Part shown: in pieces, positions 1 through 64,000 of the stretch
Position numbering within the stretch: the first letter of the stretch is position 1
Layout of the letters: each line of letters begins with the position of its first letter
From: Micromonospora yangpuensis
GTDB taxonomy: Bacteria > Actinomycetota > Actinomycetes > Mycobacteriales > Micromonosporaceae
Assembly (NCBI RefSeq): GCF_900091615.1
Contig: NZ_FMIA01000002.1
Location: 2,418,001-2,482,000, forward strand
Direction of reading: 5' to 3'
Length of the DNA: 64,000 nt
Position numbers and translations under genes: made by a program
Notes under the pieces: model-generated
What the model saw: the letters and a program-made list of their open reading frames with translations, nothing else
Told to the model about the DNA's origin: nothing
The model's database searches: none

Positions 1-1026
1 CTGGATCGCCTCCACCTGCGGGCGGCCGACCACCTCGAACTTTTCGGCCGGGATGGCCACCCCGGCGCGGGCGTACCGCTCGATGGCCGCCGGCCCGGCG
101 ACGAAGATCCGGTCGAAGATCCCCGACACCGGGTTGGCACTCGGCGCCTTGTCGCTGTCGCCGTGGTGCAGCTGGATGTGGGTCAGCTGGGTGAACCGTA
201 CGCAGTGGCTGTTCTTCGCGCCGTGGTTGACGTAGAAGGCCGCCCGCAGGCTCGGCACCAGCACCTCGTCCAGCGCCTTGAGCGTCGGGCAGAACACCAC
301 CGGGGCGCTGGTGGCCGCCGACACCGAGCCGAGGAACTCCGGCTCCCGCAGCACCACCAGGAACGGGCGGCCGAGTCGTTCCAGGTACGGCAGCCACATG
401 GTGACCTGGTACTCCGAGCCGGGCGGGGCGGAGAAGTAGAGCAGGAACTCCGGCTGGTGCCGGCGCAGCGCCCGCCCCACCGGGGTGCCCGCCTGTGGAC
501 GCAGCCGGCCCCGGGCCAGGCCCAGGGCCACCGTACCGGCGGCGGCACCGACGGCGAGGGTGGCCAGCAGGGCCACCACCGCCGGCAGCACCAGCAGGGC
601 GGCCAGGGCCACCACCGCGAGCAGCGCCAGCACGGCGTTGCCCAGCTGGGCGGCGATGGTCGCCGACCACTGCCGGACCGGTAGGTTGGCCGCCCGCAGC
701 TCCAGCAGGCCGGCCTCGCGCAGCGGCCCGGCGAACAGGATCAGCCCCAGCACTGCCAGCGCGGTGACCGCCAGCACCGGATCGAAGCCGGCGTCGAGCC
801 GGCGGGCGTAGCCGACCAGGACGCCCGCCGCCACCAGGGTCGTCTCGGGCAGCACGTCGGCGGCGGGCCGGACCCGGCGCTCCCACGCGGCGGCGGCCAG
901 CGCCGCCACGGCCAGCGCCAGCCCCCAGCCGGTGGCCCCGGTGAGGGCGACGACGCCGAAGGCGAGCAGGGCCAGGCCGGTGGTCAGGCACCTGGCGATC
1001 AGCTTCCTGACCAGGTCACCACGCAT
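1..1026 (-). CDS. CDP-glycerol glycerophosphotransferase family protein (3' part cut by window edge)
   Basis: Reading leftwards from an ATG at 1024-1026, 342 codons stay open to the window edge, so the C-terminal catalytic half is missing. The first ~170 residues are mostly hydrophobic with several membrane segments. The soluble part contains HHGDSDKAPSANP, then VAGPAAIERYARAGV and VGRPQ, which match at the same spacing the complete paralogue at 21101-22864 (GHGDSDKQASVNP, VAGLAGRERYARAGV, IGRPQ). This family transfers glycerol-phosphate or ribitol-phosphate from a CDP-alditol to a growing teichoic acid. It lies 42 bp after the fused CDP-alditol synthase gene, which could supply the donor. 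Family call is from motif likeness; the actual alditol is not known. Confidence 0.82.
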   Translation of the reverse strand, partial: MRGDLVRKLIARCLTTGLALLAFGVVALTGATGWGLALAVAALAAAAWERRVRPAADVLPETTLVAAGVLVGYARRLDAGFDPVLAVTALAVLGLILFAGPLREAGLLELRAANLPVRQWSATIAAQLGNAVLALLAVVALAALLVLPAVVALLATLAVGAAAGTVALGLARGRLRPQAGTPVGRALRRHQPEFLLYFSAPPGSEYQVTMWLPYLERLGRPFLVVLREPEFLGSVSAATSAPVVFCPTLKALDEVLVPSLRAAFYVNHGAKNSHCVRFTQLTHIQLHHGDSDKAPSANPVSGIFDRIFVAGPAAIERYARAGVAIPAEKFEVVGRPQVEAIQ

Positions 1027-1068
1027 GTCACTCCGCTTTCCGGTCGCGCTCGGGGGGTGGGCGCCGGT

Positions 1069-2571
1069 TCAGCCGGTCACCACGGCGGAGGGCCGGGTGG
1101 CCTGACTCGGCACGGTCGCCGCCGCCGGGGCCTCGCCGGGTGCCCGCCGGACGTCGATGACCTGCCCGGTCAGCTCGGAGATCAGCACGTCCAGCGAGGC
1201 CTGGGCGACGGTCTCGGCGGCCAGCAGGGTGTGCTCCGGCTCCTCGCCGAAGGCCCGGGTCCGCATCGGGGTGGCGGTGCGCTCCGGGTTGATGCAGTTG
1301 ACCCGGACGCCCAGCTCGGCCCACTCGTCGGCGAGCGCCTGGGTCAGGTTGACCAGGGCGGCCTTGGTGGAGGAGTAGAGCGCGTACTGGGAGCGGCCCC
1401 GGGTGTAGGAGCTGGACGTGTAGAGCAGCAGCTGACCCTTGGTCTGCTGCAGGTAGGGCAGCGACTGCCGGGCGATGGTGACCGGCCCGACGAAGTTGAC
1501 CTGCAGGACCCGGTCCATGGTCGCCTCGTCCATGTCGACCAGGGCGCCCTTCTCCAGGATGCCCGCGGTGACCACGACGTGGTCGATGCGCCCGGTGGCC
1601 TCGAACGCGGTCTTCAACGCCGCCTCGACGTCGGTGGCCTGCTCCACGTGGGTGCCGGTGCCGGAGCGGCTGAACGGGAACACCTGGGCGCCGTAGCGGC
1701 GGGCCAGCTCGGTCAGCTCGTGGCCGATGCCGTAGCTGCCGCCGAAGACCACGATCGTCCGCCCGGCCAGCTCCTCGGAGTAGCTGCGCGGGTCGGTCAG
1801 CCGGGGCACCTGGGCGGCGGCGAGCTGGAACAGCTTGTCCGCCAGGTGCACGTCCACCGGGTGGGTGACCTTGATGTTCTCGTCCGAGCCGTCGATCACC
1901 TTGATCGGGGTGCCGGGCAGGTAGCGCAGCACCACGCCGCAGTCGTCGGTGGCGGCGAAGTGCGGGTCGTCGGCGGCCAGCCGGTACGCCTCGCGGATGG
2001 TCTGCGAGCGGAACGCCTGCGGGGTCTGCCCCCGGCGCAGCCGGGAGCGCACCGGGATGTCGGTGATGCACTCGTTCTCGTCGACCTGGATGATCGTGTC
2101 GGCCGAGGGGATCGCCACGTCGACCGCGGCGTAGGTCCAGAGCGCGTTGACGCACTCCCGGACGATCCGGCCGCTGACCAGGGGGCGTACCGCGTCGTGG
2201 AAGAGGATGTTGACGTCACCCTCGCCGACCGCGTCCAGCGCGATGCGGGTGGTGTCGTTGCGGGTCTCGCCACCCTCGATCACCTTGCTGACCTTGCGCA
2301 GGCCGGCCTTGTCGACGATCGCCTGGGCCTGCGGGACGTGCCCGCTGGCCATCAGCACGATCACCTCGTCGATCTCCGGCGCGCCCTCGAAGACGGCCAG
2401 GGTGTGCTCGATGATCGGCTTGCCGGCGATCTTCAGCAGCTGCTTGGGGATGCCCAGGCCGAGCCGGGTCCCGGTGCCACCGGCCAGGACCACCGCCACT
2501 GTCCGCGTGGGGCGCCATCCGGTGGCGGCCTCCGGTGCGGCGTCCGGGCCAGTGGTGTGGTCCTGCGTCAT
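1069..2571 (-). CDS. Bifunctional cytidylyltransferase / short-chain dehydrogenase (Acs1/Bcs1-like CDP-alditol synthase)
   Basis: Two domains are fused. Residues ~28-250 are an IspD/TarI-like cytidylyltransferase with LAGGTGTRLG and PKQLLKIAGKP. Residues ~270-480 are a Rossmann short-chain reductase with VVFGGSYGIGHE and a YxxxK-type YSSTKAALVNL. The same order occurs in the Haemophilus Acs1/Bcs1 enzymes, which reduce ribulose-5-phosphate and make CDP-ribitol. Expected product is therefore CDP-ribitol or a close CDP-alditol for a teichoic-acid-like polymer; the substrate is inferred. The ATG at 2571 has GAGGA seven bases upstream. A perfect hairpin lies between this gene and the ABC exporter upstream of it, so it may have its own promoter (TAAGGT at 2630-2635, no clear -35). 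Confidence 0.85.
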   Translation of the reverse strand: MTQDHTTGPDAAPEAATGWRPTRTVAVVLAGGTGTRLGLGIPKQLLKIAGKPIIEHTLAVFEGAPEIDEVIVLMASGHVPQAQAIVDKAGLRKVSKVIEGGETRNDTTRIALDAVGEGDVNILFHDAVRPLVSGRIVRECVNALWTYAAVDVAIPSADTIIQVDENECITDIPVRSRLRRGQTPQAFRSQTIREAYRLAADDPHFAATDDCGVVLRYLPGTPIKVIDGSDENIKVTHPVDVHLADKLFQLAAAQVPRLTDPRSYSEELAGRTIVVFGGSYGIGHELTELARRYGAQVFPFSRSGTGTHVEQATDVEAALKTAFEATGRIDHVVVTAGILEKGALVDMDEATMDRVLQVNFVGPVTIARQSLPYLQQTKGQLLLYTSSSYTRGRSQYALYSSTKAALVNLTQALADEWAELGVRVNCINPERTATPMRTRAFGEEPEHTLLAAETVAQASLDVLISELTGQVIDVRRAPGEAPAAATVPSQATRPSAVVTG

Positions 2572-2641
2572 TGCAAATCCTCACTTCCAGGGGAGAACAG
2601 TGGGGGCACCGCAGGCGGCGACCCGATGAACCTTAACGCGG

Positions 2642-2673
2642 CCACCGCGTCGCCGGCTCCGGCGACGCGGTGG
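2642..2673 (-). terminator. Perfect 14-bp hairpin behind the exporter ATPase gene
   Basis: CCACCGCGTCGCCG (2642-2655) and its exact complement (2660-2673) enclose a 4-base loop GCTC. It starts about 38 bp after the ATPase stop codon at 2711 and precedes the CDP-alditol synthase. No T-run follows, which is usual for G+C-rich actinomycetes. It would end or weaken transcription of the exporter genes before acs1. Confidence 0.72.
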
Positions 2674-2710
2674 GACGACATCGCCCGAACACCGCACGGA
2701 CGACGGAACT

Positions 2711-3529
2711 CTACTTGCCGTTCACGTACGCCTCATAGGCCTTGATGACCTCGTCGGTCGGGCCGTCCATCTGCAGCACGCCCGATTCCAGCCAGATGGT
2801 GCGCTCGCAGGTGTCGCGGACCGAGGAGAGCTGGTGGCTGACCAGGAAGACCGTGCCGGCCCCCTCGCGCAGCTCCCGGACCCGCTGCTCGCTGCGCTTG
2901 CGGAACCCCTTGTCCCCGGTGGCCAGTGCCTCGTCGATCAGCAGCACGTCGTGCTTCTTGGCCGCCGCGATGGAGAACTTCAGCCGGGCGGCCATGCCCG
3001 AGGAGTACGTCCGCATCGGCAGCGAGGCGAAGTCGCCGCGCTGGTTGATCCCGGAGAACTCGATGATCTCCGGGGTGAGGCGCTCGACGTCGGCCGGGGA
3101 CATCCCCATCGCCAGGCAGCCCAGCACCACGTTGCGCTCGCCGGGCAGGTCGTTCATCAGGGCCGCGTTGACCCCGAGCAGCGAGGGCTGCCCCTGGGTG
3201 TAGATCGCACCCCGGTCGACCGGCAGCAGCCCGGCGATCGCCCGCAGCAGCGTCGACTTGCCGGAGCCGTTGCTGCCGATCAGGCCGATCGCCTCGCCCT
3301 GGTACGCGGTGAAGGTGACCCCCTTGACCGCGTGCACCTCGCGGACCTGCGGCGCGGAGGTGCGCGACACGATCCGCTTCAGCGCGGCGACCGGGCTGGT
3401 GCCCCCACCGGCGCCCTTGTGGATGCGGTAGATGACGTGCGCCTCGTCCACCACCACGGTCGGAACCCGGTCCTGGATCCGGGGCAGGGTGACGGTCACG
3501 TCGTTGGACGTCTCGATCTGATCAACCAC
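2711..3529 (-). CDS. Polysaccharide/teichoic-acid ABC exporter, ATP-binding subunit (TagH/Wzt-like)
   Basis: The protein has Walker A GSNGSGKST, signature YSSGMAARLKF (the degenerate form usual in the Wzt/TagH branch), Walker B DVLLIDEALATGD and the switch LVSHQ. At 272 residues it lacks the C-terminal glycan-recognition domain of O9a-type Wzt. I chose GTG at 3529 because it overlaps the permease stop codon and has AGGAG seven bases upstream. A longer reading from 3571 would overlap the permease by 50 bp. It should power export of an undecaprenyl-linked polymer together with the permease at 3522-4418. Confidence 0.9.
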   Translation of the reverse strand: MVDQIETSNDVTVTLPRIQDRVPTVVVDEAHVIYRIHKGAGGGTSPVAALKRIVSRTSAPQVREVHAVKGVTFTAYQGEAIGLIGSNGSGKSTLLRAIAGLLPVDRGAIYTQGQPSLLGVNAALMNDLPGERNVVLGCLAMGMSPADVERLTPEIIEFSGINQRGDFASLPMRTYSSGMAARLKFSIAAAKKHDVLLIDEALATGDKGFRKRSEQRVRELREGAGTVFLVSHQLSSVRDTCERTIWLESGVLQMDGPTDEVIKAYEAYVNGK

Positions 3530-4418
3530 GGCCGTACTCCTGTTCGCCGCGCCAGAAGTAGATGAAGCCACCGATGCCCATCAGCACCGCCCAGCCCACC
3601 GCGACCAACCAGAGCTGGGTCGGCGAGGAGTTGAGCAGGGGCGCCGACTCCAGCAGGGACATCCGGGCCAACTCGATGTAGACAAGCGCCGGGTTCAGCT
3701 CGACCAGCCGGGCCGCCCAGCCGGGCAGGCTCTGCTCGAAGAGGGTGACGCTGTAGAGCACCCCGGAGCCGTACATCCAGGTGCGCAGCACGAAGGGCAT
3801 GACCTGCTTGAGGTCGGCGACCTTCGCCCCGGCGCGGGCCACCGCCATGGTCAGGCCGGCGTTGAAGACCGCCTGCAACAGCACGGTGGGGATCAGCAGC
3901 AGCCACTGCCAGGTCAACGGCTCGCCGGTGACCAGGACGATCCCGGCCAGCACCACCAGCGCGCCCATCAACTGCTGGAACTGGGTGAGCATGGCGGCCA
4001 GCGGCAGGCAGGCCCGGGGGAAGTGCAGGGCCCGGATCAGCCCGAGGTTGCTGGTGATCGACTGGGTGCCGTTCTGCACCGTGGTCTGGGTGAAGTTGAA
4101 GATGAACAACCCGGTGGTCAGGTACGCGATGAAGTTCGGCACCCGGTTCTGTTCGAGCACGATGCCGAAGATCAGGTAGTAGACCGCCGCGTTGGTGAGC
4201 GGGGTGAGCACCTGCCAGAGCTGCCCCAGCTTGGCGTTGCTGAACGAGGACACCAGCTTGGCGTTGGCGTACGCGGTGATGAAGTGCCGGTAGGACCAGA
4301 GCCGGCGGCTGTACACGGCCAGCGGCGGCCGTTCGCCGGCGACCCGCAGCCCGTGCCGGGCGGCCAGTTGCGCCTGGGTCAGGCCGGCGTCTGGGTCGGC
4401 CAGCGCGGTGTTGGCCAT
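3522..4418 (-). CDS. Polysaccharide/teichoic-acid ABC exporter, permease subunit (TagG/Wzm-like, ABC-2 family)
   Basis: 298 residues. A cytoplasmic N-terminus of ~55 residues is followed by about six membrane segments (for example AAVYYLIFGIVLEQ, LVVLAGIVLVTG, WLVAVGWAVLMGIGGFIYFW), typical of ABC-2 exporters of lipid-linked glycans. NAKLGQLWQVLTPL near residue 65 resembles the conserved pre-TM1 motif of TagG/Wzm. It is the first gene of the minus-strand block and is coupled by an 8-bp overlap to the ATPase. The leader carries a 17-bp tandem duplication (4446-4479), and a TetR gene diverges from it, a plausible but unproven regulator. Confidence 0.9.
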   Translation of the reverse strand: MANTALADPDAGLTQAQLAARHGLRVAGERPPLAVYSRRLWSYRHFITAYANAKLVSSFSNAKLGQLWQVLTPLTNAAVYYLIFGIVLEQNRVPNFIAYLTTGLFIFNFTQTTVQNGTQSITSNLGLIRALHFPRACLPLAAMLTQFQQLMGALVVLAGIVLVTGEPLTWQWLLLIPTVLLQAVFNAGLTMAVARAGAKVADLKQVMPFVLRTWMYGSGVLYSVTLFEQSLPGWAARLVELNPALVYIELARMSLLESAPLLNSSPTQLWLVAVGWAVLMGIGGFIYFWRGEQEYGRG

Positions 4419-4445
4419 TGGTGGGGCGCTCCGATCTTTTGTGCC

Positions 4446-4479
4446 GACGGGGTGCGCGTGACGACGGGGTGCGCGTGAC
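4446..4479. repeat. Perfect 17-bp tandem duplication in the exporter leader
   Basis: GACGGGGTGCGCGTGAC occurs at 4446-4462 and again, without a gap, at 4463-4479. It lies 28-61 bp upstream of the permease ATG, in the leader or promoter of the exporter unit. Confidence 0.95.
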
Positions 4480-4550
4480 GGAGTCGGCGTGACCGGTACG
4501 TGCGGCGTCGCCCCTTCGCTGCGTGGACGGTAGTCGAATTTACGTCGGGA

Positions 4551-4578
4551 CGCAACCGTACCGTCGTTGCGCTACATT
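4551..4578 (+). promoter_or_regulatory. Candidate TetR operator and promoter
   Basis: CGCAAC (4551-4556) and GTTGCG (4566-4571) form an inverted repeat with a 9-base spacer, followed at once by the -10-like TACATT (4573-4578). Placement between a tetR gene and the divergent exporter operon is what an autoregulated TetR operator would look like. No convincing -35 was found. Confidence 0.45.
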
Positions 4579-4632
4579 GGGTGGCGTGACAGGTGAGAAG
4601 AGCAGACGGTGACCAGGCCGGAGGAGGCGCAG

Positions 4633-5268
4633 GTGACGACCGGTAAGCGCCGCACGCCGGCGGGCGCGGCGGTGCTGCGCGACGACATCACCGCGGCCAT
4701 CCGGCGCGCGTTGACGCAGGAGTTGGCCGCGGTCGGCTACGGCCGGCTCTCGATCGAGGCGGTGGCCCGCCGGGCCGGGGTCAGCAAGACCGCCATCTAC
4801 CGCCGGTGGAGTTCCAAGCTGGAGCTGGTCCTGGAGATCGTCTCGGCGTCGGCCGGGCGCAAACTGCCGACCCTGGACACCGGCAGCCTCCGGGGCGACC
4901 TCCAGCTGCTCTTCGCCGCCGTGGTGCACGCCCTGCGGCATCCGCTGGCCGCCCAGATCATCCCGGACCTGCTCGCCGAGGCCGCCCGCAACCCGCAGAT
5001 CGACCAGACCCTGCAGCAGGTCCTGCGGGCCCGGCAGCAGGAGATCGGCGGACGCCTGGTCGAGCGGGCGGTACGCCGCGGCGAGCTGCCCCCGCAGACC
5101 GATCCGGACGCGGCGGTGGACCTGATCGCCGGCCCGCTCTACTGGCGGCTGGCCATCGCCCGCACCCCGCTGACCGAGGCGTACCTGGAGACCCTGGTCG
5201 AGACGGTGGCCACCGGCCTCGGCGCGCGGCGGGCGCTGCCCCGCCAGGGCGGCACCGGCACCGACTGA
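4633..5268 (+). CDS. TetR/AcrR family transcriptional regulator
   Basis: A ~211-residue one-component repressor. The N-terminal helix-turn-helix reads LSIEAVARRAGVSKTAIYRRW-like, followed by SSKLELVLEIV, the usual TetR signature; the rest is a helical ligand-binding domain. I prefer GTG at 4633, which has GGAGGAGG five bases upstream; the in-frame GTG at 4609 has no good ribosome site. It diverges from the TagGH-like exporter operon and probably controls itself and possibly that operon. The ligand cannot be read from sequence. Its 3' end faces the oxidase gene at 5306-6502. Confidence 0.88.
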   Translation: MTTGKRRTPAGAAVLRDDITAAIRRALTQELAAVGYGRLSIEAVARRAGVSKTAIYRRWSSKLELVLEIVSASAGRKLPTLDTGSLRGDLQLLFAAVVHALRHPLAAQIIPDLLAEAARNPQIDQTLQQVLRARQQEIGGRLVERAVRRGELPPQTDPDAAVDLIAGPLYWRLAIARTPLTEAYLETLVETVATGLGARRALPRQGGTGTD

Positions 5269-5305
5269 CCGCCCACGTCCGATCCGCACCGGTGCCGCCG
5301 CCGGC

Positions 5306-6502
5306 CTAGCGGGCCGGGGCAACTGGCAGCCGGGAGACGATGTGCCGGGCGATCTCCAGCGAGCTGGTCGCCGCGGGCGAGGGCGCGTTGAGCACGTGCA
5401 CCTGCCGCCCGGTCTCGACGATCAGGAAGTCGTCCACCAGCGTGCCGTCCGGGCGGATCGCCTGGGCGCGTACCCCGGCGCCGGCCCGGACGATGTCCGC
5501 CCCGGTCAACTCGGGTACCAGCCGGGCCAGACTCGCCGCGAAGCGCCGACGCGACAGCGACCGGGCCACCTCGGTCAGGCCGTACCGGTAGTGCTTGCGG
5601 CCCAGCGCCCACAACCCCCGGTAGGACACCTCGTCGAGGACGTCACGCGGACTGATCCGTCCCCAGGAGTACCCCTCCCGGGAGGTGGCCAGCACCGCGT
5701 TCGGTCCGGCGTGCACGCTGCCGTCGATCATCTTCGTCAGGTGCACGCCGAGGAACGGGAACTGCGGGTCCGGCACCGGGTAGATCAGCCCCCGGACCAG
5801 CTCCCGCCGACCCGGGGTCAGCTCGTAGTACTCGCCCCGGAACGGCACGATCCGCACCGGGGTGGGCACCCCGGCCAGCCGGGAGATCCGGTCGGCGTGC
5901 AGGCCGGCGCAGTTGATCAGCACGTCGGCGGGCACCTCGCCCCGGGTGGTCTGCACCACCACCCGGTCGCCCCGGTCGACCACCCCGGTCACCTCGGTGC
6001 CGGTGCGCAGGTCCGCCCCGCCGGCGGCGAGCAGCTCGGCGAGCTTGCGGCAGACCGCGCCGAAGTCGACGATGCCGGTCGAGGTCACGTGCAGCGCGGC
6101 GACGGCGGCCACGTGCGGCTCGTACTCCCTCGCCTCGGCCGCGTCGATCAGGCGGACCGGCAGGCCGTTGGCCAGCGCCCGCTGGTGCAGCGCGTGCAGG
6201 CGGGGCAGCTCGGCCTCGGCGGTGGCCACGATCAACTTGCCGCAGATGTCGTACGACAGGTCGTGCGCGGCGCAGAACTCCACCATCGAGGCGCTGCCCG
6301 CCCGGCACAGGGTGGCCTTCAGGCTGCCCGGCGGGTAGTAGACCCCGGCGTGGATCACCCCGGAGTTGTGCCCGGTCTGGTGGGCGGCCCAGCCGGGCTC
6401 CTTCTCCAGCACGGTGACCTGGTCGCCGGGCCGGTCGGTGAGCAGCCGGTGCGCCACGGCGAGGCCGACGATCCCGCCGCCGACGACCACGTACCTCGTC
6501 AT
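5306..6502 (-). CDS. lhgO: FAD-dependent L-2-hydroxyglutarate oxidase family protein (LhgO-like)
   Basis: 398 residues. The dinucleotide-binding motif VVVGGGIVGLAVAHRLL is at the N-terminus, followed by GHNSGVIHAGVYYPPGSLK, a hallmark of the LhgO/YgaF branch of the DAO superfamily, and the later PVPDPQFPFLGVHLT. The family oxidises L-2-hydroxyglutarate to 2-oxoglutarate, a metabolite-repair role. ATG at 6502 has AGGGGG eight bases upstream; a GTG directly before it is equally possible. No functional link with the flanking glycan genes is apparent. Confidence 0.88.
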   Translation of the reverse strand: MTRYVVVGGGIVGLAVAHRLLTDRPGDQVTVLEKEPGWAAHQTGHNSGVIHAGVYYPPGSLKATLCRAGSASMVEFCAAHDLSYDICGKLIVATAEAELPRLHALHQRALANGLPVRLIDAAEAREYEPHVAAVAALHVTSTGIVDFGAVCRKLAELLAAGGADLRTGTEVTGVVDRGDRVVVQTTRGEVPADVLINCAGLHADRISRLAGVPTPVRIVPFRGEYYELTPGRRELVRGLIYPVPDPQFPFLGVHLTKMIDGSVHAGPNAVLATSREGYSWGRISPRDVLDEVSYRGLWALGRKHYRYGLTEVARSLSRRRFAASLARLVPELTGADIVRAGAGVRAQAIRPDGTLVDDFLIVETGRQVHVLNAPSPAATSSLEIARHIVSRLPVAPAR

Positions 6503-6636
6503 CACTGAACCCCCTGCGCGCCGGCGCCGTCGTCGGCGCCGCGAGCGATGGTAGCCAATCGACCCGGCGTGCCCGATTCGCGCCCGAGCCCCGGGATTGG
6601 CCTACACTGCTGCGGGTCCATCTTCACGGGAGTCAC

Positions 6637-7776
6637 ATGTCTGACGTCATCGCCCTCGGTCAGCCCACGGTCGGCGAGGCCGAACTCGCCGCCATCGCCG
6701 AGGTCTTCGCCTCCGGTTGGCTGGCGGGCGCCGGGCCGACCTGCCGCCGGTTCGAGGAGCGCTTCGCCACCGTGGCCGGCACCGGGCACGCCCTGGCCAC
6801 CGCCAACTGCGGCTCCGCCCTGCACCTGGCGTTGCTGACCCTCGGGGTGGAGGCCGGCGAAGAGGTCATCGTCGGCGACTACACCTTCCCGGCCACCGGA
6901 CACTCGGTGCTCTGGGCCGGTGGCAAGCCGGTCTTCGCCGACGTGCGGCCGGACACCTGGACGGTCGACCCGGCGGCGGTCGAGGCGGCGGTGACCCCCC
7001 GGACCGTCGGCATCATCGCGGTCGACGCGTTCGGCCAGCCGGCCGACTACGACGAGTTGCGGGCCATCGCCGACCGGCACGGGCTTTTCCTGGTCGAGGA
7101 CGCCGCCTGCGCCGCCGGGGCCAGCTACCGGGGCCGGCCGGCCGGCAGCCTGGCCGACGTGGCCACGTTCAGCTTCCACGGCCGCAAGGGCATCACCGCC
7201 GGTGAGGGCGGGGCGTACGTCACCGACCGGGACGACCTGGCCGCGCACGCCCGCAAGCTGCACACCTACGGGGTCGAGGGGGCGCTCACCCGGGCCGAGC
7301 TGTCCCACCTGCCGATCCCGAGCTTCACCGAGCTGGGCTACAACTACCGGCTCTCCGACATCTCCGCCGCGATCATGCTGGCCCAGCTCGACCGGCTGCC
7401 GGACCTGCTGGCCGCCAAGCGGCGCACTGCGGCCCGCTACGGTGAGCTGCTCAAGGACCATGAGCTGATCACCACGCCGTACCAGGCGCCCGACCGCGAG
7501 CACCCCTGGCAGTCGTACGTGGTCACCCTGGACCCGGCGGTGGACCGGGGCGCGGTGGCGCTGGCGCTGCGTCAACGGGGCGTACAGTGCACCTTCGGCA
7601 CCTACGCCTCCCACCTGCAGCCGCTGTACGGCCAGAGCGCGCCCTGCCCGGTCTCGGCGGACCTGTTCGCCCGGCACCTGGCCATCCCGATGCACGCCAA
7701 CCTCACCGACGCACAGGTCGAGACCGTCGCGGCGACCCTGGTGGACGTCGTCGACGCCACCGCCGCCGGTCGTTGA
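6637..7776 (+). CDS. DegT/DnrJ/EryC1/StrS family PLP-dependent sugar aminotransferase
   Basis: 379 residues, the usual size. The PLP-lysine region reads FSFHGRKGITAGEGG and the downstream motif GYNYRLSDISAA is intact. These enzymes aminate a nucleotide-bound keto-sugar using glutamate. It heads a four-gene plus-strand unit with an epimerase/dehydratase (27 bp downstream), a hexapeptide acetyltransferase and a glycosyltransferase, so it probably makes an N-acylated amino sugar that the operon then attaches. A -10-like TACACT is at 6603-6608. The exact sugar cannot be told. It differs from the second DegT protein at 16596 (SLYATKNLTTGEGG). Confidence 0.92.
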   Translation: MSDVIALGQPTVGEAELAAIAEVFASGWLAGAGPTCRRFEERFATVAGTGHALATANCGSALHLALLTLGVEAGEEVIVGDYTFPATGHSVLWAGGKPVFADVRPDTWTVDPAAVEAAVTPRTVGIIAVDAFGQPADYDELRAIADRHGLFLVEDAACAAGASYRGRPAGSLADVATFSFHGRKGITAGEGGAYVTDRDDLAAHARKLHTYGVEGALTRAELSHLPIPSFTELGYNYRLSDISAAIMLAQLDRLPDLLAAKRRTAARYGELLKDHELITTPYQAPDREHPWQSYVVTLDPAVDRGAVALALRQRGVQCTFGTYASHLQPLYGQSAPCPVSADLFARHLAIPMHANLTDAQVETVAATLVDVVDATAAGR

Positions 7777-7802
7777 TCCCCCCAGGAAGGACACTGTCCG
7801 AC

Positions 7803-8735
7803 ATGTCGAAGCAGACCGTCTTCATCACCGGCGGCGCGGGCTTCATCGGCCTGCACGTGGTGCCGATGCTGTTGGAGAAGGGCTACCGGGTCCGGATCTT
7901 CGACAACATGTTCCGCGGCGACCGGGACAAGGTCGCCGAGCTGGTGGCCACCGGTGACGTGGAGCTGATCGACCAGGACGTCCGCTACGGCGGCGCGGTG
8001 CACGCGGCGATGAAGGGCTGCGAGTACGTGATCCACCTCGCCGCGGTGTCGATCAACAAGAGCCAGGCCGACCCGTACGAGTCGGTCGACATCAACATCG
8101 TCGGCAACCACAACGTCTTCGCCGCCGCCGCCGACCACGGCGTCAAGCGGGTGGTCTACGCCTCGTCCGCCTCGGTCTACGGCGACCCGCAGAAGCTGCC
8201 GATGCACGAGGACGACCGGCTCGACCCGCTCACCCCGTACTGCATCGCCAAGCGGGCCGGCGAGGACCTGCTCGGCTTCTACCAGCGCAGCAAGGGGCTG
8301 AACTGGATCGCGCTGCGGTTCTTCAACGTCTACGGCCCCGGCCAGAAGCCGACCGCCTACTACACCTCGGTGATCAACCACTTCGTCAAGCGGTTGAAGA
8401 CCGGCCAGCCGCCGGTGATCGACGGCAAGGGCGAGCAGTCGATGGACTTCATCCACGTGCACGACATCGCCCGCTCGGTGGTGGCCGCGCTGGAGGCCGA
8501 GCAGGGCAACGTGCCGGTCAACATCGGCACCGGGTTGGACACCTCGGTCGCCAGCCTCGCCGAGATCCTGATCAAGGCGGTCGGGGTGGACGTCGAGCCG
8601 CAGTTCAACCCGCGTGAGGTGCTGGTCAGCCGGCGGGCGGCGGACATCACCCGGGCCCGCGAGGTGCTCGGCTGGGAGCCGACCATCGCCGTCGAGGACG
8701 GCATGACCGACCTGATCAAGACCGAGGTCGTGTGA
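7803..8735 (+). CDS. NAD-dependent sugar epimerase/dehydratase (extended SDR)
   Basis: 310 residues from ATG 7803. It has [14 protein letters not shown] (NAD binding), the catalytic region [11 protein letters not shown], then [13 protein letters not shown] with the Tyr-x3-Lys pair, and [12 protein letters not shown]. This places it in the GalE/RmlB/ArnA-type extended SDR family acting on a nucleotide sugar. AGGAAGGA lies upstream at a slightly long distance. It ends in a GTGA overlap with the acetyltransferase, so the two are translationally coupled. 4-Epimerase and 4,6-dehydratase activity cannot be told apart here. Confidence 0.9.
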
Positions 8736-9193
8736 CCCGGGAATCCACCGTCGGCGGTCCGCCAACCGGCGGGCTGCCGGCGAACCCGTACAATCCCCTG
8801 GCCTGGATCATCGGGGAGCCGGTGATCGGCGCCGGGACGTGGATCGGCGCGTTCACCGTCATCGACGGCTCCGGTGGGCTCACCATCGGCGCCGGCTGTG
8901 ACATCAGTTGCGGCGCGCAGATCTACACCCACTCCACGGCCCGGCGGTGTGTCTCCGGCCGGGCGTACCCCTCGGTCGACCGGGCGCCGGTGTCGATCGG
9001 CGACCGCGTCTTCATCGGCGCGAACGCCACCGTGATGATGGGCGTCACCGTGGGTGACGGTGCGGTCGTCGGCGCCGGGGCCGTGGTCACCCGGGACGTG
9101 CCGGCGGGCGCGGTCGTGGCCGGGGTGCCGGCCCGGGTCGTCTCCACCGTCGAGACCGACGGCGGCGACGTCCGGTTCGTACCCGTGTCGTAG
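8732..9193 (+). CDS. Left-handed beta-helix (hexapeptide repeat) acyltransferase
   Basis: 153 residues of imperfect hexapeptides ([47 protein letters not shown]) followed by [27 protein letters not shown], the typical end of the coil. Family members acetylate sugars, often the amine made by a DegT aminotransferase. The GTG start overlaps the epimerase stop codon by four bases. Likely product is the N-acetylated form of the amino sugar made by 6637-7776 and 7803-8735; inference from context. Confidence 0.88.
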
Positions 9194-9212
9194 AGCTAGG
9201 AGTACCCCTCCC

Positions 9213-10400
9213 GTGCGTATCGCAGTGGTCAACAACTTCTTCCCGCCACGCGCGGGGGGAAGCTCACACCTGTCCGAGTCGTTGGCCCGGGGCTACGCCG
9301 CCGCCGGGCACGAGGTGCTGGTGCTCACCGCCGCCTACCAGGACGCACCGGCGGTCGAGGAACGCGACGGCCTGCGGATCGTCCGGTTGCCGGCGTTCAT
9401 GTTGCCGCAGACCCGGCTGGCGGTGAGTTTCGACATCTCGTTCACCACCCGGCCGAGTGTGCTGCGTCGGGTCCGTCGGCTGCTCGACGACTTCCGGCCC
9501 GACGTCATCCACCAGCACGGTCAGTTCTTCGACCTGACCTGGGTGACCTCGCTCTACGCCCGCAAGCGCGGGGTGCCGGTCCTGCTGTCGGTGCACACCC
9601 GGTTGGAGAATCCGGCGGCCCGCTACGCGAAGGTGTTCCGGGGGCTGGACGCCACCATGGTCAAGCCGTTCATGTGGCGCTCCCGGCCCCGGGTGGTGGT
9701 GATGGACGTGCTCATGCAGGAGTACATCGAGTCCCGTTACCGGGGCGCGTACGCCGGGCTGGCGCCGATCCCGGTCGGGGTCGACCCGGACTGGGTGCTC
9801 GGTGGCAACGGTCAGCGGGTCCGGGACCGGCACGACCTGGGTGCCTCGCCGGTGATCCTCTCGGTGGGGCACGTGATCCCGCTGCGCGACCGGGTCGCCC
9901 TGGTGGAGGCCCTACCCGAGGTGCTCGCCGCCGTCCCCGACGCCAAGCTGTTGATCTGCGGACAGGTCTACTACGACGTGTTCGCGCAGCGGGCCCGCGC
10001 CCTCGGGGTGGAGCACGCCGTCATCGCCGCCGGCAAGGTAGCCAAGAGCGAGATTCCCGACTACCTGGCCGCGGCCACCGTCGAGTCCCACGAGCAGGGC
10101 ATCGGCCTGGGCACGGCCACCCTGGAGGCGATGGCCGCCGGGGTACCGGTGGTGGCACCGGCCCGGCCGGACAACTTCCCCGGTGTCGAGCTGGTCGACG
10201 GCGAGAACGTGCTGCTCTGCCCACCCGGTGACGGCCACGGGCTGGCGGCCCGGCTGGTCCGCGCGCTCACCGATCCCGCCCTGGCCAAGCAGGTGGGCGT
10301 CAACGGTCAGGCGCTCATCCGGGCCCACTTCAGCCTGGAGCGGGTGCTCCAGCGGCACCTCGCGGTGCTCACCGAGATGGCGGCGGCCCGAGTGCGCTGA
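9213..10400 (+). CDS. Glycosyltransferase family 4 protein
   Basis: 395 residues from GTG 9213 (AGGAG ten bases upstream). The N-terminal domain starts VRIAVVNNFFPPRAGGSSHL, typical of GT-B enzymes. The C-terminal donor domain holds ILSVGHVIPLRDRVALVEALPEV-like sequence, ESHEQGIGLGTATLEAMAAGVPVV and a Glu-x7-Glu motif. It should transfer a sugar from a nucleotide donor to a lipid-linked acceptor at the inner membrane face. Last gene of the 6.6-10.4 kb operon; a strong terminator hairpin follows 16 bp after its stop codon. Confidence 0.9.
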   Translation: MRIAVVNNFFPPRAGGSSHLSESLARGYAAAGHEVLVLTAAYQDAPAVEERDGLRIVRLPAFMLPQTRLAVSFDISFTTRPSVLRRVRRLLDDFRPDVIHQHGQFFDLTWVTSLYARKRGVPVLLSVHTRLENPAARYAKVFRGLDATMVKPFMWRSRPRVVVMDVLMQEYIESRYRGAYAGLAPIPVGVDPDWVLGGNGQRVRDRHDLGASPVILSVGHVIPLRDRVALVEALPEVLAAVPDAKLLICGQVYYDVFAQRARALGVEHAVIAAGKVAKSEIPDYLAAATVESHEQGIGLGTATLEAMAAGVPVVAPARPDNFPGVELVDGENVLLCPPGDGHGLAARLVRALTDPALAKQVGVNGQALIRAHFSLERVLQRHLAVLTEMAAARVR

Positions 10401-10415
10401 CCCTCCGACGACTCC

Positions 10416-10445
10416 CGATGGCCCCGGTTCCCACCGGGGCCATCG
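10416..10445 (+). terminator. Perfect 13-bp terminator hairpin
   Basis: CGATGGCCCCGGT (10416-10428), loop TCCC, exact complement (10433-10445). It sits directly after the glycosyltransferase stop codon and separates this operon from the ACP-lux-like operon. A TAGCGT at 10496-10501 could be the -10 of the next unit, with no clear -35. Confidence 0.8.
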
Positions 10446-10548
10446 TCGTCTCCGGCTGCTCGTTCGCCGTTCACCCCCCGGACAGTCGCGCGCCGTAGCG
10501 TGGCCCGGCGATCCAGCTGAGCCGACGAGCAACGGAGAAGCCCTCACC

Positions 10549-10788
10549 ATGACCCGCACCGACCGGCTGCGTGCCGTCTTCGTCGACGCCCTCGAACTGC
10601 CGGAGGGCACCGACGTCGAGAACCTCAAGTACCGCGACATCGAGCAGTGGGACTCCCTCGGGCACATGACCCTGGTCGCCGCGATCGAGGACGAGTTCGG
10701 TGTCCAGTTGGAGACCGACCAGGTCATCGACCTGAGCAGCTTCAAGGTCGCGCTGGACCTGCTGCGGGGTCTCGGCGTCGATGAGTGA
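10549..10788 (+). CDS. Acyl carrier protein
   Basis: 79 residues from ATG 10549 (GGAGAAG upstream). The phosphopantetheine site is IEQWDSLGHM with the attachment serine at residue 36, followed by the acidic helix IEDEFGVQLETDQV. It carries an acyl or amino-acid-like group as a thioester. It is the first gene of a five-gene block whose members overlap by 8, 4, 4 and 4 bases, so its partner enzymes are probably the FabG-like reductase, ligase, LuxE and LuxC behind it rather than general fatty acid synthesis. Confidence 0.93.
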   Translation: MTRTDRLRAVFVDALELPEGTDVENLKYRDIEQWDSLGHMTLVAAIEDEFGVQLETDQVIDLSSFKVALDLLRGLGVDE

Positions 10789-11536
10789 GCTGGCCGGCCG
10801 GGTCGCGTTGGTGACCGGCGGCACCCGGGGGATCGGGCTGGCCACCGCCCGGGCGTTGGCCGAGGCGGGCGCGACGGTGGTGCTCACCGGCCGCGACGCC
10901 GCCCGCGCCGAGGCGGTCGCCAAGGAGTTCGGCGGCCACGGTCTCGGCCTCGACGTCGGCGACTTCGACGCCGTCGGCGCGGTGGTCCGGCAGGTCACCG
11001 CCGACCACGGTGGCCTGGACGTGCTGGTCGCCAACGCCGGGATCATGGAGAACGGGCTGCTCGGCATGCTGCGCGCCGACGCGGTCCGGCGCACCCTGGA
11101 GGTCAACGTCGCCGGTACGGTCGCCGCCGTCCAGGCCGCCGGCCGCGCGATGGCCCGAAAACGGCAGGCGGCCGACGGTACGCCCCGCCGGGGCGGTGCC
11201 ATCGTGGTGCTGGCCTCGGTGGTCGGCACCCACGGCGCGGCCGGCCAGTCGGTCTACGCCGCGTCCAAGGCGGCCCTGGTCGCGTTGGCCCGCTCGGCGG
11301 CCAAGGAGCTGGGACCCCGGGGCATCCGGGTCAACGCGGTGGCCCCCGGCGTGATCCGTACCGACCTCACCGCGTCCCTGCCGGCCGAGGTGCTCGACGG
11401 GCAGGCCGCCGCCGCGGCGCTGGGCCGGCTGGGCGAGCCCGCCGAGGTCGCCGAGGTGATCCGCTTCCTGGTCGGCGACGGGGCCCGGTACGTCACCGGC
11501 CAGGTGCTCGGGGTCGACGGCGGGCTGGTGCCATGA
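10781..11536 (+). CDS. FabG-like short-chain dehydrogenase/reductase
   Basis: 251 residues, classical SDR: TGGTRGIGLA (residues 11-20, NADP binding), NAGIMENG, catalytic SVYAASKAALVALARSAAKE (Tyr and Lys near 157-161) and a C-terminal YVTGQVLGVDGG like FabG. It would reduce a 3-oxoacyl-ACP to the 3-hydroxy form. Its ATG lies inside the last codons of the ACP gene (8-bp overlap), which strongly suggests that ACP-bound substrate is what it sees. It overlaps the ligase gene by ATGA. Confidence 0.92.
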   Translation: MSELAGRVALVTGGTRGIGLATARALAEAGATVVLTGRDAARAEAVAKEFGGHGLGLDVGDFDAVGAVVRQVTADHGGLDVLVANAGIMENGLLGMLRADAVRRTLEVNVAGTVAAVQAAGRAMARKRQAADGTPRRGGAIVVLASVVGTHGAAGQSVYAASKAALVALARSAAKELGPRGIRVNAVAPGVIRTDLTASLPAEVLDGQAAAAALGRLGEPAEVAEVIRFLVGDGARYVTGQVLGVDGGLVP

Positions 11537-12954
11537 GGCTGGTCGCCGCGTCGGCCCGGCTGATCGACGCCGCCTCCGGCGCCACCCTCGGCGGCGACGA
11601 GCTGGCCGACCGGTTGGCCGGGGTGGCCGCCGCCTACGCCGCGTTGCCGCCCGGGGTGGTCTTCGCCCGCAGCGGCCTCACCGTCGACTCGGTGCTGCGC
11701 TACGCCGGCGCGGTCGACGCCGCCCGCCCGGTCGCCCTGCTCGACCCGGCGCTGGACCCGGCCGTGTTTGCCGACTTCGTCGTCCGCTTCGAGCCGGTCG
11801 CGGTGGTCGGGCTGGCCGAGGGGGGCGCCGGTGCCGGGACCGGGGAGCGCCCCAAGGGGTACCGGGAGGTCACCGACGCGGTGCTCGGCCCGATCTGGGT
11901 ACGCGAGAGCGCCCCGGTCACCGGCTGCCATCCCGATCTCGCCGTCCTGCTGGCCACCTCCGGCTCGACCGGGGACCCGAAGTTCGTCCGGCTCTCCCGG
12001 ACCGCCGTGCTGGCCAACGCCGCCGCCATCGGCACGGCGCTCGACCTGGGCCCGGACGAGATCGCACCGACCAACCTGCCGCTGTACTACAGCTTCGGCC
12101 TGTCGGTGCTCAACAGTCACCTGGCCGCCGGCGCGGCCGTGCTGGTGGTCGACGGCGGGGTGCTGGCCCGGGAGTTCTGGCAGGCCGTGGCGACGCACGG
12201 GGCGACCTCGCTGGCCGGGGTGCCCTACCACTACGAGATGCTGCACCGGATCCGGTGGAGTCCGGTGACGTACCCGTCGGTGCGGACCCTGACCCAGGCC
12301 GGCGGCCGGCTGCGCGACGAGCTGGTCCTGGCCTTCCACGAGCGGATCACCGCCACCGGCGGGCGGTTCCACGTGATGTGGGGCTGCACCGAGGCGGCAC
12401 CCCGGATGAGCACCCTGCCGGCCGACGCGCTGCCCGCCCGGGTCGGCTCGGTCGGCCCCGCCCTGGCCGGCGGCTCGTTCACCGTGCGCACCGCCGACGG
12501 CACCGAGACGACCACTCCCGGCGTGGACGGCGAGCTGGTCTACCGTGGACCGAACGTCATGCTGGGCTACGCCGAACACGCCGCCGACCTGGCTCGGGGC
12601 GACGAGAACGGCGGGGTGCTGCGCACCGGTGACCTCGGGCACCTCGACGCCGACGGCTTCGTCTGGCTGCGGGGCCGGCTGGCCCGGTTCGGCAAGGTCT
12701 TCGGCGTCCGGGTCAACCTGCACGACATCGAGGAGCTGGTCGCCGACCGCGGGCCGCTGGTCGCGGTCTCCGGCCCGGACCGGGTGGTGCTCTTCGTCGA
12801 GGGCATCGACGCCGACGGGGCCCGGAGCATCGCCGGACGGCTGGCCGAGCGGCTGCGGACGCACCGCAGCGGGTTCGACGTCCGTGCCGTCGACCACCTG
12901 CCCCAGCTGCCCAACGGCAAGATCGACTATCGAGCGCTGGAGGCGCGGGTATGA
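11533..12954 (+). CDS. AMP-forming acyl ligase (ANL superfamily)
   Basis: 473 residues. The P-loop LLATSGSTGDPKFV is near residue 138, MWGCTEAAPRMS in the middle, then GELVYRGPNVMLGYAEH, RTGDLGHLDADGF and the C-terminal LPNGKIDYRALE with the adenylating lysine near residue 461. It activates a carboxylic acid as an acyl-adenylate and passes it to a thiol, here most likely the ACP encoded two genes upstream. It is shorter than typical acyl-CoA synthetases (~500-550), lacking part of the N-terminal region. ATGA overlaps at both ends place it firmly in the operon. Confidence 0.88.
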   Translation: MRLVAASARLIDAASGATLGGDELADRLAGVAAAYAALPPGVVFARSGLTVDSVLRYAGAVDAARPVALLDPALDPAVFADFVVRFEPVAVVGLAEGGAGAGTGERPKGYREVTDAVLGPIWVRESAPVTGCHPDLAVLLATSGSTGDPKFVRLSRTAVLANAAAIGTALDLGPDEIAPTNLPLYYSFGLSVLNSHLAAGAAVLVVDGGVLAREFWQAVATHGATSLAGVPYHYEMLHRIRWSPVTYPSVRTLTQAGGRLRDELVLAFHERITATGGRFHVMWGCTEAAPRMSTLPADALPARVGSVGPALAGGSFTVRTADGTETTTPGVDGELVYRGPNVMLGYAEHAADLARGDENGGVLRTGDLGHLDADGFVWLRGRLARFGKVFGVRVNLHDIEELVADRGPLVAVSGPDRVVLFVEGIDADGARSIAGRLAERLRTHRSGFDVRAVDHLPQLPNGKIDYRALEARV

Positions 12955-13997
12955 CGCTGTTCACCCTGCCGCAGGCCGACCGGGAGGCGCGGCTGCTCCC
13001 GGAGCTGGTCGAGCTCACCGAGCACCACCGCGCCCACAGCCCGGAGTACGCCCGGCTGCTGGCCGCCCTGGGACACCCGCCGGGCCGACGCTACGACCGG
13101 GTCGCCGACCTACCCTGGCTGCCGGTCCGGCTGTTCAAGCACCACCTGCTCAAGAGCATTCCCGACGACGAGGTGTTCAAGGTGCTCACCTCCTCGGGCA
13201 CCAGTGGCGAGGTCAGCCGGATCCACCTCGACAAGGACGCCGCGTCGGTGCAGCAGCGGATGCTCAGCGCCACCATGCGGACCGTGATCGGGGCGCAGCG
13301 ACTGCCGATGCTGCTGGTCGACACCCGGGCGCTCTTCGCCAACCGGCGCTCCTTCTCCGCCCGGGGCGCGGGAGTGCTGGGCATGATGAACTTCGGCCGT
13401 CAGCACACCTTCGTCCTCGACGAGCAGGACCAGCCGGACCTGGCCGCGGTCCGGGCCTTCCTCGACAGGCACGGCGACCAACCGTTCCTGATCTTCGGTT
13501 TCACCTTCATGACCTGGCTCTACCTCTACGAACTGGCCAAGGAACACCGGCTCGACCTGAGCAACGGCATCCTGATCCACAGTGGTGGCTGGAAGAAGCT
13601 GGCCGACCGGGCGGTCGACAACGCCGAGTTCCGCCGTCGGTTCACCGCCGACACCGGGCTGAGCCGGATCCACAACTTCTACGGCATGGTCGAGCAGATC
13701 GGGTTGACCTTCCTGGAGGGCCCGGACGGCGGCGGACTCTACTGCCCGGACTTCTCCGACGTCATCGTCCGGGACCCGCAGACCTGGCAGGAGGTGCCGG
13801 TCGGCACCCCCGGCGTGGTGCAGGTGATCAGCACCCTGCCCCGGTCGTACCCGGGTCACCTGCTGCTCACCGAGGACCGGGCGGTGGTGCACGGCGTCGA
13901 CGACGGGGTGTGGCCGGGCAAGCGGTTCGAGATCCTGGGCCGGCTGCCGCGCGCCGAGGCCCGCGGTTGCAGCGACACCTTCGCGGCGGCGGCATGA
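12951..13997 (+). CDS. luxE: Acyl-protein synthetase, LuxE family
   Basis: 348 residues, close to the 370 of luminous-bacteria LuxE. The adenylate-forming signature appears as KVLTSSGTSGEVSRIHLD near residue 80 and HNFYGMVEQIGLTFLEG in the middle. The end reads EARGCSDTFAA; Cys340 corresponds to the near-C-terminal cysteine that carries the acyl group in LuxE. Known role: takes an acyl group, holds it as a thioester and hands it to LuxC for reduction. Next gene is LuxC with a 4-bp overlap. No luciferase (LuxAB) and no LuxD thioesterase occur in the window. Confidence 0.92.
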   Translation: MTLFTLPQADREARLLPELVELTEHHRAHSPEYARLLAALGHPPGRRYDRVADLPWLPVRLFKHHLLKSIPDDEVFKVLTSSGTSGEVSRIHLDKDAASVQQRMLSATMRTVIGAQRLPMLLVDTRALFANRRSFSARGAGVLGMMNFGRQHTFVLDEQDQPDLAAVRAFLDRHGDQPFLIFGFTFMTWLYLYELAKEHRLDLSNGILIHSGGWKKLADRAVDNAEFRRRFTADTGLSRIHNFYGMVEQIGLTFLEGPDGGGLYCPDFSDVIVRDPQTWQEVPVGTPGVVQVISTLPRSYPGHLLLTEDRAVVHGVDDGVWPGKRFEILGRLPRAEARGCSDTFAAAA

Positions 13998-15268
13998 GCA
14001 CGGTGACCGGCGGCAGCCGGGAGGCCGTGGTCGAGCCGGCGGTGACCGGACGATTCCCGGCCGGCGGCCGGACCACCGTCGCCGACCTGCTGACCGGGCT
14101 ACGGGCGACGCCTGTCGACGGGCCGCTGACCGTCGGCGACGAGCGGGTGGTCGAGTTCCTGGTGGCCTTCGCCCGCCGGCTGCTGCGGCCGGCGGTGGCC
14201 CGCCGGCACCCGGAACTGGCCTCCCTCGGCTTCTTCCTGCGCCGGGGCGAGATCGGCCGGGCGCTCACCGCCGTCGGCGACGAGCCCGGTCGACTGCGGT
14301 TCCCGCGCGGACTGGTCTTCCACGTGCCGCCGGCCAACGTCGACACCATCTTCGTCTACTCGTGGGCGCTGGCGGCGCTGGCCGGCAACGCCAACGTGGT
14401 ACGGATCTCCTCCCGGTCGGCCGGCGCGGCAGACGCCGTCCTGGACGCGCTGAACGACACCCTGACCGAGGCGCACCCGGCGCTGCGGCAGACCCAGCGG
14501 ATGGTGACCTACGGGCGGGACGACGCCGTGACCGCCGCCCTGTCGGCCGCCGCGGACCTGCGGGTGATCTGGGGTGGCGACCGCTCGGTCACCGAGATCC
14601 GCCGGCACCCGCTCGCCCCGCACGCCCGGGACGTCACCTTCCCGGACCGGTCGTCGTTCAGCGTGATCAGCGTCGCCGGCTGGCTGGCCGCCACCGAGGC
14701 CGACCGCGACGGCGCGGCGTTGGGCCTGTACAACGACGCGTACTGGTTCGACCAGGCCGCCTGTGCCTCGCCCCGGGCGGTCTACTGGGTAGGCGACCCG
14801 GCCGACAGCGACACCGCCCGGGCCGACCTGCTCACCCGGCTGCGCAGGGTGCTGGACGCCCGACGCCCGGAGATCGACGCCGCGATGGCGGTGGAGAAAC
14901 GGGTGGCCACCTACGGGTTGGCGATCACCGGCGCCGCGACCGGTGTCCGGTTCCACGGCAACGACCTGGCCACGGTGGAGCTCGCCGACCCCGGTGACCT
15001 GCCGCGCCGCTGGCTCGGCGTCGGCACCTTCCCGCAGGCCCGGGTCGACGCGCTGGCCGACCTCGCCCCGGTGGTGGTCCGGCGGGACCAGACCGTCACC
15101 CACTTCGGCTTCGACGCGGCGGAGTTGACCGCCTTCGCCCGTACCGTCGCCGGCCGGGGGATCGACCGGCTGGTGCCCATCGGTGCCGCGTTGACCTTCG
15201 CCGCGACCTGGGACGGCTACGACCTGATGCGGGAGTTCACCAGGCTCACCACGCTCACCACCGGCTGA
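13994..15268 (+). CDS. luxC: Acyl-CoA/acyl-protein reductase, LuxC family
   Basis: 424 residues from ATG 13994, overlapping the luxE stop codon by four bases. It is an aldehyde-dehydrogenase-like NADPH enzyme: FHVPPANVDTIFVYSWA, GGDRSVTEIRRHPLAP and the catalytic region WFDQAACASPRAVYWVG with the expected nucleophile at about Cys257. It reduces an acyl thioester on LuxE to an aldehyde. Last gene of the operon; the next gene is convergent. Without luciferase the aldehyde, or an alcohol or amine made from it, must serve another use, perhaps decoration of a surface glycan or lipid (inference). Confidence 0.92.
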   Translation: MSTVTGGSREAVVEPAVTGRFPAGGRTTVADLLTGLRATPVDGPLTVGDERVVEFLVAFARRLLRPAVARRHPELASLGFFLRRGEIGRALTAVGDEPGRLRFPRGLVFHVPPANVDTIFVYSWALAALAGNANVVRISSRSAGAADAVLDALNDTLTEAHPALRQTQRMVTYGRDDAVTAALSAAADLRVIWGGDRSVTEIRRHPLAPHARDVTFPDRSSFSVISVAGWLAATEADRDGAALGLYNDAYWFDQAACASPRAVYWVGDPADSDTARADLLTRLRRVLDARRPEIDAAMAVEKRVATYGLAITGAATGVRFHGNDLATVELADPGDLPRRWLGVGTFPQARVDALADLAPVVVRRDQTVTHFGFDAAELTAFARTVAGRGIDRLVPIGAALTFAATWDGYDLMREFTRLTTLTTG

Positions 15269-15328
15269 GCGGTCGCCCGGTACCGGCGTCGCCGCCGGGT
15301 GGGTCTGCGGTGCCGGCGGGCGGCCGGG

Positions 15329-16393
15329 TCAGGCGTTCGTGGTCGGCGAGGTGGCGACCACGTCGGGCGTGCTGCCGCGCAGTTGCCGCAGCCCGGAGAG
15401 GGCGGCGATGCCGGCGGCGAGCACGTCGGCGATGGTGAAGATCAGCCGGGAGGCCAGGGCGATGCCCATCGCCGCGCCCACCCCGCCGTGGTCGAGCAGG
15501 AACGGGGCCAGGGCGGCGACCAGCACCGCTTCCCGGACGCCGAGCCCGGAGGGGGAGAGGAAGGCGAACATGCCGACCGTCATCGCGATCGCGAACGCGC
15601 CCACCGACCGCAGCAGCCCCTCGAAGCCCGGCGCGGCCTGCGCGTTGGCCAGCAGCCAGAGGTGCACCCCGAACAGGCTGTAGCCCAGCGCGCTCCAGCC
15701 GATCACCCGGAGCACCCCCGGCCAGGTCAACCGGTGGGTCAGCGGTGGCCGGCGGAGCAGTCGCAGGGCGAGCTGCACCAGCGCGGTCAGCACCCGGGGC
15801 ACCGCACAGAGCAGGGCGATCGGGAAGAGCACCGCCACGATCCAGAGCGCCACCCGCACCGAGTCGGCGTACGTCGAGTCGGAGCCGACCGCCTCCCGCA
15901 GCGACGGCAGCCCCACCACGCCGAGGCCGAGCGCGGCGGTCACCCCGAGCCCGAGCGCGATCAGCGAGGCCAGGAACGCCCGGGGCCGGGGCAGCCCGGC
16001 GCGTCGGCTCAGCTCGATCTGCAACACGTACGCCCAGACGCTGCCCGGGATGTACTTGCCGAGCTGACCCACCAGGCAGATCCGCAGGGCCGCGCCGACG
16101 GAGACCCGGTGCTCCAGATCGGCCACCGCGGCCCGCCAGGCCATCGTGTTGGCCACCATGCCGAGCAGCGCGGCGAGCACCGACAGCGTCACCGACGACC
16201 AGGCCAGGCCGAGCCAGGTGGCCCGGACCTGGGGCCACTGGTCGACGACGCTCCAGGTCATCCCCGCCACGATGGCGACGATCACCACCACCCGTACGGC
16301 CACGTTGAGCCAGCGCCGCCGCCCACCGGCCGCCGCGGACGGATCCGTCTCCGGTGCCTCGTCGACCGTACGGCGGGCTGCGGTTTCTACCAC
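15329..16393 (-). CDS. UPF0104/lysylphosphatidylglycerol-synthase-TM family membrane protein
   Basis: 354 residues with about eight membrane segments. LVGQLGKYIPGSVWAYVLQ near residue 125 matches the family hallmark (GKYIPG), followed by SRRAGLPRPRAFLAS. Members are related to the flippase domain of MprF and to GlcT-like proteins, and are often found in polysaccharide loci, presumably moving or binding lipid-linked sugars. GTG at 16393 has GGAGG nine bases upstream. It is convergent with luxC and divergent from the WbpE-like aminotransferase. Exact role unknown. Confidence 0.85.
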   Translation of the reverse strand: MVETAARRTVDEAPETDPSAAAGGRRRWLNVAVRVVVIVAIVAGMTWSVVDQWPQVRATWLGLAWSSVTLSVLAALLGMVANTMAWRAAVADLEHRVSVGAALRICLVGQLGKYIPGSVWAYVLQIELSRRAGLPRPRAFLASLIALGLGVTAALGLGVVGLPSLREAVGSDSTYADSVRVALWIVAVLFPIALLCAVPRVLTALVQLALRLLRRPPLTHRLTWPGVLRVIGWSALGYSLFGVHLWLLANAQAAPGFEGLLRSVGAFAIAMTVGMFAFLSPSGLGVREAVLVAALAPFLLDHGGVGAAMGIALASRLIFTIADVLAAGIAALSGLRQLRGSTPDVVATSPTTNA

Positions 16394-16595
16394 GGGTTAG
16401 TGCCTCCGTGTCGCATTTCACCCGCTGTGTGGGGGTGGGAAGGACCAAGCAAGGGATCACCCTAGCCCAGCCATCGACCGCGCGCGTACCCACCGCACCC
16501 CGAGGTGTCCTGCGCGCGACGGCCCTGTTTCGTTCTGGATTCCGCCGCTGTTAACGTCCGTGGGTGCTGCCACCGGACCCCGAGGAGAGTCATCC

Positions 16596-17696
16596 GTGAT
16601 CCCGATATCCGTCGTCAAGCTCGACGAGGCGGCCGAAGAGCTGGCGGTCGAGGTGATCCGTTCCGGTCGGCTGGCCCAGGGCCCGATGGTGGCCCGGCTG
16701 GAGCAGGAGTTCGCCGCGCTGGTCGGTGCCGAGCACGCGGTGGCGGTCAACAACGGCACGACCGCGTTGGTCGCCGCCCTCGAGGTCTGTGACCTGCGCC
16801 CCGGTGACGAGGTGGTGACCAGCCCCTTCACCTTCGTCGCCACCCTCAACGCGATCCTCGAAGCGGGTGCCACCGCCCGCTTCGCCGACATCCGCGACGA
16901 CGACTTCTGCCTGGACCCCGAGGCGCTCGCCGCCGCCGTCGGCCCGCGTACCCGGGTCGTCCTGCCGGTGCACCTGTACGGCCAGCCGGCCGACATGGCG
17001 GCGATCGTGCCGGTCGTCCAGCGGCACGGGCTCGGCCTGGTCGAGGACACCGCCCAGTCGCTGGGTGCCACCGTCGACGGGCGCGGCGCGGGCAGTTTCG
17101 GTCTCGGCACGTTCTCCCTCTACGCCACCAAGAACCTCACCACGGGTGAGGGTGGGATGATCACCACCAACGACGCGACGCTCGCCGACCGGCTGCGGGT
17201 GCTGCGCAACCAGGGCATGCGCCAGCGCTACCAGTACGAGGTCGCCGGGCACAACTACCGGTTGACCGACCTGCAGGCGGCGCTCGGCATCCCCCAGCTG
17301 GCCGGTTACGGCGCGAACGTCAAGCGGCGCAAGGACAACGCCGCCCAGCTCTCCGCCGGCCTGGCCGACCTGCCCGGCCTGCGGCTGCCGACCGAGCGGC
17401 CGGGTCGCTCCCACGTCTGGCACCAGTACACCGTGCTGGTCACCGCCGACGCCGCGGTCTCCCGGGACGAGCTGGTCGCCAAGCTGACCGAGCAGGGGGT
17501 CGGCTGTGGCGTCTACTACCCCCGGACCGTCTACGACTACGACTGCTACCGGGAACACCCCCGGGTGGTCGCCGACCCGGCGCCGGTGGCCGAGCGGGTG
17601 GCCCGGCAGTGCCTGTCGCTGCCGGTGCACCACCACCTCACCGACGACGAGGTGCAGCGGGTGGTCGAGGCGGTCCGGACGGCGGTGGGCGGGTGA
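16596..17696 (+). CDS. DegT family aminotransferase, WbpE/WlbC-like
   Basis: 366 residues from GTG 16596 (GAGGAGAG six bases upstream). PLP-lysine motif FSLYATKNLTTGEGG and GHNYRLTDLQAALG are canonical. In the Wbp/Wlb pathway this enzyme aminates UDP-3-keto-GlcNAc-uronate. The following gene, coupled by GTGA, is a WbpB-like dehydrogenase, and a WbpD-like N-acetyltransferase is 5.3 kb downstream, so a UDP-2,3-diacetamido-2,3-dideoxyuronic acid is the likely product. The required UDP-GlcNAc 6-dehydrogenase is not in the window. A TAACGT at 16552-16557 may be the -10. Confidence 0.9.
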   Translation: MIPISVVKLDEAAEELAVEVIRSGRLAQGPMVARLEQEFAALVGAEHAVAVNNGTTALVAALEVCDLRPGDEVVTSPFTFVATLNAILEAGATARFADIRDDDFCLDPEALAAAVGPRTRVVLPVHLYGQPADMAAIVPVVQRHGLGLVEDTAQSLGATVDGRGAGSFGLGTFSLYATKNLTTGEGGMITTNDATLADRLRVLRNQGMRQRYQYEVAGHNYRLTDLQAALGIPQLAGYGANVKRRKDNAAQLSAGLADLPGLRLPTERPGRSHVWHQYTVLVTADAAVSRDELVAKLTEQGVGCGVYYPRTVYDYDCYREHPRVVADPAPVAERVARQCLSLPVHHHLTDDEVQRVVEAVRTAVGG

Positions 17697-18664
17697 GCGC
17701 CCCGGTCCGGTTCGCGCTGGTGGGCACGGGCACGATGGGGTCGCTGCACGCCCGGGTGATCTCCCAGTCACTCCGGGCCCGGCTGGTCCGGGTCGTCGAG
17801 CCCCGGGAGGAGACCGGTCGCCAGATCGCCGACCGGTACGGCGCGCAGTGGGCGCCGGAGCTGGGTGACCTGGCCGACGTGGACGCCGTCGTGGTCGCCG
17901 CCCCCACCGAGTACCACCACGGACTGGCCGAGCGGGTCCTCGCCGCCGACAAGCCGCTGCTGATCGAGAAGCCGGTCTGCGGCAGCCTCGCCGAGACCGA
18001 GGAGGTCGTGGCGCAGGCCGAGAAGCGCGGCGTGCCGCTGCTCTGCGGCCTGCTGGAGCGCTTCAACCCGGCGGTGCTGACCGCGCTGGCGTTGGCCCAC
18101 CGGCCGGTGCACCTGAGCGTGGCCCGGCACTCGCCGTACGCGCCCCGGATCCGTACCGGGGTCGCCTGGGACCTGCTCGTGCACGACGTCGACCTGGCGA
18201 TCCAGGTCTTCGGCGGGGCCGCCCCCACGGTGGTCCGGGGGTCGCTCGGCTACTTCCATCCCGACTCGGTGGCCGGTGCCGAGGACGTCGCCGAGGCGGT
18301 GCTGACCTTCGACGGCGGCGCGCTGGCCAACGTCTCCGCCAGTCGGATCGGTCAGCGCAAGGTCCGTACACTGGTGGTCAGCGAGGTGGACCGGCTGATC
18401 GAGGCTGACCTGATCCGCAAGGACGTCACGATCTACCGGCACGTCTCGCTGGACGCGGCCACGCCGGACGGCCGGGGTTACCGGCAGCAGAGCATCATCG
18501 AGGTGCCGGAGCTGGTGTCGAACCGGGAGCCGTTGGCCGCCCAGCTCGACCACTTCCTCGACATCCTCGCCGGACGGCTGGACGCCGACGCCGAACGGCA
18601 ACGGATCCTGCCGGCGCACCGTACGGTCGCCAGCGTGATCGAGGACAACCCGCCGCAGCGCTGA
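17693..18664 (+). CDS. Gfo/Idh/MocA family oxidoreductase, WbpB/WlbA-like
   Basis: 323 residues. Rossmann motif FALVGTGTMGSLHARV, the EKP motif (LLIEKPVCGS) and WDLLVHDVDLAIQVFGG with the conserved His-Asp of the family. WbpB/WlbA oxidise the 3-OH of UDP-GlcNAc-uronate to the 3-keto sugar that the aminotransferase upstream uses. GTG overlaps the aminotransferase stop codon. The pairing with 16596-17696 is the main reason for choosing WbpB among the many activities in the family. Confidence 0.86.
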   Translation: MSAPVRFALVGTGTMGSLHARVISQSLRARLVRVVEPREETGRQIADRYGAQWAPELGDLADVDAVVVAAPTEYHHGLAERVLAADKPLLIEKPVCGSLAETEEVVAQAEKRGVPLLCGLLERFNPAVLTALALAHRPVHLSVARHSPYAPRIRTGVAWDLLVHDVDLAIQVFGGAAPTVVRGSLGYFHPDSVAGAEDVAEAVLTFDGGALANVSASRIGQRKVRTLVVSEVDRLIEADLIRKDVTIYRHVSLDAATPDGRGYRQQSIIEVPELVSNREPLAAQLDHFLDILAGRLDADAERQRILPAHRTVASVIEDNPPQR

Positions 18665-18722
18665 GGCGTTCTCCCGGCAGGGCCACCACCAACTCTCATC
18701 AGGGCCACCCCAAGGACGTTCT

Positions 18723-20885
18723 GTGTCGAAGGTCGGAAGTTCCGTCGTGATCGAGGTCGAGCCGACCCCGGTGGTCGTGCCGGCCGCGCCGGTGCCACCG
18801 CGTACCGGGGTGCTCGAACGGATCCGCCGGTTCGTCGCGGCGGTGCCGCGCCGGCTGACCGACGCCGCGGTGGTGGCCTTCGCCCTCTACACCGTGCTGT
18901 ACCACGCGGCGTTCCTGTTCCGGTGGGCTCCCTCGGTGACCTTCCTGGTCTGGCTCGGTGGCTGCGGGGTGCTCGCCGTCCTGCGGCTGGGCGTGGCCGT
19001 CCAGCGGGCCCGGACCGCCCGCCACCGACCGGTCGCCGCCCCGACCCCGACCACCACCACCACCACCGACGCCGCCGGGGCGACACCGGCCACCGCCGCC
19101 GACGCCGGGGCGGTCCCGGCGGACTCTCCGGTACCCGGCAGCGCCCGGTCCGGCCCGAGGTGGTGGTGGATGCTGGCCGCGGCGGCGGTCGGGGTGGCGG
19201 CGGCGGTCACCGCGAGCCAGGGCGGGGCCATGCCGTGGTGGGTGCCCGCGTCGCTCGGCGTGCTCGCCTCGGTCGCGGTGGCGCTGCTGGCCCGGCGTAC
19301 CTGGTTCACCGCCGACGCCGACACCCCGACCGCGACCGCTTGGCAGACCTGGTACGTCCTGCTGGTCTCCGCCGGGGTGGCCGTCTCCTCGCTGTACGGG
19401 GCGCGCAACACCCCCGACGACGTCTTCTACCTCGGCAAGTCGGTGTGGGTGGCCGAGCGGGACAGCGTCCCGCTGCGGGACTTCCTCTTCACCGAGGAGA
19501 TCATGCCGCCGCTGAGCACCCAGCCGCCGATCGCCTCCATCGAGGTCTTCGCCGGCTCGCTCGGCCGCTTCTTCGGCCTGCACGCGGCCACCGCCACCTG
19601 GTACGTCCTGCTGCCGGCACTGGCCGTGCTGGCGATCATCGCGCTGTGGCGCCTGGTGCACCGGTGGGCCCCCCGGCGGCCGGTGCTGGCCTTCACCGTC
19701 GCGGTCGCCTACCTCTACCTGGTGGCCGGCGGCGACGCCGCGCTGGGCACCTTCCACCTGCCCCGGCTCTACGAGGGCAAGGGGATGTTCGTCTCCGCCG
19801 CCGTACCGCTGATGTGGGTCTACCTGACCGACTGGTTCGAGTCGCGGTCGAAGTGGCGGCTCTTCCTGATCTTCGCGCTGTCGGTGGTCTCGATCGGGCT
19901 CACCTCCACCTCGGCGATCATCCTGCCGATCCTGGTCGGTGCGGCGGCGCTGGCGATGGCCCTGGTCGGGAGGTGGTGGCAGGCGGTGGCCACGTTCGCC
20001 GTGGCGCTGGTCTACCCGATCGGGGCGGTGGTGGTCACCCGGCTGGTGCTCGGCCCGGTCACCGAGGTCGGCGGGACCACCCAGTTCTTCGACGGTGAGG
20101 GCACCTACCGCCGGACCCTGCTGATCGGGACGCTGGGCGTGATCGGCGGGCTGGCCCTGTGGTGCGCGCCGCTGCTGCTGCGCCGGCGGGCGCCCCGGCT
20201 GCTCGCCGCGGGCGCGGCGGTGACCATGAGCGTGCTCTTCGTGCCGGGGGTGCTGGAGTTCCTCGGCTCGGTCACCGGGGTCTCGGCGGTGCTCTGGCGG
20301 GTGCCCTGGATCCTCGCCCTACCGGGTCTGGTCGGCATCCTCTGCACCCTGCACCCACCCCGGTTCGACTGGCTCGGTCGGCTGCTCGGCGCGCTGGTGG
20401 CCGCCGCGCTGGTCGCGTCGTTCAGCCTCTACGGCACGCCGATGTGGGACCGGGACAGCTACGTCGAGACCCATCCCCGGCCGGTCTGGAAGATGCCGCA
20501 GGACCGGCAGGGCCGGATCGAGTGGATCCACGGGCTGGACCGCCCGCCGGGCCTGCTGCTGGCACCCAGCACGCTGATGCGGATCGCGCCGATCATCAGC
20601 AGCCGGATGCGGGTCGTGCTGCCCCGCGACGGTTACCTGATCGAGTACGACTGGTCGTCGGAGTTCGCGCAGGACCGGCTGCGGCTCGCCGCGCTCGCCG
20701 ACGGCACGGAGGTCGCGCCCCTGCCCGACATCGAGGCGGCGATCGACCGGCTGGAGGTGGGCACGATCTGCCTCTACTTCGGCAACCGGGCCGGCCGTCG
20801 GGCCGTCGAGCGACTCGGCTTCGAGGTGTTCGCCGAGCGGGAGAACCCGACCGGCTCGATGCGGTGTCTGCGCCGTACCGGCTGA
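18723..20885 (+). CDS. Large polytopic membrane protein of unknown family (possible GT-C glycosyltransferase)
   Basis: 720 residues from GTG 18723. About fourteen hydrophobic segments are visible between residues 50 and 570, interrupted by a Thr/Ala/Pro-rich cytosolic or external stretch near residues 105-140 (a TTTTT run) and a loop near residue 235 with RNTPDDVFYLGKSVWVAERD. The last ~130 residues are soluble and end GSMRCLRRTG. The layout (first extracytoplasmic-type loop with acidic residues, many TM helices, soluble tail) recalls GT-C enzymes, but I recognise no family motif with certainty. Gene order between the Wbp-like pair and a glycerophosphotransferase points to assembly of the same surface polymer. 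Confidence 0.75.
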   Translation: MSKVGSSVVIEVEPTPVVVPAAPVPPRTGVLERIRRFVAAVPRRLTDAAVVAFALYTVLYHAAFLFRWAPSVTFLVWLGGCGVLAVLRLGVAVQRARTARHRPVAAPTPTTTTTTDAAGATPATAADAGAVPADSPVPGSARSGPRWWWMLAAAAVGVAAAVTASQGGAMPWWVPASLGVLASVAVALLARRTWFTADADTPTATAWQTWYVLLVSAGVAVSSLYGARNTPDDVFYLGKSVWVAERDSVPLRDFLFTEEIMPPLSTQPPIASIEVFAGSLGRFFGLHAATATWYVLLPALAVLAIIALWRLVHRWAPRRPVLAFTVAVAYLYLVAGGDAALGTFHLPRLYEGKGMFVSAAVPLMWVYLTDWFESRSKWRLFLIFALSVVSIGLTSTSAIILPILVGAAALAMALVGRWWQAVATFAVALVYPIGAVVVTRLVLGPVTEVGGTTQFFDGEGTYRRTLLIGTLGVIGGLALWCAPLLLRRRAPRLLAAGAAVTMSVLFVPGVLEFLGSVTGVSAVLWRVPWILALPGLVGILCTLHPPRFDWLGRLLGALVAAALVASFSLYGTPMWDRDSYVETHPRPVWKMPQDRQGRIEWIHGLDRPPGLLLAPSTLMRIAPIISSRMRVVLPRDGYLIEYDWSSEFAQDRLRLAALADGTEVAPLPDIEAAIDRLEVGTICLYFGNRAGRRAVERLGFEVFAERENPTGSMRCLRRTG

Positions 20886-20901
20886 CCCGGCGCGGGGGTG
20901 G

Positions 20902-20928
20902 ACGGCCGGGTCCGACGGGTCCGGCCGT
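20902..20928 (+). terminator. Hairpin after the membrane protein gene
   Basis: ACGGCCGG (20902-20909) pairs exactly with CCGGCCGT (20921-20928) across an 11-base loop, 17 bp after the stop codon. Weaker than the other hairpins. The rest of the gap to 21101 holds a possible -10 TAAGGT (20979-20984) with no clear -35. Confidence 0.45.
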
Positions 20929-21100
20929 GGGTGCCACGACCCTCGATACCCGAACGGCGACCCGCGTCGGCTTCGCGTTAAGGTCGTGTGCAGTCAGGCC
21001 GATAACGCCCAAACGTCGCCGGTTCTCACCGGCCGCGCGCAGCGGTCCCTTCCCACTCGTCCGGCCCGGCTCGTCGTCGATCTCGTAGGGAGAACCATCC

Positions 21101-22864
21101 TTGTTCGGCACGTTACTCCAGCGACTCGGGGTCCCCGCCCGCGGTGCGCTGCTGCTGCTGTGCTATCTGACCATGCTCGTCGCGGCCGTGTTCGGTGGGA
21201 CCTGGGTCTTCGCCGTCGCCGGGCTGGCCGCGGTCGCCGGTGAGTTCGCCATCGAGCGCTGGTCCGCCCCGGCGCGGGTGTTGCTGGACAAGGTCGGCCT
21301 CGGCCGGCTCTACCGGCAACTCGCCCGGGACCTGGCGGTGGTCCTGCTGGTGGTGACCACGGTGCGCCCGGGTCTGGGGCAGCTCACCGCGGTCCTGCTG
21401 CTGCTGGCGGGGGTCTGGGGGACCGGGGTCTTCGCCGGGGCCTTCTCCCGCATGATCAACCGGCGTAACCCGGTCTCCGCGTTGGTCCGCAACATCGATC
21501 TCGGTCACATCACCGAGGCCCCACGTCCGCCGGCCTGGACCACGGCGCTGATGGGCAGCCAGATGGCCCAGCTGAACATCCTGCTCATCCCGGCCGTGGC
21601 CGTCGCCGCGTACCTCGGTGACGTGCTGCCGGTGCTGGTGGCCGGGGTGCTGGCCGCCGCGGTGGCCGCCGTGGTGGGGCTGCTCGTCGTGGTCACCTGG
21701 CTGCGCGGGCGGGGTCAGGGCACCGGCAAGAGCTCCGTGCTCGCCGCGGTGCAGGGCTGGCTGGACAGCTACCAGCCACAGGTGGCGCTCTACTTCGCCG
21801 GTCCGGCCAAGGACGTCTACCAGGCCAACATGTGGCTGGCCCCGACCGAGGCGCTCGACCAGCGCGGGGTCGTGCTGATGCGCAGCAAGGAGGCCTTCAC
21901 CGAGCTGGCCGACACCCGGCTCCCGGTGATCTGCGTACCGGCCAGTGTGGACTTCATGAACCTCGAACTGGGCAGCGTGCGGGCGGCGATGTACGCGGCC
22001 AACGTGGGCGCGAACATCCACATGCTGCGCGAGCCGGGCATGAAGCACGTCTTCGTCGGCCACGGCGACAGCGACAAGCAGGCGAGCGTCAACCCGTACA
22101 GCAAGGTGTACGACGAGGTGTGGGTCGCCGGTCTGGCCGGACGGGAGCGGTACGCCCGCGCCGGGGTCGGGGTGCTGGACGCCGACATCGTCGAGATCGG
22201 CCGGCCGCAGCTCGCCGGGGTGCACACCTTCGGTGCCCAGTCGGTCGACCGGCCGTTCACCGTGCTGTACGCGCCGACCTGGGAGGGGTGGCTGGACGAC
22301 GACCCCTACCACACCTCGGTGGTGCTGATGGGTGAGCGGATCGTGAAGAGCCTGCTGAAGGCGCAGCCGGGCGTCCGGTTGATCTACAAGCCGCACCCGC
22401 TGACCGGGGCCCGCTCCAAGGAGGCCAAGGCGGTGCACGAGCGGATCGTGGCCCGCATCGGCGCGGCCGGCGGGGACGTCAACTCGACCAGTCTGGACGG
22501 ACCCGGCCACCGGGTGGTGACCGGTCGGGTGCCGGGGCTGTTCGATTGTTTCAACCAGACCGACCTGATGATCAGCGACATCTCCAGCGTGGTCTCCGAC
22601 TTCGTGCAGAGTCAGCGGCCGTACGTGGTGGCCAACCCGAGCGGGTTGCCGGAGGACGAGTTCCGGCGGCAGTTCCCCACCTCGCGCGGGGCGTACCTGC
22701 TCTCGGTGGACTGCGGCGAGCTGGCGAAGATCCTCACCCTCACCCGGGCCGGCGACGACCCGATGACCGAGGCCCGTCGGGAGCTGAAGACCTACCTGCT
22801 CGGCCCGGACGAGCCGAACTCGATGGAGCGCTTCCGGCAGGAGATCACCCGGCTCTGCTACTGA
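21101..22864 (+). CDS. CDP-glycerol glycerophosphotransferase family protein
   Basis: 587 residues from a TTG start (AGGGAG nine bases upstream). Residues ~1-200 hold roughly six membrane segments; the rest is a GT-B-like domain with VGHGDSDKQASVNP, APTWEGW, YKPHPLTGARS and DLMISDISSVVSDFV, the set seen in TagB/TagF/TarL-type teichoic acid enzymes. It should add poly(alditol-phosphate) or prime a teichoic-acid-like chain. The cut gene at 1-1026 is a paralogue of the same domain order. The N-terminal membrane domain is unusual for TagF, which is peripheral. Ends in front of a strong bidirectional hairpin. Confidence 0.87.
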   Translation: MFGTLLQRLGVPARGALLLLCYLTMLVAAVFGGTWVFAVAGLAAVAGEFAIERWSAPARVLLDKVGLGRLYRQLARDLAVVLLVVTTVRPGLGQLTAVLLLLAGVWGTGVFAGAFSRMINRRNPVSALVRNIDLGHITEAPRPPAWTTALMGSQMAQLNILLIPAVAVAAYLGDVLPVLVAGVLAAAVAAVVGLLVVVTWLRGRGQGTGKSSVLAAVQGWLDSYQPQVALYFAGPAKDVYQANMWLAPTEALDQRGVVLMRSKEAFTELADTRLPVICVPASVDFMNLELGSVRAAMYAANVGANIHMLREPGMKHVFVGHGDSDKQASVNPYSKVYDEVWVAGLAGRERYARAGVGVLDADIVEIGRPQLAGVHTFGAQSVDRPFTVLYAPTWEGWLDDDPYHTSVVLMGERIVKSLLKAQPGVRLIYKPHPLTGARSKEAKAVHERIVARIGAAGGDVNSTSLDGPGHRVVTGRVPGLFDCFNQTDLMISDISSVVSDFVQSQRPYVVANPSGLPEDEFRRQFPTSRGAYLLSVDCGELAKILTLTRAGDDPMTEARRELKTYLLGPDEPNSMERFRQEITRLCY

Positions 22865-22882
22865 CCGGCGTCGGTTCGACGG

Positions 22883-22911
22883 ACGGGGGACGGCGACACG
22901 CCGTCCCCCGT
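22883..22911. terminator. Perfect 13-bp hairpin between convergent genes
   Basis: ACGGGGGACGGCG (22883-22895), loop ACA, exact complement (22899-22911). It lies 18 bp after the glycerophosphotransferase stop codon and 61 bp beyond the end of the convergent acetyltransferase gene, so it can serve both. Confidence 0.8.
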
Positions 22912-22972
22912 GCCACGTCCGGCCACCGGAGACCGGCACCGGCCGCCGGGGCCGGGCCCGACAGCGGCCGGG

Positions 22973-23515
22973 TCAGCCGCGCCGGGGTGGGGTGTCGACG
23001 TCCCGGGAGACCACCTCGCCGCGCTCGTCCACCCAGCCCTTCGGCCGCGCCGGATTGCCGGCGACCAACTGGTACGGCGCGACGTCGCGGGTCACCACCG
23101 AACCGGCCGCGATCATGGCGTACTCGCCCACCTCGATGCCGCAGACCAGGGTGGCGTTGGCGCCGATCGAGGCGCCCCGACGGACCACCGTCGGGGTGAT
23201 CTTCCAGTCCGGGTTCTGCGCGCGGGGGCGGAAGTCGTTGGTGAAGACCGCGCAGGGGCCGACGAAGACCTCGTCCTCCAGGGTCACCCCCTGGTAGACG
23301 GAGACATTGTTCTGGATCTTGACGAGGTCGCCGACGCGCACCCCGGCGTCGACGTACACGTTGCGGCCGATCACGCAGCCGGCACCGATCCGGGCGGTGG
23401 ACCGGACGTGGGCCAGGTGCCAGACCTTGCTGCCCTCGCCGACCTGGGCGCCGGCTTCGACGTCGGCGCTGGGGTGCACGAAGACCGCGGGCGGCCGGGA
23501 TTCAGTGTCAGTCAC
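22973..23515 (-). CDS. Hexapeptide-repeat N-acetyltransferase, WbpD/WlbB-like
   Basis: 180 residues from GTG 23515. It starts with FVHPSADVEAGAQVGEGSKVW and contains NNVSVYQGVTLEDEVFVGPC, FTNDFRPRAQ and GSVVTRDVAPYQLVAGNPAR, the pattern of WbpD/WlbB, which acetylate the 3-amino group of UDP-GlcNAc3N-uronate. It completes the WbpB-WbpE set at 16.6-18.7 kb, though it is in a separate, convergent unit. Substrate assignment is by likeness and context. Confidence 0.88.
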   Translation of the reverse strand: MTDTESRPPAVFVHPSADVEAGAQVGEGSKVWHLAHVRSTARIGAGCVIGRNVYVDAGVRVGDLVKIQNNVSVYQGVTLEDEVFVGPCAVFTNDFRPRAQNPDWKITPTVVRRGASIGANATLVCGIEVGEYAMIAAGSVVTRDVAPYQLVAGNPARPKGWVDERGEVVSRDVDTPPRRG

Positions 23516-23726
23516 TCTCAACTCACCAGGATTCGCAGGTCGCGGGGGTACGCCGGACCGGCCGCCACCCGCACGGGACAGGCTGCGCCACGCGCACCCG
23601 GTACCGCGGGAGGTCACCGGCTGGGCGCGGGCTCGGCGTAGCATAGCGACCCCGTCGCCCCGGCCGCCGCGTCCCGTCGGACCGGTGCCATCATGCCGGG
23701 GCGACCGGTGCGACGAAGGGGGCGGG

Positions 23727-24383
23727 GTGCGGATCCTGCTGGTGGAGGACGACCGCCGGGTGGCGGCGGCCCTGTCGTCGGCGCTTACCCGCCGGGGGTA
23801 CGAGGTCGAGCGGGCCGCCACCGTCGCCGCCGCCCTCTCGGCCGCCCCGTGCGACCTGGTGCTGCTGGACCTGAACCTGCCCGACGGCGACGGCGTGGAC
23901 CTCTGCCGTGAGCTGCGTCGGCGCAGCAACCAGTTGGGCATCATCGCGGTCACCGCCCGGGGCGAGGAACGGGACCGGGTGCTCGGGCTGCGGTTGGGCG
24001 CCGACGACTACGTGGTCAAGCCGTTCTCGATGGTGGAGCTGCAGGCCCGCATCGAGGCGCTGCTGCGCCGGACCGCGCACACCCGGCCACAGCGGGACCG
24101 GATCGAGGCCGGGCCGCTGCGCCTGGACGTGGCGGGCCGGACGGTCACCGTCGACGACCGGGAGGTCGCCCTGACCCGCAAGGAGTTCGACATCCTGCTC
24201 TCCATCGCCCGGCAGCCGGGCGTGGCGGTGTCGCGCGACCGGATCCTGCTCGACGTCTGGGGCACCACCTTCGCCGACCGGCACACCGTCGAGGTGCACG
24301 TGGCGTCGTTGCGCGGCAAGCTCGGCGAGCCGGGGCTGGTGGAGACGGTGCGTGGGGTCGGCTACCGGCTCCGCGCCGGGTGA
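23727..24383 (+). CDS. OmpR/PhoB-type response regulator
   Basis: 218 residues from GTG 23727 (AAGGGGG upstream). Receiver domain: acidic pair EDD at 7-9, phosphoacceptor Asp48 in LLDLNLPDGDG, and VVKPF with the conserved Lys near residue 98. The C-terminal winged helix has ALTRKEFDILL and ETVRGVGYRL. It forms a pair with the sensor kinase starting ten bases downstream. A -10-like TAGCAT (23639-23644) gives a ~76-base leader. The stimulus and regulon are unknown. Confidence 0.94.
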   Translation: MRILLVEDDRRVAAALSSALTRRGYEVERAATVAAALSAAPCDLVLLDLNLPDGDGVDLCRELRRRSNQLGIIAVTARGEERDRVLGLRLGADDYVVKPFSMVELQARIEALLRRTAHTRPQRDRIEAGPLRLDVAGRTVTVDDREVALTRKEFDILLSIARQPGVAVSRDRILLDVWGTTFADRHTVEVHVASLRGKLGEPGLVETVRGVGYRLRAG

Positions 24384-24392
24384 GGTGCCCCG

Positions 24393-25763
24393 GTGCGTCG
24401 TCGGCTGGTGATCAGCTATCTGCTGCTGATGGTGCTGGTGCTGCTGGCCCTGGAGACCCCGCTCGCGCTCACCCTGGCCAGCCGGGAGACCGACCGGGTA
24501 CGCGCCGACCGGCTCGCCGACGCGACCCGGTTCGCCTCGCTGGCCGGCCCGGCACTGCGCGACGGGGCCACCGGACCGCTCGGCGGTGAACTCGCCAGCT
24601 ACGACGAGCTGTATGGCATCGGCGCGGCCGTGGTCGACCGGGACCGCCGTACCGTGGTGGCCTCGGCGAGTTGGCGCGCCGGGGCGGGCACGGCACCGGC
24701 CCTGGACACCGCCCTGTCCGGGTTACAGGTGAGCGAACCGGACTCGGTCTGGCCCTGGACGGACACCCCGGTGGTGGTGGCGGTGCCGATCAACGACGGC
24801 GGTGAGGTGCTCGGCGCGGTGGTCATCACCACCCCGTCGGACCGGATCGGCCGCAGCGTCGCCGCCTGGTGGGCGTTGCTGGCCGGGATCGGGGTGCTCG
24901 TCGTGGTGGCCTGCGTGCTGCTGGCCTTCGGGCTGGCCGGCTGGGTGTTGCGGCCGGTCACCGAGCTGGACGCGGTGACCCACGAGATCGCCGAGGGGGA
25001 CCGGGGCGCCCGGGTGCAGCACCGGCTCGGCCCGCCCGAGCTGCGCCGCCTCGCGGTCAGCTTCAACGACATGGCCGACGTGGTCTCCGACGTGATGGAC
25101 CGGCAGCGGGCCTTCGTGGCCCACGCCAGCCACCAGCTGCGTAACCCGTTGACCGCGCTGCGGTTACGGGTGGAGGAACTCGGCCCGAGCCTGCCCGACG
25201 AGGACGGGCGGGCCGAGCACCAACTGGCCCTGGAGGAGACCGACCGGCTGGCCCAGGTGCTCGACGCGCTGCTCACCCTGGCCCGCGCGGAGCGTACCGA
25301 GAACGAACGGGTCACCGTCGAGGCCGCCGCCGTCGCCGCGTCCCGGGTCACCGCCTGGGAGCCGCTGGCCCGGCACCGGTCGGTCACCCTGCGCCTGGTG
25401 ACCGCCGACGCGCCGGCGTACGCCCGGACCGTGCCGACCGCCGTCGACCAGACCCTGGACGCGTTGATCGACAACGCGGTGAAGTTCAGCGGCGCCGGCG
25501 CCGAGGTGACGGTGACCGTCCGGCGCACCGCCGGTGGGGTGGCGGTGGCGGTCCGCGACACCGGCCCGGGGATGACGGCCAGCCAGCTCGGCCAGGCCAC
25601 CGAGCGGTTCTGGCGGGCCCCGCAGGTGCAGAACGTCGACGGGGCCGGCCTCGGGCTGACCATCGTCGCGGTCCTGGTCGACGCCTCCGACGGCCGGCTG
25701 ACCATGCGCCCCGCCGAGCCCCGCGGGCTGCTCGCCGAGGTCTGGTTCCCGGCGGGTGACTGA
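24393..25763 (+). CDS. Sensor histidine kinase
   Basis: 456 residues. TM1 at residues ~5-28, an extracytoplasmic sensor of ~130 residues, TM2 near 165-190, then a HAMP linker. The dimerisation domain has FVAHASHQLRNPLTALRLR with the phosphorylated His near 247. The ATPase domain shows DALIDNAVKFSG (N box), DTGPGM (G1) and GAGLGLTIV (G2). Phosphorylates the regulator encoded directly upstream. HQLRNP rather than HELRTP is common in actinomycete kinases. Confidence 0.94.
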   Translation: MRRRLVISYLLLMVLVLLALETPLALTLASRETDRVRADRLADATRFASLAGPALRDGATGPLGGELASYDELYGIGAAVVDRDRRTVVASASWRAGAGTAPALDTALSGLQVSEPDSVWPWTDTPVVVAVPINDGGEVLGAVVITTPSDRIGRSVAAWWALLAGIGVLVVVACVLLAFGLAGWVLRPVTELDAVTHEIAEGDRGARVQHRLGPPELRRLAVSFNDMADVVSDVMDRQRAFVAHASHQLRNPLTALRLRVEELGPSLPDEDGRAEHQLALEETDRLAQVLDALLTLARAERTENERVTVEAAAVAASRVTAWEPLARHRSVTLRLVTADAPAYARTVPTAVDQTLDALIDNAVKFSGAGAEVTVTVRRTAGGVAVAVRDTGPGMTASQLGQATERFWRAPQVQNVDGAGLGLTIVAVLVDASDGRLTMRPAEPRGLLAEVWFPAGD

Positions 25764-25775
25764 CCGGGGCAGGAC

Positions 25776-25803
25776 GGTTCAGTAGCCCAGGTTCAGTAGC
25801 CCA
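25776..25803. repeat. Perfect 14-bp tandem duplication over a stop codon
   Basis: GGTTCAGTAGCCCA occurs at 25776-25789 and 25790-25803. The second copy contains the last codons and TGA of the convergent minus-strand gene at 25793-26425, so a second TGA in the same local context follows it. Confidence 0.95.
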
Positions 25804-26425
25804 CCGCGAGGGTGTGGCCGACGGTGGCGGGGTCGTCCAGGGTGGCGAGCAGGGCGTGGGCCAGGTCGGCGCGGGAGAGCGCGGTGCCGCCGCGCACGTT
25901 GCGGTCCAGCGCGGTGCGGTAGCGCCGGTGCCCGCCCCGGGTCAGCCGGGGCGGGCGCACGATGGTCCAGTCCAGGCCGCTGCCGGAGACGACCTGCTCG
26001 GCCCGGGTGAAGTCGGCGAAGGTGTCGCGCAGGAACAGCCGCAGCAGCGGCTTGTAGACACCCCGGGTCAGCGGGCCGTCGCCCTCGTCGACCACCGGCC
26101 CGGCGGCGGTGACCACGACCAGCCGGCGGGTGCCGGCGGCGCGCATCGCGGTGCTGATCGCCCGGGCCCCGTCGGCGCAGACGGTGGTGTCGGTGCGGGC
26201 CCGGGCCCCGAGGGTGGAGACCACCGCGTCGGCACCGGTCACGCTGGCGGAGATGGCGTCCGGATCCATGCTGTCGGCGATCACCGTGGTCAGTCCGGGC
26301 CGGTCGGCGTCGGGCAGTCGGGCCGGGTCGCGGACCACGGCGGTGACCCGGTGGCCGGCGTCGAGGGCGAGACGTACCAGGTGCCGGCCGGTGCCGCCGG
26401 TCGCGCCGAAGACGGTGATGCGCAA
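25793..26425 (-). CDS. NAD(P)-binding protein, NmrA/atypical SDR family
   Basis: 210 residues, a single Rossmann domain: ITVFGATGGTGRHLVRLALD at the N-terminus, VVRDPARLPDAD, DAVVSTLGAR and WTIVRPPRL. This is the atypical SDR group related to biliverdin-IX-beta reductase and NAD(P)H-dependent flavin-like reductases. It lacks the classical Tyr-x3-Lys. Substrate unknown. It is 28 bp downstream of the TAXI lipoprotein gene on the same strand and may be cotranscribed with it. Confidence 0.85.
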   Translation of the reverse strand: MRITVFGATGGTGRHLVRLALDAGHRVTAVVRDPARLPDADRPGLTTVIADSMDPDAISASVTGADAVVSTLGARARTDTTVCADGARAISTAMRAAGTRRLVVVTAAGPVVDEGDGPLTRGVYKPLLRLFLRDTFADFTRAEQVVSGSGLDWTIVRPPRLTRGGHRRYRTALDRNVRGGTALSRADLAHALLATLDDPATVGHTLAVGY

Positions 26426-26453
26426 GACGCCCTCCTGAGGTCGGTCGGGGTGG

Positions 26454-27413
26454 TCAGGGCTTGTTCTCCCGGTACCAGGTGGCCGCGCCGGGGTGCAGCG
26501 GCAGCGGCGTGGTGGCGATCGCCGAGCGGGGGTTCATCCGACCGGCGGCCGGGTGCGCGGCGGCGAGTTCGGCCCGCCGCTGCATCAGCAGCCGGGTCAC
26601 CTCGCGGACCAGTGGCTGCGGCAGGCTGCCCCGCACGATCAGGTAGTTCGGGTTGGCCACCGTGGTCACCGGCTCCATGCCGTACACCGAGCTGGGGATG
26701 TCCCGCAGCACGTAGACCTGGGGGTAGTTGCGGCGCAGCGGCTCGACCCACTCGCCGAGGTCGACCACGCGGGTGGCGGTGCCGGCGGCCAGTTGCTCGA
26801 CGGCGCGTACCGGCAGGCCGCCGGAGAAGAAGAACGCGTCGATCTGGCCCGTCCGCAGGGCGTCGACCGACTCGTCCAGGCTCAGCGGTCGCCGGTCGAC
26901 CGCGTCGTCGCTGAGGCCGGCGACGGTCAGTAGGCGGGTCGCGGTGATCTCCGTACCGGAGCCGGGCGCGCCCACCGAGACCCGTCGGCCGCGCAGGTCG
27001 GCCAGGGTGCGTACCGGGCCGGCGGCGGTGGTGACCAGGTGCAGCAGGTCGTCGTAGACCCGGGCCACGGCGACCACCTCGGGATCGGCGGCCGGGCCGG
27101 TCTCCAGCACGTCGGCCTGGGTGAAGCCCAGCTCCGCCTCGCCCCGGCCGACCAGCCGGACGTTCGCGGCCGAGGCGGCGGTGACCACCACGCTGGCCCG
27201 TACCTCGGGCAGTTCACGGTTGAGGATGGTGGCCAGGGACTGGCCGAAGGCGTGGTAGACGGCGGTCGGGCTGCCGGTGGCGATCCGGATCGGCACCGGT
27301 TCGCCGGGTTTCTCCCGGCAGCCGACCAGGCCGGCGGGCAGCATCAGCAGCACCACCAGCCCGGCGGTGTACCGCCGCCCGCGCGCAGACCAGCGACCGT
27401 TCACGGGCTGCAC
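26454..27413 (-). CDS. TAXI family TRAP transporter solute-binding lipoprotein
   Basis: 319 residues. A lipoprotein signal (basic start, then AGLVVLLMLPAGLVGC with the lipobox Cys near 32) leads into IRIATGSPTAVYHAFGQSLA, the typical first strand of TAXI binding proteins. TQADVLETG, RGRRVSVGAPGSGTEITA and DAFFFSGGLP are also family features. TAXI proteins bind small acids for a TRAP permease, but no permease gene lies nearby, so the partner must be elsewhere or the protein works as a sensor subunit. Confidence 0.88.
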   Translation of the reverse strand: MQPVNGRWSARGRRYTAGLVVLLMLPAGLVGCREKPGEPVPIRIATGSPTAVYHAFGQSLATILNRELPEVRASVVVTAASAANVRLVGRGEAELGFTQADVLETGPAADPEVVAVARVYDDLLHLVTTAAGPVRTLADLRGRRVSVGAPGSGTEITATRLLTVAGLSDDAVDRRPLSLDESVDALRTGQIDAFFFSGGLPVRAVEQLAAGTATRVVDLGEWVEPLRRNYPQVYVLRDIPSSVYGMEPVTTVANPNYLIVRGSLPQPLVREVTRLLMQRRAELAAAHPAAGRMNPRSAIATTPLPLHPGAATWYRENKP

Positions 27414-27464
27414 TGTGCGCCGTGGACGGCACGTACCGCAACCCGAGAACCAGTCGGGATGTGG

Positions 27465-28181
27465 TCAGCCGGTCGGCCGACCGGCGGGGTGAGCTGGGCC
27501 GGTCGGTCGACCGGTGGGGTCGAGCGAACCGGCGGGCAGTGTGGTGTGGGCCAGGATGCGGTCCCGGTCGGGGCCGTCGGCGACGCTGACCACGAAACAG
27601 CCGGCACCCGGGCGCAGCAGGGCCGGCACGTCCAGCAGCGCGGCGCTGCGGATCAGCACCGCGGCCAGGTCCCGGTCGGCCAGCCGGACCCCGAGGATGT
27701 GCCGGCGGACGTGCCGGCCACCGGCCAGCAGGGCCGAGCGCCACGCCGCCCCGGCCAGCCGGGACCGCCCGGTCCGGCGGGTGTTCGACGCGCCGGGTGC
27801 CGGCCCGCCCAGCAACTCCCGGCGGCCCTGGTGCCAGCCGGCCGCCAGCAGCGTCAGGTACCGGTGGCGGTGCCCGTCGGGCACCCACAACCGGTGCAGC
27901 TCGTAGCGGCGGCGCAGGCCACCGACGGCGACCTCGTGGCGTACCGGCACGTCGAGCCGGTCGAGCAGCTGCCACATCCGGTGCGCCGCCTCCTGCCGGT
28001 TGAACTCCGCCGGCCCGGTCGGGCGCGGCTCGGCGCAGCGGCGGCGGCCGGGGTCCACCGGCGCGGGCGCACAGCGCAGCAGGCAGGCTGCCTCGAACGC
28101 GTCGACCAGGGTCGGCCAGGCCAGCGGCGGAGGCGGCACCGGCGGGCGGAACCGGTCGAGCAGGATGGATTCGCGGGCCAC
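27465..28181 (-). CDS. Hypothetical protein, unknown family
   Basis: 238 residues from GTG 28181, chosen because AAGGAG stands seven bases upstream; an in-frame GTG at 28217 lacks this. The sequence begins VARESILLDRFRPPVPPPPLAWP and is rich in Arg, Leu and Pro with no membrane segment or signal peptide. A middle part (RYELHRLWVPDGHRHRYLTL) and a C-terminal part (CFVVSVADGPDRDRILAH) look folded; the last 30 residues are Pro/Gly/Thr-rich. Coding by codon bias and length only. I do not recognise it and no neighbour suggests a role. Confidence 0.65.
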   Translation of the reverse strand: MARESILLDRFRPPVPPPPLAWPTLVDAFEAACLLRCAPAPVDPGRRRCAEPRPTGPAEFNRQEAAHRMWQLLDRLDVPVRHEVAVGGLRRRYELHRLWVPDGHRHRYLTLLAAGWHQGRRELLGGPAPGASNTRRTGRSRLAGAAWRSALLAGGRHVRRHILGVRLADRDLAAVLIRSAALLDVPALLRPGAGCFVVSVADGPDRDRILAHTTLPAGSLDPTGRPTGPAHPAGRPTG

Positions 28182-28298
28182 GCGGGCACTCCTTGTCGAC
28201 AAGGGGAGTTCCCTCACGGTGGCAAACCGGCGGCCCGGAGGGTACCGGTCCGGGCCAGCCTTGAGGAAAACTTGCGGTGGCCGGCTTGCGGTGGCCGG

Positions 28299-29096
28299 TC
28301 AGAGTTCGGCCACCACCACGTCGACCTGCCGGGGGCGGCCGGCGGTCACCGGTGCCTCCTGCACGGTGTACTTCAGCTCCCGCAGCGCGCCGACCAGCTC
28401 GGCGGCGGTGCGTGGCCGGGCGCCGGCGGTCAGCAGGTCCCGGACCAGCCGGCCCTTGGTGGCCTTGTTGAAGTGGCTCACCACCGACCGGACCACGCTG
28501 CCGTCGACTACCCGTTCGTGCAGCACCCGGACGGTCACCGTGCGCTCGGCCAGCTCACCACGGGGGGTCCAGGTCGAGGCGTACGCCCCGGAGCGCAGGT
28601 CGAGCAGGGGTCCGTCGGCGGCCGCGGCGGCCATCGCCGACGGCAGCTCCCGTCGCCAGTACGCCGGCAGGGGCCCCGGACCGGGCAGCCGGGCCGAGAT
28701 CGGGCAGCGGTACGGCGGGATCCGGTCGGTCAGCCGCAGCGCCCCCCAGAGGCCGGAGGAGATCAGCACCGACCGGGCCGCCGAGCGGCGGGCGGCCGGG
28801 GCGAGCGTGTCGAGGTCGAGGGCGGCGTAGAGCACCCCGGTGTAGACCTGTCCGGCCGGGGCGGTCGCCGCCCGGTCGAGCCGGGTGTTGCGGCGTACTT
28901 CGGCGCGCTGCCCCGGGCCGAGCCCGAGCGCGTCGAGCGCGGCCGTGTCGTCCGGTGCGGCGCAGAGTGCGCCCAGCGCGTCCAGCACCCGTTGCCGGGC
29001 CGGATTCAACTCGGGCAGGCTGAGTCGGGACAGGTCGAGCCGCCGGCCGGTGCCGGTGTCGATCTTGCCTTCCGAGGGCGGCAGCAGGATGAGCAT
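28299..29096 (-). CDS. yaaA: YaaA family protein (peroxide-stress DUF328)
   Basis: 265 residues, full length for the family. It opens with MLILLPPSEGKIDTGTG (YaaA: LLPPSEGK), has YTGVLYAALD and LISSGLWGALRLTDRIPPYRCPIS in the centre, and SHFNKATKGRLVRDLL near the end, all family hallmarks. E. coli YaaA lowers free iron during peroxide stress and binds DNA. Single gene, divergent from the App1-type phosphatase gene with a 63-bp gap. Confidence 0.92.
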   Translation of the reverse strand: MLILLPPSEGKIDTGTGRRLDLSRLSLPELNPARQRVLDALGALCAAPDDTAALDALGLGPGQRAEVRRNTRLDRAATAPAGQVYTGVLYAALDLDTLAPAARRSAARSVLISSGLWGALRLTDRIPPYRCPISARLPGPGPLPAYWRRELPSAMAAAAADGPLLDLRSGAYASTWTPRGELAERTVTVRVLHERVVDGSVVRSVVSHFNKATKGRLVRDLLTAGARPRTAAELVGALRELKYTVQEAPVTAGRPRQVDVVVAEL

Positions 29097-29113
29097 GCGG
29101 GTCGGGGCTCCTC

Positions 29114-29169
29114 TCGCCTCGCGTGGCCGGGGTCGGCCGGGTGTGGCAGGGTGGCAGGCGTGTCACCGA
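29114..29169 (+). repeat. Promoter-like direct repeat, copy 1
   Basis: About 44 of 56 positions match 32203-32257. It contains GCCTCGCGTGGCCG, CGGGTGTGGCAGGGTGGC and the first bases of the following gene (GTGTCACCGA). CAGGGT (29147-29152) lies seven bases before the GTG at 29160, so it is probably the -10 of a leaderless transcript. Confidence 0.7.
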
Positions 29170-30206
29170 AAAGCGTCGGCGAACTGGCCGTACCCACCCT
29201 GCACCGCGCCGCGCGGATCGAGGACGCCGTGCACCAGTTGGTCGAGCGTCGGCTGCGGCGTACCGGGTGGCGGATCAACATCATCGCGTACACCGGCTAC
29301 GGCGCGCCCGGCTGGGTGCGGGTGATGTGCCGGGTGCTGCTCGGTCGACCGGATCCGGACGACCGCCGGCGGGGCCGGCTGGAGAAGGTACGGGGCTGGC
29401 GCAGCTTCGCCACCCTGCCGGCCAAGCACGTCACGGTCACCATCGACGCGGGGGGCGTACGGCAGCAGGCGAAGGCCGACCGCAGCGGTTTCGTGGAGAC
29501 CGTGGTCAAGGCCGACCTGCCGCCCGGCTGGGGGACGGTACGGATCAGCCTGCCCGACGCCGAGCCGGTGGACGCGCCGGTGCGCATCCTCGACCCGGAG
29601 GTCCGCTTCGGCATCCTCTCCGACATCGACGACACGGTGATGGTCACCGCGCTGCCCCGGCCGCTGCTGGCCGCGTGGAACACCTTCGTTCTCGACGAGC
29701 ACGCCCGTAACGCGGTGCCCGGCATGGCGGTGCTCTACGAGCGCCTGGTCACCGCGCATCCCGGCGCCCCGGTGTTCTACCTCTCCACCGGCGCGTGGAA
29801 CGTCGCGCCGACGTTGACCCGCTTCCTCTCCCGGCACCTCTACCCGGCCGGGCCGCTGCTGCTGACCGACTGGGGCCCGACCCACGACCGGTGGTTCCGC
29901 AGCGGCCGGGAGCACAAGCGGGCCACCCTGGAGCGGCTGTCCCGGGAGTTCCCCGACGTGCGGTGGCTGCTGGTCGGCGACGACGGCCAGCATGACCAGG
30001 AGATCTACCGCGAGTTCGCCGCCGGCCACCCGGGCAACGTGGCCGGGGTGGCGATCCGGCGGCTCTCGCCCACCCAGGCGGTCCTCGCCGGCAGCCTCCC
30101 CGCGCCGCTGGACCGCCGGAGCGAGGGTACGGCGCGGCAGAAGTGGCTCTCCGCGCCGGACGGGGCGGGGCTGTGGCAGTTGCTGCGCGAGGCCGGCATG
30201 GTCTGA
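29160..30206 (+). CDS. App1-type phosphatase (DUF2183 family)
   Basis: 348 residues from GTG 29160. The HAD-like catalytic motif GILSDIDDTVMVT (DxDxT) is near residue 160, followed by VFYLSTGAWNVAPTL and LLVGDDGQHDQEIY, the signature of the App1 / DUF2183 family related to yeast phosphatidate phosphatase App1. Bacterial members are presumed lipid or phosphoester phosphatases. N-terminal ~140 residues form a beta-rich domain of the same family. The gene appears leaderless. The upstream frame stays open for 2 kb but is only antisense to real genes. Confidence 0.88.
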   Translation: MSPKSVGELAVPTLHRAARIEDAVHQLVERRLRRTGWRINIIAYTGYGAPGWVRVMCRVLLGRPDPDDRRRGRLEKVRGWRSFATLPAKHVTVTIDAGGVRQQAKADRSGFVETVVKADLPPGWGTVRISLPDAEPVDAPVRILDPEVRFGILSDIDDTVMVTALPRPLLAAWNTFVLDEHARNAVPGMAVLYERLVTAHPGAPVFYLSTGAWNVAPTLTRFLSRHLYPAGPLLLTDWGPTHDRWFRSGREHKRATLERLSREFPDVRWLLVGDDGQHDQEIYREFAAGHPGNVAGVAIRRLSPTQAVLAGSLPAPLDRRSEGTARQKWLSAPDGAGLWQLLREAGMV

Positions 30207-30325
30207 CCGGGCTCGATTTCGCGGTTTGGCCGCCGGGTCGTCCTCTGCTCCGATTAGGGTAATGAAATGTCTGGTTTAATCCCGCGTGGGGTTATCCGGG
30301 GTCTCATCACCGTGGGGAGAGCACG

Positions 30326-32152
30326 ATGTGCGGCGTCTGTGGGGTGGTCGGCGACTCCGGCCGACGCGCCGGTGGCCTGAACCTGGTCGTCGGGATGAAC
30401 GCCGCCCAGCGGCACCGGGGCCCGGACGGTGACGCCACCTGGGCGGGGCCCGGGGCGGTGCTGGGGCACACCCGGTTGGCCGTGGTCGACCTCTCCGACG
30501 GCGGCCGACAGCCCTTCGTCAGCACCGACGGCACCGTCGCCGTGGTCTTCAACGGCGAGATCTACAACCACGGGGAGCTGCGTCGCCGGTACGCCCTGAC
30601 CACCGCCGAGGAGTGTGACGGGGCCATCCTGCCGGAACTCTGGGCCCGCCTGGGCACCGAGATGTTCGGCCACCTGCGGGGCATGTACGCCATCGCCGTG
30701 CACGACGCCCGGCAGGCCACCACGACGCTGGCCCGCGACCCGTTCGGGATCAAACCGCTCTACTGGTCGTCGACCGGGCACGGGCTGGCCTTCGCCTCCG
30801 AGTGCCGGTCGCTGCTGCCGCTGCACCCCGACGCGGCGCTGCGGGCCGACGCGTTGCACCGGTTCGTGGCCTTCGGCGCGATCGGCGCGGACGCCTCGCC
30901 GTTCACCGGCATCTCGGCGGTACCGGCCAACGGCTGGATCCAGTGGGGTGCCGACCGCACGGTACGCCGGGGTGTGGCGCGACCGGATCTGCTCACCGAC
31001 CTGCCACCGACCACGCCGGCCGAGCTGCGGGCGGCCTTCCTCGACTCGGTCGCCCACCATCTGGGCAGCGACGTGCCGGTGGCGCTGCTGCTCTCGGCCG
31101 GCTTGGACTCGGCCGCCCTGGCCTGGGCCGGCCGGGAACTCGGCACCGAGCTGGTCTGCGTCACCGTCGATCAGGACGGGGTGATGGGCGAGTCGTCCCG
31201 GGCGGCGCGCTGGGCGGACGAGCTCAGCCACCCGCACGTGTGTGTCACCACCCGGCCCGACCTGGCCGACGTGCGGCACTACCTTGCCGCGATGCAACGG
31301 CCGTCTATCGACGGGCTCAACACCTTCGTGGTCAGCCGGGCCGTGGCCGGGATCGGCCTGAAGGTCGCCCTTTCCGGCCTCGGCGGGGACGAGATCCTGG
31401 CCGGCTATCCCGTCTTCCGGATGCTGCGGGCGTTGCCCCTGCTGCGGGCCGCCGACCGGCTGCGGCTGTCCCGGCTGCTGGCCGGGCTCGCCCCCGCCGA
31501 CCGGCGGAAACTGGCCCTGCTGGCCGGCCCCGGGGGTCCCCGGGACGCCGCCGGCCTGGGTACGCTGGCCCGCCGGTTGACCGCCGAGCCCGAGCTGCGG
31601 CGCCTGCTGCCCTGGGCCGGGCCCACGGTGCCGGCGGAGTCCACCGGTGACCGGTCGGCCCTCGCCCTGTCCCGGTACGAGATCCGGAATTACCTGGGCG
31701 CGGTGCTGCTACCCGACGGCGACGCCTTCTCGATGGCCTGCTCGGTGGAGCTGCGGGTGCCCTTCGTGGACGTGCCGTTCGCCCGGCGGGCCCTGGCCCT
31801 CGACCCCAGACGTGGCGTCGGCAAGCGCGGCTTCGCCGCCTGCCTCGACGATCGTGGGCTCCGCCGGGTCGCGGCCCGCCGCAAGCAGGGCTTCACCCTG
31901 CCGATGGACCGGTGGATGCGCAGCGGACCGCTGGCGCCCGTGGTGCGCGCCGCCGCCGCGCCGGACGCGCCGGTACGCGAGGTCCTCGACCGCGCCGGGG
32001 TGGACGCGGTGCTCGCCGGTTGGCGGACCGGTGCCCTGCCCTGGACCAGGGCCTGGCAGGTGGCGGTCCTGGACGGCTGGCTGCGTACCCTGGATACGTC
32101 CGTGGTCCGGCTGCGGCACGACCCGGCGGACTCGCCCCTCGTCGTGGCCTGA
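30326..32152 (+). CDS. asnB: Asparagine synthetase (glutamine-hydrolysing)
   Basis: 608 residues. The glutaminase domain starts MCGVCGVVGD with catalytic Cys2 and has AAQRHRGPDGD and VVFNGEIYNH. The synthetase domain has the pyrophosphate loop LLLSAGLDSAALAW near residue 255 and LSGLGGDEILAGYP. It forms asparagine, or amidates another carboxylate, as many AsnB-like enzymes in glycan and antibiotic loci do. The upstream gap is AT-rich for this genome, with TAGGGT (30255-30260) and TTTAAT (30275-30280) as possible -10 boxes, and GGGGAGAG precedes the ATG. Confidence 0.92.
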   Translation: MCGVCGVVGDSGRRAGGLNLVVGMNAAQRHRGPDGDATWAGPGAVLGHTRLAVVDLSDGGRQPFVSTDGTVAVVFNGEIYNHGELRRRYALTTAEECDGAILPELWARLGTEMFGHLRGMYAIAVHDARQATTTLARDPFGIKPLYWSSTGHGLAFASECRSLLPLHPDAALRADALHRFVAFGAIGADASPFTGISAVPANGWIQWGADRTVRRGVARPDLLTDLPPTTPAELRAAFLDSVAHHLGSDVPVALLLSAGLDSAALAWAGRELGTELVCVTVDQDGVMGESSRAARWADELSHPHVCVTTRPDLADVRHYLAAMQRPSIDGLNTFVVSRAVAGIGLKVALSGLGGDEILAGYPVFRMLRALPLLRAADRLRLSRLLAGLAPADRRKLALLAGPGGPRDAAGLGTLARRLTAEPELRRLLPWAGPTVPAESTGDRSALALSRYEIRNYLGAVLLPDGDAFSMACSVELRVPFVDVPFARRALALDPRRGVGKRGFAACLDDRGLRRVAARRKQGFTLPMDRWMRSGPLAPVVRAAAAPDAPVREVLDRAGVDAVLAGWRTGALPWTRAWQVAVLDGWLRTLDTSVVRLRHDPADSPLVVA

Positions 32153-32202
32153 CGCCCGCGCCCCGCTCCCGTCGTCACCCCTTTCCCCGTGCGGAGCCAT
32201 GA

Positions 32203-32257
32203 TCGCCTCGCGTGGCCGCTCCGGATCGGGTGTGGCAGGGTGGCGAAGTGCCACCGA
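32203..32257 (+). repeat. Promoter-like direct repeat, copy 2
   Basis: Second copy of the 29114-29169 element, downstream of asnB. CAGGGT at 32236-32241 is followed six bases later by GTG (32248), which opens only a 17-codon frame (VPPTPDQRVGRCRLPGR). It probably drives the gene at 32314. Confidence 0.65.
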
Positions 32258-32313
32258 CACCCGACCAGCGTGTTGGCAGGTGTCGGCTGCCCGGGCGGTG
32301 ACAGGAGCTGTTG

Positions 32314-32967
32314 ATGGAGATCGAAGCGGAGATCCGGGACCTCACCGGCCAGTTGACCGAAGAGGCAGGCGAGGCCGTCCGGACACTCACCGACGACCAG
32401 AAGCGTCGGCTGCTCGACGACCAGGCGGTCCGAGACGGGCGGGCCGACCTGTCACAGGAGCGGTCCGCCCTCGCCAGTCACACCTGGGTTCGGGATCGGA
32501 TCTTCCAGCTGCAGACAGAGCAGTGGCGACCCGAACAACCGTACCTCCACCACCACCACAACCTCGGAGCCGACGGTGTCTGGGTGCCCAACCCCGGTCA
32601 TATCGCCGTCCGAGAGCAGGACGAGGGTCAGTGGCTCAAGTATCGCTACCTGACGAAACAGGCAGAGGCGAGGACGCAGCCGGAGGAGTGGGAGGAGTTC
32701 GACTACCTCCGTAAGCTGGGGCGCGGCACCTCCGAACGGCTCATCGAAGAGCAGCAGGAGCAGGTGACGACAGCGAAGACCAGACTCCGCGACGCTGTCG
32801 ACACCGTGGTCGGCAGGCTGAGATCCACGGCGGGTGGCGTCGATCCGCGCGTGTCCCAACAGGCCAACGTACGGATCCAGGCACCTGTCGTTCCGACCGG
32901 CGGCAAGCACGGCCGGCCCCGCCCGGACGACACGCCGAGCCCAGCTCGGAAGCGTTCCCGAAACTGA
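32314..32967 (+). CDS. Hypothetical protein, coiled-coil-rich, unlike neighbours in composition
   Basis: 217 residues from ATG 32314 (AGGAG six bases upstream). It is strongly charged: residues 1-60 and 110-170 are Glu/Gln/Arg/Lys-rich helices (for example SERLIEEQQEQVTTAKTRLRD), separated by a Trp/Tyr/His-rich core with YLHHHHNLGADGVWVPNPGH. The tail is Pro/Arg/Lys-rich (ARKRSRN). No signal peptide or membrane segment. Codons use more A and T than the flanking genes, suggesting acquisition by transfer. I do not recognise it. The charged helical ends with a short globular centre could be a partner-binding or immunity-type protein, but nothing shows this. Confidence 0.7.
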   Translation: MEIEAEIRDLTGQLTEEAGEAVRTLTDDQKRRLLDDQAVRDGRADLSQERSALASHTWVRDRIFQLQTEQWRPEQPYLHHHHNLGADGVWVPNPGHIAVREQDEGQWLKYRYLTKQAEARTQPEEWEEFDYLRKLGRGTSERLIEEQQEQVTTAKTRLRDAVDTVVGRLRSTAGGVDPRVSQQANVRIQAPVVPTGGKHGRPRPDDTPSPARKRSRN

Positions 32968-32997
32968 GCTCCGGCCCCGACGGTGGCTGCCCCGGCG

Positions 32998-37271
<4,274 letters not shown>

Positions 37272-37277
37272 CCGATC

Positions 37278-37283
37278 AACCTA
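37278..37283 (-). promoter_or_regulatory. Candidate -10 of glgE (leaderless)
   Basis: TAGGTT on the minus strand ends six bases before the glgE GTG; with no ribosome site visible, transcription would begin at or next to the start codon. The same layout is seen at glgA and glgC. Confidence 0.5.
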
Positions 37284-37404
37284 CCTGTGCGAGATCCCTT
37301 CGCGCGCGGTCACGCACGTCGGTGGCCGCTTCCCGCGCCCCCGATGGAGCTGCTGCGTGGCGAGTGAACGGCTTTGGGTGCTGCCCTCGCGCGCGCCGGA
37401 GACG

Positions 37405-37812
37405 GTGACGACCCTGGTCGACACCAACGTGTTGCTGGACGTGTTGACCGAGGACCCGAAATGGGCACCGTGGTCGGAGGCGGCGCTGGCCGAGGCCCGC
37501 GACGCCGGCAACCTGGTGATCAACCCGATCGTCTACGCCGAGGTCTCGATCCGGTTCGAGCGCATCGAGATGTTGGACGAGGCGCTGCCCGCCGGAGACT
37601 TCCTCCGCGAGGAACTGCCCTACCCGGCCGGCTTCCTCGCCGGTAAGGCGTACGCGCGATATCGCCGCCTGGGTGGGATGAAACGGGCACGGCTGGCCGA
37701 CTTCAACATCGGAGCGCACGCGGCGGTGTGTGATTACACCCTGCTCACCCGCGACGGCGCACGCTATCGGACGTACTTTCCCAGCCTCCGATTGCTTACC
37801 CCCGACGCCTGA
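37405..37812 (+). CDS. PIN domain ribonuclease (VapC-like toxin)
   Basis: 135 residues if GTG 37405 is the start, giving TTLVDTNVLLDVLTEDP, the usual first strand of this family; GTG 37357 would add 16 residues. Acidic catalytic residues are in place: Asp in LVDTN, Glu in IVYAEVS, Asp in RLADFNIGAH and in LLTRDG. Such proteins are Mg-dependent RNases of type II toxin-antitoxin pairs. No convincing VapB is found upstream: the space to glgE is 133 bp and holds only a 26-codon frame. Either the antitoxin is missing, elsewhere, or very small. Confidence 0.82.
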   Translation: MTTLVDTNVLLDVLTEDPKWAPWSEAALAEARDAGNLVINPIVYAEVSIRFERIEMLDEALPAGDFLREELPYPAGFLAGKAYARYRRLGGMKRARLADFNIGAHAAVCDYTLLTRDGARYRTYFPSLRLLTPDA

Positions 37813-37829
37813 CTTCCCCCCGCCCAGAG

Positions 37830-37852
37830 GTAAGGAAGGGCCCCTTCTTAAC
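37830..37852 (+). repeat. 23-bp palindromic repeat, copy 1
   Basis: GTAAGGAAGGGCCCCTTCTTAAC, a near palindrome around GGGCCC. The reverse complement of the element at 40609-40631 matches it at 21 of 23 positions. It lies 18 bp after the PIN gene stop codon and could act as terminator as well as dispersed repeat. Confidence 0.85.
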
Positions 37853-37890
37853 ACTCTTGCGGTCGTCAGGGCGGGCGTAGGTCCCCCCTT

Positions 37891-37946
37891 GAAAGCTCTT
37901 GGAAGAATTGTGCCCCTCGGGGGGCCGCTTTCTTCCAAGATCTTTC
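37891..37946. repeat. 56-bp long inverted repeat (17-bp arms)
   Basis: GAAAGCTCTTGGAAGAA (37891-37907) and TTCTTCCAAGATCTTTC (37930-37946) are complementary at 16 of 17 positions. The 22-base middle contains its own GCCCC/GGGGC stem. The arms are A/T-rich against the genome average, unlike the G/C hairpins that look like terminators elsewhere in the window. Confidence 0.85.
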
Positions 37947-38170
37947 TGTCCGTTCTGCACCCGATCTCGTTGCCGGGGCGTTCAGCCAGTCAGCCGCCCC
38001 GAGTGCTGCGAATGTGTCGATCAGGCGGGTGGCTCGGGGGCGACGAAGGACCCCTTGCCTTGGTGGACCGGTGCCCGGTGGACCGCCCCCGTTGCCCGAC
38101 GGGGACCAGGTGCCCTGCCCGCCGTCGGGCCCGGCCCTCGTCGGTTTCCCGCCGGGACCACGTCTACGGG

Positions 38171-38233
38171 GTGACCGTCGCGGTGGTCGTGCTGGTCCTG
38201 GTGGTGGTCGGGGTCCTCGGGTGGCGGTGGTGA
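38171..38233 (+). CDS. Possible 20-residue membrane peptide upstream of the XRE gene
   Basis: GTG 38171 opens VTVAVVVLVLVVVGVLGWRW, one hydrophobic helix with a Trp/Arg end, stopping in a GTGA overlap with the XRE start at 38230. The overlap and the clean membrane-helix composition suggest a coupled small gene; Val-rich peptides also arise by chance from GTG/GTC-rich DNA. Confidence 0.3.
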   Translation: MTVAVVVLVLVVVGVLGWRW

Positions 38234-39094
38234 ACGAGTTGCCGGTGGGCCGGCGGATGGCGCACTGGCGGGTCCGGCGGAACATGACGCAGCAGCAGTT
38301 CGCCGACCGGATCGGCAAGTCCAAGAGCTGGGTGGACAAGGTCGAGCGTGGGGTACGCCGACTGGAACGGGTGTCCAGCCTGCGGGAGGCCGCCGAGGCG
38401 CTGCGGATCGACCTGGAGCCGCTGGTGGCACAGCAGCCCGGCCGGCCCGGTCCGGTCGCCAGCGGCCTGGAGGCGGTACGGACCGCGCTGGCGCGGTACC
38501 CGGAGGTGTTGGGGTTGCTGCCCGACCTGCTCGACGGGGTCCGCCAGGCGCGGGCCGTCCGGCCGGGACGGTTGGTCGAGGGCCTGCTGGTGTCGGCGTA
38601 CGGGCTGGTCGCGCTGGCCCTGGTGAAGGTGGACCAGAGGGAGTTGGCCTGGCTGGCCGCCGACCGGGGGATGACGCTAGCCCTGGCGGTGGACGATGCG
38701 CAGCTGGCCGCCGCCGCGACCGTACCGCTGTGTCAGGCGCTGCGGGCCGGCGGGCGGCGACACTCGGCGATGGAGGCGGCCCGGGTGGTCGCCACCGCCG
38801 CGCTCGGCGATCCGGCGGCGGCGACCCCGGCGGCACGAGCGGTTGCGGGCCGGGCCGGGGTGGCGGTGGCTGCCTACCGAGCATCGGGCGGCGTACCTGC
38901 TCGACGCGGCCCGGGCCTACGCCCTGGCCGGCGACATGCGTCGGGCCGGGCGGACCGTGCTCGACGCGGAGCGGACCGCCCGGGGCGAGGTCCACGACCG
39001 ACCCGAGGTACGCGACCTGGTCGCCGTGGTCGCCCGCGCACCGACCGCCCCGGCGGACCTGACCCGCCTCGCCGCCGACCTCCGGGTCAGCTGA
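38230..39094 (+). pseudogene. XRE/Cro-type regulator, internally deleted and frameshifted
   Basis: From GTG 38230 the frame encodes a helix-turn-helix (NMTQQQFADRIGKSKSWVDKVERG, ~residues 17-40 in shortened reading: TQQQFADRIGKSKSWV) and helical repeats up to about 38860. There the good protein switches to the +1 frame: the end WLPTEHRAAYLLDAARAYAL through LAADLRVS (TGA at 39094) is in another frame. Intact relatives, as I recall them, have about 60-70 residues between AARVVATAALGD-like and WLP-like parts, so a deletion with frameshift is likely. Left in its first frame the protein ends in Arg/Gly-rich nonsense at 39138. The DNA-binding half may still be made. Confidence 0.75.
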
Positions 39095-39112
39095 TTCCCG
39101 ATCGCGGCGTAC

Positions 39113-39136
39113 CGGAACCTGAAGTTCCGCTAATCT
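39113..39136 (+). promoter_or_regulatory. Operator-like inverted repeat and -10 before the leader peptide
   Basis: CGGAAC-CTGAA-GTTCCG (39113-39129) is a perfect 6-bp inverted repeat, directly followed by TAATCT (39131-39136), a good -10. The first ATG is at 39142, the expected transcription start. A protein bound to the repeat would cover the promoter spacer. The neighbouring XRE gene is an obvious but unproven candidate. Confidence 0.55.
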
Positions 39137-39141
39137 GACAG

Positions 39142-39240
39142 ATGAGGATGAATGTAGCGAAAAGGATTCGTGGCATGAATTGCTGGTACGTTCCGGAGAC
39201 CCGCTCGACAGTCGGGGTCGTCAGCGAGTTGTTGTCCTGA
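39142..39240 (+). CDS. Short leader peptide, coupled to the Wzy/WaaL-like gene
   Basis: ATG 39142 opens a 32-codon frame (MRMNVAKRIRGMNCWYVPET... to VVSELLS) that ends TGA 39238-39240, sharing its last base with the ATG of the next gene (TGATG). It would be read from a leaderless message starting at 39142, or from the internal ATG 39175, which has AAGGA upstream (21 codons). Function could be translational coupling or attenuation of the membrane protein. No family recognised. Confidence 0.5.
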   Translation: MRMNVAKRIRGMNCWYVPETRSTVGVVSELLS

Positions 39241-40613
39241 TGCCTGTCGACGTGCCGGACAGCGGGGAACTCGTCAGCCTTCTGGTGCTGGTCGGGATCC
39301 TGGTGCCCCTGCTGTGTTTGATTCCGGTCAACGCGGTGGTGGTCCTCTGGGGAGCGGTGTTACCGATCTACGCCACCAGCGGCGTGCAGACGCAGTTCTT
39401 CGACGCCGCCCGGGTCGGTTGCGCGGTCGTGGTGCTGCTGCGGACCCGACCGTCCGGCACGACGACCGGGTGGCGCAACGCCCGTAGCTGGTTGTTCCTG
39501 GTCGGTCTGCTCGGCTGCTACGTCGCGGTGGTCGGCCTGCTCCACGGCGACACCAAAACCCCGACCCTCGGCGTGTCGATGGTGTGTTCGGTGCTGGTCG
39601 CGGCGGTGGCGGCCAGACGGGCCGGACTGGGGGGGCAAATTCTGCTCGGCTACGCGCTCGGGGTGTGCTGCAGCGCGTCGGTGGTGTTGCTACAGGCGTT
39701 GGATCTACCCAATCCCGCGCGATCGATGAAGTTCAACGGGCGGCTGTGGGGGCTCGGTAGCAACGCCCCCCGGGTGTCGCTGCAGTTGGCGATCGGATGT
39801 GTGCTGCTGCTGGTACGGGGGCTGGGCGCGAAACCCGTCATCCAGTTGGCGGCATTCTCCGGGATGGCGGTGTGTTTCTCGGCACTGCTGGCCGTCGGCG
39901 GTCGGGAGGGCATCGCGGCGTTGGCGTGCGCGCTGGTGGTGATCATGTGCCAACGCCTGTTGCGGTGGTGGCAACTGGTGACGGGGGCGGGGGTACTCGC
40001 CGCAGCCGCTGTCGTGATCTCTGCCGTTGGCATCGAGATGACCACCATTGACCGGTTCTCCGACCCGTACATGGGCTCAGAGCCCGGATCGGGGGATTTC
40101 ACCACCGGCCGTGCCGCCCTGCTGGGGGAGTCCCTGACGGCGTTTTCGCGACACTGGCTGTTCGGCATCGGAACCGATCAGTTCCAGATCCTGTACAACT
40201 ATTCGGGCAGGTTCCATGGCGCGACGACACCGCACGTCGCGCCGCTGACCTTCGCCGTCGCGGCCGGGATCGTGGGTGGTGCGATCGCCACCTACCTGTT
40301 CTTTCGGCTGGCCCACCTGGTGTTCACCTCGACCACCCGGCCCGGTGACGCGCGGACGGCGACAGCGGGAGCCGTCGGCGCGGCCCTACTGGTCTCGGCG
40401 CTGCTGGAGCCGACAGGTCCCTTCCAGGGGGTGGAGTTGACCGTCCTCTCCGTGCTGGCGGTGACCGTGCTGTCCGAGCGTCTCGCCGCGCGGGGCACCC
40501 CGCGAGGGCGCTCCCACCGACTCCCCGCCGTACCGGTCGCCGGTGTACAGCGGGCGCCGATGCCGTCCCAAGCCCTTGGTGAACGGGGCACCCTTCTCTA
40601 CCCGAAGCGTTAA
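39240..40613 (+). CDS. O-antigen ligase/polymerase-like membrane protein (Wzy/WaaL superfamily)
   Basis: 457 residues from ATG 39240, about eleven membrane segments (LVSLLVLVGILVPLLCLIPV, SVLVAAVAARRAG, LACALVVIMCQRLL and others). The large outer loop at residues ~280-340 carries TGRAALLGESLTAFSRHWLFGIGTDQF, which resembles the Wzy_C/O-antigen ligase domain (R...W...P/GxGxxxF). It would join or polymerise lipid-linked glycans. Codon use is less extreme than in neighbours. The stop codon lies inside the palindromic repeat at 40609-40631, and the last ~20 residues are probably encoded by repeat-associated sequence. Confidence 0.82.
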   Translation: MPVDVPDSGELVSLLVLVGILVPLLCLIPVNAVVVLWGAVLPIYATSGVQTQFFDAARVGCAVVVLLRTRPSGTTTGWRNARSWLFLVGLLGCYVAVVGLLHGDTKTPTLGVSMVCSVLVAAVAARRAGLGGQILLGYALGVCCSASVVLLQALDLPNPARSMKFNGRLWGLGSNAPRVSLQLAIGCVLLLVRGLGAKPVIQLAAFSGMAVCFSALLAVGGREGIAALACALVVIMCQRLLRWWQLVTGAGVLAAAAVVISAVGIEMTTIDRFSDPYMGSEPGSGDFTTGRAALLGESLTAFSRHWLFGIGTDQFQILYNYSGRFHGATTPHVAPLTFAVAAGIVGGAIATYLFFRLAHLVFTSTTRPGDARTATAGAVGAALLVSALLEPTGPFQGVELTVLSVLAVTVLSERLAARGTPRGRSHRLPAVPVAGVQRAPMPSQALGERGTLLYPKR

Positions 40614-40631
40614 CAGGGGGCCCTTCCTTAC
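40609..40631 (-). repeat. 23-bp palindromic repeat, copy 2 (inverted)
   Basis: GTTAACAGGGGGCCCTTCCTTAC; its reverse complement matches the copy at 37830-37852 at 21 of 23 positions. It fills the 20-bp gap between two convergent genes and supplies the TAA of the upstream one. It may serve as a bidirectional terminator. Confidence 0.85.
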
Positions 40632-40633
40632 CG

Positions 40634-41833
40634 CTATCGGAGGGAGCGGTAGAGGTCGAGGGTGCGGCCGGCGACGGCGTCCCACGAAAAGTGCTCGACC
40701 GCCCGGGAACGGCCGGCCTTGCCCAGGGCGGCCGTCCGCGCCGGATCGGCAAGCAGCGTGGTGATCGCGAAGGCCAGGTCGGCGACGAAGCGCTCCGGGT
40801 CCAGCGGGGTGCCGGAGCCGTCGTCGGCCTGCTCGATCGGCACCAGCAGGCCGGTCTCGCCGTCGGCGACCACCTCCGGGATGCCGCCGGTGGCGGTGGC
40901 CACGACGGCGGTCTCGCAGGCCATCGCCTCCAGGTTGACGATCCCCATCGGCTCGTAGATCGACGGGCAGACGAAGACGGTGGCGTGCGTGAGCACCTGG
41001 ATCACCTCGGGCTTGGGCAGCATCTCGGCCACCCAGACCACCCCGGTACGGCCGGCCCGCAGCTCGGCCACCAGCGCCTCCACCTCGGCGGCGATCTCCG
41101 GGGTGTCCGGGGCGCCGGCGAGCAGCACGAGCTGGGTGTCGGCGGGCAGCTCCCGGGCGGCCCGCAGCAGGTAGGGCAGGCCCTTCTGCCGGGTGATCCG
41201 CCCCACGTAGACCACGCTGGGGCGGGCCGGGTCGACGCCGAGCCGGGTCAGCACGTCGGTGTCGTGGTCCGGGGCGTACTGGACGGTGTCGATGCCGTTG
41301 TGGATCACGTGCACCCGGTCCGGATCCACCGCCGGGTACGCGGCCAGCACGTCGCGCCGCATCCCCGCGCTGACCGCGATCACCGCGTCGGCGGCCTCGT
41401 ACGCGGTCCGCTCGACCCAGGAGGACAACGCGTACCCGCCGCCGAGCTGCTCGGCCTTCCACGGACGCAGCGGCTCCAGGCTGTGCGCGGTGACCACGTG
41501 CGGCACCCCGTGCAGCAGCTTGGCGGTGTGCCCGGCGAAGTTGGCGTACCAGGTGTGGCTGTGCACCACGTCGGTGCCGGCGCAGGCGGCGGCCATCTCC
41601 AGGTCGACGCCCATGGTGCGCAGGGCGGCGTTCGCGCCGGCCAGCCCGGCCGGGTCGGCGTACCCGGTGACGCCCGGTTCGGTGCGCGGCGCGCCGAAGC
41701 AGTGCACCCGCACGTCGGCGAGTCGGCGCAGCTCCCGGGCCAGGTACTCGACGTGCACCCCGGCGCCGCCGTACACCTCCGGCGGGTACTCCCGGGTCAG
41801 CAGGTCGACGCGCAGCGATGAGGAGTCGGTCAT
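40634..41833 (-). CDS. glgA: Glycogen synthase / alpha-maltose-1-phosphate synthase (GlgA/GlgM, GT4)
   Basis: 399 residues, starting LRVDLLTREYPPEVYGGAGVHVEYL. Donor-domain motifs: VVYVGRITRQKGLPYLL, FVCPSIYEPMGIVNLEAMAC. Length and style match mycobacterial GlgM (about 387 residues, GT4) rather than the ~477-residue GT5 GlgA. GlgM makes maltose-1-phosphate from ADP-glucose and glucose-1-phosphate, the substrate of GlgE encoded 3.3 kb away. Divergent from glgC, as in mycobacteria. ATG 41833 is eight bases after TAGGGT, so the transcript is probably nearly leaderless. Confidence 0.92.
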   Translation of the reverse strand: MTDSSSLRVDLLTREYPPEVYGGAGVHVEYLARELRRLADVRVHCFGAPRTEPGVTGYADPAGLAGANAALRTMGVDLEMAAACAGTDVVHSHTWYANFAGHTAKLLHGVPHVVTAHSLEPLRPWKAEQLGGGYALSSWVERTAYEAADAVIAVSAGMRRDVLAAYPAVDPDRVHVIHNGIDTVQYAPDHDTDVLTRLGVDPARPSVVYVGRITRQKGLPYLLRAARELPADTQLVLLAGAPDTPEIAAEVEALVAELRAGRTGVVWVAEMLPKPEVIQVLTHATVFVCPSIYEPMGIVNLEAMACETAVVATATGGIPEVVADGETGLLVPIEQADDGSGTPLDPERFVADLAFAITTLLADPARTAALGKAGRSRAVEHFSWDAVAGRTLDLYRSLR

Positions 41834-41841
41834 GACCTCGC

Positions 41842-41899
41842 ACCCTAGTGCAGAAGACTCGTCGTACGAGTGGTGAAGTCGGACGCGGGTGGTTAGCGT
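41842..41899. promoter_or_regulatory. Divergent glgA/glgC promoters with a central palindrome
   Basis: Minus strand TAGGGT (41842-41847) lies eight bases before glgA; plus strand TAGCGT (41894-41899) lies six bases before glgC. Between them ACTCGT-CGT-ACGAGT (41857-41871) is a perfect inverted repeat placed to control both. No ribosome sites are seen, so both messages look leaderless. Confidence 0.55.
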
Positions 41900-41905
41900 C
41901 TGACC

Positions 41906-43138
41906 ATGGCTGCGAAGGTGCTTGCGATCGTCCTGGCGGGAGGCGAGGGTAAGCGCCTCATGCCGCTGACCACCGACCGGGCGAAACCCGCTGTCCCGTT
42001 CGGCGGGATGTACCGGATGGTGGATTTCGTCCTCTCCAACCTGGCGAACGCCGGTTATATCAAGATCGTCGTGTTGACCCAGTACAAGTCGCACTCGCTG
42101 GACCGGCACATCACCAAGACCTGGCGGATGTCGACCCTGCTGGGCAACTACGTCACCCCGGTGCCGGCGCAGCAGCGTCGGGGCCCGTGGTGGTTCGCCG
42201 GCTCGGCCGACGCGATCTACCAGAGCCTCAACCTGGTCCACGACGAGCAGCCCGACCACGTCATCGTCTTCGGTGCCGACCACATCTACCGGATGGACCC
42301 CCGGCAGATGGTCGAGGACCACATCGCCTCCGGCGCGGCGGTGACGGTGGCGGGCATCCGTCAACCGCTCTCCACCGCCGACCAGTTCGGGGTGATCGAG
42401 GTCGGCGAGGACGGCCGCCGGATCCGGGCGTTCCGGGAGAAGCCCACCGACGCCGTCGGCCTGCCCGACGCACCCGACGAGATCTACGCCTCGATGGGCA
42501 ACTACGTCTTCACCACCAAGGCGCTGCTGGAGGCGGTGGAGACCGACGCGGCGGACAAGACCAGCAAGCACGACATGGGCGGCAGCATCATCCCGATGCT
42601 TGTCGAGCGGGGCGAGGCCAACGTCTACGACTTCCGCGACAACGAGGTCCCCGGCAGCACCGACCGGGACCGGGGCTACTGGCGCGACGTGGGGACGCTC
42701 GACTCGTTCTACGACGCGCACATGGATCTGATCAACGTGCACCCGATCTTCAACCTCTACAACTTCGAGTGGCCGATCTACACCGAGCAGCCGCCGTACC
42801 CGCCGGCGAAGTTCGTCCACCAGTGGGGGGAGCGGGTCGGCCGGGCGGTCGGTTCGATGGTCTCGCCCGGTGCGGTGATCTCCGGCTCGCTGGTGGAGAA
42901 CTCGATCGTCTCGCCCAAGGTCAAGGTCCACTCCTGGGCGCACGTCGACGGTTCGGTGCTGATGGAGGGGGTGGACATCGGCCGGCACGCCGTGGTCCGC
43001 CGGGCCATCCTGGACAAGAACGTGGTCGTTCCCGAGGGCACCGAGATCGGTGTCGACCTGGAGAAGGACCGCCAGCGCTACACCGTGTCCGACAATGGCA
43101 TCGTGGTGATCGGCAAGGGTCAACGCGTCGAGCCGTGA
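41906..43138 (+). CDS. glgC: Glucose-1-phosphate adenylyltransferase
   Basis: 410 residues. N-terminal nucleotidyltransferase with [51 protein letters not shown] and [19 protein letters not shown]; the C-terminal part is a short left-handed beta-helix for allosteric binding. It makes ADP-glucose, feeding GlgM. First gene of a unit with pgm (31 bp downstream). Confidence 0.96.
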
Positions 43139-43169
43139 GCCGTCCACCGAACTCAGGAGGTACCCCGAA

Positions 43170-44813
<1,644 letters not shown>

Positions 44814-44907
44814 CCGACGTCACCACCGCTTCGCCCGGGTCGTTGGGTCTGCTGTCGGCACCGTACCGGTGCCCGCATCCCGACTCACGACCTGCGGCGA
44901 GGCAACG

Positions 44908-47094
44908 ATGGCGTGGCGCACGGCGCCGACGGCGACGCGACCGGGCGTCCGCGGTCAGGGCGATTCCCGGGCCGGTTTCCCGGTCGGCTTCCGGGCCGAC
45001 ATCGAGGGCCTGCGGGCGGTGGCGGTGCTGCTGGTGCTCGTCGGACACGCCGCCCCGGCGGTGCTGCCCGGCGGCTACGTCGGGGTGGACGTCTTCTTCG
45101 TCATCTCCGGTTTCCTGATCACCGGACTGCTCGCCGAGGAGCTGGACCGCACCGGGCGGATCTCGCTGACCGCCTTCTACGCCCGCCGGGCCCGCCGCCT
45201 GCTGCCGGCGGCGGGCCTCGTGCTGCTGGCCAGCCTGCTGCTCGCCTTCCTCTTCCTGCCCCGGGTGCGGTGGGCCTCGACCGGCTGGGACGTGGTGGCC
45301 AGCGCCCTGTACGTGATGAACTGGCGGCTGGCCGAGCGGGCGGTGGACTACCTGGCCGTCGGGCAGGCGGACAGCCTGCTGCAGCACTACTGGTCGCTGG
45401 CGGTGGAGGAGCAGTTCTACCTGCTCTGGCCGCTGCTGATGATCGTGGTGGCCACCGGCTTCGGTCGCCGTCGTGCCGCCCGGGTGGCCGGTTCCGCCGG
45501 CCTGTCGGGTTGGCTGCTGCTGGGCGTGGCCGCCGTCGGCATCCCGTCGTTCGTCTGGTCGGTGCTGTCGACCGCCAGCGCCCCGGAGCGGGCCTACTTC
45601 GTCACCACCACCCGGCTCTGGGAGTTGGCGCTCGGTGCCGTGGTGGCCGTACTCGGTCTGCGGTGGGGTCGGCTGCCGAGTGCGCTCGGTGCGACCCTGG
45701 CCTGGCTGGGTCTCGCCGCGATCGGCGTGGCGGCCGTGCTGTTCGGCGCGGACACCCGGTTTCCCGGGGCGCTCGCCCTGCTGCCGACCCTCGGGGCCGC
45801 CGCGGTGATCGTCGGCGGGCTACGGCCGGGCCGGGCCGGACCGGGCCGGCTGCTCGGGCTGCGGCCGATGCGGGCGGTCGGCGCGCTCTCCTACTCGCTC
45901 TACCTCTGGCACTGGCCACTGCTCGTCGCCGCCGGGGCGTACTTCGGCGAACTGGCCACCCCGGCCGCGATCGGGGTCGTCGCCTTCGCCGTGCTGCCGG
46001 CCGTGCTCACCCACCGGTACCTGGAGCAGCCGGTACGCCGGGCACCGCTGTTCACCTACCACCCCGGTGCGGCCCTGCAGCTCGGCGCCACCTGCACCGG
46101 GTTCGCCCTGGTCGCCGGGCTGCTGTTCCAGTTCACCGTCTGGCCGCCCGCACCGCGCCCCGGTGCGCTGGTGCTGCCGCCGCTGGACGCCTCCTCCGCC
46201 GCGCCGGGCCGGAGCACGCCGGCCGTGCCACTGACCGGTGCGGCGGTGCTGGCGCAGGATCCCCGGGACGACCCGAAGGGCGCGCCGGTCGACCGGGTAC
46301 CGACGATCACCCCCGACCCCACCGTCGCGTACCAGGACGTCGCGGACGTGTACCGGCAGGACTGCATCTCCCCGGGTGACGACGCCACCGTCCTGGAGTG
46401 CGTCTACGGCGACCGCGACGCGGAGTACGTCGTCGCCCTCGCCGGGGACTCCCACGCGGCCCAGTGGGTGCCGGCGATGCAGGCGGTGGCCGAGGCCAAC
46501 GGGTGGCGACTGGTCACCTACCTGAAGACCGGCTGCCCGTACCAGGAGATGCCGATACCGGTCGGCCGGGGTGACGCGCTCTACCGGACGTGCGTCGAGT
46601 GGAACGACCGGTTGCGGCCCCGGCTCACCGTGAGCGCCAAGCCGGATCTGCTCGTGCTCTCCAACGTGACGTACCGGCCGTTCGAGGACGGCCGCCTGGT
46701 CCCCGGTGAGGAGGGCCTGGCCAGGTCGGTGCGGGCGATGAAGGCGACCTGGTCGCAGGCGGTCCGGGCCGGCGTGCCGGTCGTCCTGATCAGGGACATC
46801 CCCTATCAGGACATGGACGTGCCCGAGTGCGTGTCACGCCATCCCGAGCGGTTGACCACCTGCACCACCGCGCGACGCGAGGCGCTGGAACCCGGCGAGG
46901 CGCAGGCCCGCGCCGCCGGGCAGGCGTCCGGGGTGCGACTGGTCGACCTGACCGACGCGATCTGTCCCACGCAGCGCTGCGCGCCGGTCATCGGGGGAGT
47001 GCTGGTCTACCGGGACACCAGTCACCTCACCGCCACGTACGTGCAGACGTTGGCGCCCCGACTGCGCGACGCGCTCGAACGGGTCGCCTCGTGA
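44908..47094 (+). CDS. OafA/YrhL-type acyltransferase with C-terminal SGNH domain
   Basis: 728 residues from ATG 44908 (GAGG six bases upstream; GTG 44869 would add 13). Residues ~40-410 are an acyltransferase-3 membrane domain: FRADIEGLRAVAVLLVLVGH, YVGVDVFFVISGFLITGLL, YARRARRLLPAA. A periplasm-like linker follows, then an SGNH domain with ALAGDSHAAQWVPAM (nucleophile Ser) and YRDTSHLTATYV (Asp-x2-His). Such proteins O-acetylate surface glycans. Followed at its stop codon by the repeat that begins the flippase gene. Confidence 0.92.
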   Translation: MAWRTAPTATRPGVRGQGDSRAGFPVGFRADIEGLRAVAVLLVLVGHAAPAVLPGGYVGVDVFFVISGFLITGLLAEELDRTGRISLTAFYARRARRLLPAAGLVLLASLLLAFLFLPRVRWASTGWDVVASALYVMNWRLAERAVDYLAVGQADSLLQHYWSLAVEEQFYLLWPLLMIVVATGFGRRRAARVAGSAGLSGWLLLGVAAVGIPSFVWSVLSTASAPERAYFVTTTRLWELALGAVVAVLGLRWGRLPSALGATLAWLGLAAIGVAAVLFGADTRFPGALALLPTLGAAAVIVGGLRPGRAGPGRLLGLRPMRAVGALSYSLYLWHWPLLVAAGAYFGELATPAAIGVVAFAVLPAVLTHRYLEQPVRRAPLFTYHPGAALQLGATCTGFALVAGLLFQFTVWPPAPRPGALVLPPLDASSAAPGRSTPAVPLTGAAVLAQDPRDDPKGAPVDRVPTITPDPTVAYQDVADVYRQDCISPGDDATVLECVYGDRDAEYVVALAGDSHAAQWVPAMQAVAEANGWRLVTYLKTGCPYQEMPIPVGRGDALYRTCVEWNDRLRPRLTVSAKPDLLVLSNVTYRPFEDGRLVPGEEGLARSVRAMKATWSQAVRAGVPVVLIRDIPYQDMDVPECVSRHPERLTTCTTARREALEPGEAQARAAGQASGVRLVDLTDAICPTQRCAPVIGGVLVYRDTSHLTATYVQTLAPRLRDALERVAS

Positions 47095-47191
47095 GCCGCT
47101 GGGCGTGCCGGTCGCCGAGCCGCTGGGCGCGCCCGTGCCGGTCGCCGAGTCGCCGGGCGTGCCCGTGCCGGTCGCCGAGCCGCTGAGCACG
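47092..47191 (+). repeat. 30-bp tandem repeat (about 3.2 copies)
   Basis: GTGCCGGTCGCCGAG recurs at 47105, 47135 and 47165 with 30-base period, with a partial unit on the left starting at the stop codon of the acyltransferase. In the flippase frame it encodes a PVPVAEPLG-type decapeptide three times. Confidence 0.9.
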
Positions 47192-48655
47192 GTGTCGCGG
47201 GACGGGCGGCACCGCCGGCCGCCGGACCGCCGGGCGCCCTCGGCCGCGCGGAGCCGGCGGATGCTCTCCGGCGTCGTTGCCGCCGTGTTCGGACGCGGGG
47301 TCGCCGCGCTGATGCCGTTGGCGCTCGTCCCGGTCACCCTGCCCTACCTGGGGGCCGCCCGGTACGGGCTGTGGATGACGGTGACCGCGTTCACCGGCAT
47401 GGCGGCCTTCGCCGATCTCGGGCTGGGCAACGGCCTGTTGACCAAGCTGGCCCCGTGCCACTCGACAGGCGACACCCGGCGCGGTCGCCGGTACGTCTCC
47501 ACCGCCTACGCGATGCTCGGCGCGTTGGCCGGGGTCGGCTGCCTGCTGCTCTGGTCGCTGTCGGGTCTGGTCGACTGGGCCGGGCTGGTCAACGCCGACC
47601 CGTCGGCCGCGGGCGAGGCGCACGCGGTCGTGCTGGTCTGCCTGACCGCCTTCCTGGTGAACCTGCCGCTGGCCCTGGTGGTGCAGGTGCAGTACGCCTG
47701 TCAGGAGGTGGGGCGCAGCAGCCTCTGGCAGGCGGTGGGCGGGTTGACCGCCGTACCCCTGGTGCTCGGCGCGATCCAGCTGCGCCTGTCACCGCTGGTG
47801 GTGATCGGCGCCACGGTCTGCGCCCCGATCCTGACCAACCTGGCGAACAGCGTCTGGCTCTACACCCGACGGCTGCCCGGGTACGCCCCCCGGCCGGGTC
47901 ACGTCGACCGCTCGGTGGCCCGCGAACTCGGGCGCCTCGGTGGGGTCTTCGTGGTCCTGGCCCTGCTGGGCGCGGTGGCTACCAACATCGACGCGCTGAT
48001 CGTCGCGCACACCCTGGGCCTGGCGGCGGTGACCAGCTACTCCGTGCCGGCCAGGCTGTGCGCCCTGCTCGGCATGGTCGTCGCGGTGCTCAACGCGCCG
48101 CTCTGGCCGGCCACCGCCGACGCGCTCACCCACGGCGACGAGACCTGGGTACGGCGGACGACCCGCCGGATGACCGTCGTCTCGACGTCGGTGATGCTGA
48201 CCGCCTGTGCGCTTGTGGTGTCCACCGGGGACCTGCTGCTCTCGGTGGGCCTGCCCGGCGGCCTGCCGGAGGTGGACCGCTGGCTGTTCGCGGGGCTGGC
48301 CGGCTGGTGGTTGCTGCTGGCCCTGATCTCGCCGAGGTTCATGGTGCAGAACGCGCTGGGGGTGCTCTGGCCGCAGGTGGTGGGCTGGCTCGGCTACCTC
48401 GCCCTGGCGCTGCCGGTGAAGTGGTACGGGGCGACCCGCGTCGGCCTGGTGGCGGTCCCGTTCGTCGGGGTCGCCGGCTACCTGGTCACGATCGTGCCCG
48501 CTGCGCTGGTCGGATACCGGCTGGCGCTGCGTGACCGGTGGCCGGCGTCGGCTGCGTCAGCGCGACCGGCGCCGGGTGGGCCAGCGCGACCGGCAGCATC
48601 GACACCAGACCCAACGTCAACAGGGCGACCGGTGACGTCTCCCAGTGGCCGGTGA
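47105..48655 (+). CDS. Wzx-type polysaccharide flippase
   Basis: Up to 516 residues. From about residue 55 there are twelve to fourteen membrane segments (GVVAAVFGRGVAALMPLALVPV, YGLWMTVTAFTGMAAFADLGLGNGL, GAVATNIDALIVAHTLGLAAVTSYS), typical of MATE/MOP-type lipid-linked oligosaccharide flippases. The N-terminus is the 30-bp repeat region; the start is uncertain (GTG 47105, 47135, 47165 or 47191). The Ala/Pro-rich C-terminal ~40 residues overlap the convergent ligase gene by 170 bp, unusual for two real genes. Confidence 0.85.
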   Translation: MPVAEPLGAPVPVAESPGVPVPVAEPLSTVSRDGRHRRPPDRRAPSAARSRRMLSGVVAAVFGRGVAALMPLALVPVTLPYLGAARYGLWMTVTAFTGMAAFADLGLGNGLLTKLAPCHSTGDTRRGRRYVSTAYAMLGALAGVGCLLLWSLSGLVDWAGLVNADPSAAGEAHAVVLVCLTAFLVNLPLALVVQVQYACQEVGRSSLWQAVGGLTAVPLVLGAIQLRLSPLVVIGATVCAPILTNLANSVWLYTRRLPGYAPRPGHVDRSVARELGRLGGVFVVLALLGAVATNIDALIVAHTLGLAAVTSYSVPARLCALLGMVVAVLNAPLWPATADALTHGDETWVRRTTRRMTVVSTSVMLTACALVVSTGDLLLSVGLPGGLPEVDRWLFAGLAGWWLLLALISPRFMVQNALGVLWPQVVGWLGYLALALPVKWYGATRVGLVAVPFVGVAGYLVTIVPAALVGYRLALRDRWPASAASARPAPGGPARPAASTPDPTSTGRPVTSPSGR

Positions 48656-49784
48656 GCCAGAGCGGCAGTTGGGTGACCAGCAGCAGGCAGGCCACCCGTC
48701 GGCTCGCGGACACGGTGTGCCGTAGCGGACCGGCCAGCGCGAAGATGAAGATCCCGAGGTAGAGCAGGACGCCGATCAGCCCCACGTCGTTGCCGAGCGC
48801 GAGGAGCAGGTTGTGCGCGCCGACGTGCAGTCGTCCGGTGACGACGAACATTCCGGGGCCGATGCCGAGCAGCGGCGCCGAGGCCCAGGAGGACAGCGCC
48901 TCCGGCCAGAGCAGCATCCGGCCGGACAGGTCGCCGGTGGGACGGCCCAGGACCGCGTCGAGCCAGAGCAGCTCCGGGGTGAACCGGACGTACCAGCCGA
49001 TCGAGATGACGAGCATGGCGGCCGGGGTGACCACCAGGACCGCGGTGCGCATTCCCGCCGGGGCGAACCGGCTGAGCAGCAGGTAGCAGATGCCGAGGAA
49101 GGCACCGACCACGGCTCCCCGGGTCCCGGCGAGCAGGACCGCCCAACCGAGCACGGTCAGGGCCACCACCAGGCCGACCTGTTCGACCCTGGTCCTGGGT
49201 CGGAGCAGGAGCAGGAGGGTGGCGAGCAACATCCCACCCAGCAGCGTGTAGGCGGTGTAGTTGATGTTGCTGTCGTCCTGCACGTAACGGGTGGACAACT
49301 CGACCATCGAGGTACGGATCAGGGACTGGGTCGGATCACCGCCGGTGAGCAGATTGCCGGCGGTGATCAGGGTGCCCGCGATGCCACCGTAGGCGACGCA
49401 GAACAGGGCGGTGCGGGTGCGTACGACCATCCGGGTCGCCACGAAGACCAGGCAGGCCGTGGCGTACAACTGCGCCATCCAGGCGGCGGCCGTGGCGTCG
49501 GTCGACCACAGCACCGCGAGGTAGGCCCAGGCGGCGAGGACCAGGGCCAGCACCTCGGGCACCCGGATCACGCAACGCCGGCCGCTGACCAGGATGACCA
49601 GGATGGCCAGGACGGCGCCGTAGTGGCTGACCAGACTCGGTTGCCAGGCGGCGAGCAGGGCGAGCAGGGCGAGCAGGGCGATCCCCGGGCGCTGCCACCG
49701 TGAGCCGGAGGGCTTCCCGGCCGGCACGTCGTCGGTGCTGCCCACCTGCGCCCACGGGGCGGCTGGCACGAGTGCTGTCCTCAC
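48486..49784 (-). CDS. O-antigen ligase family membrane protein
   Basis: 432 residues from GTG 49784, with GGAGG eight bases upstream (ATG 49790 and GTG 49811 are alternatives). About ten to twelve membrane segments; the large outer loop has SGRMLLWPEALSSWASAPLLGIGPGMFVV-like sequence and GAHNLLLALGNDVGLIG, the Wzy_C pattern with the expected Arg, Pro and His. It would transfer or polymerise lipid-linked glycan on the outer face of the membrane. The Ala/Pro-rich last ~40 residues lie opposite the flippase end. Confidence 0.87.
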   Translation of the reverse strand: MRTALVPAAPWAQVGSTDDVPAGKPSGSRWQRPGIALLALLALLAAWQPSLVSHYGAVLAILVILVSGRRCVIRVPEVLALVLAAWAYLAVLWSTDATAAAWMAQLYATACLVFVATRMVVRTRTALFCVAYGGIAGTLITAGNLLTGGDPTQSLIRTSMVELSTRYVQDDSNINYTAYTLLGGMLLATLLLLLRPRTRVEQVGLVVALTVLGWAVLLAGTRGAVVGAFLGICYLLLSRFAPAGMRTAVLVVTPAAMLVISIGWYVRFTPELLWLDAVLGRPTGDLSGRMLLWPEALSSWASAPLLGIGPGMFVVTGRLHVGAHNLLLALGNDVGLIGVLLYLGIFIFALAGPLRHTVSASRRVACLLLVTQLPLWLTGHWETSPVALLTLGLVSMLPVALAHPAPVALTQPTPATGHAAPAGIRPAQRARS

Positions 49785-49895
49785 TGGCATGTCCTCCAGG
49801 GCAGCGCCCACCCGTGAGGAGATCTCACGGCAATTGGGACGCTATGGGCGATTGATGCCTCACCCTACTTCGCACCCGCACCCGGAACAGGCGAA

Positions 49896-49928
49896 TGCGC
49901 CCGGTGGTCCACGAGACCACCGGGCGCA
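49896..49928 (-). terminator. Perfect 14-bp terminator hairpin of the carboxypeptidase gene
   Basis: TGCGCCCGGTGGTC (49896-49909), loop CACGA, exact complement (49915-49928). It lies 61 bp after the carboxypeptidase stop codon, in the 204-bp gap before the ligase start. Confidence 0.8.
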
Positions 49929-49988
49929 GCCGGGTCGTTCAACGGCGGGCGGTGCCCGCCCAGGGTGCCGTCAGGTGCGACGGCGGGG

Positions 49989-52900
49989 TCACCGGGCGGC
50001 TCCCTCCAGATGGGTCAGGGACCGGGCGACCAGATCGTCGCGGGCCGCCGGCGGCAACCCCTCCAGGCCGAACCCGAGGTAGACGGTGTCCGCGGTGACC
50101 ACCGCCGAACCCTCCTCGAAGGCCTGCTGGCTGCGGGACCAGTCGGTGCTGTTGGGCGCGGTGCCCTCCGGCGGACCGGAGACCGTCCAACCGCCCAGGT
50201 CCTCGGTCTCGAAGGAGGTCTCCGCGACGGTGGCACCGTCCACGATCACCCGGGCGTCGTCGAGGAAGACGCCCAGCCCCTGGGTGGCCCAGTCGGAGAC
50301 GTACGAGATGGCGACCTCGACCCGCTTGCCGGCGTACGCCGACAGGTCGATCGAGAACTCCTGCCACCCGTTGGACGTCCCGGTGACGGCGTGCCACTGA
50401 CCGGTGCTGCCGGTCGGGGAGCAGTCGGCGCCCTGGTAGTGGCCGAGGAACGGGTGGATCTGGGCCACCCAGCCCGACTGGCAGCTCTCCCCGGTGGAGG
50501 TGGTGGTCCGCCCGCCGGCGTCGGGCAGGGTGGTCCAGTCGTCGGTGCCCACCTCGTGCGCCTCGACGATCATGAAGTCCCAGTCCGTCTCGATGTCGTA
50601 CGAGGTCCAGAACCGCAGCTCACCGCTGCTGGCCGAGGTCAGGTCGACAGTCCGGCTCAGCCGCTTGTACGCCTCGTCGGACTGCCCGCTGTGCAGGTAC
50701 CACTGGCCGGTACGCGGATCGAACGGCGCCCCGCCGGGACGCTGCCAACCCAGCGGCGCGGAGCTTGCGAACTGCGGGAACTCGTCCGGCGGCAGGAAAC
50801 TCGACGTGGTCAGGAAGGAAGCGGTGTGGTCCTGGTTGGCCGCCGAGCCCGGCGCGTTCAGCGTCCCGGAGAAGCCGGCGAAGGGCCCCGCCGAGCCGCT
50901 GACCGGGTACGGGTCACCGTCGGGCGAGGTGCCCCCGTCGCTCACGTAGTTGTACGCCCCCAGGTAGTACTGCTGGAAGTCGTTGAGCAACGGCAGACAG
51001 CTCGCGTCCGCCGGATCGGTGCACTCCGCCGGCGGCGTCGGCTGGTAGCCGTACGGGCCGTTGGCGGACTGGGCGTAGAGCGCGTACTTGCCGCTGAGCA
51101 GCAGCTTGCCGCCCTCGTTGAGGTAGTCCCGGACGAACAGCTCGGTCTCCGCCGCGGCCCGCGCCGCGGTGCCCGCGACCTGGCCGGGGGAGCGCGGGAT
51201 GACGTCGTCCCCGGTCTCCCAGAGCACCGTGTCGTAGTGCGACAGCACGCCCAGGTGGTGCGGGGCCTTACGGCCGGCCGTGTCGAAGTCGTACACGTCG
51301 CTGGTGCGCCCGGCGGCGGTCAGCGACGCGGCCATCTCGTCGGCGTACTTCGCGCTGCTGCCCTCCTGGGTGGGGCTCAGGCCGGTGACGTCCTCCACCG
51401 CCAGGATCAACACGTCACCGCCGATGTCGTCGTGCACCCGGTAGGTGAAGCGTTCGCTACCGACCACGCCGGTGCCCGGTTTGCGCCCGGAGAACCACAC
51501 CTCGACCCGGTCACCGGGCTTGGTGCCGGTCACCCGGCCGCGCAGCTCGGCGTAGTAGTCGTCGTGGCTGCCGCCGTACCGCTCGCCGCCGCGCCATTCC
51601 TTGACCTCGACGCTCTTGGGGCGGCCACCGTTGACCACGAAGTGCATCTTGACGTTCTTCAGCGACCGCCGGGTGATCGCGGCGACCTGCTGGTTGCGAC
51701 CGTACGAGGTGTCGAAGGCGTCCACCACGAAGTCCGGGGTGCTGCGCCCGACCACCGACACCGGCTCGTCCGGCTGCTTCGCGGACTTCGCCACGGCCAG
51801 CGCGAACGGCAGGTTCTTGGCCACCTCGGCGGCGATCAGCTTCTCGTCGTCGGGGAAGATGAACTCCGAGACGCAGTCCTCCGGCCGCCACTGGTCGTCC
51901 GGGTCGGACTCGGCCGCCGCCGTGCAGGTCGACATCTCCGGGGTGAAGCCGAGGGTGCCGTACTTGACGGTGGCGTAACTGTCGGTGTCACCGTTGGTGG
52001 TGTACAGCTCCGCCGAGAGGTCCGGGTCGTAGCCGGGCACCGCCGGGTTGGCGTCGTCGCCGACCATCGCCTCGTAGATCACGTCGTCCGGGGTGGGGGT
52101 GGCCACCTGCCAGCCGACCCCGTAGAGCAGCAGCTGCGCGGCGGAGTGGTAGTTGACCAGGAACTCGAAACCGACCCGCTTGAAGAACCGGTCCAGCGCC
52201 TTGGTCTCCGGCTCCGAGTTCGGCGACGGACCCCGGTAGGTCTCACTGGCCGGGTCGGGCGAGGAGCCCTCGTTGTCGTAGCCCCACTTGTAGTCGAAGT
52301 TGCGGTTGAGGTCGACACCGTCGACGGAGGTGATCTGACCGTCGCCGTCGTTGTCCCGCAGGTTCTTGCGCCACAGCCGGTTGCCCGGGGTGAAGGTGTG
52401 GTCGTACCCGTCGGGGTTGAGCACCGGCAGGAACCACAGCTCGGTGGTGTTGACCAGCCGGGTGATCTCCTGGTTCTTGCCGTAGTTGTCGAGCACGTGG
52501 TGCATCAGCCGGCGGTTCATCTCCGGGGTGATCCACTCCCGGGCGTGCTGGGTGCCGGCGTAGAGCACCGAGGGTCGCGCGCCGTCGGCGAGGGTCTGCG
52601 CGTCCTTGGTGACCTTGAGCGCCAGGATCGGCTTGCCCTGCACCGAGCGGCCGATGGTCTCCACCTTGGTCAGCTTCGGGTAGCGGGCCGCGGTGGCGGT
52701 GATCTCGTCCCGGATGCCGCCCGGCTCGCTGTAGGACCGGAACGCCTTCCAGCCCGCTGCGGCCTGTTCCCGCAGCGCCTGCGAGGCGGCCTTGCCGCGG
52801 ACCTTCTTCACCTGCAGCCGGACGCCCTGGGCCGCCAGGCGTTGCGCCTGACGCCCGCTCAACACCGTCTCGATCTCGGTGTTGCCGGAGCGGTCGGTGG

Positions 52901-53096
52901 CACCGTGGTCGTGACCCAGGTCCGCGCCGGTGGCCCGCAGTTTCTCCAACTGCTGCGGGTTCACCGTGCCGACGTACACCTCCAGGCTGTCGTGGCCGCC
53001 CGGCGCGGCCGTTGGCTTCGCGTTCGCCGGTGCGGTCAGCACCAGCGCGCCGACCAGAGTGAACACACTGGCGATCGCCAGCCGTGTGCGCCTCAT
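49989..53096 (-). CDS. Secreted M14 family zinc carboxypeptidase
   Basis: 1035 residues. Signal peptide (MRRTRLAIASV... to PANA, cut near residue 26). The M14 domain spans roughly 110-430: TQHAREWITPE (zinc His and Glu), PVLNPDGYDHTF, DLNRNFDYKWG, FLVNYHSAAQ (third zinc His) and LGFTPEMST (catalytic Glu). The C-terminal half contains an immune-inhibitor-A-like beta domain (DWDFMIVEAHEVG, ISYVSDWATQGLGVFLDDARV). It cleaves C-terminal residues from peptides or peptidoglycan stems outside the cell. Flanked by glycan genes without obvious link. Confidence 0.93.
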   Translation of the reverse strand: MRRTRLAIASVFTLVGALVLTAPANAKPTAAPGGHDSLEVYVGTVNPQQLEKLRATGADLGHDHGATDRSGNTEIETVLSGRQAQRLAAQGVRLQVKKVRGKAASQALREQAAAGWKAFRSYSEPGGIRDEITATAARYPKLTKVETIGRSVQGKPILALKVTKDAQTLADGARPSVLYAGTQHAREWITPEMNRRLMHHVLDNYGKNQEITRLVNTTELWFLPVLNPDGYDHTFTPGNRLWRKNLRDNDGDGQITSVDGVDLNRNFDYKWGYDNEGSSPDPASETYRGPSPNSEPETKALDRFFKRVGFEFLVNYHSAAQLLLYGVGWQVATPTPDDVIYEAMVGDDANPAVPGYDPDLSAELYTTNGDTDSYATVKYGTLGFTPEMSTCTAAAESDPDDQWRPEDCVSEFIFPDDEKLIAAEVAKNLPFALAVAKSAKQPDEPVSVVGRSTPDFVVDAFDTSYGRNQQVAAITRRSLKNVKMHFVVNGGRPKSVEVKEWRGGERYGGSHDDYYAELRGRVTGTKPGDRVEVWFSGRKPGTGVVGSERFTYRVHDDIGGDVLILAVEDVTGLSPTQEGSSAKYADEMAASLTAAGRTSDVYDFDTAGRKAPHHLGVLSHYDTVLWETGDDVIPRSPGQVAGTAARAAAETELFVRDYLNEGGKLLLSGKYALYAQSANGPYGYQPTPPAECTDPADASCLPLLNDFQQYYLGAYNYVSDGGTSPDGDPYPVSGSAGPFAGFSGTLNAPGSAANQDHTASFLTTSSFLPPDEFPQFASSAPLGWQRPGGAPFDPRTGQWYLHSGQSDEAYKRLSRTVDLTSASSGELRFWTSYDIETDWDFMIVEAHEVGTDDWTTLPDAGGRTTTSTGESCQSGWVAQIHPFLGHYQGADCSPTGSTGQWHAVTGTSNGWQEFSIDLSAYAGKRVEVAISYVSDWATQGLGVFLDDARVIVDGATVAETSFETEDLGGWTVSGPPEGTAPNSTDWSRSQQAFEEGSAVVTADTVYLGFGLEGLPPAARDDLVARSLTHLEGAAR

Positions 53097-53134
53097 CCCG
53101 CCCCCTGTCGTTCAAGGATCGATCACTGCCCGCG

Positions 53135-53163
53135 AGCCTTCTGCCCGGCGTGATTCATGTCAA
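53135..53163 (-). promoter_or_regulatory. Candidate promoter of the carboxypeptidase gene
   Basis: TTGACA (53158-53163, minus strand) is a consensus -35; 17 bases on, AAGGCT (53135-53140) is a weak -10. The ATG is 39 bases further, giving a ~30-base leader with AGGGGG near the start. Confidence 0.45.
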
Positions 53164-53306
53164 TAGCTGGATCGGTTACCCGGCGGTCACCGCGTCGTTG
53201 CACCCTCCGGACGAACGACGGAGGTCGTCGAGCGTTCCCCGGGTGCCGGCGGCACCGCCGCCTCCGCCGACCCGGCGGTCCGGGATCGCGAGGGAGGGTG
53301 CGGCGG

Positions 53307-54563
53307 ATGTCGACCGAACAGAACAGCCGGATCGCGTTGCTCGGGTTCACCGTGCCCGACGACGCCCTGGCCCGGGCCCTGGCGACCGACGTCCTCGACG
53401 CCACCCAGACGCACACCTTCGCCTGGGGGCTGACGCACGGCCTGCGGGAGGCCGGCTGCCCGGTGTGGCTGTTGTCGGTGCCGCCGGTGTCGACCTACCC
53501 GGGCAACCGCCGGATCCGGTTCTCCGCGGCCGGCTTCCAGCAGGACGGGGTCGAGGGGCAACTGCTGGGCTTCGTCAACCTGCCGGTGGTCAAGTTCGTC
53601 ACCCGGCTCGCCTCCGCGCTGTGGCACGGCCGGCGGGTGCTGCGCCGGCGGCGTCCCGACGTCCTGCTCGTGCACGGGGTCCACGCGCCGTTCCTCTGGT
53701 GCGGCCTGCTGCTGGCCCGTCGGCACCGGATCGCCGTGGTGCCGGTGCTCACCGATCCGCCCGGCCTGGCGCAGCCCGGCGATCCCACCGTGGTCCGGCT
53801 GGTCCGCCGGGTCAACGCGGCACTGGTCTGCGCGGCGCTGCGCCGCTGTGCGGGGGTGATCGCGCTTACCCGTCCGCTGGCCGAGGACTTCGCACCGGGA
53901 CGACCCCACCTGATCATGGAGGGGATCTTCACCCCACCGGCCGCCGTCGCCGCGCCACCGGCCGCCGACGGTCGGCGGGAGATCGTGTACGCCGGCCGGC
54001 TGAGCCGGGCGTACGGCGTGGACCGGCTGGTGGAGGCGTTCCGGGCGTTGCCGGGGCAGGAGTTGGCGCTGCGCCTGTACGGTCGGGGCGACCTGGAGCC
54101 GTGGCTGCGCGAGCAGGCCGTCCGGGACCCCCGGATCGCCGAGCCGGAGCTGCTGGAGCGGGCCCACCTGGCGCCCCGGCTGGCCCGGGCGGCGGTCCTG
54201 GTCAACCCGCGCCCGGTCGACCAGGACTTCGTGCCGTACTCGTTCCCCTCCAAGATCATCGAGTATCTCGCCGCCGGGACACCCGTGGTGACCACCCGGC
54301 TGCCCGGCATCCCGGACGACTACCGGCCGTACCTGATCCTCGCCGACACCGACGACGCGGCCGGTCTGACCGCGGCAATGCGGCGGGCGCTGGAACTGGC
54401 CCCGGAGCGGGCCACCGCCCTGACCGCCGCCGGCCGGAGCTTCGTCACCGAGACCCGGGACCGCCGCGCCCAGGGCCGGCGGATGGCCGCCTTCCTCGAC
54501 TCACTCACCCGACGCTCAGCGCGCCCGGACCGGCTGGTCGACGTGCTCGGCGCCGACCGCTGA
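53307..54563 (+). CDS. Glycosyltransferase (GT-B, family 4-like)
   Basis: 418 residues from ATG 53307 (GGAGGG upstream). N-terminal domain TQTHTFAWGLTHGLREAGCPV, C-terminal domain EIVYAGRLSRAYGVDRLVEAF, LRLYGRGDLEPWL and VPYSFPSKIIEYLAAGTPVVTT with the GT4 Glu motif (PSKIIEYLA). It transfers a sugar during repeat-unit assembly. Its 3' end overlaps the convergent flippase gene by 48 bp. Confidence 0.9.
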   Translation: MSTEQNSRIALLGFTVPDDALARALATDVLDATQTHTFAWGLTHGLREAGCPVWLLSVPPVSTYPGNRRIRFSAAGFQQDGVEGQLLGFVNLPVVKFVTRLASALWHGRRVLRRRRPDVLLVHGVHAPFLWCGLLLARRHRIAVVPVLTDPPGLAQPGDPTVVRLVRRVNAALVCAALRRCAGVIALTRPLAEDFAPGRPHLIMEGIFTPPAAVAAPPAADGRREIVYAGRLSRAYGVDRLVEAFRALPGQELALRLYGRGDLEPWLREQAVRDPRIAEPELLERAHLAPRLARAAVLVNPRPVDQDFVPYSFPSKIIEYLAAGTPVVTTRLPGIPDDYRPYLILADTDDAAGLTAAMRRALELAPERATALTAAGRSFVTETRDRRAQGRRMAAFLDSLTRRSARPDRLVDVLGADR

Positions 54564-55874
54564 CCGGCGGTGCCGGCCCACCCCGCCCGGCTCCGACGGA
54601 CGCCGCCGCCGAAGCGGACCGGCCCGCACCGCCGCGACCACCACCAGGACGCCGACGGTCAGCACCTCCGCCACCGTGGTCGCGCCGGCCGCACCTGCCG
54701 GTCCCCACGTGGGCACCAGCACCAGCAGCCCGATCCCCGTCAGCCCGGCGGTCAGCACCGTCAGCCGGGTGGCCGCCCGGTAGTCCCCGTCGGCGATCCG
54801 GCGCAGCCCGACCGCCCGGCTCGCGGTCAGGAAGGGCAACGCCACGGCCAGCAGCTGCAGCCAGTGCGTCGACTCCGGCTCGGTCAGGCCGAGCAGCCCG
54901 GTGCTGAGCCAGGGCGCCCAGTACAGGCCACCCACCGCCGCCAGCACGGCCGCCGCGACCATCAGCGCCTCGCCCTCCCGGCCGCCGGAGTTGCGGAAGG
55001 CGGCCTGCCGGGTACGGACCCGGGCGGCCATCGGCACCCGCAGCCCCTGGTACAGCACGGCCACCAGCGCCACGTAGACGTTGTAGACCGCGCCGTAGGT
55101 GCCCACCACGTGCGGGCTGGCGACCGTGGACAGGGCCACCCCACCGGCCCGTCCGGTGAACACCTCGGCCAGGTTGTAGGCCATCAGCTGCCGGTTCATC
55201 CCGAAGGCGGCGACCGCCGAGCGCATCGACAACCGGTGCCAGAGCGGGCCACGGCCGGCGGCACCCCGGCTGACCAGGGCCTCCCCGGCCACCAGTTGCC
55301 CCACCGCGCCGACGGCCAGGGCCATGGTCAACGGCACCCCGGTGAGCAGCAGCACCAGGGCCGCCACCTTGGGTGCCGTGGTGACCACCGCGGCGGTGCC
55401 GAACCGCAGCCGCCGGGCCAGGTCACCGAGGTACAGCTCGCCGAGGTTGTTGCCGATCGCCACCACCGCGCTGGTGGCCAGGGCGGGCACGCCGTACCCC
55501 CGGGTGGCGAAGACCGTGGTGACGCCCACCGCGCTGAGCGCCATCACCGGCAGGACGATCAACAGCCGGTGGCTGCGTACCGCCTGCCGCTGCCGGTCGT
55601 CGCCGGTCAGGTACAACAGGGACGCGCCACCAGCGAGCAGGACCGTCACCACCGCCAGGGCCGACAGCATCACCGTGTAGGCGGCGATCTCGCCGGTCTG
55701 ACCGGCCCGCGCGCTCAGCGCGAGGATGCCCGCGTTGAGCAGCCCGCCCAGCAGGCTGGCCAGCGCCGCGACCACGGTCTGCCCGCGTACCCCGCCCGGT
55801 GCCTGGCGGTCACCCGGATCGACCTGCCCGGTGCCGAGGGAGCGGAACCGACCCCGGCGGTGGTGTGGACTCAC
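54516..55874 (-). CDS. Wzx-type oligosaccharide flippase
   Basis: 452 residues. GTG at 55874 overlaps the upstream glycosyltransferase stop codon (GTGA); longer readings run over that gene. After ~30 polar residues there are about twelve membrane segments (TVVAALASLLGGLLNAGILALSA, YTVMLSALAVVTVLLAGGASLLYL, FLTASRAVGLRRI, LTAGLTGIGLLVLVPTWG). MOP-superfamily flippase for lipid-linked repeat units. Unrelated in detail to the flippase at 47105. The tail is Arg/Pro-rich and lies opposite the end of the glycosyltransferase at 53307. Confidence 0.87.
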   Translation of the reverse strand: MSPHHRRGRFRSLGTGQVDPGDRQAPGGVRGQTVVAALASLLGGLLNAGILALSARAGQTGEIAAYTVMLSALAVVTVLLAGGASLLYLTGDDRQRQAVRSHRLLIVLPVMALSAVGVTTVFATRGYGVPALATSAVVAIGNNLGELYLGDLARRLRFGTAAVVTTAPKVAALVLLLTGVPLTMALAVGAVGQLVAGEALVSRGAAGRGPLWHRLSMRSAVAAFGMNRQLMAYNLAEVFTGRAGGVALSTVASPHVVGTYGAVYNVYVALVAVLYQGLRVPMAARVRTRQAAFRNSGGREGEALMVAAAVLAAVGGLYWAPWLSTGLLGLTEPESTHWLQLLAVALPFLTASRAVGLRRIADGDYRAATRLTVLTAGLTGIGLLVLVPTWGPAGAAGATTVAEVLTVGVLVVVAAVRAGPLRRRRPSEPGGVGRHRRSAVGAEHVDQPVRAR

Positions 55875-57130
55875 CTGGTCCCGGGCGAGGCCGCGGGCAC
55901 CGGTTCGGAGGTCGTCGCCCCGGCGGGGAGCGCACCCTGACGCAGCCGGAGCCGGTCGAGGACGTTCGGCCCGTCCACACTGCTCCGCCAGGTGCGGTAG
56001 GCCGCTCCGGCGGCACGTCGGGCGTCGTGGCGGGCGGTGGCCGAACGGCCCAGCAGCCGGTCGATCTCCCGCGCCCACGCCTGTGGCGTCAGCTCCCGGA
56101 TCACCGTCCCACCGCCGGCGGCCAACACCGGACCCCAGGGCGTGCGGTCGGAACAGAGGACCGGACACGACGCGGAGAGACTTTCCGCGATGACGTGCCC
56201 GAAGTTCTCGCCGAGCGTCGGCATCAGGAAGGCGTCGTACCTGGCGAAGGTCTCCCGGACCACCTCGGGTCGGAGCTCACCGTGGTAACGCAGGTCGACG
56301 TGGGCGGGCAGCCCGGCGATCAGCCGGCGACACCGGGCCCAGTACGCGGCGTCCTCGACCGGCCCGTACAGATCCACCGAGACCGGGGCGCCGACCAGCG
56401 CCAACGCCTCCACCAGCAGGGCCACGTTCTTGCTGGGCAGGATGCGGCCGACGAAGACCAGGCGGGGCACGCCGTGGTGCGGTGCCGCCTCGATCGGCTC
56501 GGCGGGCAGCGCCACCTGCACCGGGCTGACCTCGATGCGGGCCCACGGGAAGACCGCGGCGATCCGGGTCGCCTCCAGCGGGGAGGTCGCGTGCCAGGCC
56601 ACGTCGGCGCGGTGCCTGAGCAGCCGCCCCCACCACCAGAGGAAACATCGCTTCTTCAACGGTCTCCGGGACAGGCACGCGGGCTCGAACTCCCCCCGGG
56701 GGGCGATCACCAGCCGGGTCGACCGGACGAGACCGTACCGGGCGGCGAGGACCAGGGCGATGGAGTACGTCGCGAACATCCCGTTGGCGTACAGCAGGTC
56801 GAAGTGGCCCTGCCGCAGCGCCCGCCACAGCGCCCACCACTGGCCGGGCCGGCGCGGGCACAGGTAGAAGATCCGGGCCCGGCCGCGCGTCACCCACCGC
56901 CCGGAGAGCCCCGGGTACGGCTCCCGCGCACCCAGGTCACGGTCACCGGTCACCATGGTCACCGAGGTCTGCTCCGAGCAGGTGTCGAGGATCCGGGCGA
57001 TGGACCGGACCGGTCCACCGGCCCGGAACCCCGGTTCGAAGAAGTTGTACGTGGTGAGCACGCGGAAGGGCGCCACGGCGGTGTCGCGCCCCCCGGGGTC
57101 GTCGCCCGCGCCGGGCGGACAGTCGGCCAT
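55871..57130 (-). CDS. Glycosyltransferase family 4 protein
   Basis: 419 residues. FRVLTTYNFFEPGFRAGGPVRSI at residue ~22 is a typical acceptor-binding loop; then VIAPRGEFEPAC, RLVFVGRILPSKNVALLVEAL and YDAFLMPTLGENFGHVIAESLSA with the donor-binding Glu pair. Middle gene of a minus-strand trio FkbM methyltransferase - glycosyltransferase - flippase. Sugar specificity unknown. Confidence 0.91.
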   Translation of the reverse strand: MADCPPGAGDDPGGRDTAVAPFRVLTTYNFFEPGFRAGGPVRSIARILDTCSEQTSVTMVTGDRDLGAREPYPGLSGRWVTRGRARIFYLCPRRPGQWWALWRALRQGHFDLLYANGMFATYSIALVLAARYGLVRSTRLVIAPRGEFEPACLSRRPLKKRCFLWWWGRLLRHRADVAWHATSPLEATRIAAVFPWARIEVSPVQVALPAEPIEAAPHHGVPRLVFVGRILPSKNVALLVEALALVGAPVSVDLYGPVEDAAYWARCRRLIAGLPAHVDLRYHGELRPEVVRETFARYDAFLMPTLGENFGHVIAESLSASCPVLCSDRTPWGPVLAAGGGTVIRELTPQAWAREIDRLLGRSATARHDARRAAGAAYRTWRSSVDGPNVLDRLRLRQGALPAGATTSEPVPAASPGTR

Positions 57131-57181
57131 GCCCGGTCAACGAGCAGCGGCCGACGGCGGTGACGGTGCCGCCCGAGGCCG

Positions 57182-58021
57182 CTACCGGAGGCCGGGGCGG
57201 ACCGCGAACAGGTCGGCGCCGTACCCGGACGCGTCGGTGGGCCGCAGCCGGCCCTGGTCGTCCGGGCGGAGCAGGTGGTAGCCGTGTCCCCGCAGCAGGT
57301 CCGCCAGCGGGGCCCGGGTCTCGCCGAAGAGCAGTTCGCTCTGCTCGTTCCACTCCAGCTGCAGCACGTCGATCCGGTGCTCGCGCAGGGCCCGTGCGGC
57401 ACCGGCGAGCACCATCCGCTCGGCCCCCTCGACGTCGATCTTGATACCGGCGGCCCGGTCGTCACCGAGCAACTCGTCCAGGGTGCGGACCTCGACCAGG
57501 GTGCCGGATTCCTCATCCGGCGGCAGCAGGTGGTTGGTGGTGTCCCGGCCGCTGGTCAACCGCAGCCGGCCGGGCTCCGCCGCCAGCGCGCACTGCTGGA
57601 CCTCGATCTGGTCCTGCAGGTCGTTGAGGGCGATGTTGTGCCGGAGCCGCTCCACGGCACCCGGATCCGGTTCGACCGCGATCACCCGGGCACCGGCCTC
57701 GGCGGCCCAGAGACTGTACGTCCCGGCGTTGCTGCCCACGTCCACGAAGAGGTCGCCGGGGCCCAGGAGCGCCTTCCACGCCTGCATCTCCGGCCAGTCC
57801 GGCGGGTTGGCGTAGAGCACCTTGGACGCGCCGTGCTGGTGCAGGTGCACCCACATCCGGTTGTGCTCGCCGATCGGGGTGAGCGCGGGGCGGCCGGTCA
57901 ACCGGGCCCGCAGCTGGAAGGCGGTGGCCCGGGCGAGACTGGCCACCCGGTGCCGACGGTTGGCCGGGTGCGTCCAGATGTAGCGCACCACCTTCCGGCT
58001 GTCCTCGAGCGCGCTGGTCAT
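57182..58021 (-). CDS. FkbM family methyltransferase
   Basis: 279 residues from ATG 58021 (AGGAG eight bases upstream). SAM-binding motif LFVDVGSNAGTYSLWAAEAGARVIAVEPDP, then HNIALNDLQ and IKIDVEGAERMVLAG, the FkbM hallmark. Family members methylate sugar hydroxyls, so it may cap or decorate the repeat unit of this locus. First gene of the minus-strand trio; it diverges from the glycosyltransferase at 58208. Confidence 0.9.
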   Translation of the reverse strand: MTSALEDSRKVVRYIWTHPANRRHRVASLARATAFQLRARLTGRPALTPIGEHNRMWVHLHQHGASKVLYANPPDWPEMQAWKALLGPGDLFVDVGSNAGTYSLWAAEAGARVIAVEPDPGAVERLRHNIALNDLQDQIEVQQCALAAEPGRLRLTSGRDTTNHLLPPDEESGTLVEVRTLDELLGDDRAAGIKIDVEGAERMVLAGAARALREHRIDVLQLEWNEQSELLFGETRAPLADLLRGHGYHLLRPDDQGRLRPTDASGYGADLFAVRPGLR

Positions 58022-58207
58022 CGGGTTTCTCCTGTCGCCGCTGGCCTGGTCAGGTGCCGTACCCACGGCTAACGACGACGCACCGGCCGTCGTGACGCTT
58101 TCGTTACACACCGGAGTGTCGGTCGTTGACCCGGATACCGGACGCGTACCGGAGCCGCCCACCAGCCGAGGAAACCCTCGGCGCGTCGCCGAAGGGTCCG
58201 CTGGAGC

Positions 58208-59290
58208 ATGTTCCTGTTCGTTCTGCAGTGTCCGACCCCGCACCACACCCCCCTGTTCGACCGCCTGCACGCCGCGTGGCCGGGCCGGGTGCACGTCTAC
58301 TACCGGTTCGACCGGGAGGAGCAGACCCGGGGTTGGGGCGACCAGCGGCCCCGGCACCCGTACACCGTCCTGACCAACCCGTCGGGTCGCCGGGCCCTGC
58401 TGCGGTCGCTGTCCGCACCGACGCTGGAAGTGGTCTGCCTGTTCGGCTACCGGGGGTGGGCGCACATCCTGTCCGCGCTGACCGCCCGGGTCCGCCGGAT
58501 TCCGTTGATCGTCAGGTGCGACAGCAATGTGCGGGCGGAACTGGCCCGCCCGCCGCTGCGGCGCTGGCTCAAGCGGCACTACCTGCGTGGGTTGCTCGGC
58601 CAGCCGGAGATCTGGGCGGTCGGTTCGGCGAACGCCGCGTACTGGCGCCTGCTGGGCTTCGACCGGCTACAGCTGGTCCCGTTCGCCCTGCCCGAGCTGC
58701 CCCGGGGCGCGGAGCAGGCCGCGGCGCTGCGCGTCGGGTGGGAGCTGACCGACCGTTTCGTGTTCGGCTACGTCGGCCGGCTGGAGGAACTCAAGGGGGT
58801 CACCGACCTGCTCGCCGCGTTCGACCTGGTACGGAACCGGCTGCCGGCCGGCTCGGTCGGGCTGGTGCTGGTCGGTACCGGGTCGTTGACCGCGTCGGTC
58901 ACCGCCCACGTGGCGCGGCGGCCGGCCGACTGCCGTTTCCTCGGACCGGTCGCCCACGACCGGCTGGGCGCGGTCTACGCCGCCGCGGACGTGGTGGTGG
59001 TCCCGTCCCGGTGGGAGCCGTGGGGGCTGGTGGTCAACGAGGCGCTCGGTCTCGGTACCCCGGTCGTCGCCTCCGACGAGGTGGCCGCCGCCGACGACCT
59101 GGTCGCTGCCGGCAACGGCCGCCGCTTCCCGGCCGGTGACGTCGGCGGGCTCGCCGAGGCCATGCTGGCCGAGTACCGCCTGGGCGCACGGCGGCTGCCC
59201 CGGCTGGTCGCCGCGGACACCGCCGGCACGATGGCCCGCCGGCTGCGACACCTGGTTTCCGAGGAGGCACCGGCCGACGCGCCGGTCTGA
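58208..59290 (+). CDS. Glycosyltransferase family 4 protein
   Basis: 360 residues from ATG 58208. FLFVLQCPTPHHTPLFDRLH at the start, RVRRIPLIVRCDSN, FVFGYVGRLEELKGVTDLLAAF and VVVVPSRWEPWGLVVNEALGLGTPVV with the E-x7-E motif. First of five plus-strand genes reaching capG. TTGAC at 58126 is a possible -35 with no good -10. Sugar unknown. Confidence 0.9.
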   Translation: MFLFVLQCPTPHHTPLFDRLHAAWPGRVHVYYRFDREEQTRGWGDQRPRHPYTVLTNPSGRRALLRSLSAPTLEVVCLFGYRGWAHILSALTARVRRIPLIVRCDSNVRAELARPPLRRWLKRHYLRGLLGQPEIWAVGSANAAYWRLLGFDRLQLVPFALPELPRGAEQAAALRVGWELTDRFVFGYVGRLEELKGVTDLLAAFDLVRNRLPAGSVGLVLVGTGSLTASVTAHVARRPADCRFLGPVAHDRLGAVYAAADVVVVPSRWEPWGLVVNEALGLGTPVVASDEVAAADDLVAAGNGRRFPAGDVGGLAEAMLAEYRLGARRLPRLVAADTAGTMARRLRHLVSEEAPADAPV

Positions 59291-59358
59291 ACGAGCCGGC
59301 CCGAACCCACGAACCCGCACGGCGCACGACGCCGCACTCACGAGAAGGTTCTCCTGTC

Positions 59359-60792
59359 ATGCCAGATGTTCCCTCGGTGCTCCTGCTCGCCGGGCTGATC
59401 GCCCTCGGTGGTCTCGTGGAAGGGGTCCGCCGGTCCCGGCGGGCCGGACCGGTCGACCTGTTCCACCCGCTGATCTTCGGATCGGGGTACGTGGCCGCGG
59501 TCTGCCTCGTGCCCTGTGCCTGGTTCTGGACGGCCCCGGCCCGCGAGGCGGCCCGGGTGCCGATCCCGCTCGCCGACCTCTCGCCGGACACCCCCGCGCT
59601 GATGGCGCTGGCCGTGGTCGGGTTCACCCTCGGCTGCGCGGTGCCGTTCGCGGCCCGCACCACCGCCTCGGTGCGGTCGGTCGATCCGGGCCGGCTCCTG
59701 CTGGTGGGCCGGTTGCTGCTGCTGTTGCCGTTGGCCCTGGCGTGCTGGGGAGTCGTCAGCGGCGCGGTACGGGCCTACGGCTCGGCGCCGGCCGGCCTCG
59801 GGATCCACTCGTTCAACATCGTCCGGGACCTGGTCGCCCCGGTCGCGGTCGTGTTGATCCTGTCGGCGCGGCTGCGGGCGGGCCAGCGGCTCTTCTCCCC
59901 GCTCGACGGGGCGCTCGTCGCCGGGTACGTGGTGCTGGTCGGGCTGACCGGGGAACGCGGGGCGGCGCTGACCGTGATGATCGCGGTGCTGGTCTTCCTC
60001 ACCCGGACCCCGGGCGGCACGGTACGGGCCGGGCTGGGTTTCCTGGCCGTGGCCGGTTTCGTCGTCGGGGTGGTGCTGTACCGCAACGCGGCGAACGGAA
60101 CCCCGGGCTCGTCGGTGGTGGGCATGACGGTGCTGGACTCCGTCCCGTTGACCGTCACCACCGGCGTGATCGCCGAGCGGGTCACCGGCGACCAGGTGCT
60201 CGACGGTGCCACCATCCTGGCCGGCGTGCTACGCCTGCTGCCGGGCTTCCTCAGCCGGTCGCTGTTCGGCCCGCCGACCGACACCGGGGTGGCGAAGTTC
60301 CGGGAGATCGCCGAACAGAACGGCGACCTGGGTTGGAACTTCAGCCTGCCGGCGGAGGGCGCGCTCAACTTCGGCGCGGTCGGGGTCTTCCTCCTGCCGT
60401 TCCTGGTGGGTCTGCTGCTCGCCTTCCTGTACGCCCGCTTCGACGCCCGGGGCAGCCGGGTCGGCCAGCTGTTCTATGTGCTCGCCGTCGCCTCGTTGCC
60501 GGTGGTCTTCCGCACCGACGCCCAGTCCGCCCTCAAGGTCCTGCTGTACCCGGCCGCCCTGCTGGCGATGATCTGCCTGGGGATGTCGCTGGCCCAGCGG
60601 CACCGGACCGGTGGGCCGCAGGCGGCCGGGGCCGGCGGAGGGACGCTGCGGCAGACCGAGGGACGGAGTGCGGAAGTTAGTCCGATTTCTACCATTTCCC
60701 ACTACTTGCCGGTCAGGTGGGTCGTTGAGTTGGGCAGGGCCCTCCAGGTCACCCGGCGACGCCGGGTGCCGGCACCGGGGCCCCGCCCGTGA
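59359..60792 (+). CDS. Oligosaccharide repeat-unit polymerase (Wzy-like)
   Basis: 477 residues, about eleven membrane segments (VLLLAGLIALGGLVEGV, LLLVGRLLLLLPLALACWGVV, VLVGLTGERGAALTVMIAVLVFL). Loop RIRGERGAALTV-like and the cytosolic or periplasmic loop AEGALNFGAVGVFLLPFLVG are typical of the EpsG/Wzy class that keeps low sequence identity. Polymerises repeat units after flipping. Third polymerase/ligase-type protein in the window and not alike in detail to the other two. The extended tail after the last helix is Gly/Arg-rich. Confidence 0.82.
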   Translation: MPDVPSVLLLAGLIALGGLVEGVRRSRRAGPVDLFHPLIFGSGYVAAVCLVPCAWFWTAPAREAARVPIPLADLSPDTPALMALAVVGFTLGCAVPFAARTTASVRSVDPGRLLLVGRLLLLLPLALACWGVVSGAVRAYGSAPAGLGIHSFNIVRDLVAPVAVVLILSARLRAGQRLFSPLDGALVAGYVVLVGLTGERGAALTVMIAVLVFLTRTPGGTVRAGLGFLAVAGFVVGVVLYRNAANGTPGSSVVGMTVLDSVPLTVTTGVIAERVTGDQVLDGATILAGVLRLLPGFLSRSLFGPPTDTGVAKFREIAEQNGDLGWNFSLPAEGALNFGAVGVFLLPFLVGLLLAFLYARFDARGSRVGQLFYVLAVASLPVVFRTDAQSALKVLLYPAALLAMICLGMSLAQRHRTGGPQAAGAGGGTLRQTEGRSAEVSPISTISHYLPVRWVVELGRALQVTRRRRVPAPGPRP

Positions 60793-60815
60793 GTCAACCC
60801 CGAACAGGAGCATCT

Positions 60816-61856
60816 GTGAGCGCTGTACCTGCCGGCAGCCGGGTCCTGATCACCGGAGGCACCGGATCCTTCGGCCAGACGATGACCCGTCGCCTGCTCA
60901 CCCACGACGTCGCCGAGGTCCGGGTGTTCAGTCGGGACGAGGCCAAACAGGACGCGATGCGCCGCGTGGTGGCCGACGACCGGGTGCGCTACCACGTCGG
61001 CGACGTGCGGGACTTCGACTCGGTGTACCGGGCCACCCGGGACGTCGACTACGTCTTCCACGCCGCGGCGCTCAAACAGGTGCCGTCCTGCGAGTTCTTC
61101 CCGCTGGAGGCGGTCCGGACCAACATCCTGGGCAGCACGAACGTCATCGAGGCCGCCGACCGCAACGGGGTCGCCTCGGTGGTTCTGCTCAGCACCGACA
61201 AGGCCGTCCATCCGATCAACGCGATGGGGATGAGCAAGGCCCTGATGGAGAAGACCGCCCAGGCGTACGCCCGGAACAACCCGGCCAGCCGTACCGTCGT
61301 CTCCTGCGTCCGCTACGGCAACGTCATGTACTCGCGCGGCTCGGTCATCCCGCTCTTCGTCGAGCAGATCAAGGCCGGCCGTGCCCCGACCGTCACCGAC
61401 CCGCAGATGACCCGCTTCCTGATGTCCCTGGCCGAGTCCGTGGAACTGGTCGAACACGCCTTCCAGTACGCCCGGCCCGGCGACATCTTCGTCAACAAGG
61501 CCGCCGCGAGCACCGTCGGCGACCTGGCCGAGGCGATCTGCCAGCTCTTCGACGTACCCACCAAGTTCGAGACGATCGGGGTACGCCACGGCGAGAAGCA
61601 GCACGAGACCCTGGCCAGTCCGGAGGAGTTGGCCCAGGCCGACGACTTCGGCGAGTTCTACCGGGTGCCGATCGACGCCCGGGACCTCAACTACGCGCTC
61701 TACGTCACCGAGGGGGAGTTGGGCGGCCGGTCGGTCGACGAGTTCAACTCCGCCAACGCGCGGCGGCTGACCGTACCCGAGATCGTGGAGCTGCTGCAGA
61801 CGCTGCCGGAGATCCGGGCGGAGCTGGGCGCCCGCGACGCGGTGCTGGCATGCTGA
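60816..61856 (+). CDS. capE: UDP-N-acetylglucosamine 4,6-dehydratase/5-epimerase (CapE-like)
   Basis: 346 residues from GTG 60816 (AGGAG five bases upstream; GTG 60789 overlaps the polymerase stop and is less well placed). ITGGTGSFGQTMTRRLL, AALKQVPSCEFFPLEAV, LLSTDKAVHPINAMGMSKAL (MxxxK) and VRYGNVMYSRGSVIPLF are those of the CapE/WbjB/FlaA1 group. It starts UDP-L-FucNAc synthesis by converting UDP-GlcNAc to the 4-keto-6-deoxy-L-talose form. Followed by CapF and CapG in pathway order. Confidence 0.94.
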   Translation: MSAVPAGSRVLITGGTGSFGQTMTRRLLTHDVAEVRVFSRDEAKQDAMRRVVADDRVRYHVGDVRDFDSVYRATRDVDYVFHAAALKQVPSCEFFPLEAVRTNILGSTNVIEAADRNGVASVVLLSTDKAVHPINAMGMSKALMEKTAQAYARNNPASRTVVSCVRYGNVMYSRGSVIPLFVEQIKAGRAPTVTDPQMTRFLMSLAESVELVEHAFQYARPGDIFVNKAAASTVGDLAEAICQLFDVPTKFETIGVRHGEKQHETLASPEELAQADDFGEFYRVPIDARDLNYALYVTEGELGGRSVDEFNSANARRLTVPEIVELLQTLPEIRAELGARDAVLAC

Positions 61857-62977
61857 GGCTGGCCGTCACCGGGGCGAACGGCTTCCTCGGCTGGCACGTG
61901 CGGGTGCTGGCCCGGGTGCTCGGCTGGCCCGAACCGGTGCTGATCGACCGGGCCGACCTTTCCGACGAGTCCCGCCTGGCGGCCCGCCTCGACGGCGTCG
62001 ACCGGGTGCTGCACCTGGCCGGGGTCAACCGGGGGAACCCGGTGGACGTCGCCGCCGGCAACGTCGAGCTGGCCGCCGCGCTGGTCCGGGGCCTGCGCCG
62101 GTGCGCCACCGCACCCGCCACCGTGGTCTTCGCCAACTCGGTGCAGGCCGGCAACGGCACGCCCTACGGCGACTCGAAGGCCGTCGCGGCGGCGACCCTG
62201 ATGGCGGCCCGGCCGGACCTGGTCGACCTGCGACTGCCCAACCTGTACGGCGAACACGGCCGCGCCTACCACAACTCCGTCGTGGCCACCTTCTGCCGGC
62301 TGCTCGCCGAGGGACACGTACCCGAGGTGCAGGAGGACCGCGCGATGGCACTGGCCCACGTCACCGACGCCGCCGCCCTGCTGCTCGGGGTCCCGGCCGG
62401 CGGCTCGTGGGACCCGGAGCTGCCGATGCTGCACCTCGGGGTCGCCGACCTGGCCGAGCGGTTGACCGGCTGGGCCGACACCTACCGCACCGGCGAGATC
62501 CCGCCGCTGGCCGACCGGCACGACATGCGGCTGTTCAACACCTACCGCTCGCACTGCTTCCCGGCGCACTACCCGATCCCGCTGGCCCGCCGCGCCGACG
62601 AACGCGGCGAACTGGTCGAGACGGTCCGGATGCACGGCGGCACCGGCCAGACCTTCTGCTCCACCACCCGCCCCGGCGCCACCCGCGGCGAACACTTCCA
62701 CCTGGTCAAGATGGAACGGTTCGTGGTGCTGCGCGGCACCGCCGAGATCAGCCTGCGGCGCGTCGGCGACGACCGGGTGCTGCGCTTCGCGGTCAGCGGC
62801 CGGGAACCGGTGATCGTCGACATGCCGACCATGTGGGCGCACAAGCTGGTGAACACCGGCACCGAGGACCTGGTCACCCTCTTCTGGACCAACGAACTGT
62901 TCGACCCGGCCCGCCCGGACACCTACCGTGAGCCGGTCGAGGCCGACCGGGCCGCCCCGGTGGCGGTTCCCGCGTGA
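61850..62977 (+). CDS. capF: CapF: SDR reductase with C-terminal cupin domain
   Basis: 375 residues; ATG overlaps the capE stop by seven bases. Residues 1-250 are an SDR reductase (LAVTGANGFLGWHVRVL, VFANSVQAGNGTPYGDSKA). Residues ~265-365 are a cupin with GQTFCSTTRPGATRGEHFHLVKMERF (metal-binding His) and MWAHKLVNTG, the CapF fold. It reduces the 4-keto intermediate to UDP-L-pneumosamine-type sugar (6-deoxy-talose derivative), which CapG epimerises. Confidence 0.94.
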   Translation: MLRLAVTGANGFLGWHVRVLARVLGWPEPVLIDRADLSDESRLAARLDGVDRVLHLAGVNRGNPVDVAAGNVELAAALVRGLRRCATAPATVVFANSVQAGNGTPYGDSKAVAAATLMAARPDLVDLRLPNLYGEHGRAYHNSVVATFCRLLAEGHVPEVQEDRAMALAHVTDAAALLLGVPAGGSWDPELPMLHLGVADLAERLTGWADTYRTGEIPPLADRHDMRLFNTYRSHCFPAHYPIPLARRADERGELVETVRMHGGTGQTFCSTTRPGATRGEHFHLVKMERFVVLRGTAEISLRRVGDDRVLRFAVSGREPVIVDMPTMWAHKLVNTGTEDLVTLFWTNELFDPARPDTYREPVEADRAAPVAVPA

Positions 62978-63029
62978 ACGTGCGGATCTCCGCAGCCGTC
63001 CCGGTCGCCCCGACCCGAGGAGGAACGAC

Positions 63030-64000
63030 ATGACCCGGGTGATGACCGTGGTCGGTACCCGACCCGAGATCATTCGACTGTCCCGGGTGATCGCCCGGCT
63101 CGACGAGACCGTCGACCACCTGCTCGTGCACACCGGGCAGAACTGGGACAGCACCCTGTCCGAGATCTTCTTCACCGAGCTGCGGGTCCGCCGCCCGGAC
63201 CGGTTCCTGCGGGTCGACACCTCCTCGCTGGGCCGGGTGCTCGGCGGCGTGCTGGTCGGCATGGAGGAGGCGCTCACCGAGCTGCGCCCCGACGCGCTGC
63301 TGGTGCTCGGCGACACCAACAGCTGCATCGCCGCACTGATGGCCCGCCGGATGCGGATACCCGTGTACCACATGGAGGCCGGCAACCGGTGCTTCGACCT
63401 GAACGTGCCGGAGGAGACCAACCGGCGGCTGGTCGACCACATCGCCGACTTCAACCTGGTCTACACCGAACACGCCCGCCGCAACCTGCTCGCCGAGGGC
63501 CTGCACCCGCGCCGCATCCTGCACACCGGCTCACCGATGCGCGAGGTCCTGGCCCACCACGCCGGCGAGATCGCCGCCTCCCGGGTGCTCGACCGACTCG
63601 ACCTCACCCCCGGCCGGTACGTCGTGGTCAGCGCGCACCGGGAGGAGAACGTCGACCACCCCGACCGGCTGCGTCGACTGCTCGACTGCCTCGGCGCGGT
63701 CCGCGACCGGTGGGGGCTCCCGGTGCTGGTCTCCACCCACCCGCGCACCCGCAAGCGGCTGGAGTCGCTCGCACCGGACGCGTCCACCCTGGACGGCATC
63801 GCCTTCCACGAGCCGTTCGGGCTGCTCGACTACGTCCACCTGCAGACCCGGGCCTACTGCACCCTCTCCGACAGCGGCACGATCAGCGAGGAGTCGGCCA
63901 TCCTCGGCTTCCCCGCGGTGACCCTGCGGGAGTCCATCGAACGCCCGGAGGCGCTGGACGCCGGCGGCATCATCATGACCGGCCTCGACCCGGCCGGCGT
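63030..64000 (+). CDS. capG: UDP-N-acetylglucosamine 2-epimerase family, CapG-like (3' end cut)
   Basis: 323 codons are visible from ATG 63030 (GAGGAGGA five bases upstream) and the frame leaves the window. TVVGTRPEIIRLSRVI at the start, HTGQNWDSTLSEIFFTEL, VLGDTNSCIAALMARRMRIPVYHMEAGNRCFD and SDSGTISEESAILG are those of the WecB/CapG family. It epimerises C2 to give UDP-L-FucNAc. Last visible gene of the cap trio. Confidence 0.94.
   Translation, partial: MTRVMTVVGTRPEIIRLSRVIARLDETVDHLLVHTGQNWDSTLSEIFFTELRVRRPDRFLRVDTSSLGRVLGGVLVGMEEALTELRPDALLVLGDTNSCIAALMARRMRIPVYHMEAGNRCFDLNVPEETNRRLVDHIADFNLVYTEHARRNLLAEGLHPRRILHTGSPMREVLAHHAGEIAASRVLDRLDLTPGRYVVVSAHREENVDHPDRLRRLLDCLGAVRDRWGLPVLVSTHPRTRKRLESLAPDASTLDGIAFHEPFGLLDYVHLQTRAYCTLSDSGTISEESAILGFPAVTLRESIERPEALDAGGIIMTGLDPAG

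What the first reader, a model, noticed from the sequence alone, without database searches (positions are those of the whole stretch)
10549..15268. LuxE-LuxC acyl-reductase operon with its own ACP, ketoreductase and ligase, but no luciferase, inside a glycan locus
Seen: five genes overlap by 8, 4, 4 and 4 bases, so the set is kept as one unit; all key residues are present (ACP Ser36, LuxE Cys340, LuxC Cys257, ligase P-loop and lysine). Known: LuxE and LuxC turn an acyl group into an aldehyde for luminous bacteria, where LuxD supplies the acid. Here a ligase and ACP would supply it and the FabG-like reductase can set a 3-hydroxy group. Inferred: the pathway makes an aldehyde (or alcohol/amine after a later step) used to decorate a surface glycan or lipid. 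This is the best candidate for an undescribed system in the window.
Basis: partly seen in the sequence, partly recalled or inferred. Interest (0 to 1): 0.82.

Follow-up and report, generated by a model that had tools for sequence, protein, structure and literature searches.

The report
Enzyme set making short sugar caps
Five linked genes that resemble part of the light-producing machinery of luminous bacteria most likely make a small hydroxy-acid group that is attached to amino sugars on the cell surface, and the idea also fits two unexplained masses reported for a bacterial flagellum glycan.

Summary
The operon is real: ACP, SDR, AMP-ligase, LuxE and LuxC at 10549-15268, overlapping by 8/4/4/4 bases, catalytic residues conserved. 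It is not undescribed as a gene set: the same order is published for Aeromonas flagellin glycosylation islands, read there as fatty-acid or "liposugar" synthesis. Of 121 actinobacterial loci, 115 carry an amino-sugar or N-acyltransferase marker within about 10 kb: Gfo/Idh + DegT aminotransferase and/or an LpxA-like acyltransferase (69), pseudaminic acid genes (40), GNAT/WecE (6). The window's own genome has a pseudaminic acid gene set just 5' of the window. A LuxE-domain protein belongs to the cholera O-antigen genes for tetronate. Best model: LuxE activates a short dicarboxylic acid, LuxC and the SDR reduce it to a hydroxy acid, the ligase loads it on the ACP, and a transferase N-acylates an amino sugar. 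Dihydroxybutyryl predicts 102.03 and 376.15 Da, matching two unexplained masses of the Aeromonas AH-3 glycan. Nothing was tested biochemically.

The parts
10549..10788 (+). dedicated acyl carrier protein (Ser36 carries the arm)
   Evidence: PF00550 25.9 bits; Ser36 conserved; no PDB match at E<=1e-3
10781..11536 (+). SDR reductase, FabG-like; proposed to reduce the semialdehyde to the alcohol
   Evidence: adh_short_C2 201 bits; best NCBIfam 3-oxoacyl-ACP reductase 215.7 bits, below cut-off 297.75; role inferred
11533..12954 (+). AMP-forming ligase, 473 aa; proposed acid:ACP ligase
   Evidence: PF00501 121.6 bits; best PDB matches NRPS-type, oxalate and malonate ligases; best NCBIfam models, all below cut-off, include acyl-ACP/long-chain types; role inferred
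12951..13997 (+). LuxE-like acyl-protein synthetase (Cys340)
   Evidence: PF04443 155 bits; 7xc6_E; 57.8 bits against luminous LuxE cut-off 550
13994..15268 (+). LuxC-like acyl thioester reductase (Cys257)
   Evidence: PF05893 94 bits; 7xc6_A; single match in the genome
16596..17696 (+). DegT sugar aminotransferase, proposed partner for the acceptor amino sugar (GnnB-like by context only)
   Evidence: PF01041 399 bits (scanned from 16560); best NCBIfam PseC 295 bits, below cut-off 423.5; same family near the cassette in many loci
17693..18664 (+). Gfo/Idh/MocA dehydrogenase, UDP-GlcNAc 3-dehydrogenase-like (GnnA-like)
   Evidence: NCBIfam UDP-GlcNAc 3-dehydrogenase E=2.9e-36, 125.6 bits, below cut-off 450; PDB 7bvj 1.5e-25
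22973..23479 (-). hexapeptide transferase, candidate N-acyltransferase in the window's genome (NeuD/WlbB-like)
   Evidence: NeuD family 93 bits, below cut-off 160.8; present in all five of the seven Micromonospora loci that show no LpxA-like gene, and also in L006 which shows one
8732..9193 (+). second hexapeptide transferase, alternative candidate; a relative lies directly 5' of the ACP in several Micromonospora loci
15329..16393 (-). multi-spanning membrane protein (LPG_synthase_TM family), family near the cassette in 60 of 81 loci
   Evidence: PF03706 55.9 bits
9213..10400 (+). GT4-type glycosyltransferase
   Evidence: scanned from 9054
5306..6502 (-). L-2-hydroxyglutarate oxidase (LhgO), family near the cassette in 20 of 81 loci; possible hint to the acid used
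   Evidence: NCBIfam 570 bits, cut-off 299

Best explanation
A dedicated pathway that makes a short hydroxy-acyl-ACP and hands the acyl group to the amino group of a cell-surface amino sugar. Proposed order: (1) LuxE adenylates one carboxyl of a C4-C5 (hydroxy)dicarboxylic acid, such as malate, and takes it on Cys340; (2) LuxC takes the acyl on Cys257 and reduces it with NADPH to the semialdehyde; (3) the SDR reduces the aldehyde to the alcohol, giving for malate 2,4-dihydroxybutyrate (3-deoxy-tetronate); (4) the AMP-ligase activates the remaining carboxyl and loads it on the ACP; (5) a hexapeptide or GNAT transferase moves it to an amino sugar. The acceptor differs by lineage: a Gfo/Idh + DegT (GnnAB-like) 3-amino sugar in the window's lineage, pseudaminic acid in others and perhaps also here. 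Shown: genes, residues, order, conservation, contexts, the Pse gene set beside the window. Inferred: every chemical step and its order. I give about 0.68 to 'short hydroxy-acyl donor for amino-sugar N-acylation' and about 0.45 to dihydroxybutyryl specifically.
For: Context: of 121 loci (81 chosen by me from the hits), 52 have Gfo+DegT and LpxA-like, 8 Gfo+DegT, 9 LpxA-like, 40 at least two Pse genes, 6 GNAT and/or WecE (3 of them only a GNAT), 6 none. The LpxA-like gene is directly 5' of the ACP in 56 of 81 loci; LpxA uses acyl-ACP (family knowledge); active-site His125 is kept in 60 of 60 and the acyl-length ruler Gly173 is Met or Leu in 60 of 60 (meaning of 173 recalled), as expected for a shorter acyl. 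LpxA-like occurs in 6 of 250 family genomes, all 6 LuxE-positive. PseI: 69 of 85 LuxE-positive genomes against 37 of 165 negative; 65 of the 69 pairs within 30 kb. In genus g203 the unit is split yet stays in one Pse island: ligase about 20 kb from LuxE in 5 of 5 genomes, and in the one looked at (G378) ACP-SDR-ligase together beside PseB. Own genome: genes matching PseG, F, C, B, I, H at -14.7 to -6.4 kb from the window start (PseI 440 bits over cut-off 340.25). Published: a LuxE domain is in V. cholerae RfbN of the tetronate genes; its ligase WbeL has 471 aa, ours 473. Mass: dihydroxybutyryl 102.032, and Pse with one acetyl swapped for it 376.148, against 102 and 376.14 Da reported for a strain that bears the set; of 16 acyls tried only this one fits. 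LuxE R138, R150, H210 and LuxC D196 are fixed in 118 of 118 actinobacterial rows (LuxC R203, K302 in 117) and in 3 of 3 Deinococcus, Ponticoccus and Rhizobium rows, and absent from the 4 LuxE and 3 LuxC rows of other context.
Against: No enzyme of the set was assayed. Aeromonas and V. cholerae sequences were not compared, so those links rest on published annotation. The SDR is closest to FabG; the ligase's best NCBIfam models include acyl-ACP--phospholipid and long-chain types, and a fatty-acyl-CoA synthase is seventh among its PDB matches. The window's genome has no LpxA-like gene, so its transferase and acceptor are guesses. 6 of 121 loci show no marker (one, L154, has a NeuD-type transferase beside LuxC, not counted); 16 of 85 LuxE-positive family genomes lack PseI. 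No marker rate was measured at random loci; the own genome has 5 strong DegT genes in 6.5 Mb. Contexts follow the tree (3 changes on 118 tips; shuffles 29 or more): a few old events, not 115 independent ones. LhgO in 20 of 81 loci would allow a C5 acid. In AH-3 the 102 Da unit is placed at the far end of the chain, not on Pse, so the model needs the same acid in two places. Masses are good to about 0.1 Da; the printed m/z 1092.1 (3+) gives 1492.4, not the stated 1491.5.
Confidence: 0.68

Rival explanations
1. One reading: ligase and ACP load a fatty or 3-keto acid, the FabG-like SDR sets a 3-hydroxy group, LuxE-LuxC reduce it, and the aldehyde (or derived alcohol or amine) decorates a glycan or lipid.
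For: SDR best NCBIfam match is 3-oxoacyl-ACP reductase; ligase matches include long-chain types; LuxE/LuxC of luminous bacteria act on fatty acids (family knowledge).
Against: No ketosynthase in the five-gene unit; aminotransferases and N-acyltransferases in most contexts; the set-bearing Aeromonas strain's reported glycan leaves no room for a long acyl.
Confidence: 0.13
2. Published reading: the genes make a fatty acyl 'liposugar' component of the glycan.
For: Stated for Aeromonas and Enterobacteriaceae.
Against: AH-3, which carries the set, has a summed glycan without a fatty acyl mass; LuxE/LuxC are far below the luminous equivalog cut-offs; LpxA-like ruler residue bulky in 60 of 60.
Confidence: 0.07
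3. Same pathway logic but a C5 product: 2-hydroxyglutarate is reduced to 2,5-dihydroxypentanoate in the window's lineage, with the nearby LhgO acting on the pool of L-2-hydroxyglutarate. (A sub-case of the best explanation, not exclusive of it.)
For: LhgO at 5306-6502 (570 bits) and its family in 20 of 81 loci at different relative places.
Against: LhgO's family is not seen in 61 of the 81 loci; may be a chance neighbour; the Aeromonas mass fits C4.
Confidence: 0.2
4. A natural-product or signalling aldehyde unrelated to the glycan.
For: LuxE-LuxC pairs outside this cassette occur beside RiPP-like or transport genes on plasmids.
Against: 115 of 121 cassette loci have amino-sugar or N-acyltransferase markers; no called protein of 900 aa or more in the 121 loci.
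Confidence: 0.05

Closest known systems
Aeromonas group II polar flagellin glycosylation island, orf1-orf2-orf3-luxE-luxC (PMC7874193, passages read)
   Same: Same order of the same five functions, in an island with pseudaminic acid genes; same families in Enterobacteriaceae islands (PMC4875605, passages and section 9 read)
   Different: Gram-negative, acceptor is flagellin; the window's genome has no flagellin match. Function unproven there; authors propose a liposugar. Protein sequences not compared here
Vibrio cholerae O1 tetronate genes VC0248-VC0252 (wbe/rfb; PMC3441752 and PMC4772473, passages read)
   Same: LuxE-domain protein (RfbN) and a 471-aa protein WbeL with a putative ATP-binding domain, beside perosamine genes; product an N-linked 3-deoxy-L-glycero-tetronyl group
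   Different: The alcohol-forming step is, as I recall, an iron alcohol dehydrogenase rather than an SDR; acceptor perosamine; sequences not compared here
LuxC-LuxE fatty acid reductase of luminous bacteria (PDB 7xc6)
   Same: Same families, catalytic Cys residues, paired genes
   Different: No luciferase unit, extra ligase/ACP/SDR, below equivalog cut-offs (57.8 vs 550 and 47.3 vs 750 bits)
GnnA/GnnB/LpxA route to 3-N-acyl GlcNAc3N (recalled, Acidithiobacillus, Leptospira)
   Same: Gfo/Idh dehydrogenase + DegT aminotransferase + LpxA-like acyl-ACP transferase in 52 of 121 cassette loci
   Different: Here in Gram-positive bacteria; LpxA-like below the LpxA cut-off (182 vs 226 bits), bulky ruler residue; LpxA-like gene absent from the window's genome

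Membership tests
Luminous LuxCDE fatty acid reductase | meets NCBIfam LuxE and LuxC equivalog cut-offs | tested here: not met
   57.8 vs 550 bits; 47.3 vs 750 bits
Luminous LuxCDE fatty acid reductase | linked luciferase genes | tested here: not met
   luciferase-like monooxygenase in 32 of 81 loci but tied to a HAD gene in 31 of 32; no relative of it in 40 Micromonosporaceae loci nor in the window plus 20 kb
Luminous LuxCDE fatty acid reductase | catalytic Cys of LuxE and LuxC | tested here: met
   C340 and C257 conserved
Luminous LuxCDE fatty acid reductase | LuxD acyl-ACP thioesterase present | not tested
   not among the five genes; genome not searched for it
Aeromonas-type five-gene glycan cassette | order ACP, SDR, AMP-synthetase, LuxE, LuxC | tested here: met
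   window, and each gene in its place in 77 or more of 81 loci; Aeromonas order from text
Aeromonas-type five-gene glycan cassette | pseudaminic acid genes in the same island | tested here: met
   own genome 17-25 kb away; 65 of 69 LuxE+PseI genomes within 30 kb
Aeromonas-type five-gene glycan cassette | flagellin as acceptor | tested here: not met
   no PF00669 match in the window's genome
Aeromonas-type five-gene glycan cassette | orthology of the proteins | not tested
V. cholerae O1 tetronate pathway | LuxE-domain protein and acid ligase beside amino sugar genes | tested here: met
   (text)
V. cholerae O1 tetronate pathway | orthology of the proteins | not tested
V. cholerae O1 tetronate pathway | product is 3-deoxy-tetronyl amide | not testable with these tools
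   mass arithmetic for Aeromonas only
GnnA/GnnB/LpxA route | acyl-ACP hexapeptide transferase with catalytic His | tested here: inconclusive
   met in 60 relatives (His125 60 of 60), but the window's genome has none
GnnA/GnnB/LpxA route | UDP-GlcNAc 3-dehydrogenase | tested here: inconclusive
   best NCBIfam match, 125.6 bits below cut-off 450

The most novel reading that the evidence does not exclude
A portable acyl-donor module, shared by Actinomycetota, Deinococcota and Pseudomonadota, turns a central-metabolism dicarboxylic acid into dihydroxybutyryl-ACP and is plugged into different amino-sugar pathways (GlcNAc3N, pseudaminic acid, probably Fuc4N) through unrelated transferases, including an LpxA re-used for short acyls in bacteria without lipid A; it explains the 102 and 376 Da unknowns of Aeromonas flagellin and overturns the 'fatty acid/liposugar' annotation of lux-like genes in glycan islands.
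Probability: 0.42. Interest if true: 0.78.

Novelty: new variant of a known kind. Interest (0 to 1): 0.62.

Why it matters
Non-luminous LuxE/LuxC genes in glycan islands are annotated as fatty-acid genes. A concrete alternative with predicted masses (102.03 Da acyl, 376.148 Da sugar, +102.03 on ACP) makes two unexplained masses and the role of these genes directly testable, and it predicts a short-acyl branch of LpxA in Gram-positive bacteria.

Tried and rejected
Long-chain aldehyde or liposugar: rejected as leading reading because of the mass sum of the AH-3 glycan and the contexts. Natural-product cluster: no called protein of 900 aa or more in the 121 loci, so no modular NRPS/PKS within reach; smaller natural-product enzymes were not screened. 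Flagellin as acceptor here: no match in the genome. LpxA-like transferase in the window's genome: searched, not there; the only weak match was the window's own 22973-23479 hexapeptide. Shewanella 274 Da flagellin sugar as a second mass test: a search of that paper for the cassette terms gave nothing, so it does not bear on the model (PMC3765264, passages). PMC9290775 and PMC7371886 were searched for terms and held nothing on the cassette. Paper searches (open-licence PMC library only, listings) showed no printed link between LuxE/LuxC and dihydroxybutyryl other than the RfbN sentence; the 2012 JBC paper was not held and the 1995 Gene paper was not sought. Recalled, from no call: that 7bvj is GnnA (one search found no paper on it), that 3wv4/3wvn is an amino-acid:ACP ligase, the LpxA residue-173 ruler, the iron dehydrogenase of V. 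cholerae, that tetronate is 2,4-dihydroxybutyrate. 'PseF' is my label: the protein matches cytidylyltransferase models of KdsB type only. Structure prediction was not used.

Dropped or limited rows: 236 LuxC relatives were confirmed but the best 80 kept; 3 of 81 loci under 12 kb left out; the 40 further loci are my choice from the 86 LuxE places, weighted to genus g226; L168 repeats L076; the tree used 118 of 121 (left out L156, L160, L168). The context tree is a FastTree with midpoint root and one weak branch (0.55).


Full report
1. What is there. Five + strand genes lie head to tail at 10549-15268 with overlaps of 8, 4, 4 and 4 bases: ACP (79 aa), SDR (251), AMP-ligase (473), LuxE-like (348), LuxC-like (424). 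Pfam assigns all five above cut-off. The only solved structure found for LuxE and for LuxC at E<=1e-3 is 7xc6. NCBIfam's luminous LuxE and LuxC models match far below their cut-offs. Ser36, Cys340, Cys257, Lys463 and Tyr159 are conserved. The genome has a single LuxC match.

2. The unit is conserved. A scan of genome contigs with LuxC gave 236 confirmed relatives, of which the best 80 were kept (Micromonospora, Catellatospora, Longispora, Dactylosporangium, Amycolatopsis, Lentzea, Kibdelosporangium, Saccharothrix, Nonomuraea and others). With the window, 81 loci: LuxE and ligase in 81 of 81 at fixed places, SDR at -3 in 78, ACP at -4 in 77. In a sample of the phylum the LuxE is rare, 2 of 296 genomes, one of them the window's own; in a sample of the window's family it is common, 85 of 250.

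3. Its company. In the 78 loci of at least 12 kb a DegT aminotransferase is found in 70, a Gfo/Idh dehydrogenase in 61, a hexapeptide transferase in 67 and a GNAT in 4; 64 have both an aminotransferase and a transferase. The gene directly 5' of the ACP in 56 of 81 loci is LpxA-like: LpxA model E=1.2e-53 but 182 bits against a cut-off of 226, PDB LpxA 1.9e-35. Against E. coli K-12 LpxA, His125, His160 and Asn198 are kept in 60 of 60, Gly173 is Met in 52 and Leu in 8, Gly155 is Met or Leu in 60, His191 is Pro in 60. The meaning of position 173 as chain-length ruler is recalled. In 250 family genomes the LpxA-like gene occurs in 6, all with LuxE; in five the two lie within 6 kb, in one (G356) about 3 Mb apart.

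4. A second company. In Nonomuraea, Hamadaea and a large genus of the window's family (g226) the cassette stands beside pseudaminic acid genes: PseB 494 bits over cut-off 407.75, PseI 461 bits over 340.25, PseH 85.6 under 93.1, PseC 416-418 under 423.5, PseG 120 under 153.55. Over 250 family genomes PseI occurs in 69 of 85 with LuxE and 37 of 165 without; 65 of the 69 pairs lie within 30 kb, median 13.5 kb; Fisher p=1.8e-19, not corrected for kinship (50 of the 69 are of genus g226). A Dactylosporangium locus (L072) instead has a WecE-type aminotransferase (516 bits over cut-off 375) with a GNAT. A Deinococcus plasmid carries the five genes between polysaccharide genes and a NeuD-type acetyltransferase (185.5 bits over 160.8). 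A Rhizobium plasmid has a variant with a NeuD-like transferase (153.5, under 160.8) and a transketolase pair. A Ponticoccus plasmid has LuxC detached.

5. All contexts. Of 121 loci, 69 are Gnn/LpxA type, 40 Pse, 6 GNAT/WecE, 6 without a marker: L062, L075, L079, L153, L154, L167. L075 and L079 are short contigs; L154 has a NeuD-type gene beside LuxC that this count leaves out. On a tree of LuxE+LuxC (118 tips) context changes at least 3 times, shuffles never below 29: the contexts are old, so the counts are not independent. In genus g203 the ligase lies about 20 kb from LuxE in 5 of 5 genomes, on the far side of a Pse island; in the one genome read (G378) ACP, SDR and ligase stand together beside PseB.

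6. The window's own genome. DegT and Gfo genes follow the cassette (16596-18664); the Gfo is closest to UDP-GlcNAc 3-dehydrogenase, below cut-off. Just before the window start lie genes matching PseG, PseF, two unknowns, PseC, PseB, PseI and PseH on the minus strand, window-relative -14727 to -6364 (PseI 440 bits over cut-off, PseG 139 under 153.55). Four of the five strong DegT genes of the genome lie within 77 kb around the cassette. There is no flagellin match. Nearby ribitol-phosphate cytidylyltransferase-like (173.5 bits over 166), TagH-like (179 under 320) and PF04464 genes suggest a teichoic-acid-like wall polymer. Which of the two amino sugars is acylated is open. The Gnn-type pair is my first choice because the window's cassette falls in a clade of 12 Gnn-type loci, and 33 of the 40 PseI-positive genomes of the window's genus lack LuxE at the limit.

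7. Published ground. PMC7874193 (passages): Aeromonas group II islands hold ACP, 3-oxoacyl-ACP reductase, AMP synthetase, luxE and luxC, in AH-3 downstream of pseH, read as fatty-acid genes; strain AH-3 has a 376.14 Da pseudaminic acid derivative and an unknown 102 Da moiety. PMC4284686 (passages): the lateral flagellin carries the 376 Da sugar alone. PMC3958885 (passages): A. caviae Sch3N is listed with Pse5Ac7Ac, and the 102 Da unit of AH-3 at the end of the chain. PMC4875605 (passages and section 9): same families in Enterobacteriaceae islands. PMC3441752 (passages) and PMC6434791 (passage): V. cholerae O1 perosamine and tetronate genes; VC0248-VC0252 assigned to tetronate; WbeL is 471 aa. 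PMC4772473 (passages): a LuxE domain is in RfbN of that set.

8. Mechanism. Turning one carboxyl of a dicarboxylic acid into an alcohol and the other into an amide needs two acid activations, two reductions, a carrier and a transferase. The cassette has LuxE and ligase, LuxC and SDR, ACP, and a neighbouring transferase. The best ligase structures are NRPS-type, oxalate and malonate ligases, with a fatty-acyl-CoA synthase seventh; against this, the best NCBIfam models, all below cut-off, are an exosortase-associated acyl-CoA ligase and acyl-ACP--phospholipid and long-chain types, with a 2-oxoglutaryl-ACP ligase lower. Charged or polar residues in LuxE (R138, R150, H210, Q249) and LuxC (D196, R203, K302, D391) are shared by actinobacterial, Deinococcus, Ponticoccus and Rhizobium cassette proteins but not by the three LuxC and four LuxE rows of other context. 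The order of steps is inference.

9. Mass. Dihydroxybutyryl is C4H6O3, 102.032; Pse5Ac7Ac residue 316.127 with one acetyl swapped is 376.148; 16 acyls were tried, 32 masses, and only this one gives 376.1. The remainder of the stated 1491.5 Da glycan is 102.05. The printed m/z values give 1492.4 and 376.09, so the fit is good to about 0.1 Da for the sugar and looser for the total. 2,3-, 2,4- and 3,4-isomers are not told apart. The masses come from one strain, and I saw no report of a deletion of the set there.

10. Verdict.

Noticed in passing
window 5306-6502 (-): L-2-hydroxyglutarate oxidase (570 bits over cut-off 299); its family is near the cassette in 20 of 81 loci at different relative places.
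   Followed up: partly
window 1069-4418 and 21101-22864: Ribitol-phosphate cytidylyltransferase-like protein fused to an SDR, TagH-like exporter pair and a PF04464 glycerophosphotransferase-like protein: looks like a teichoic-acid-type polymer island.
   Followed up: partly
window 60882-62977: FnlA-like dehydratase/epimerase (387 bits, below cut-off 730) and WbcJ-like reductase (184, below 500): a further amino-sugar pathway.
   Followed up: no
L169 (20 kb before the window): Pse genes with two conserved unknown proteins (280 and 609 aa) between PseF and PseC; their families occur in 30 and 25 of 35 Pse loci and the relatives scanned had no Pfam match; possibly the transferases.
   Followed up: partly
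L087 7857-10435; L086 7911-12788: LuxE-LuxC beside DUF692, YcaO-like and MBL genes on a Streptomyces plasmid, and a LuxE-like protein with AMP-binding proteins near a peptidase-domain ABC exporter on a Salmonella plasmid: other uses of the family, perhaps peptide modification.
   Followed up: no
L088 7962-13798; L089 7917-11298: LuxE-LuxC with a 3-oxoacyl-ACP reductase but no annotated ACP or further ligase in the stretch on Priestia and Pantoea plasmids: a different non-luminous LuxE-LuxC type.
   Followed up: no
L052 19117-19998 and 31 other loci: Luciferase-like monooxygenase next to a HAD hydrolase in 31 of 32 loci; seems chromosomal background, not part of the cassette.
   Followed up: partly
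L152, L153 (genome G303): One genome holds two diverged copies of the cassette, the second with rearranged gene order.
   Followed up: no
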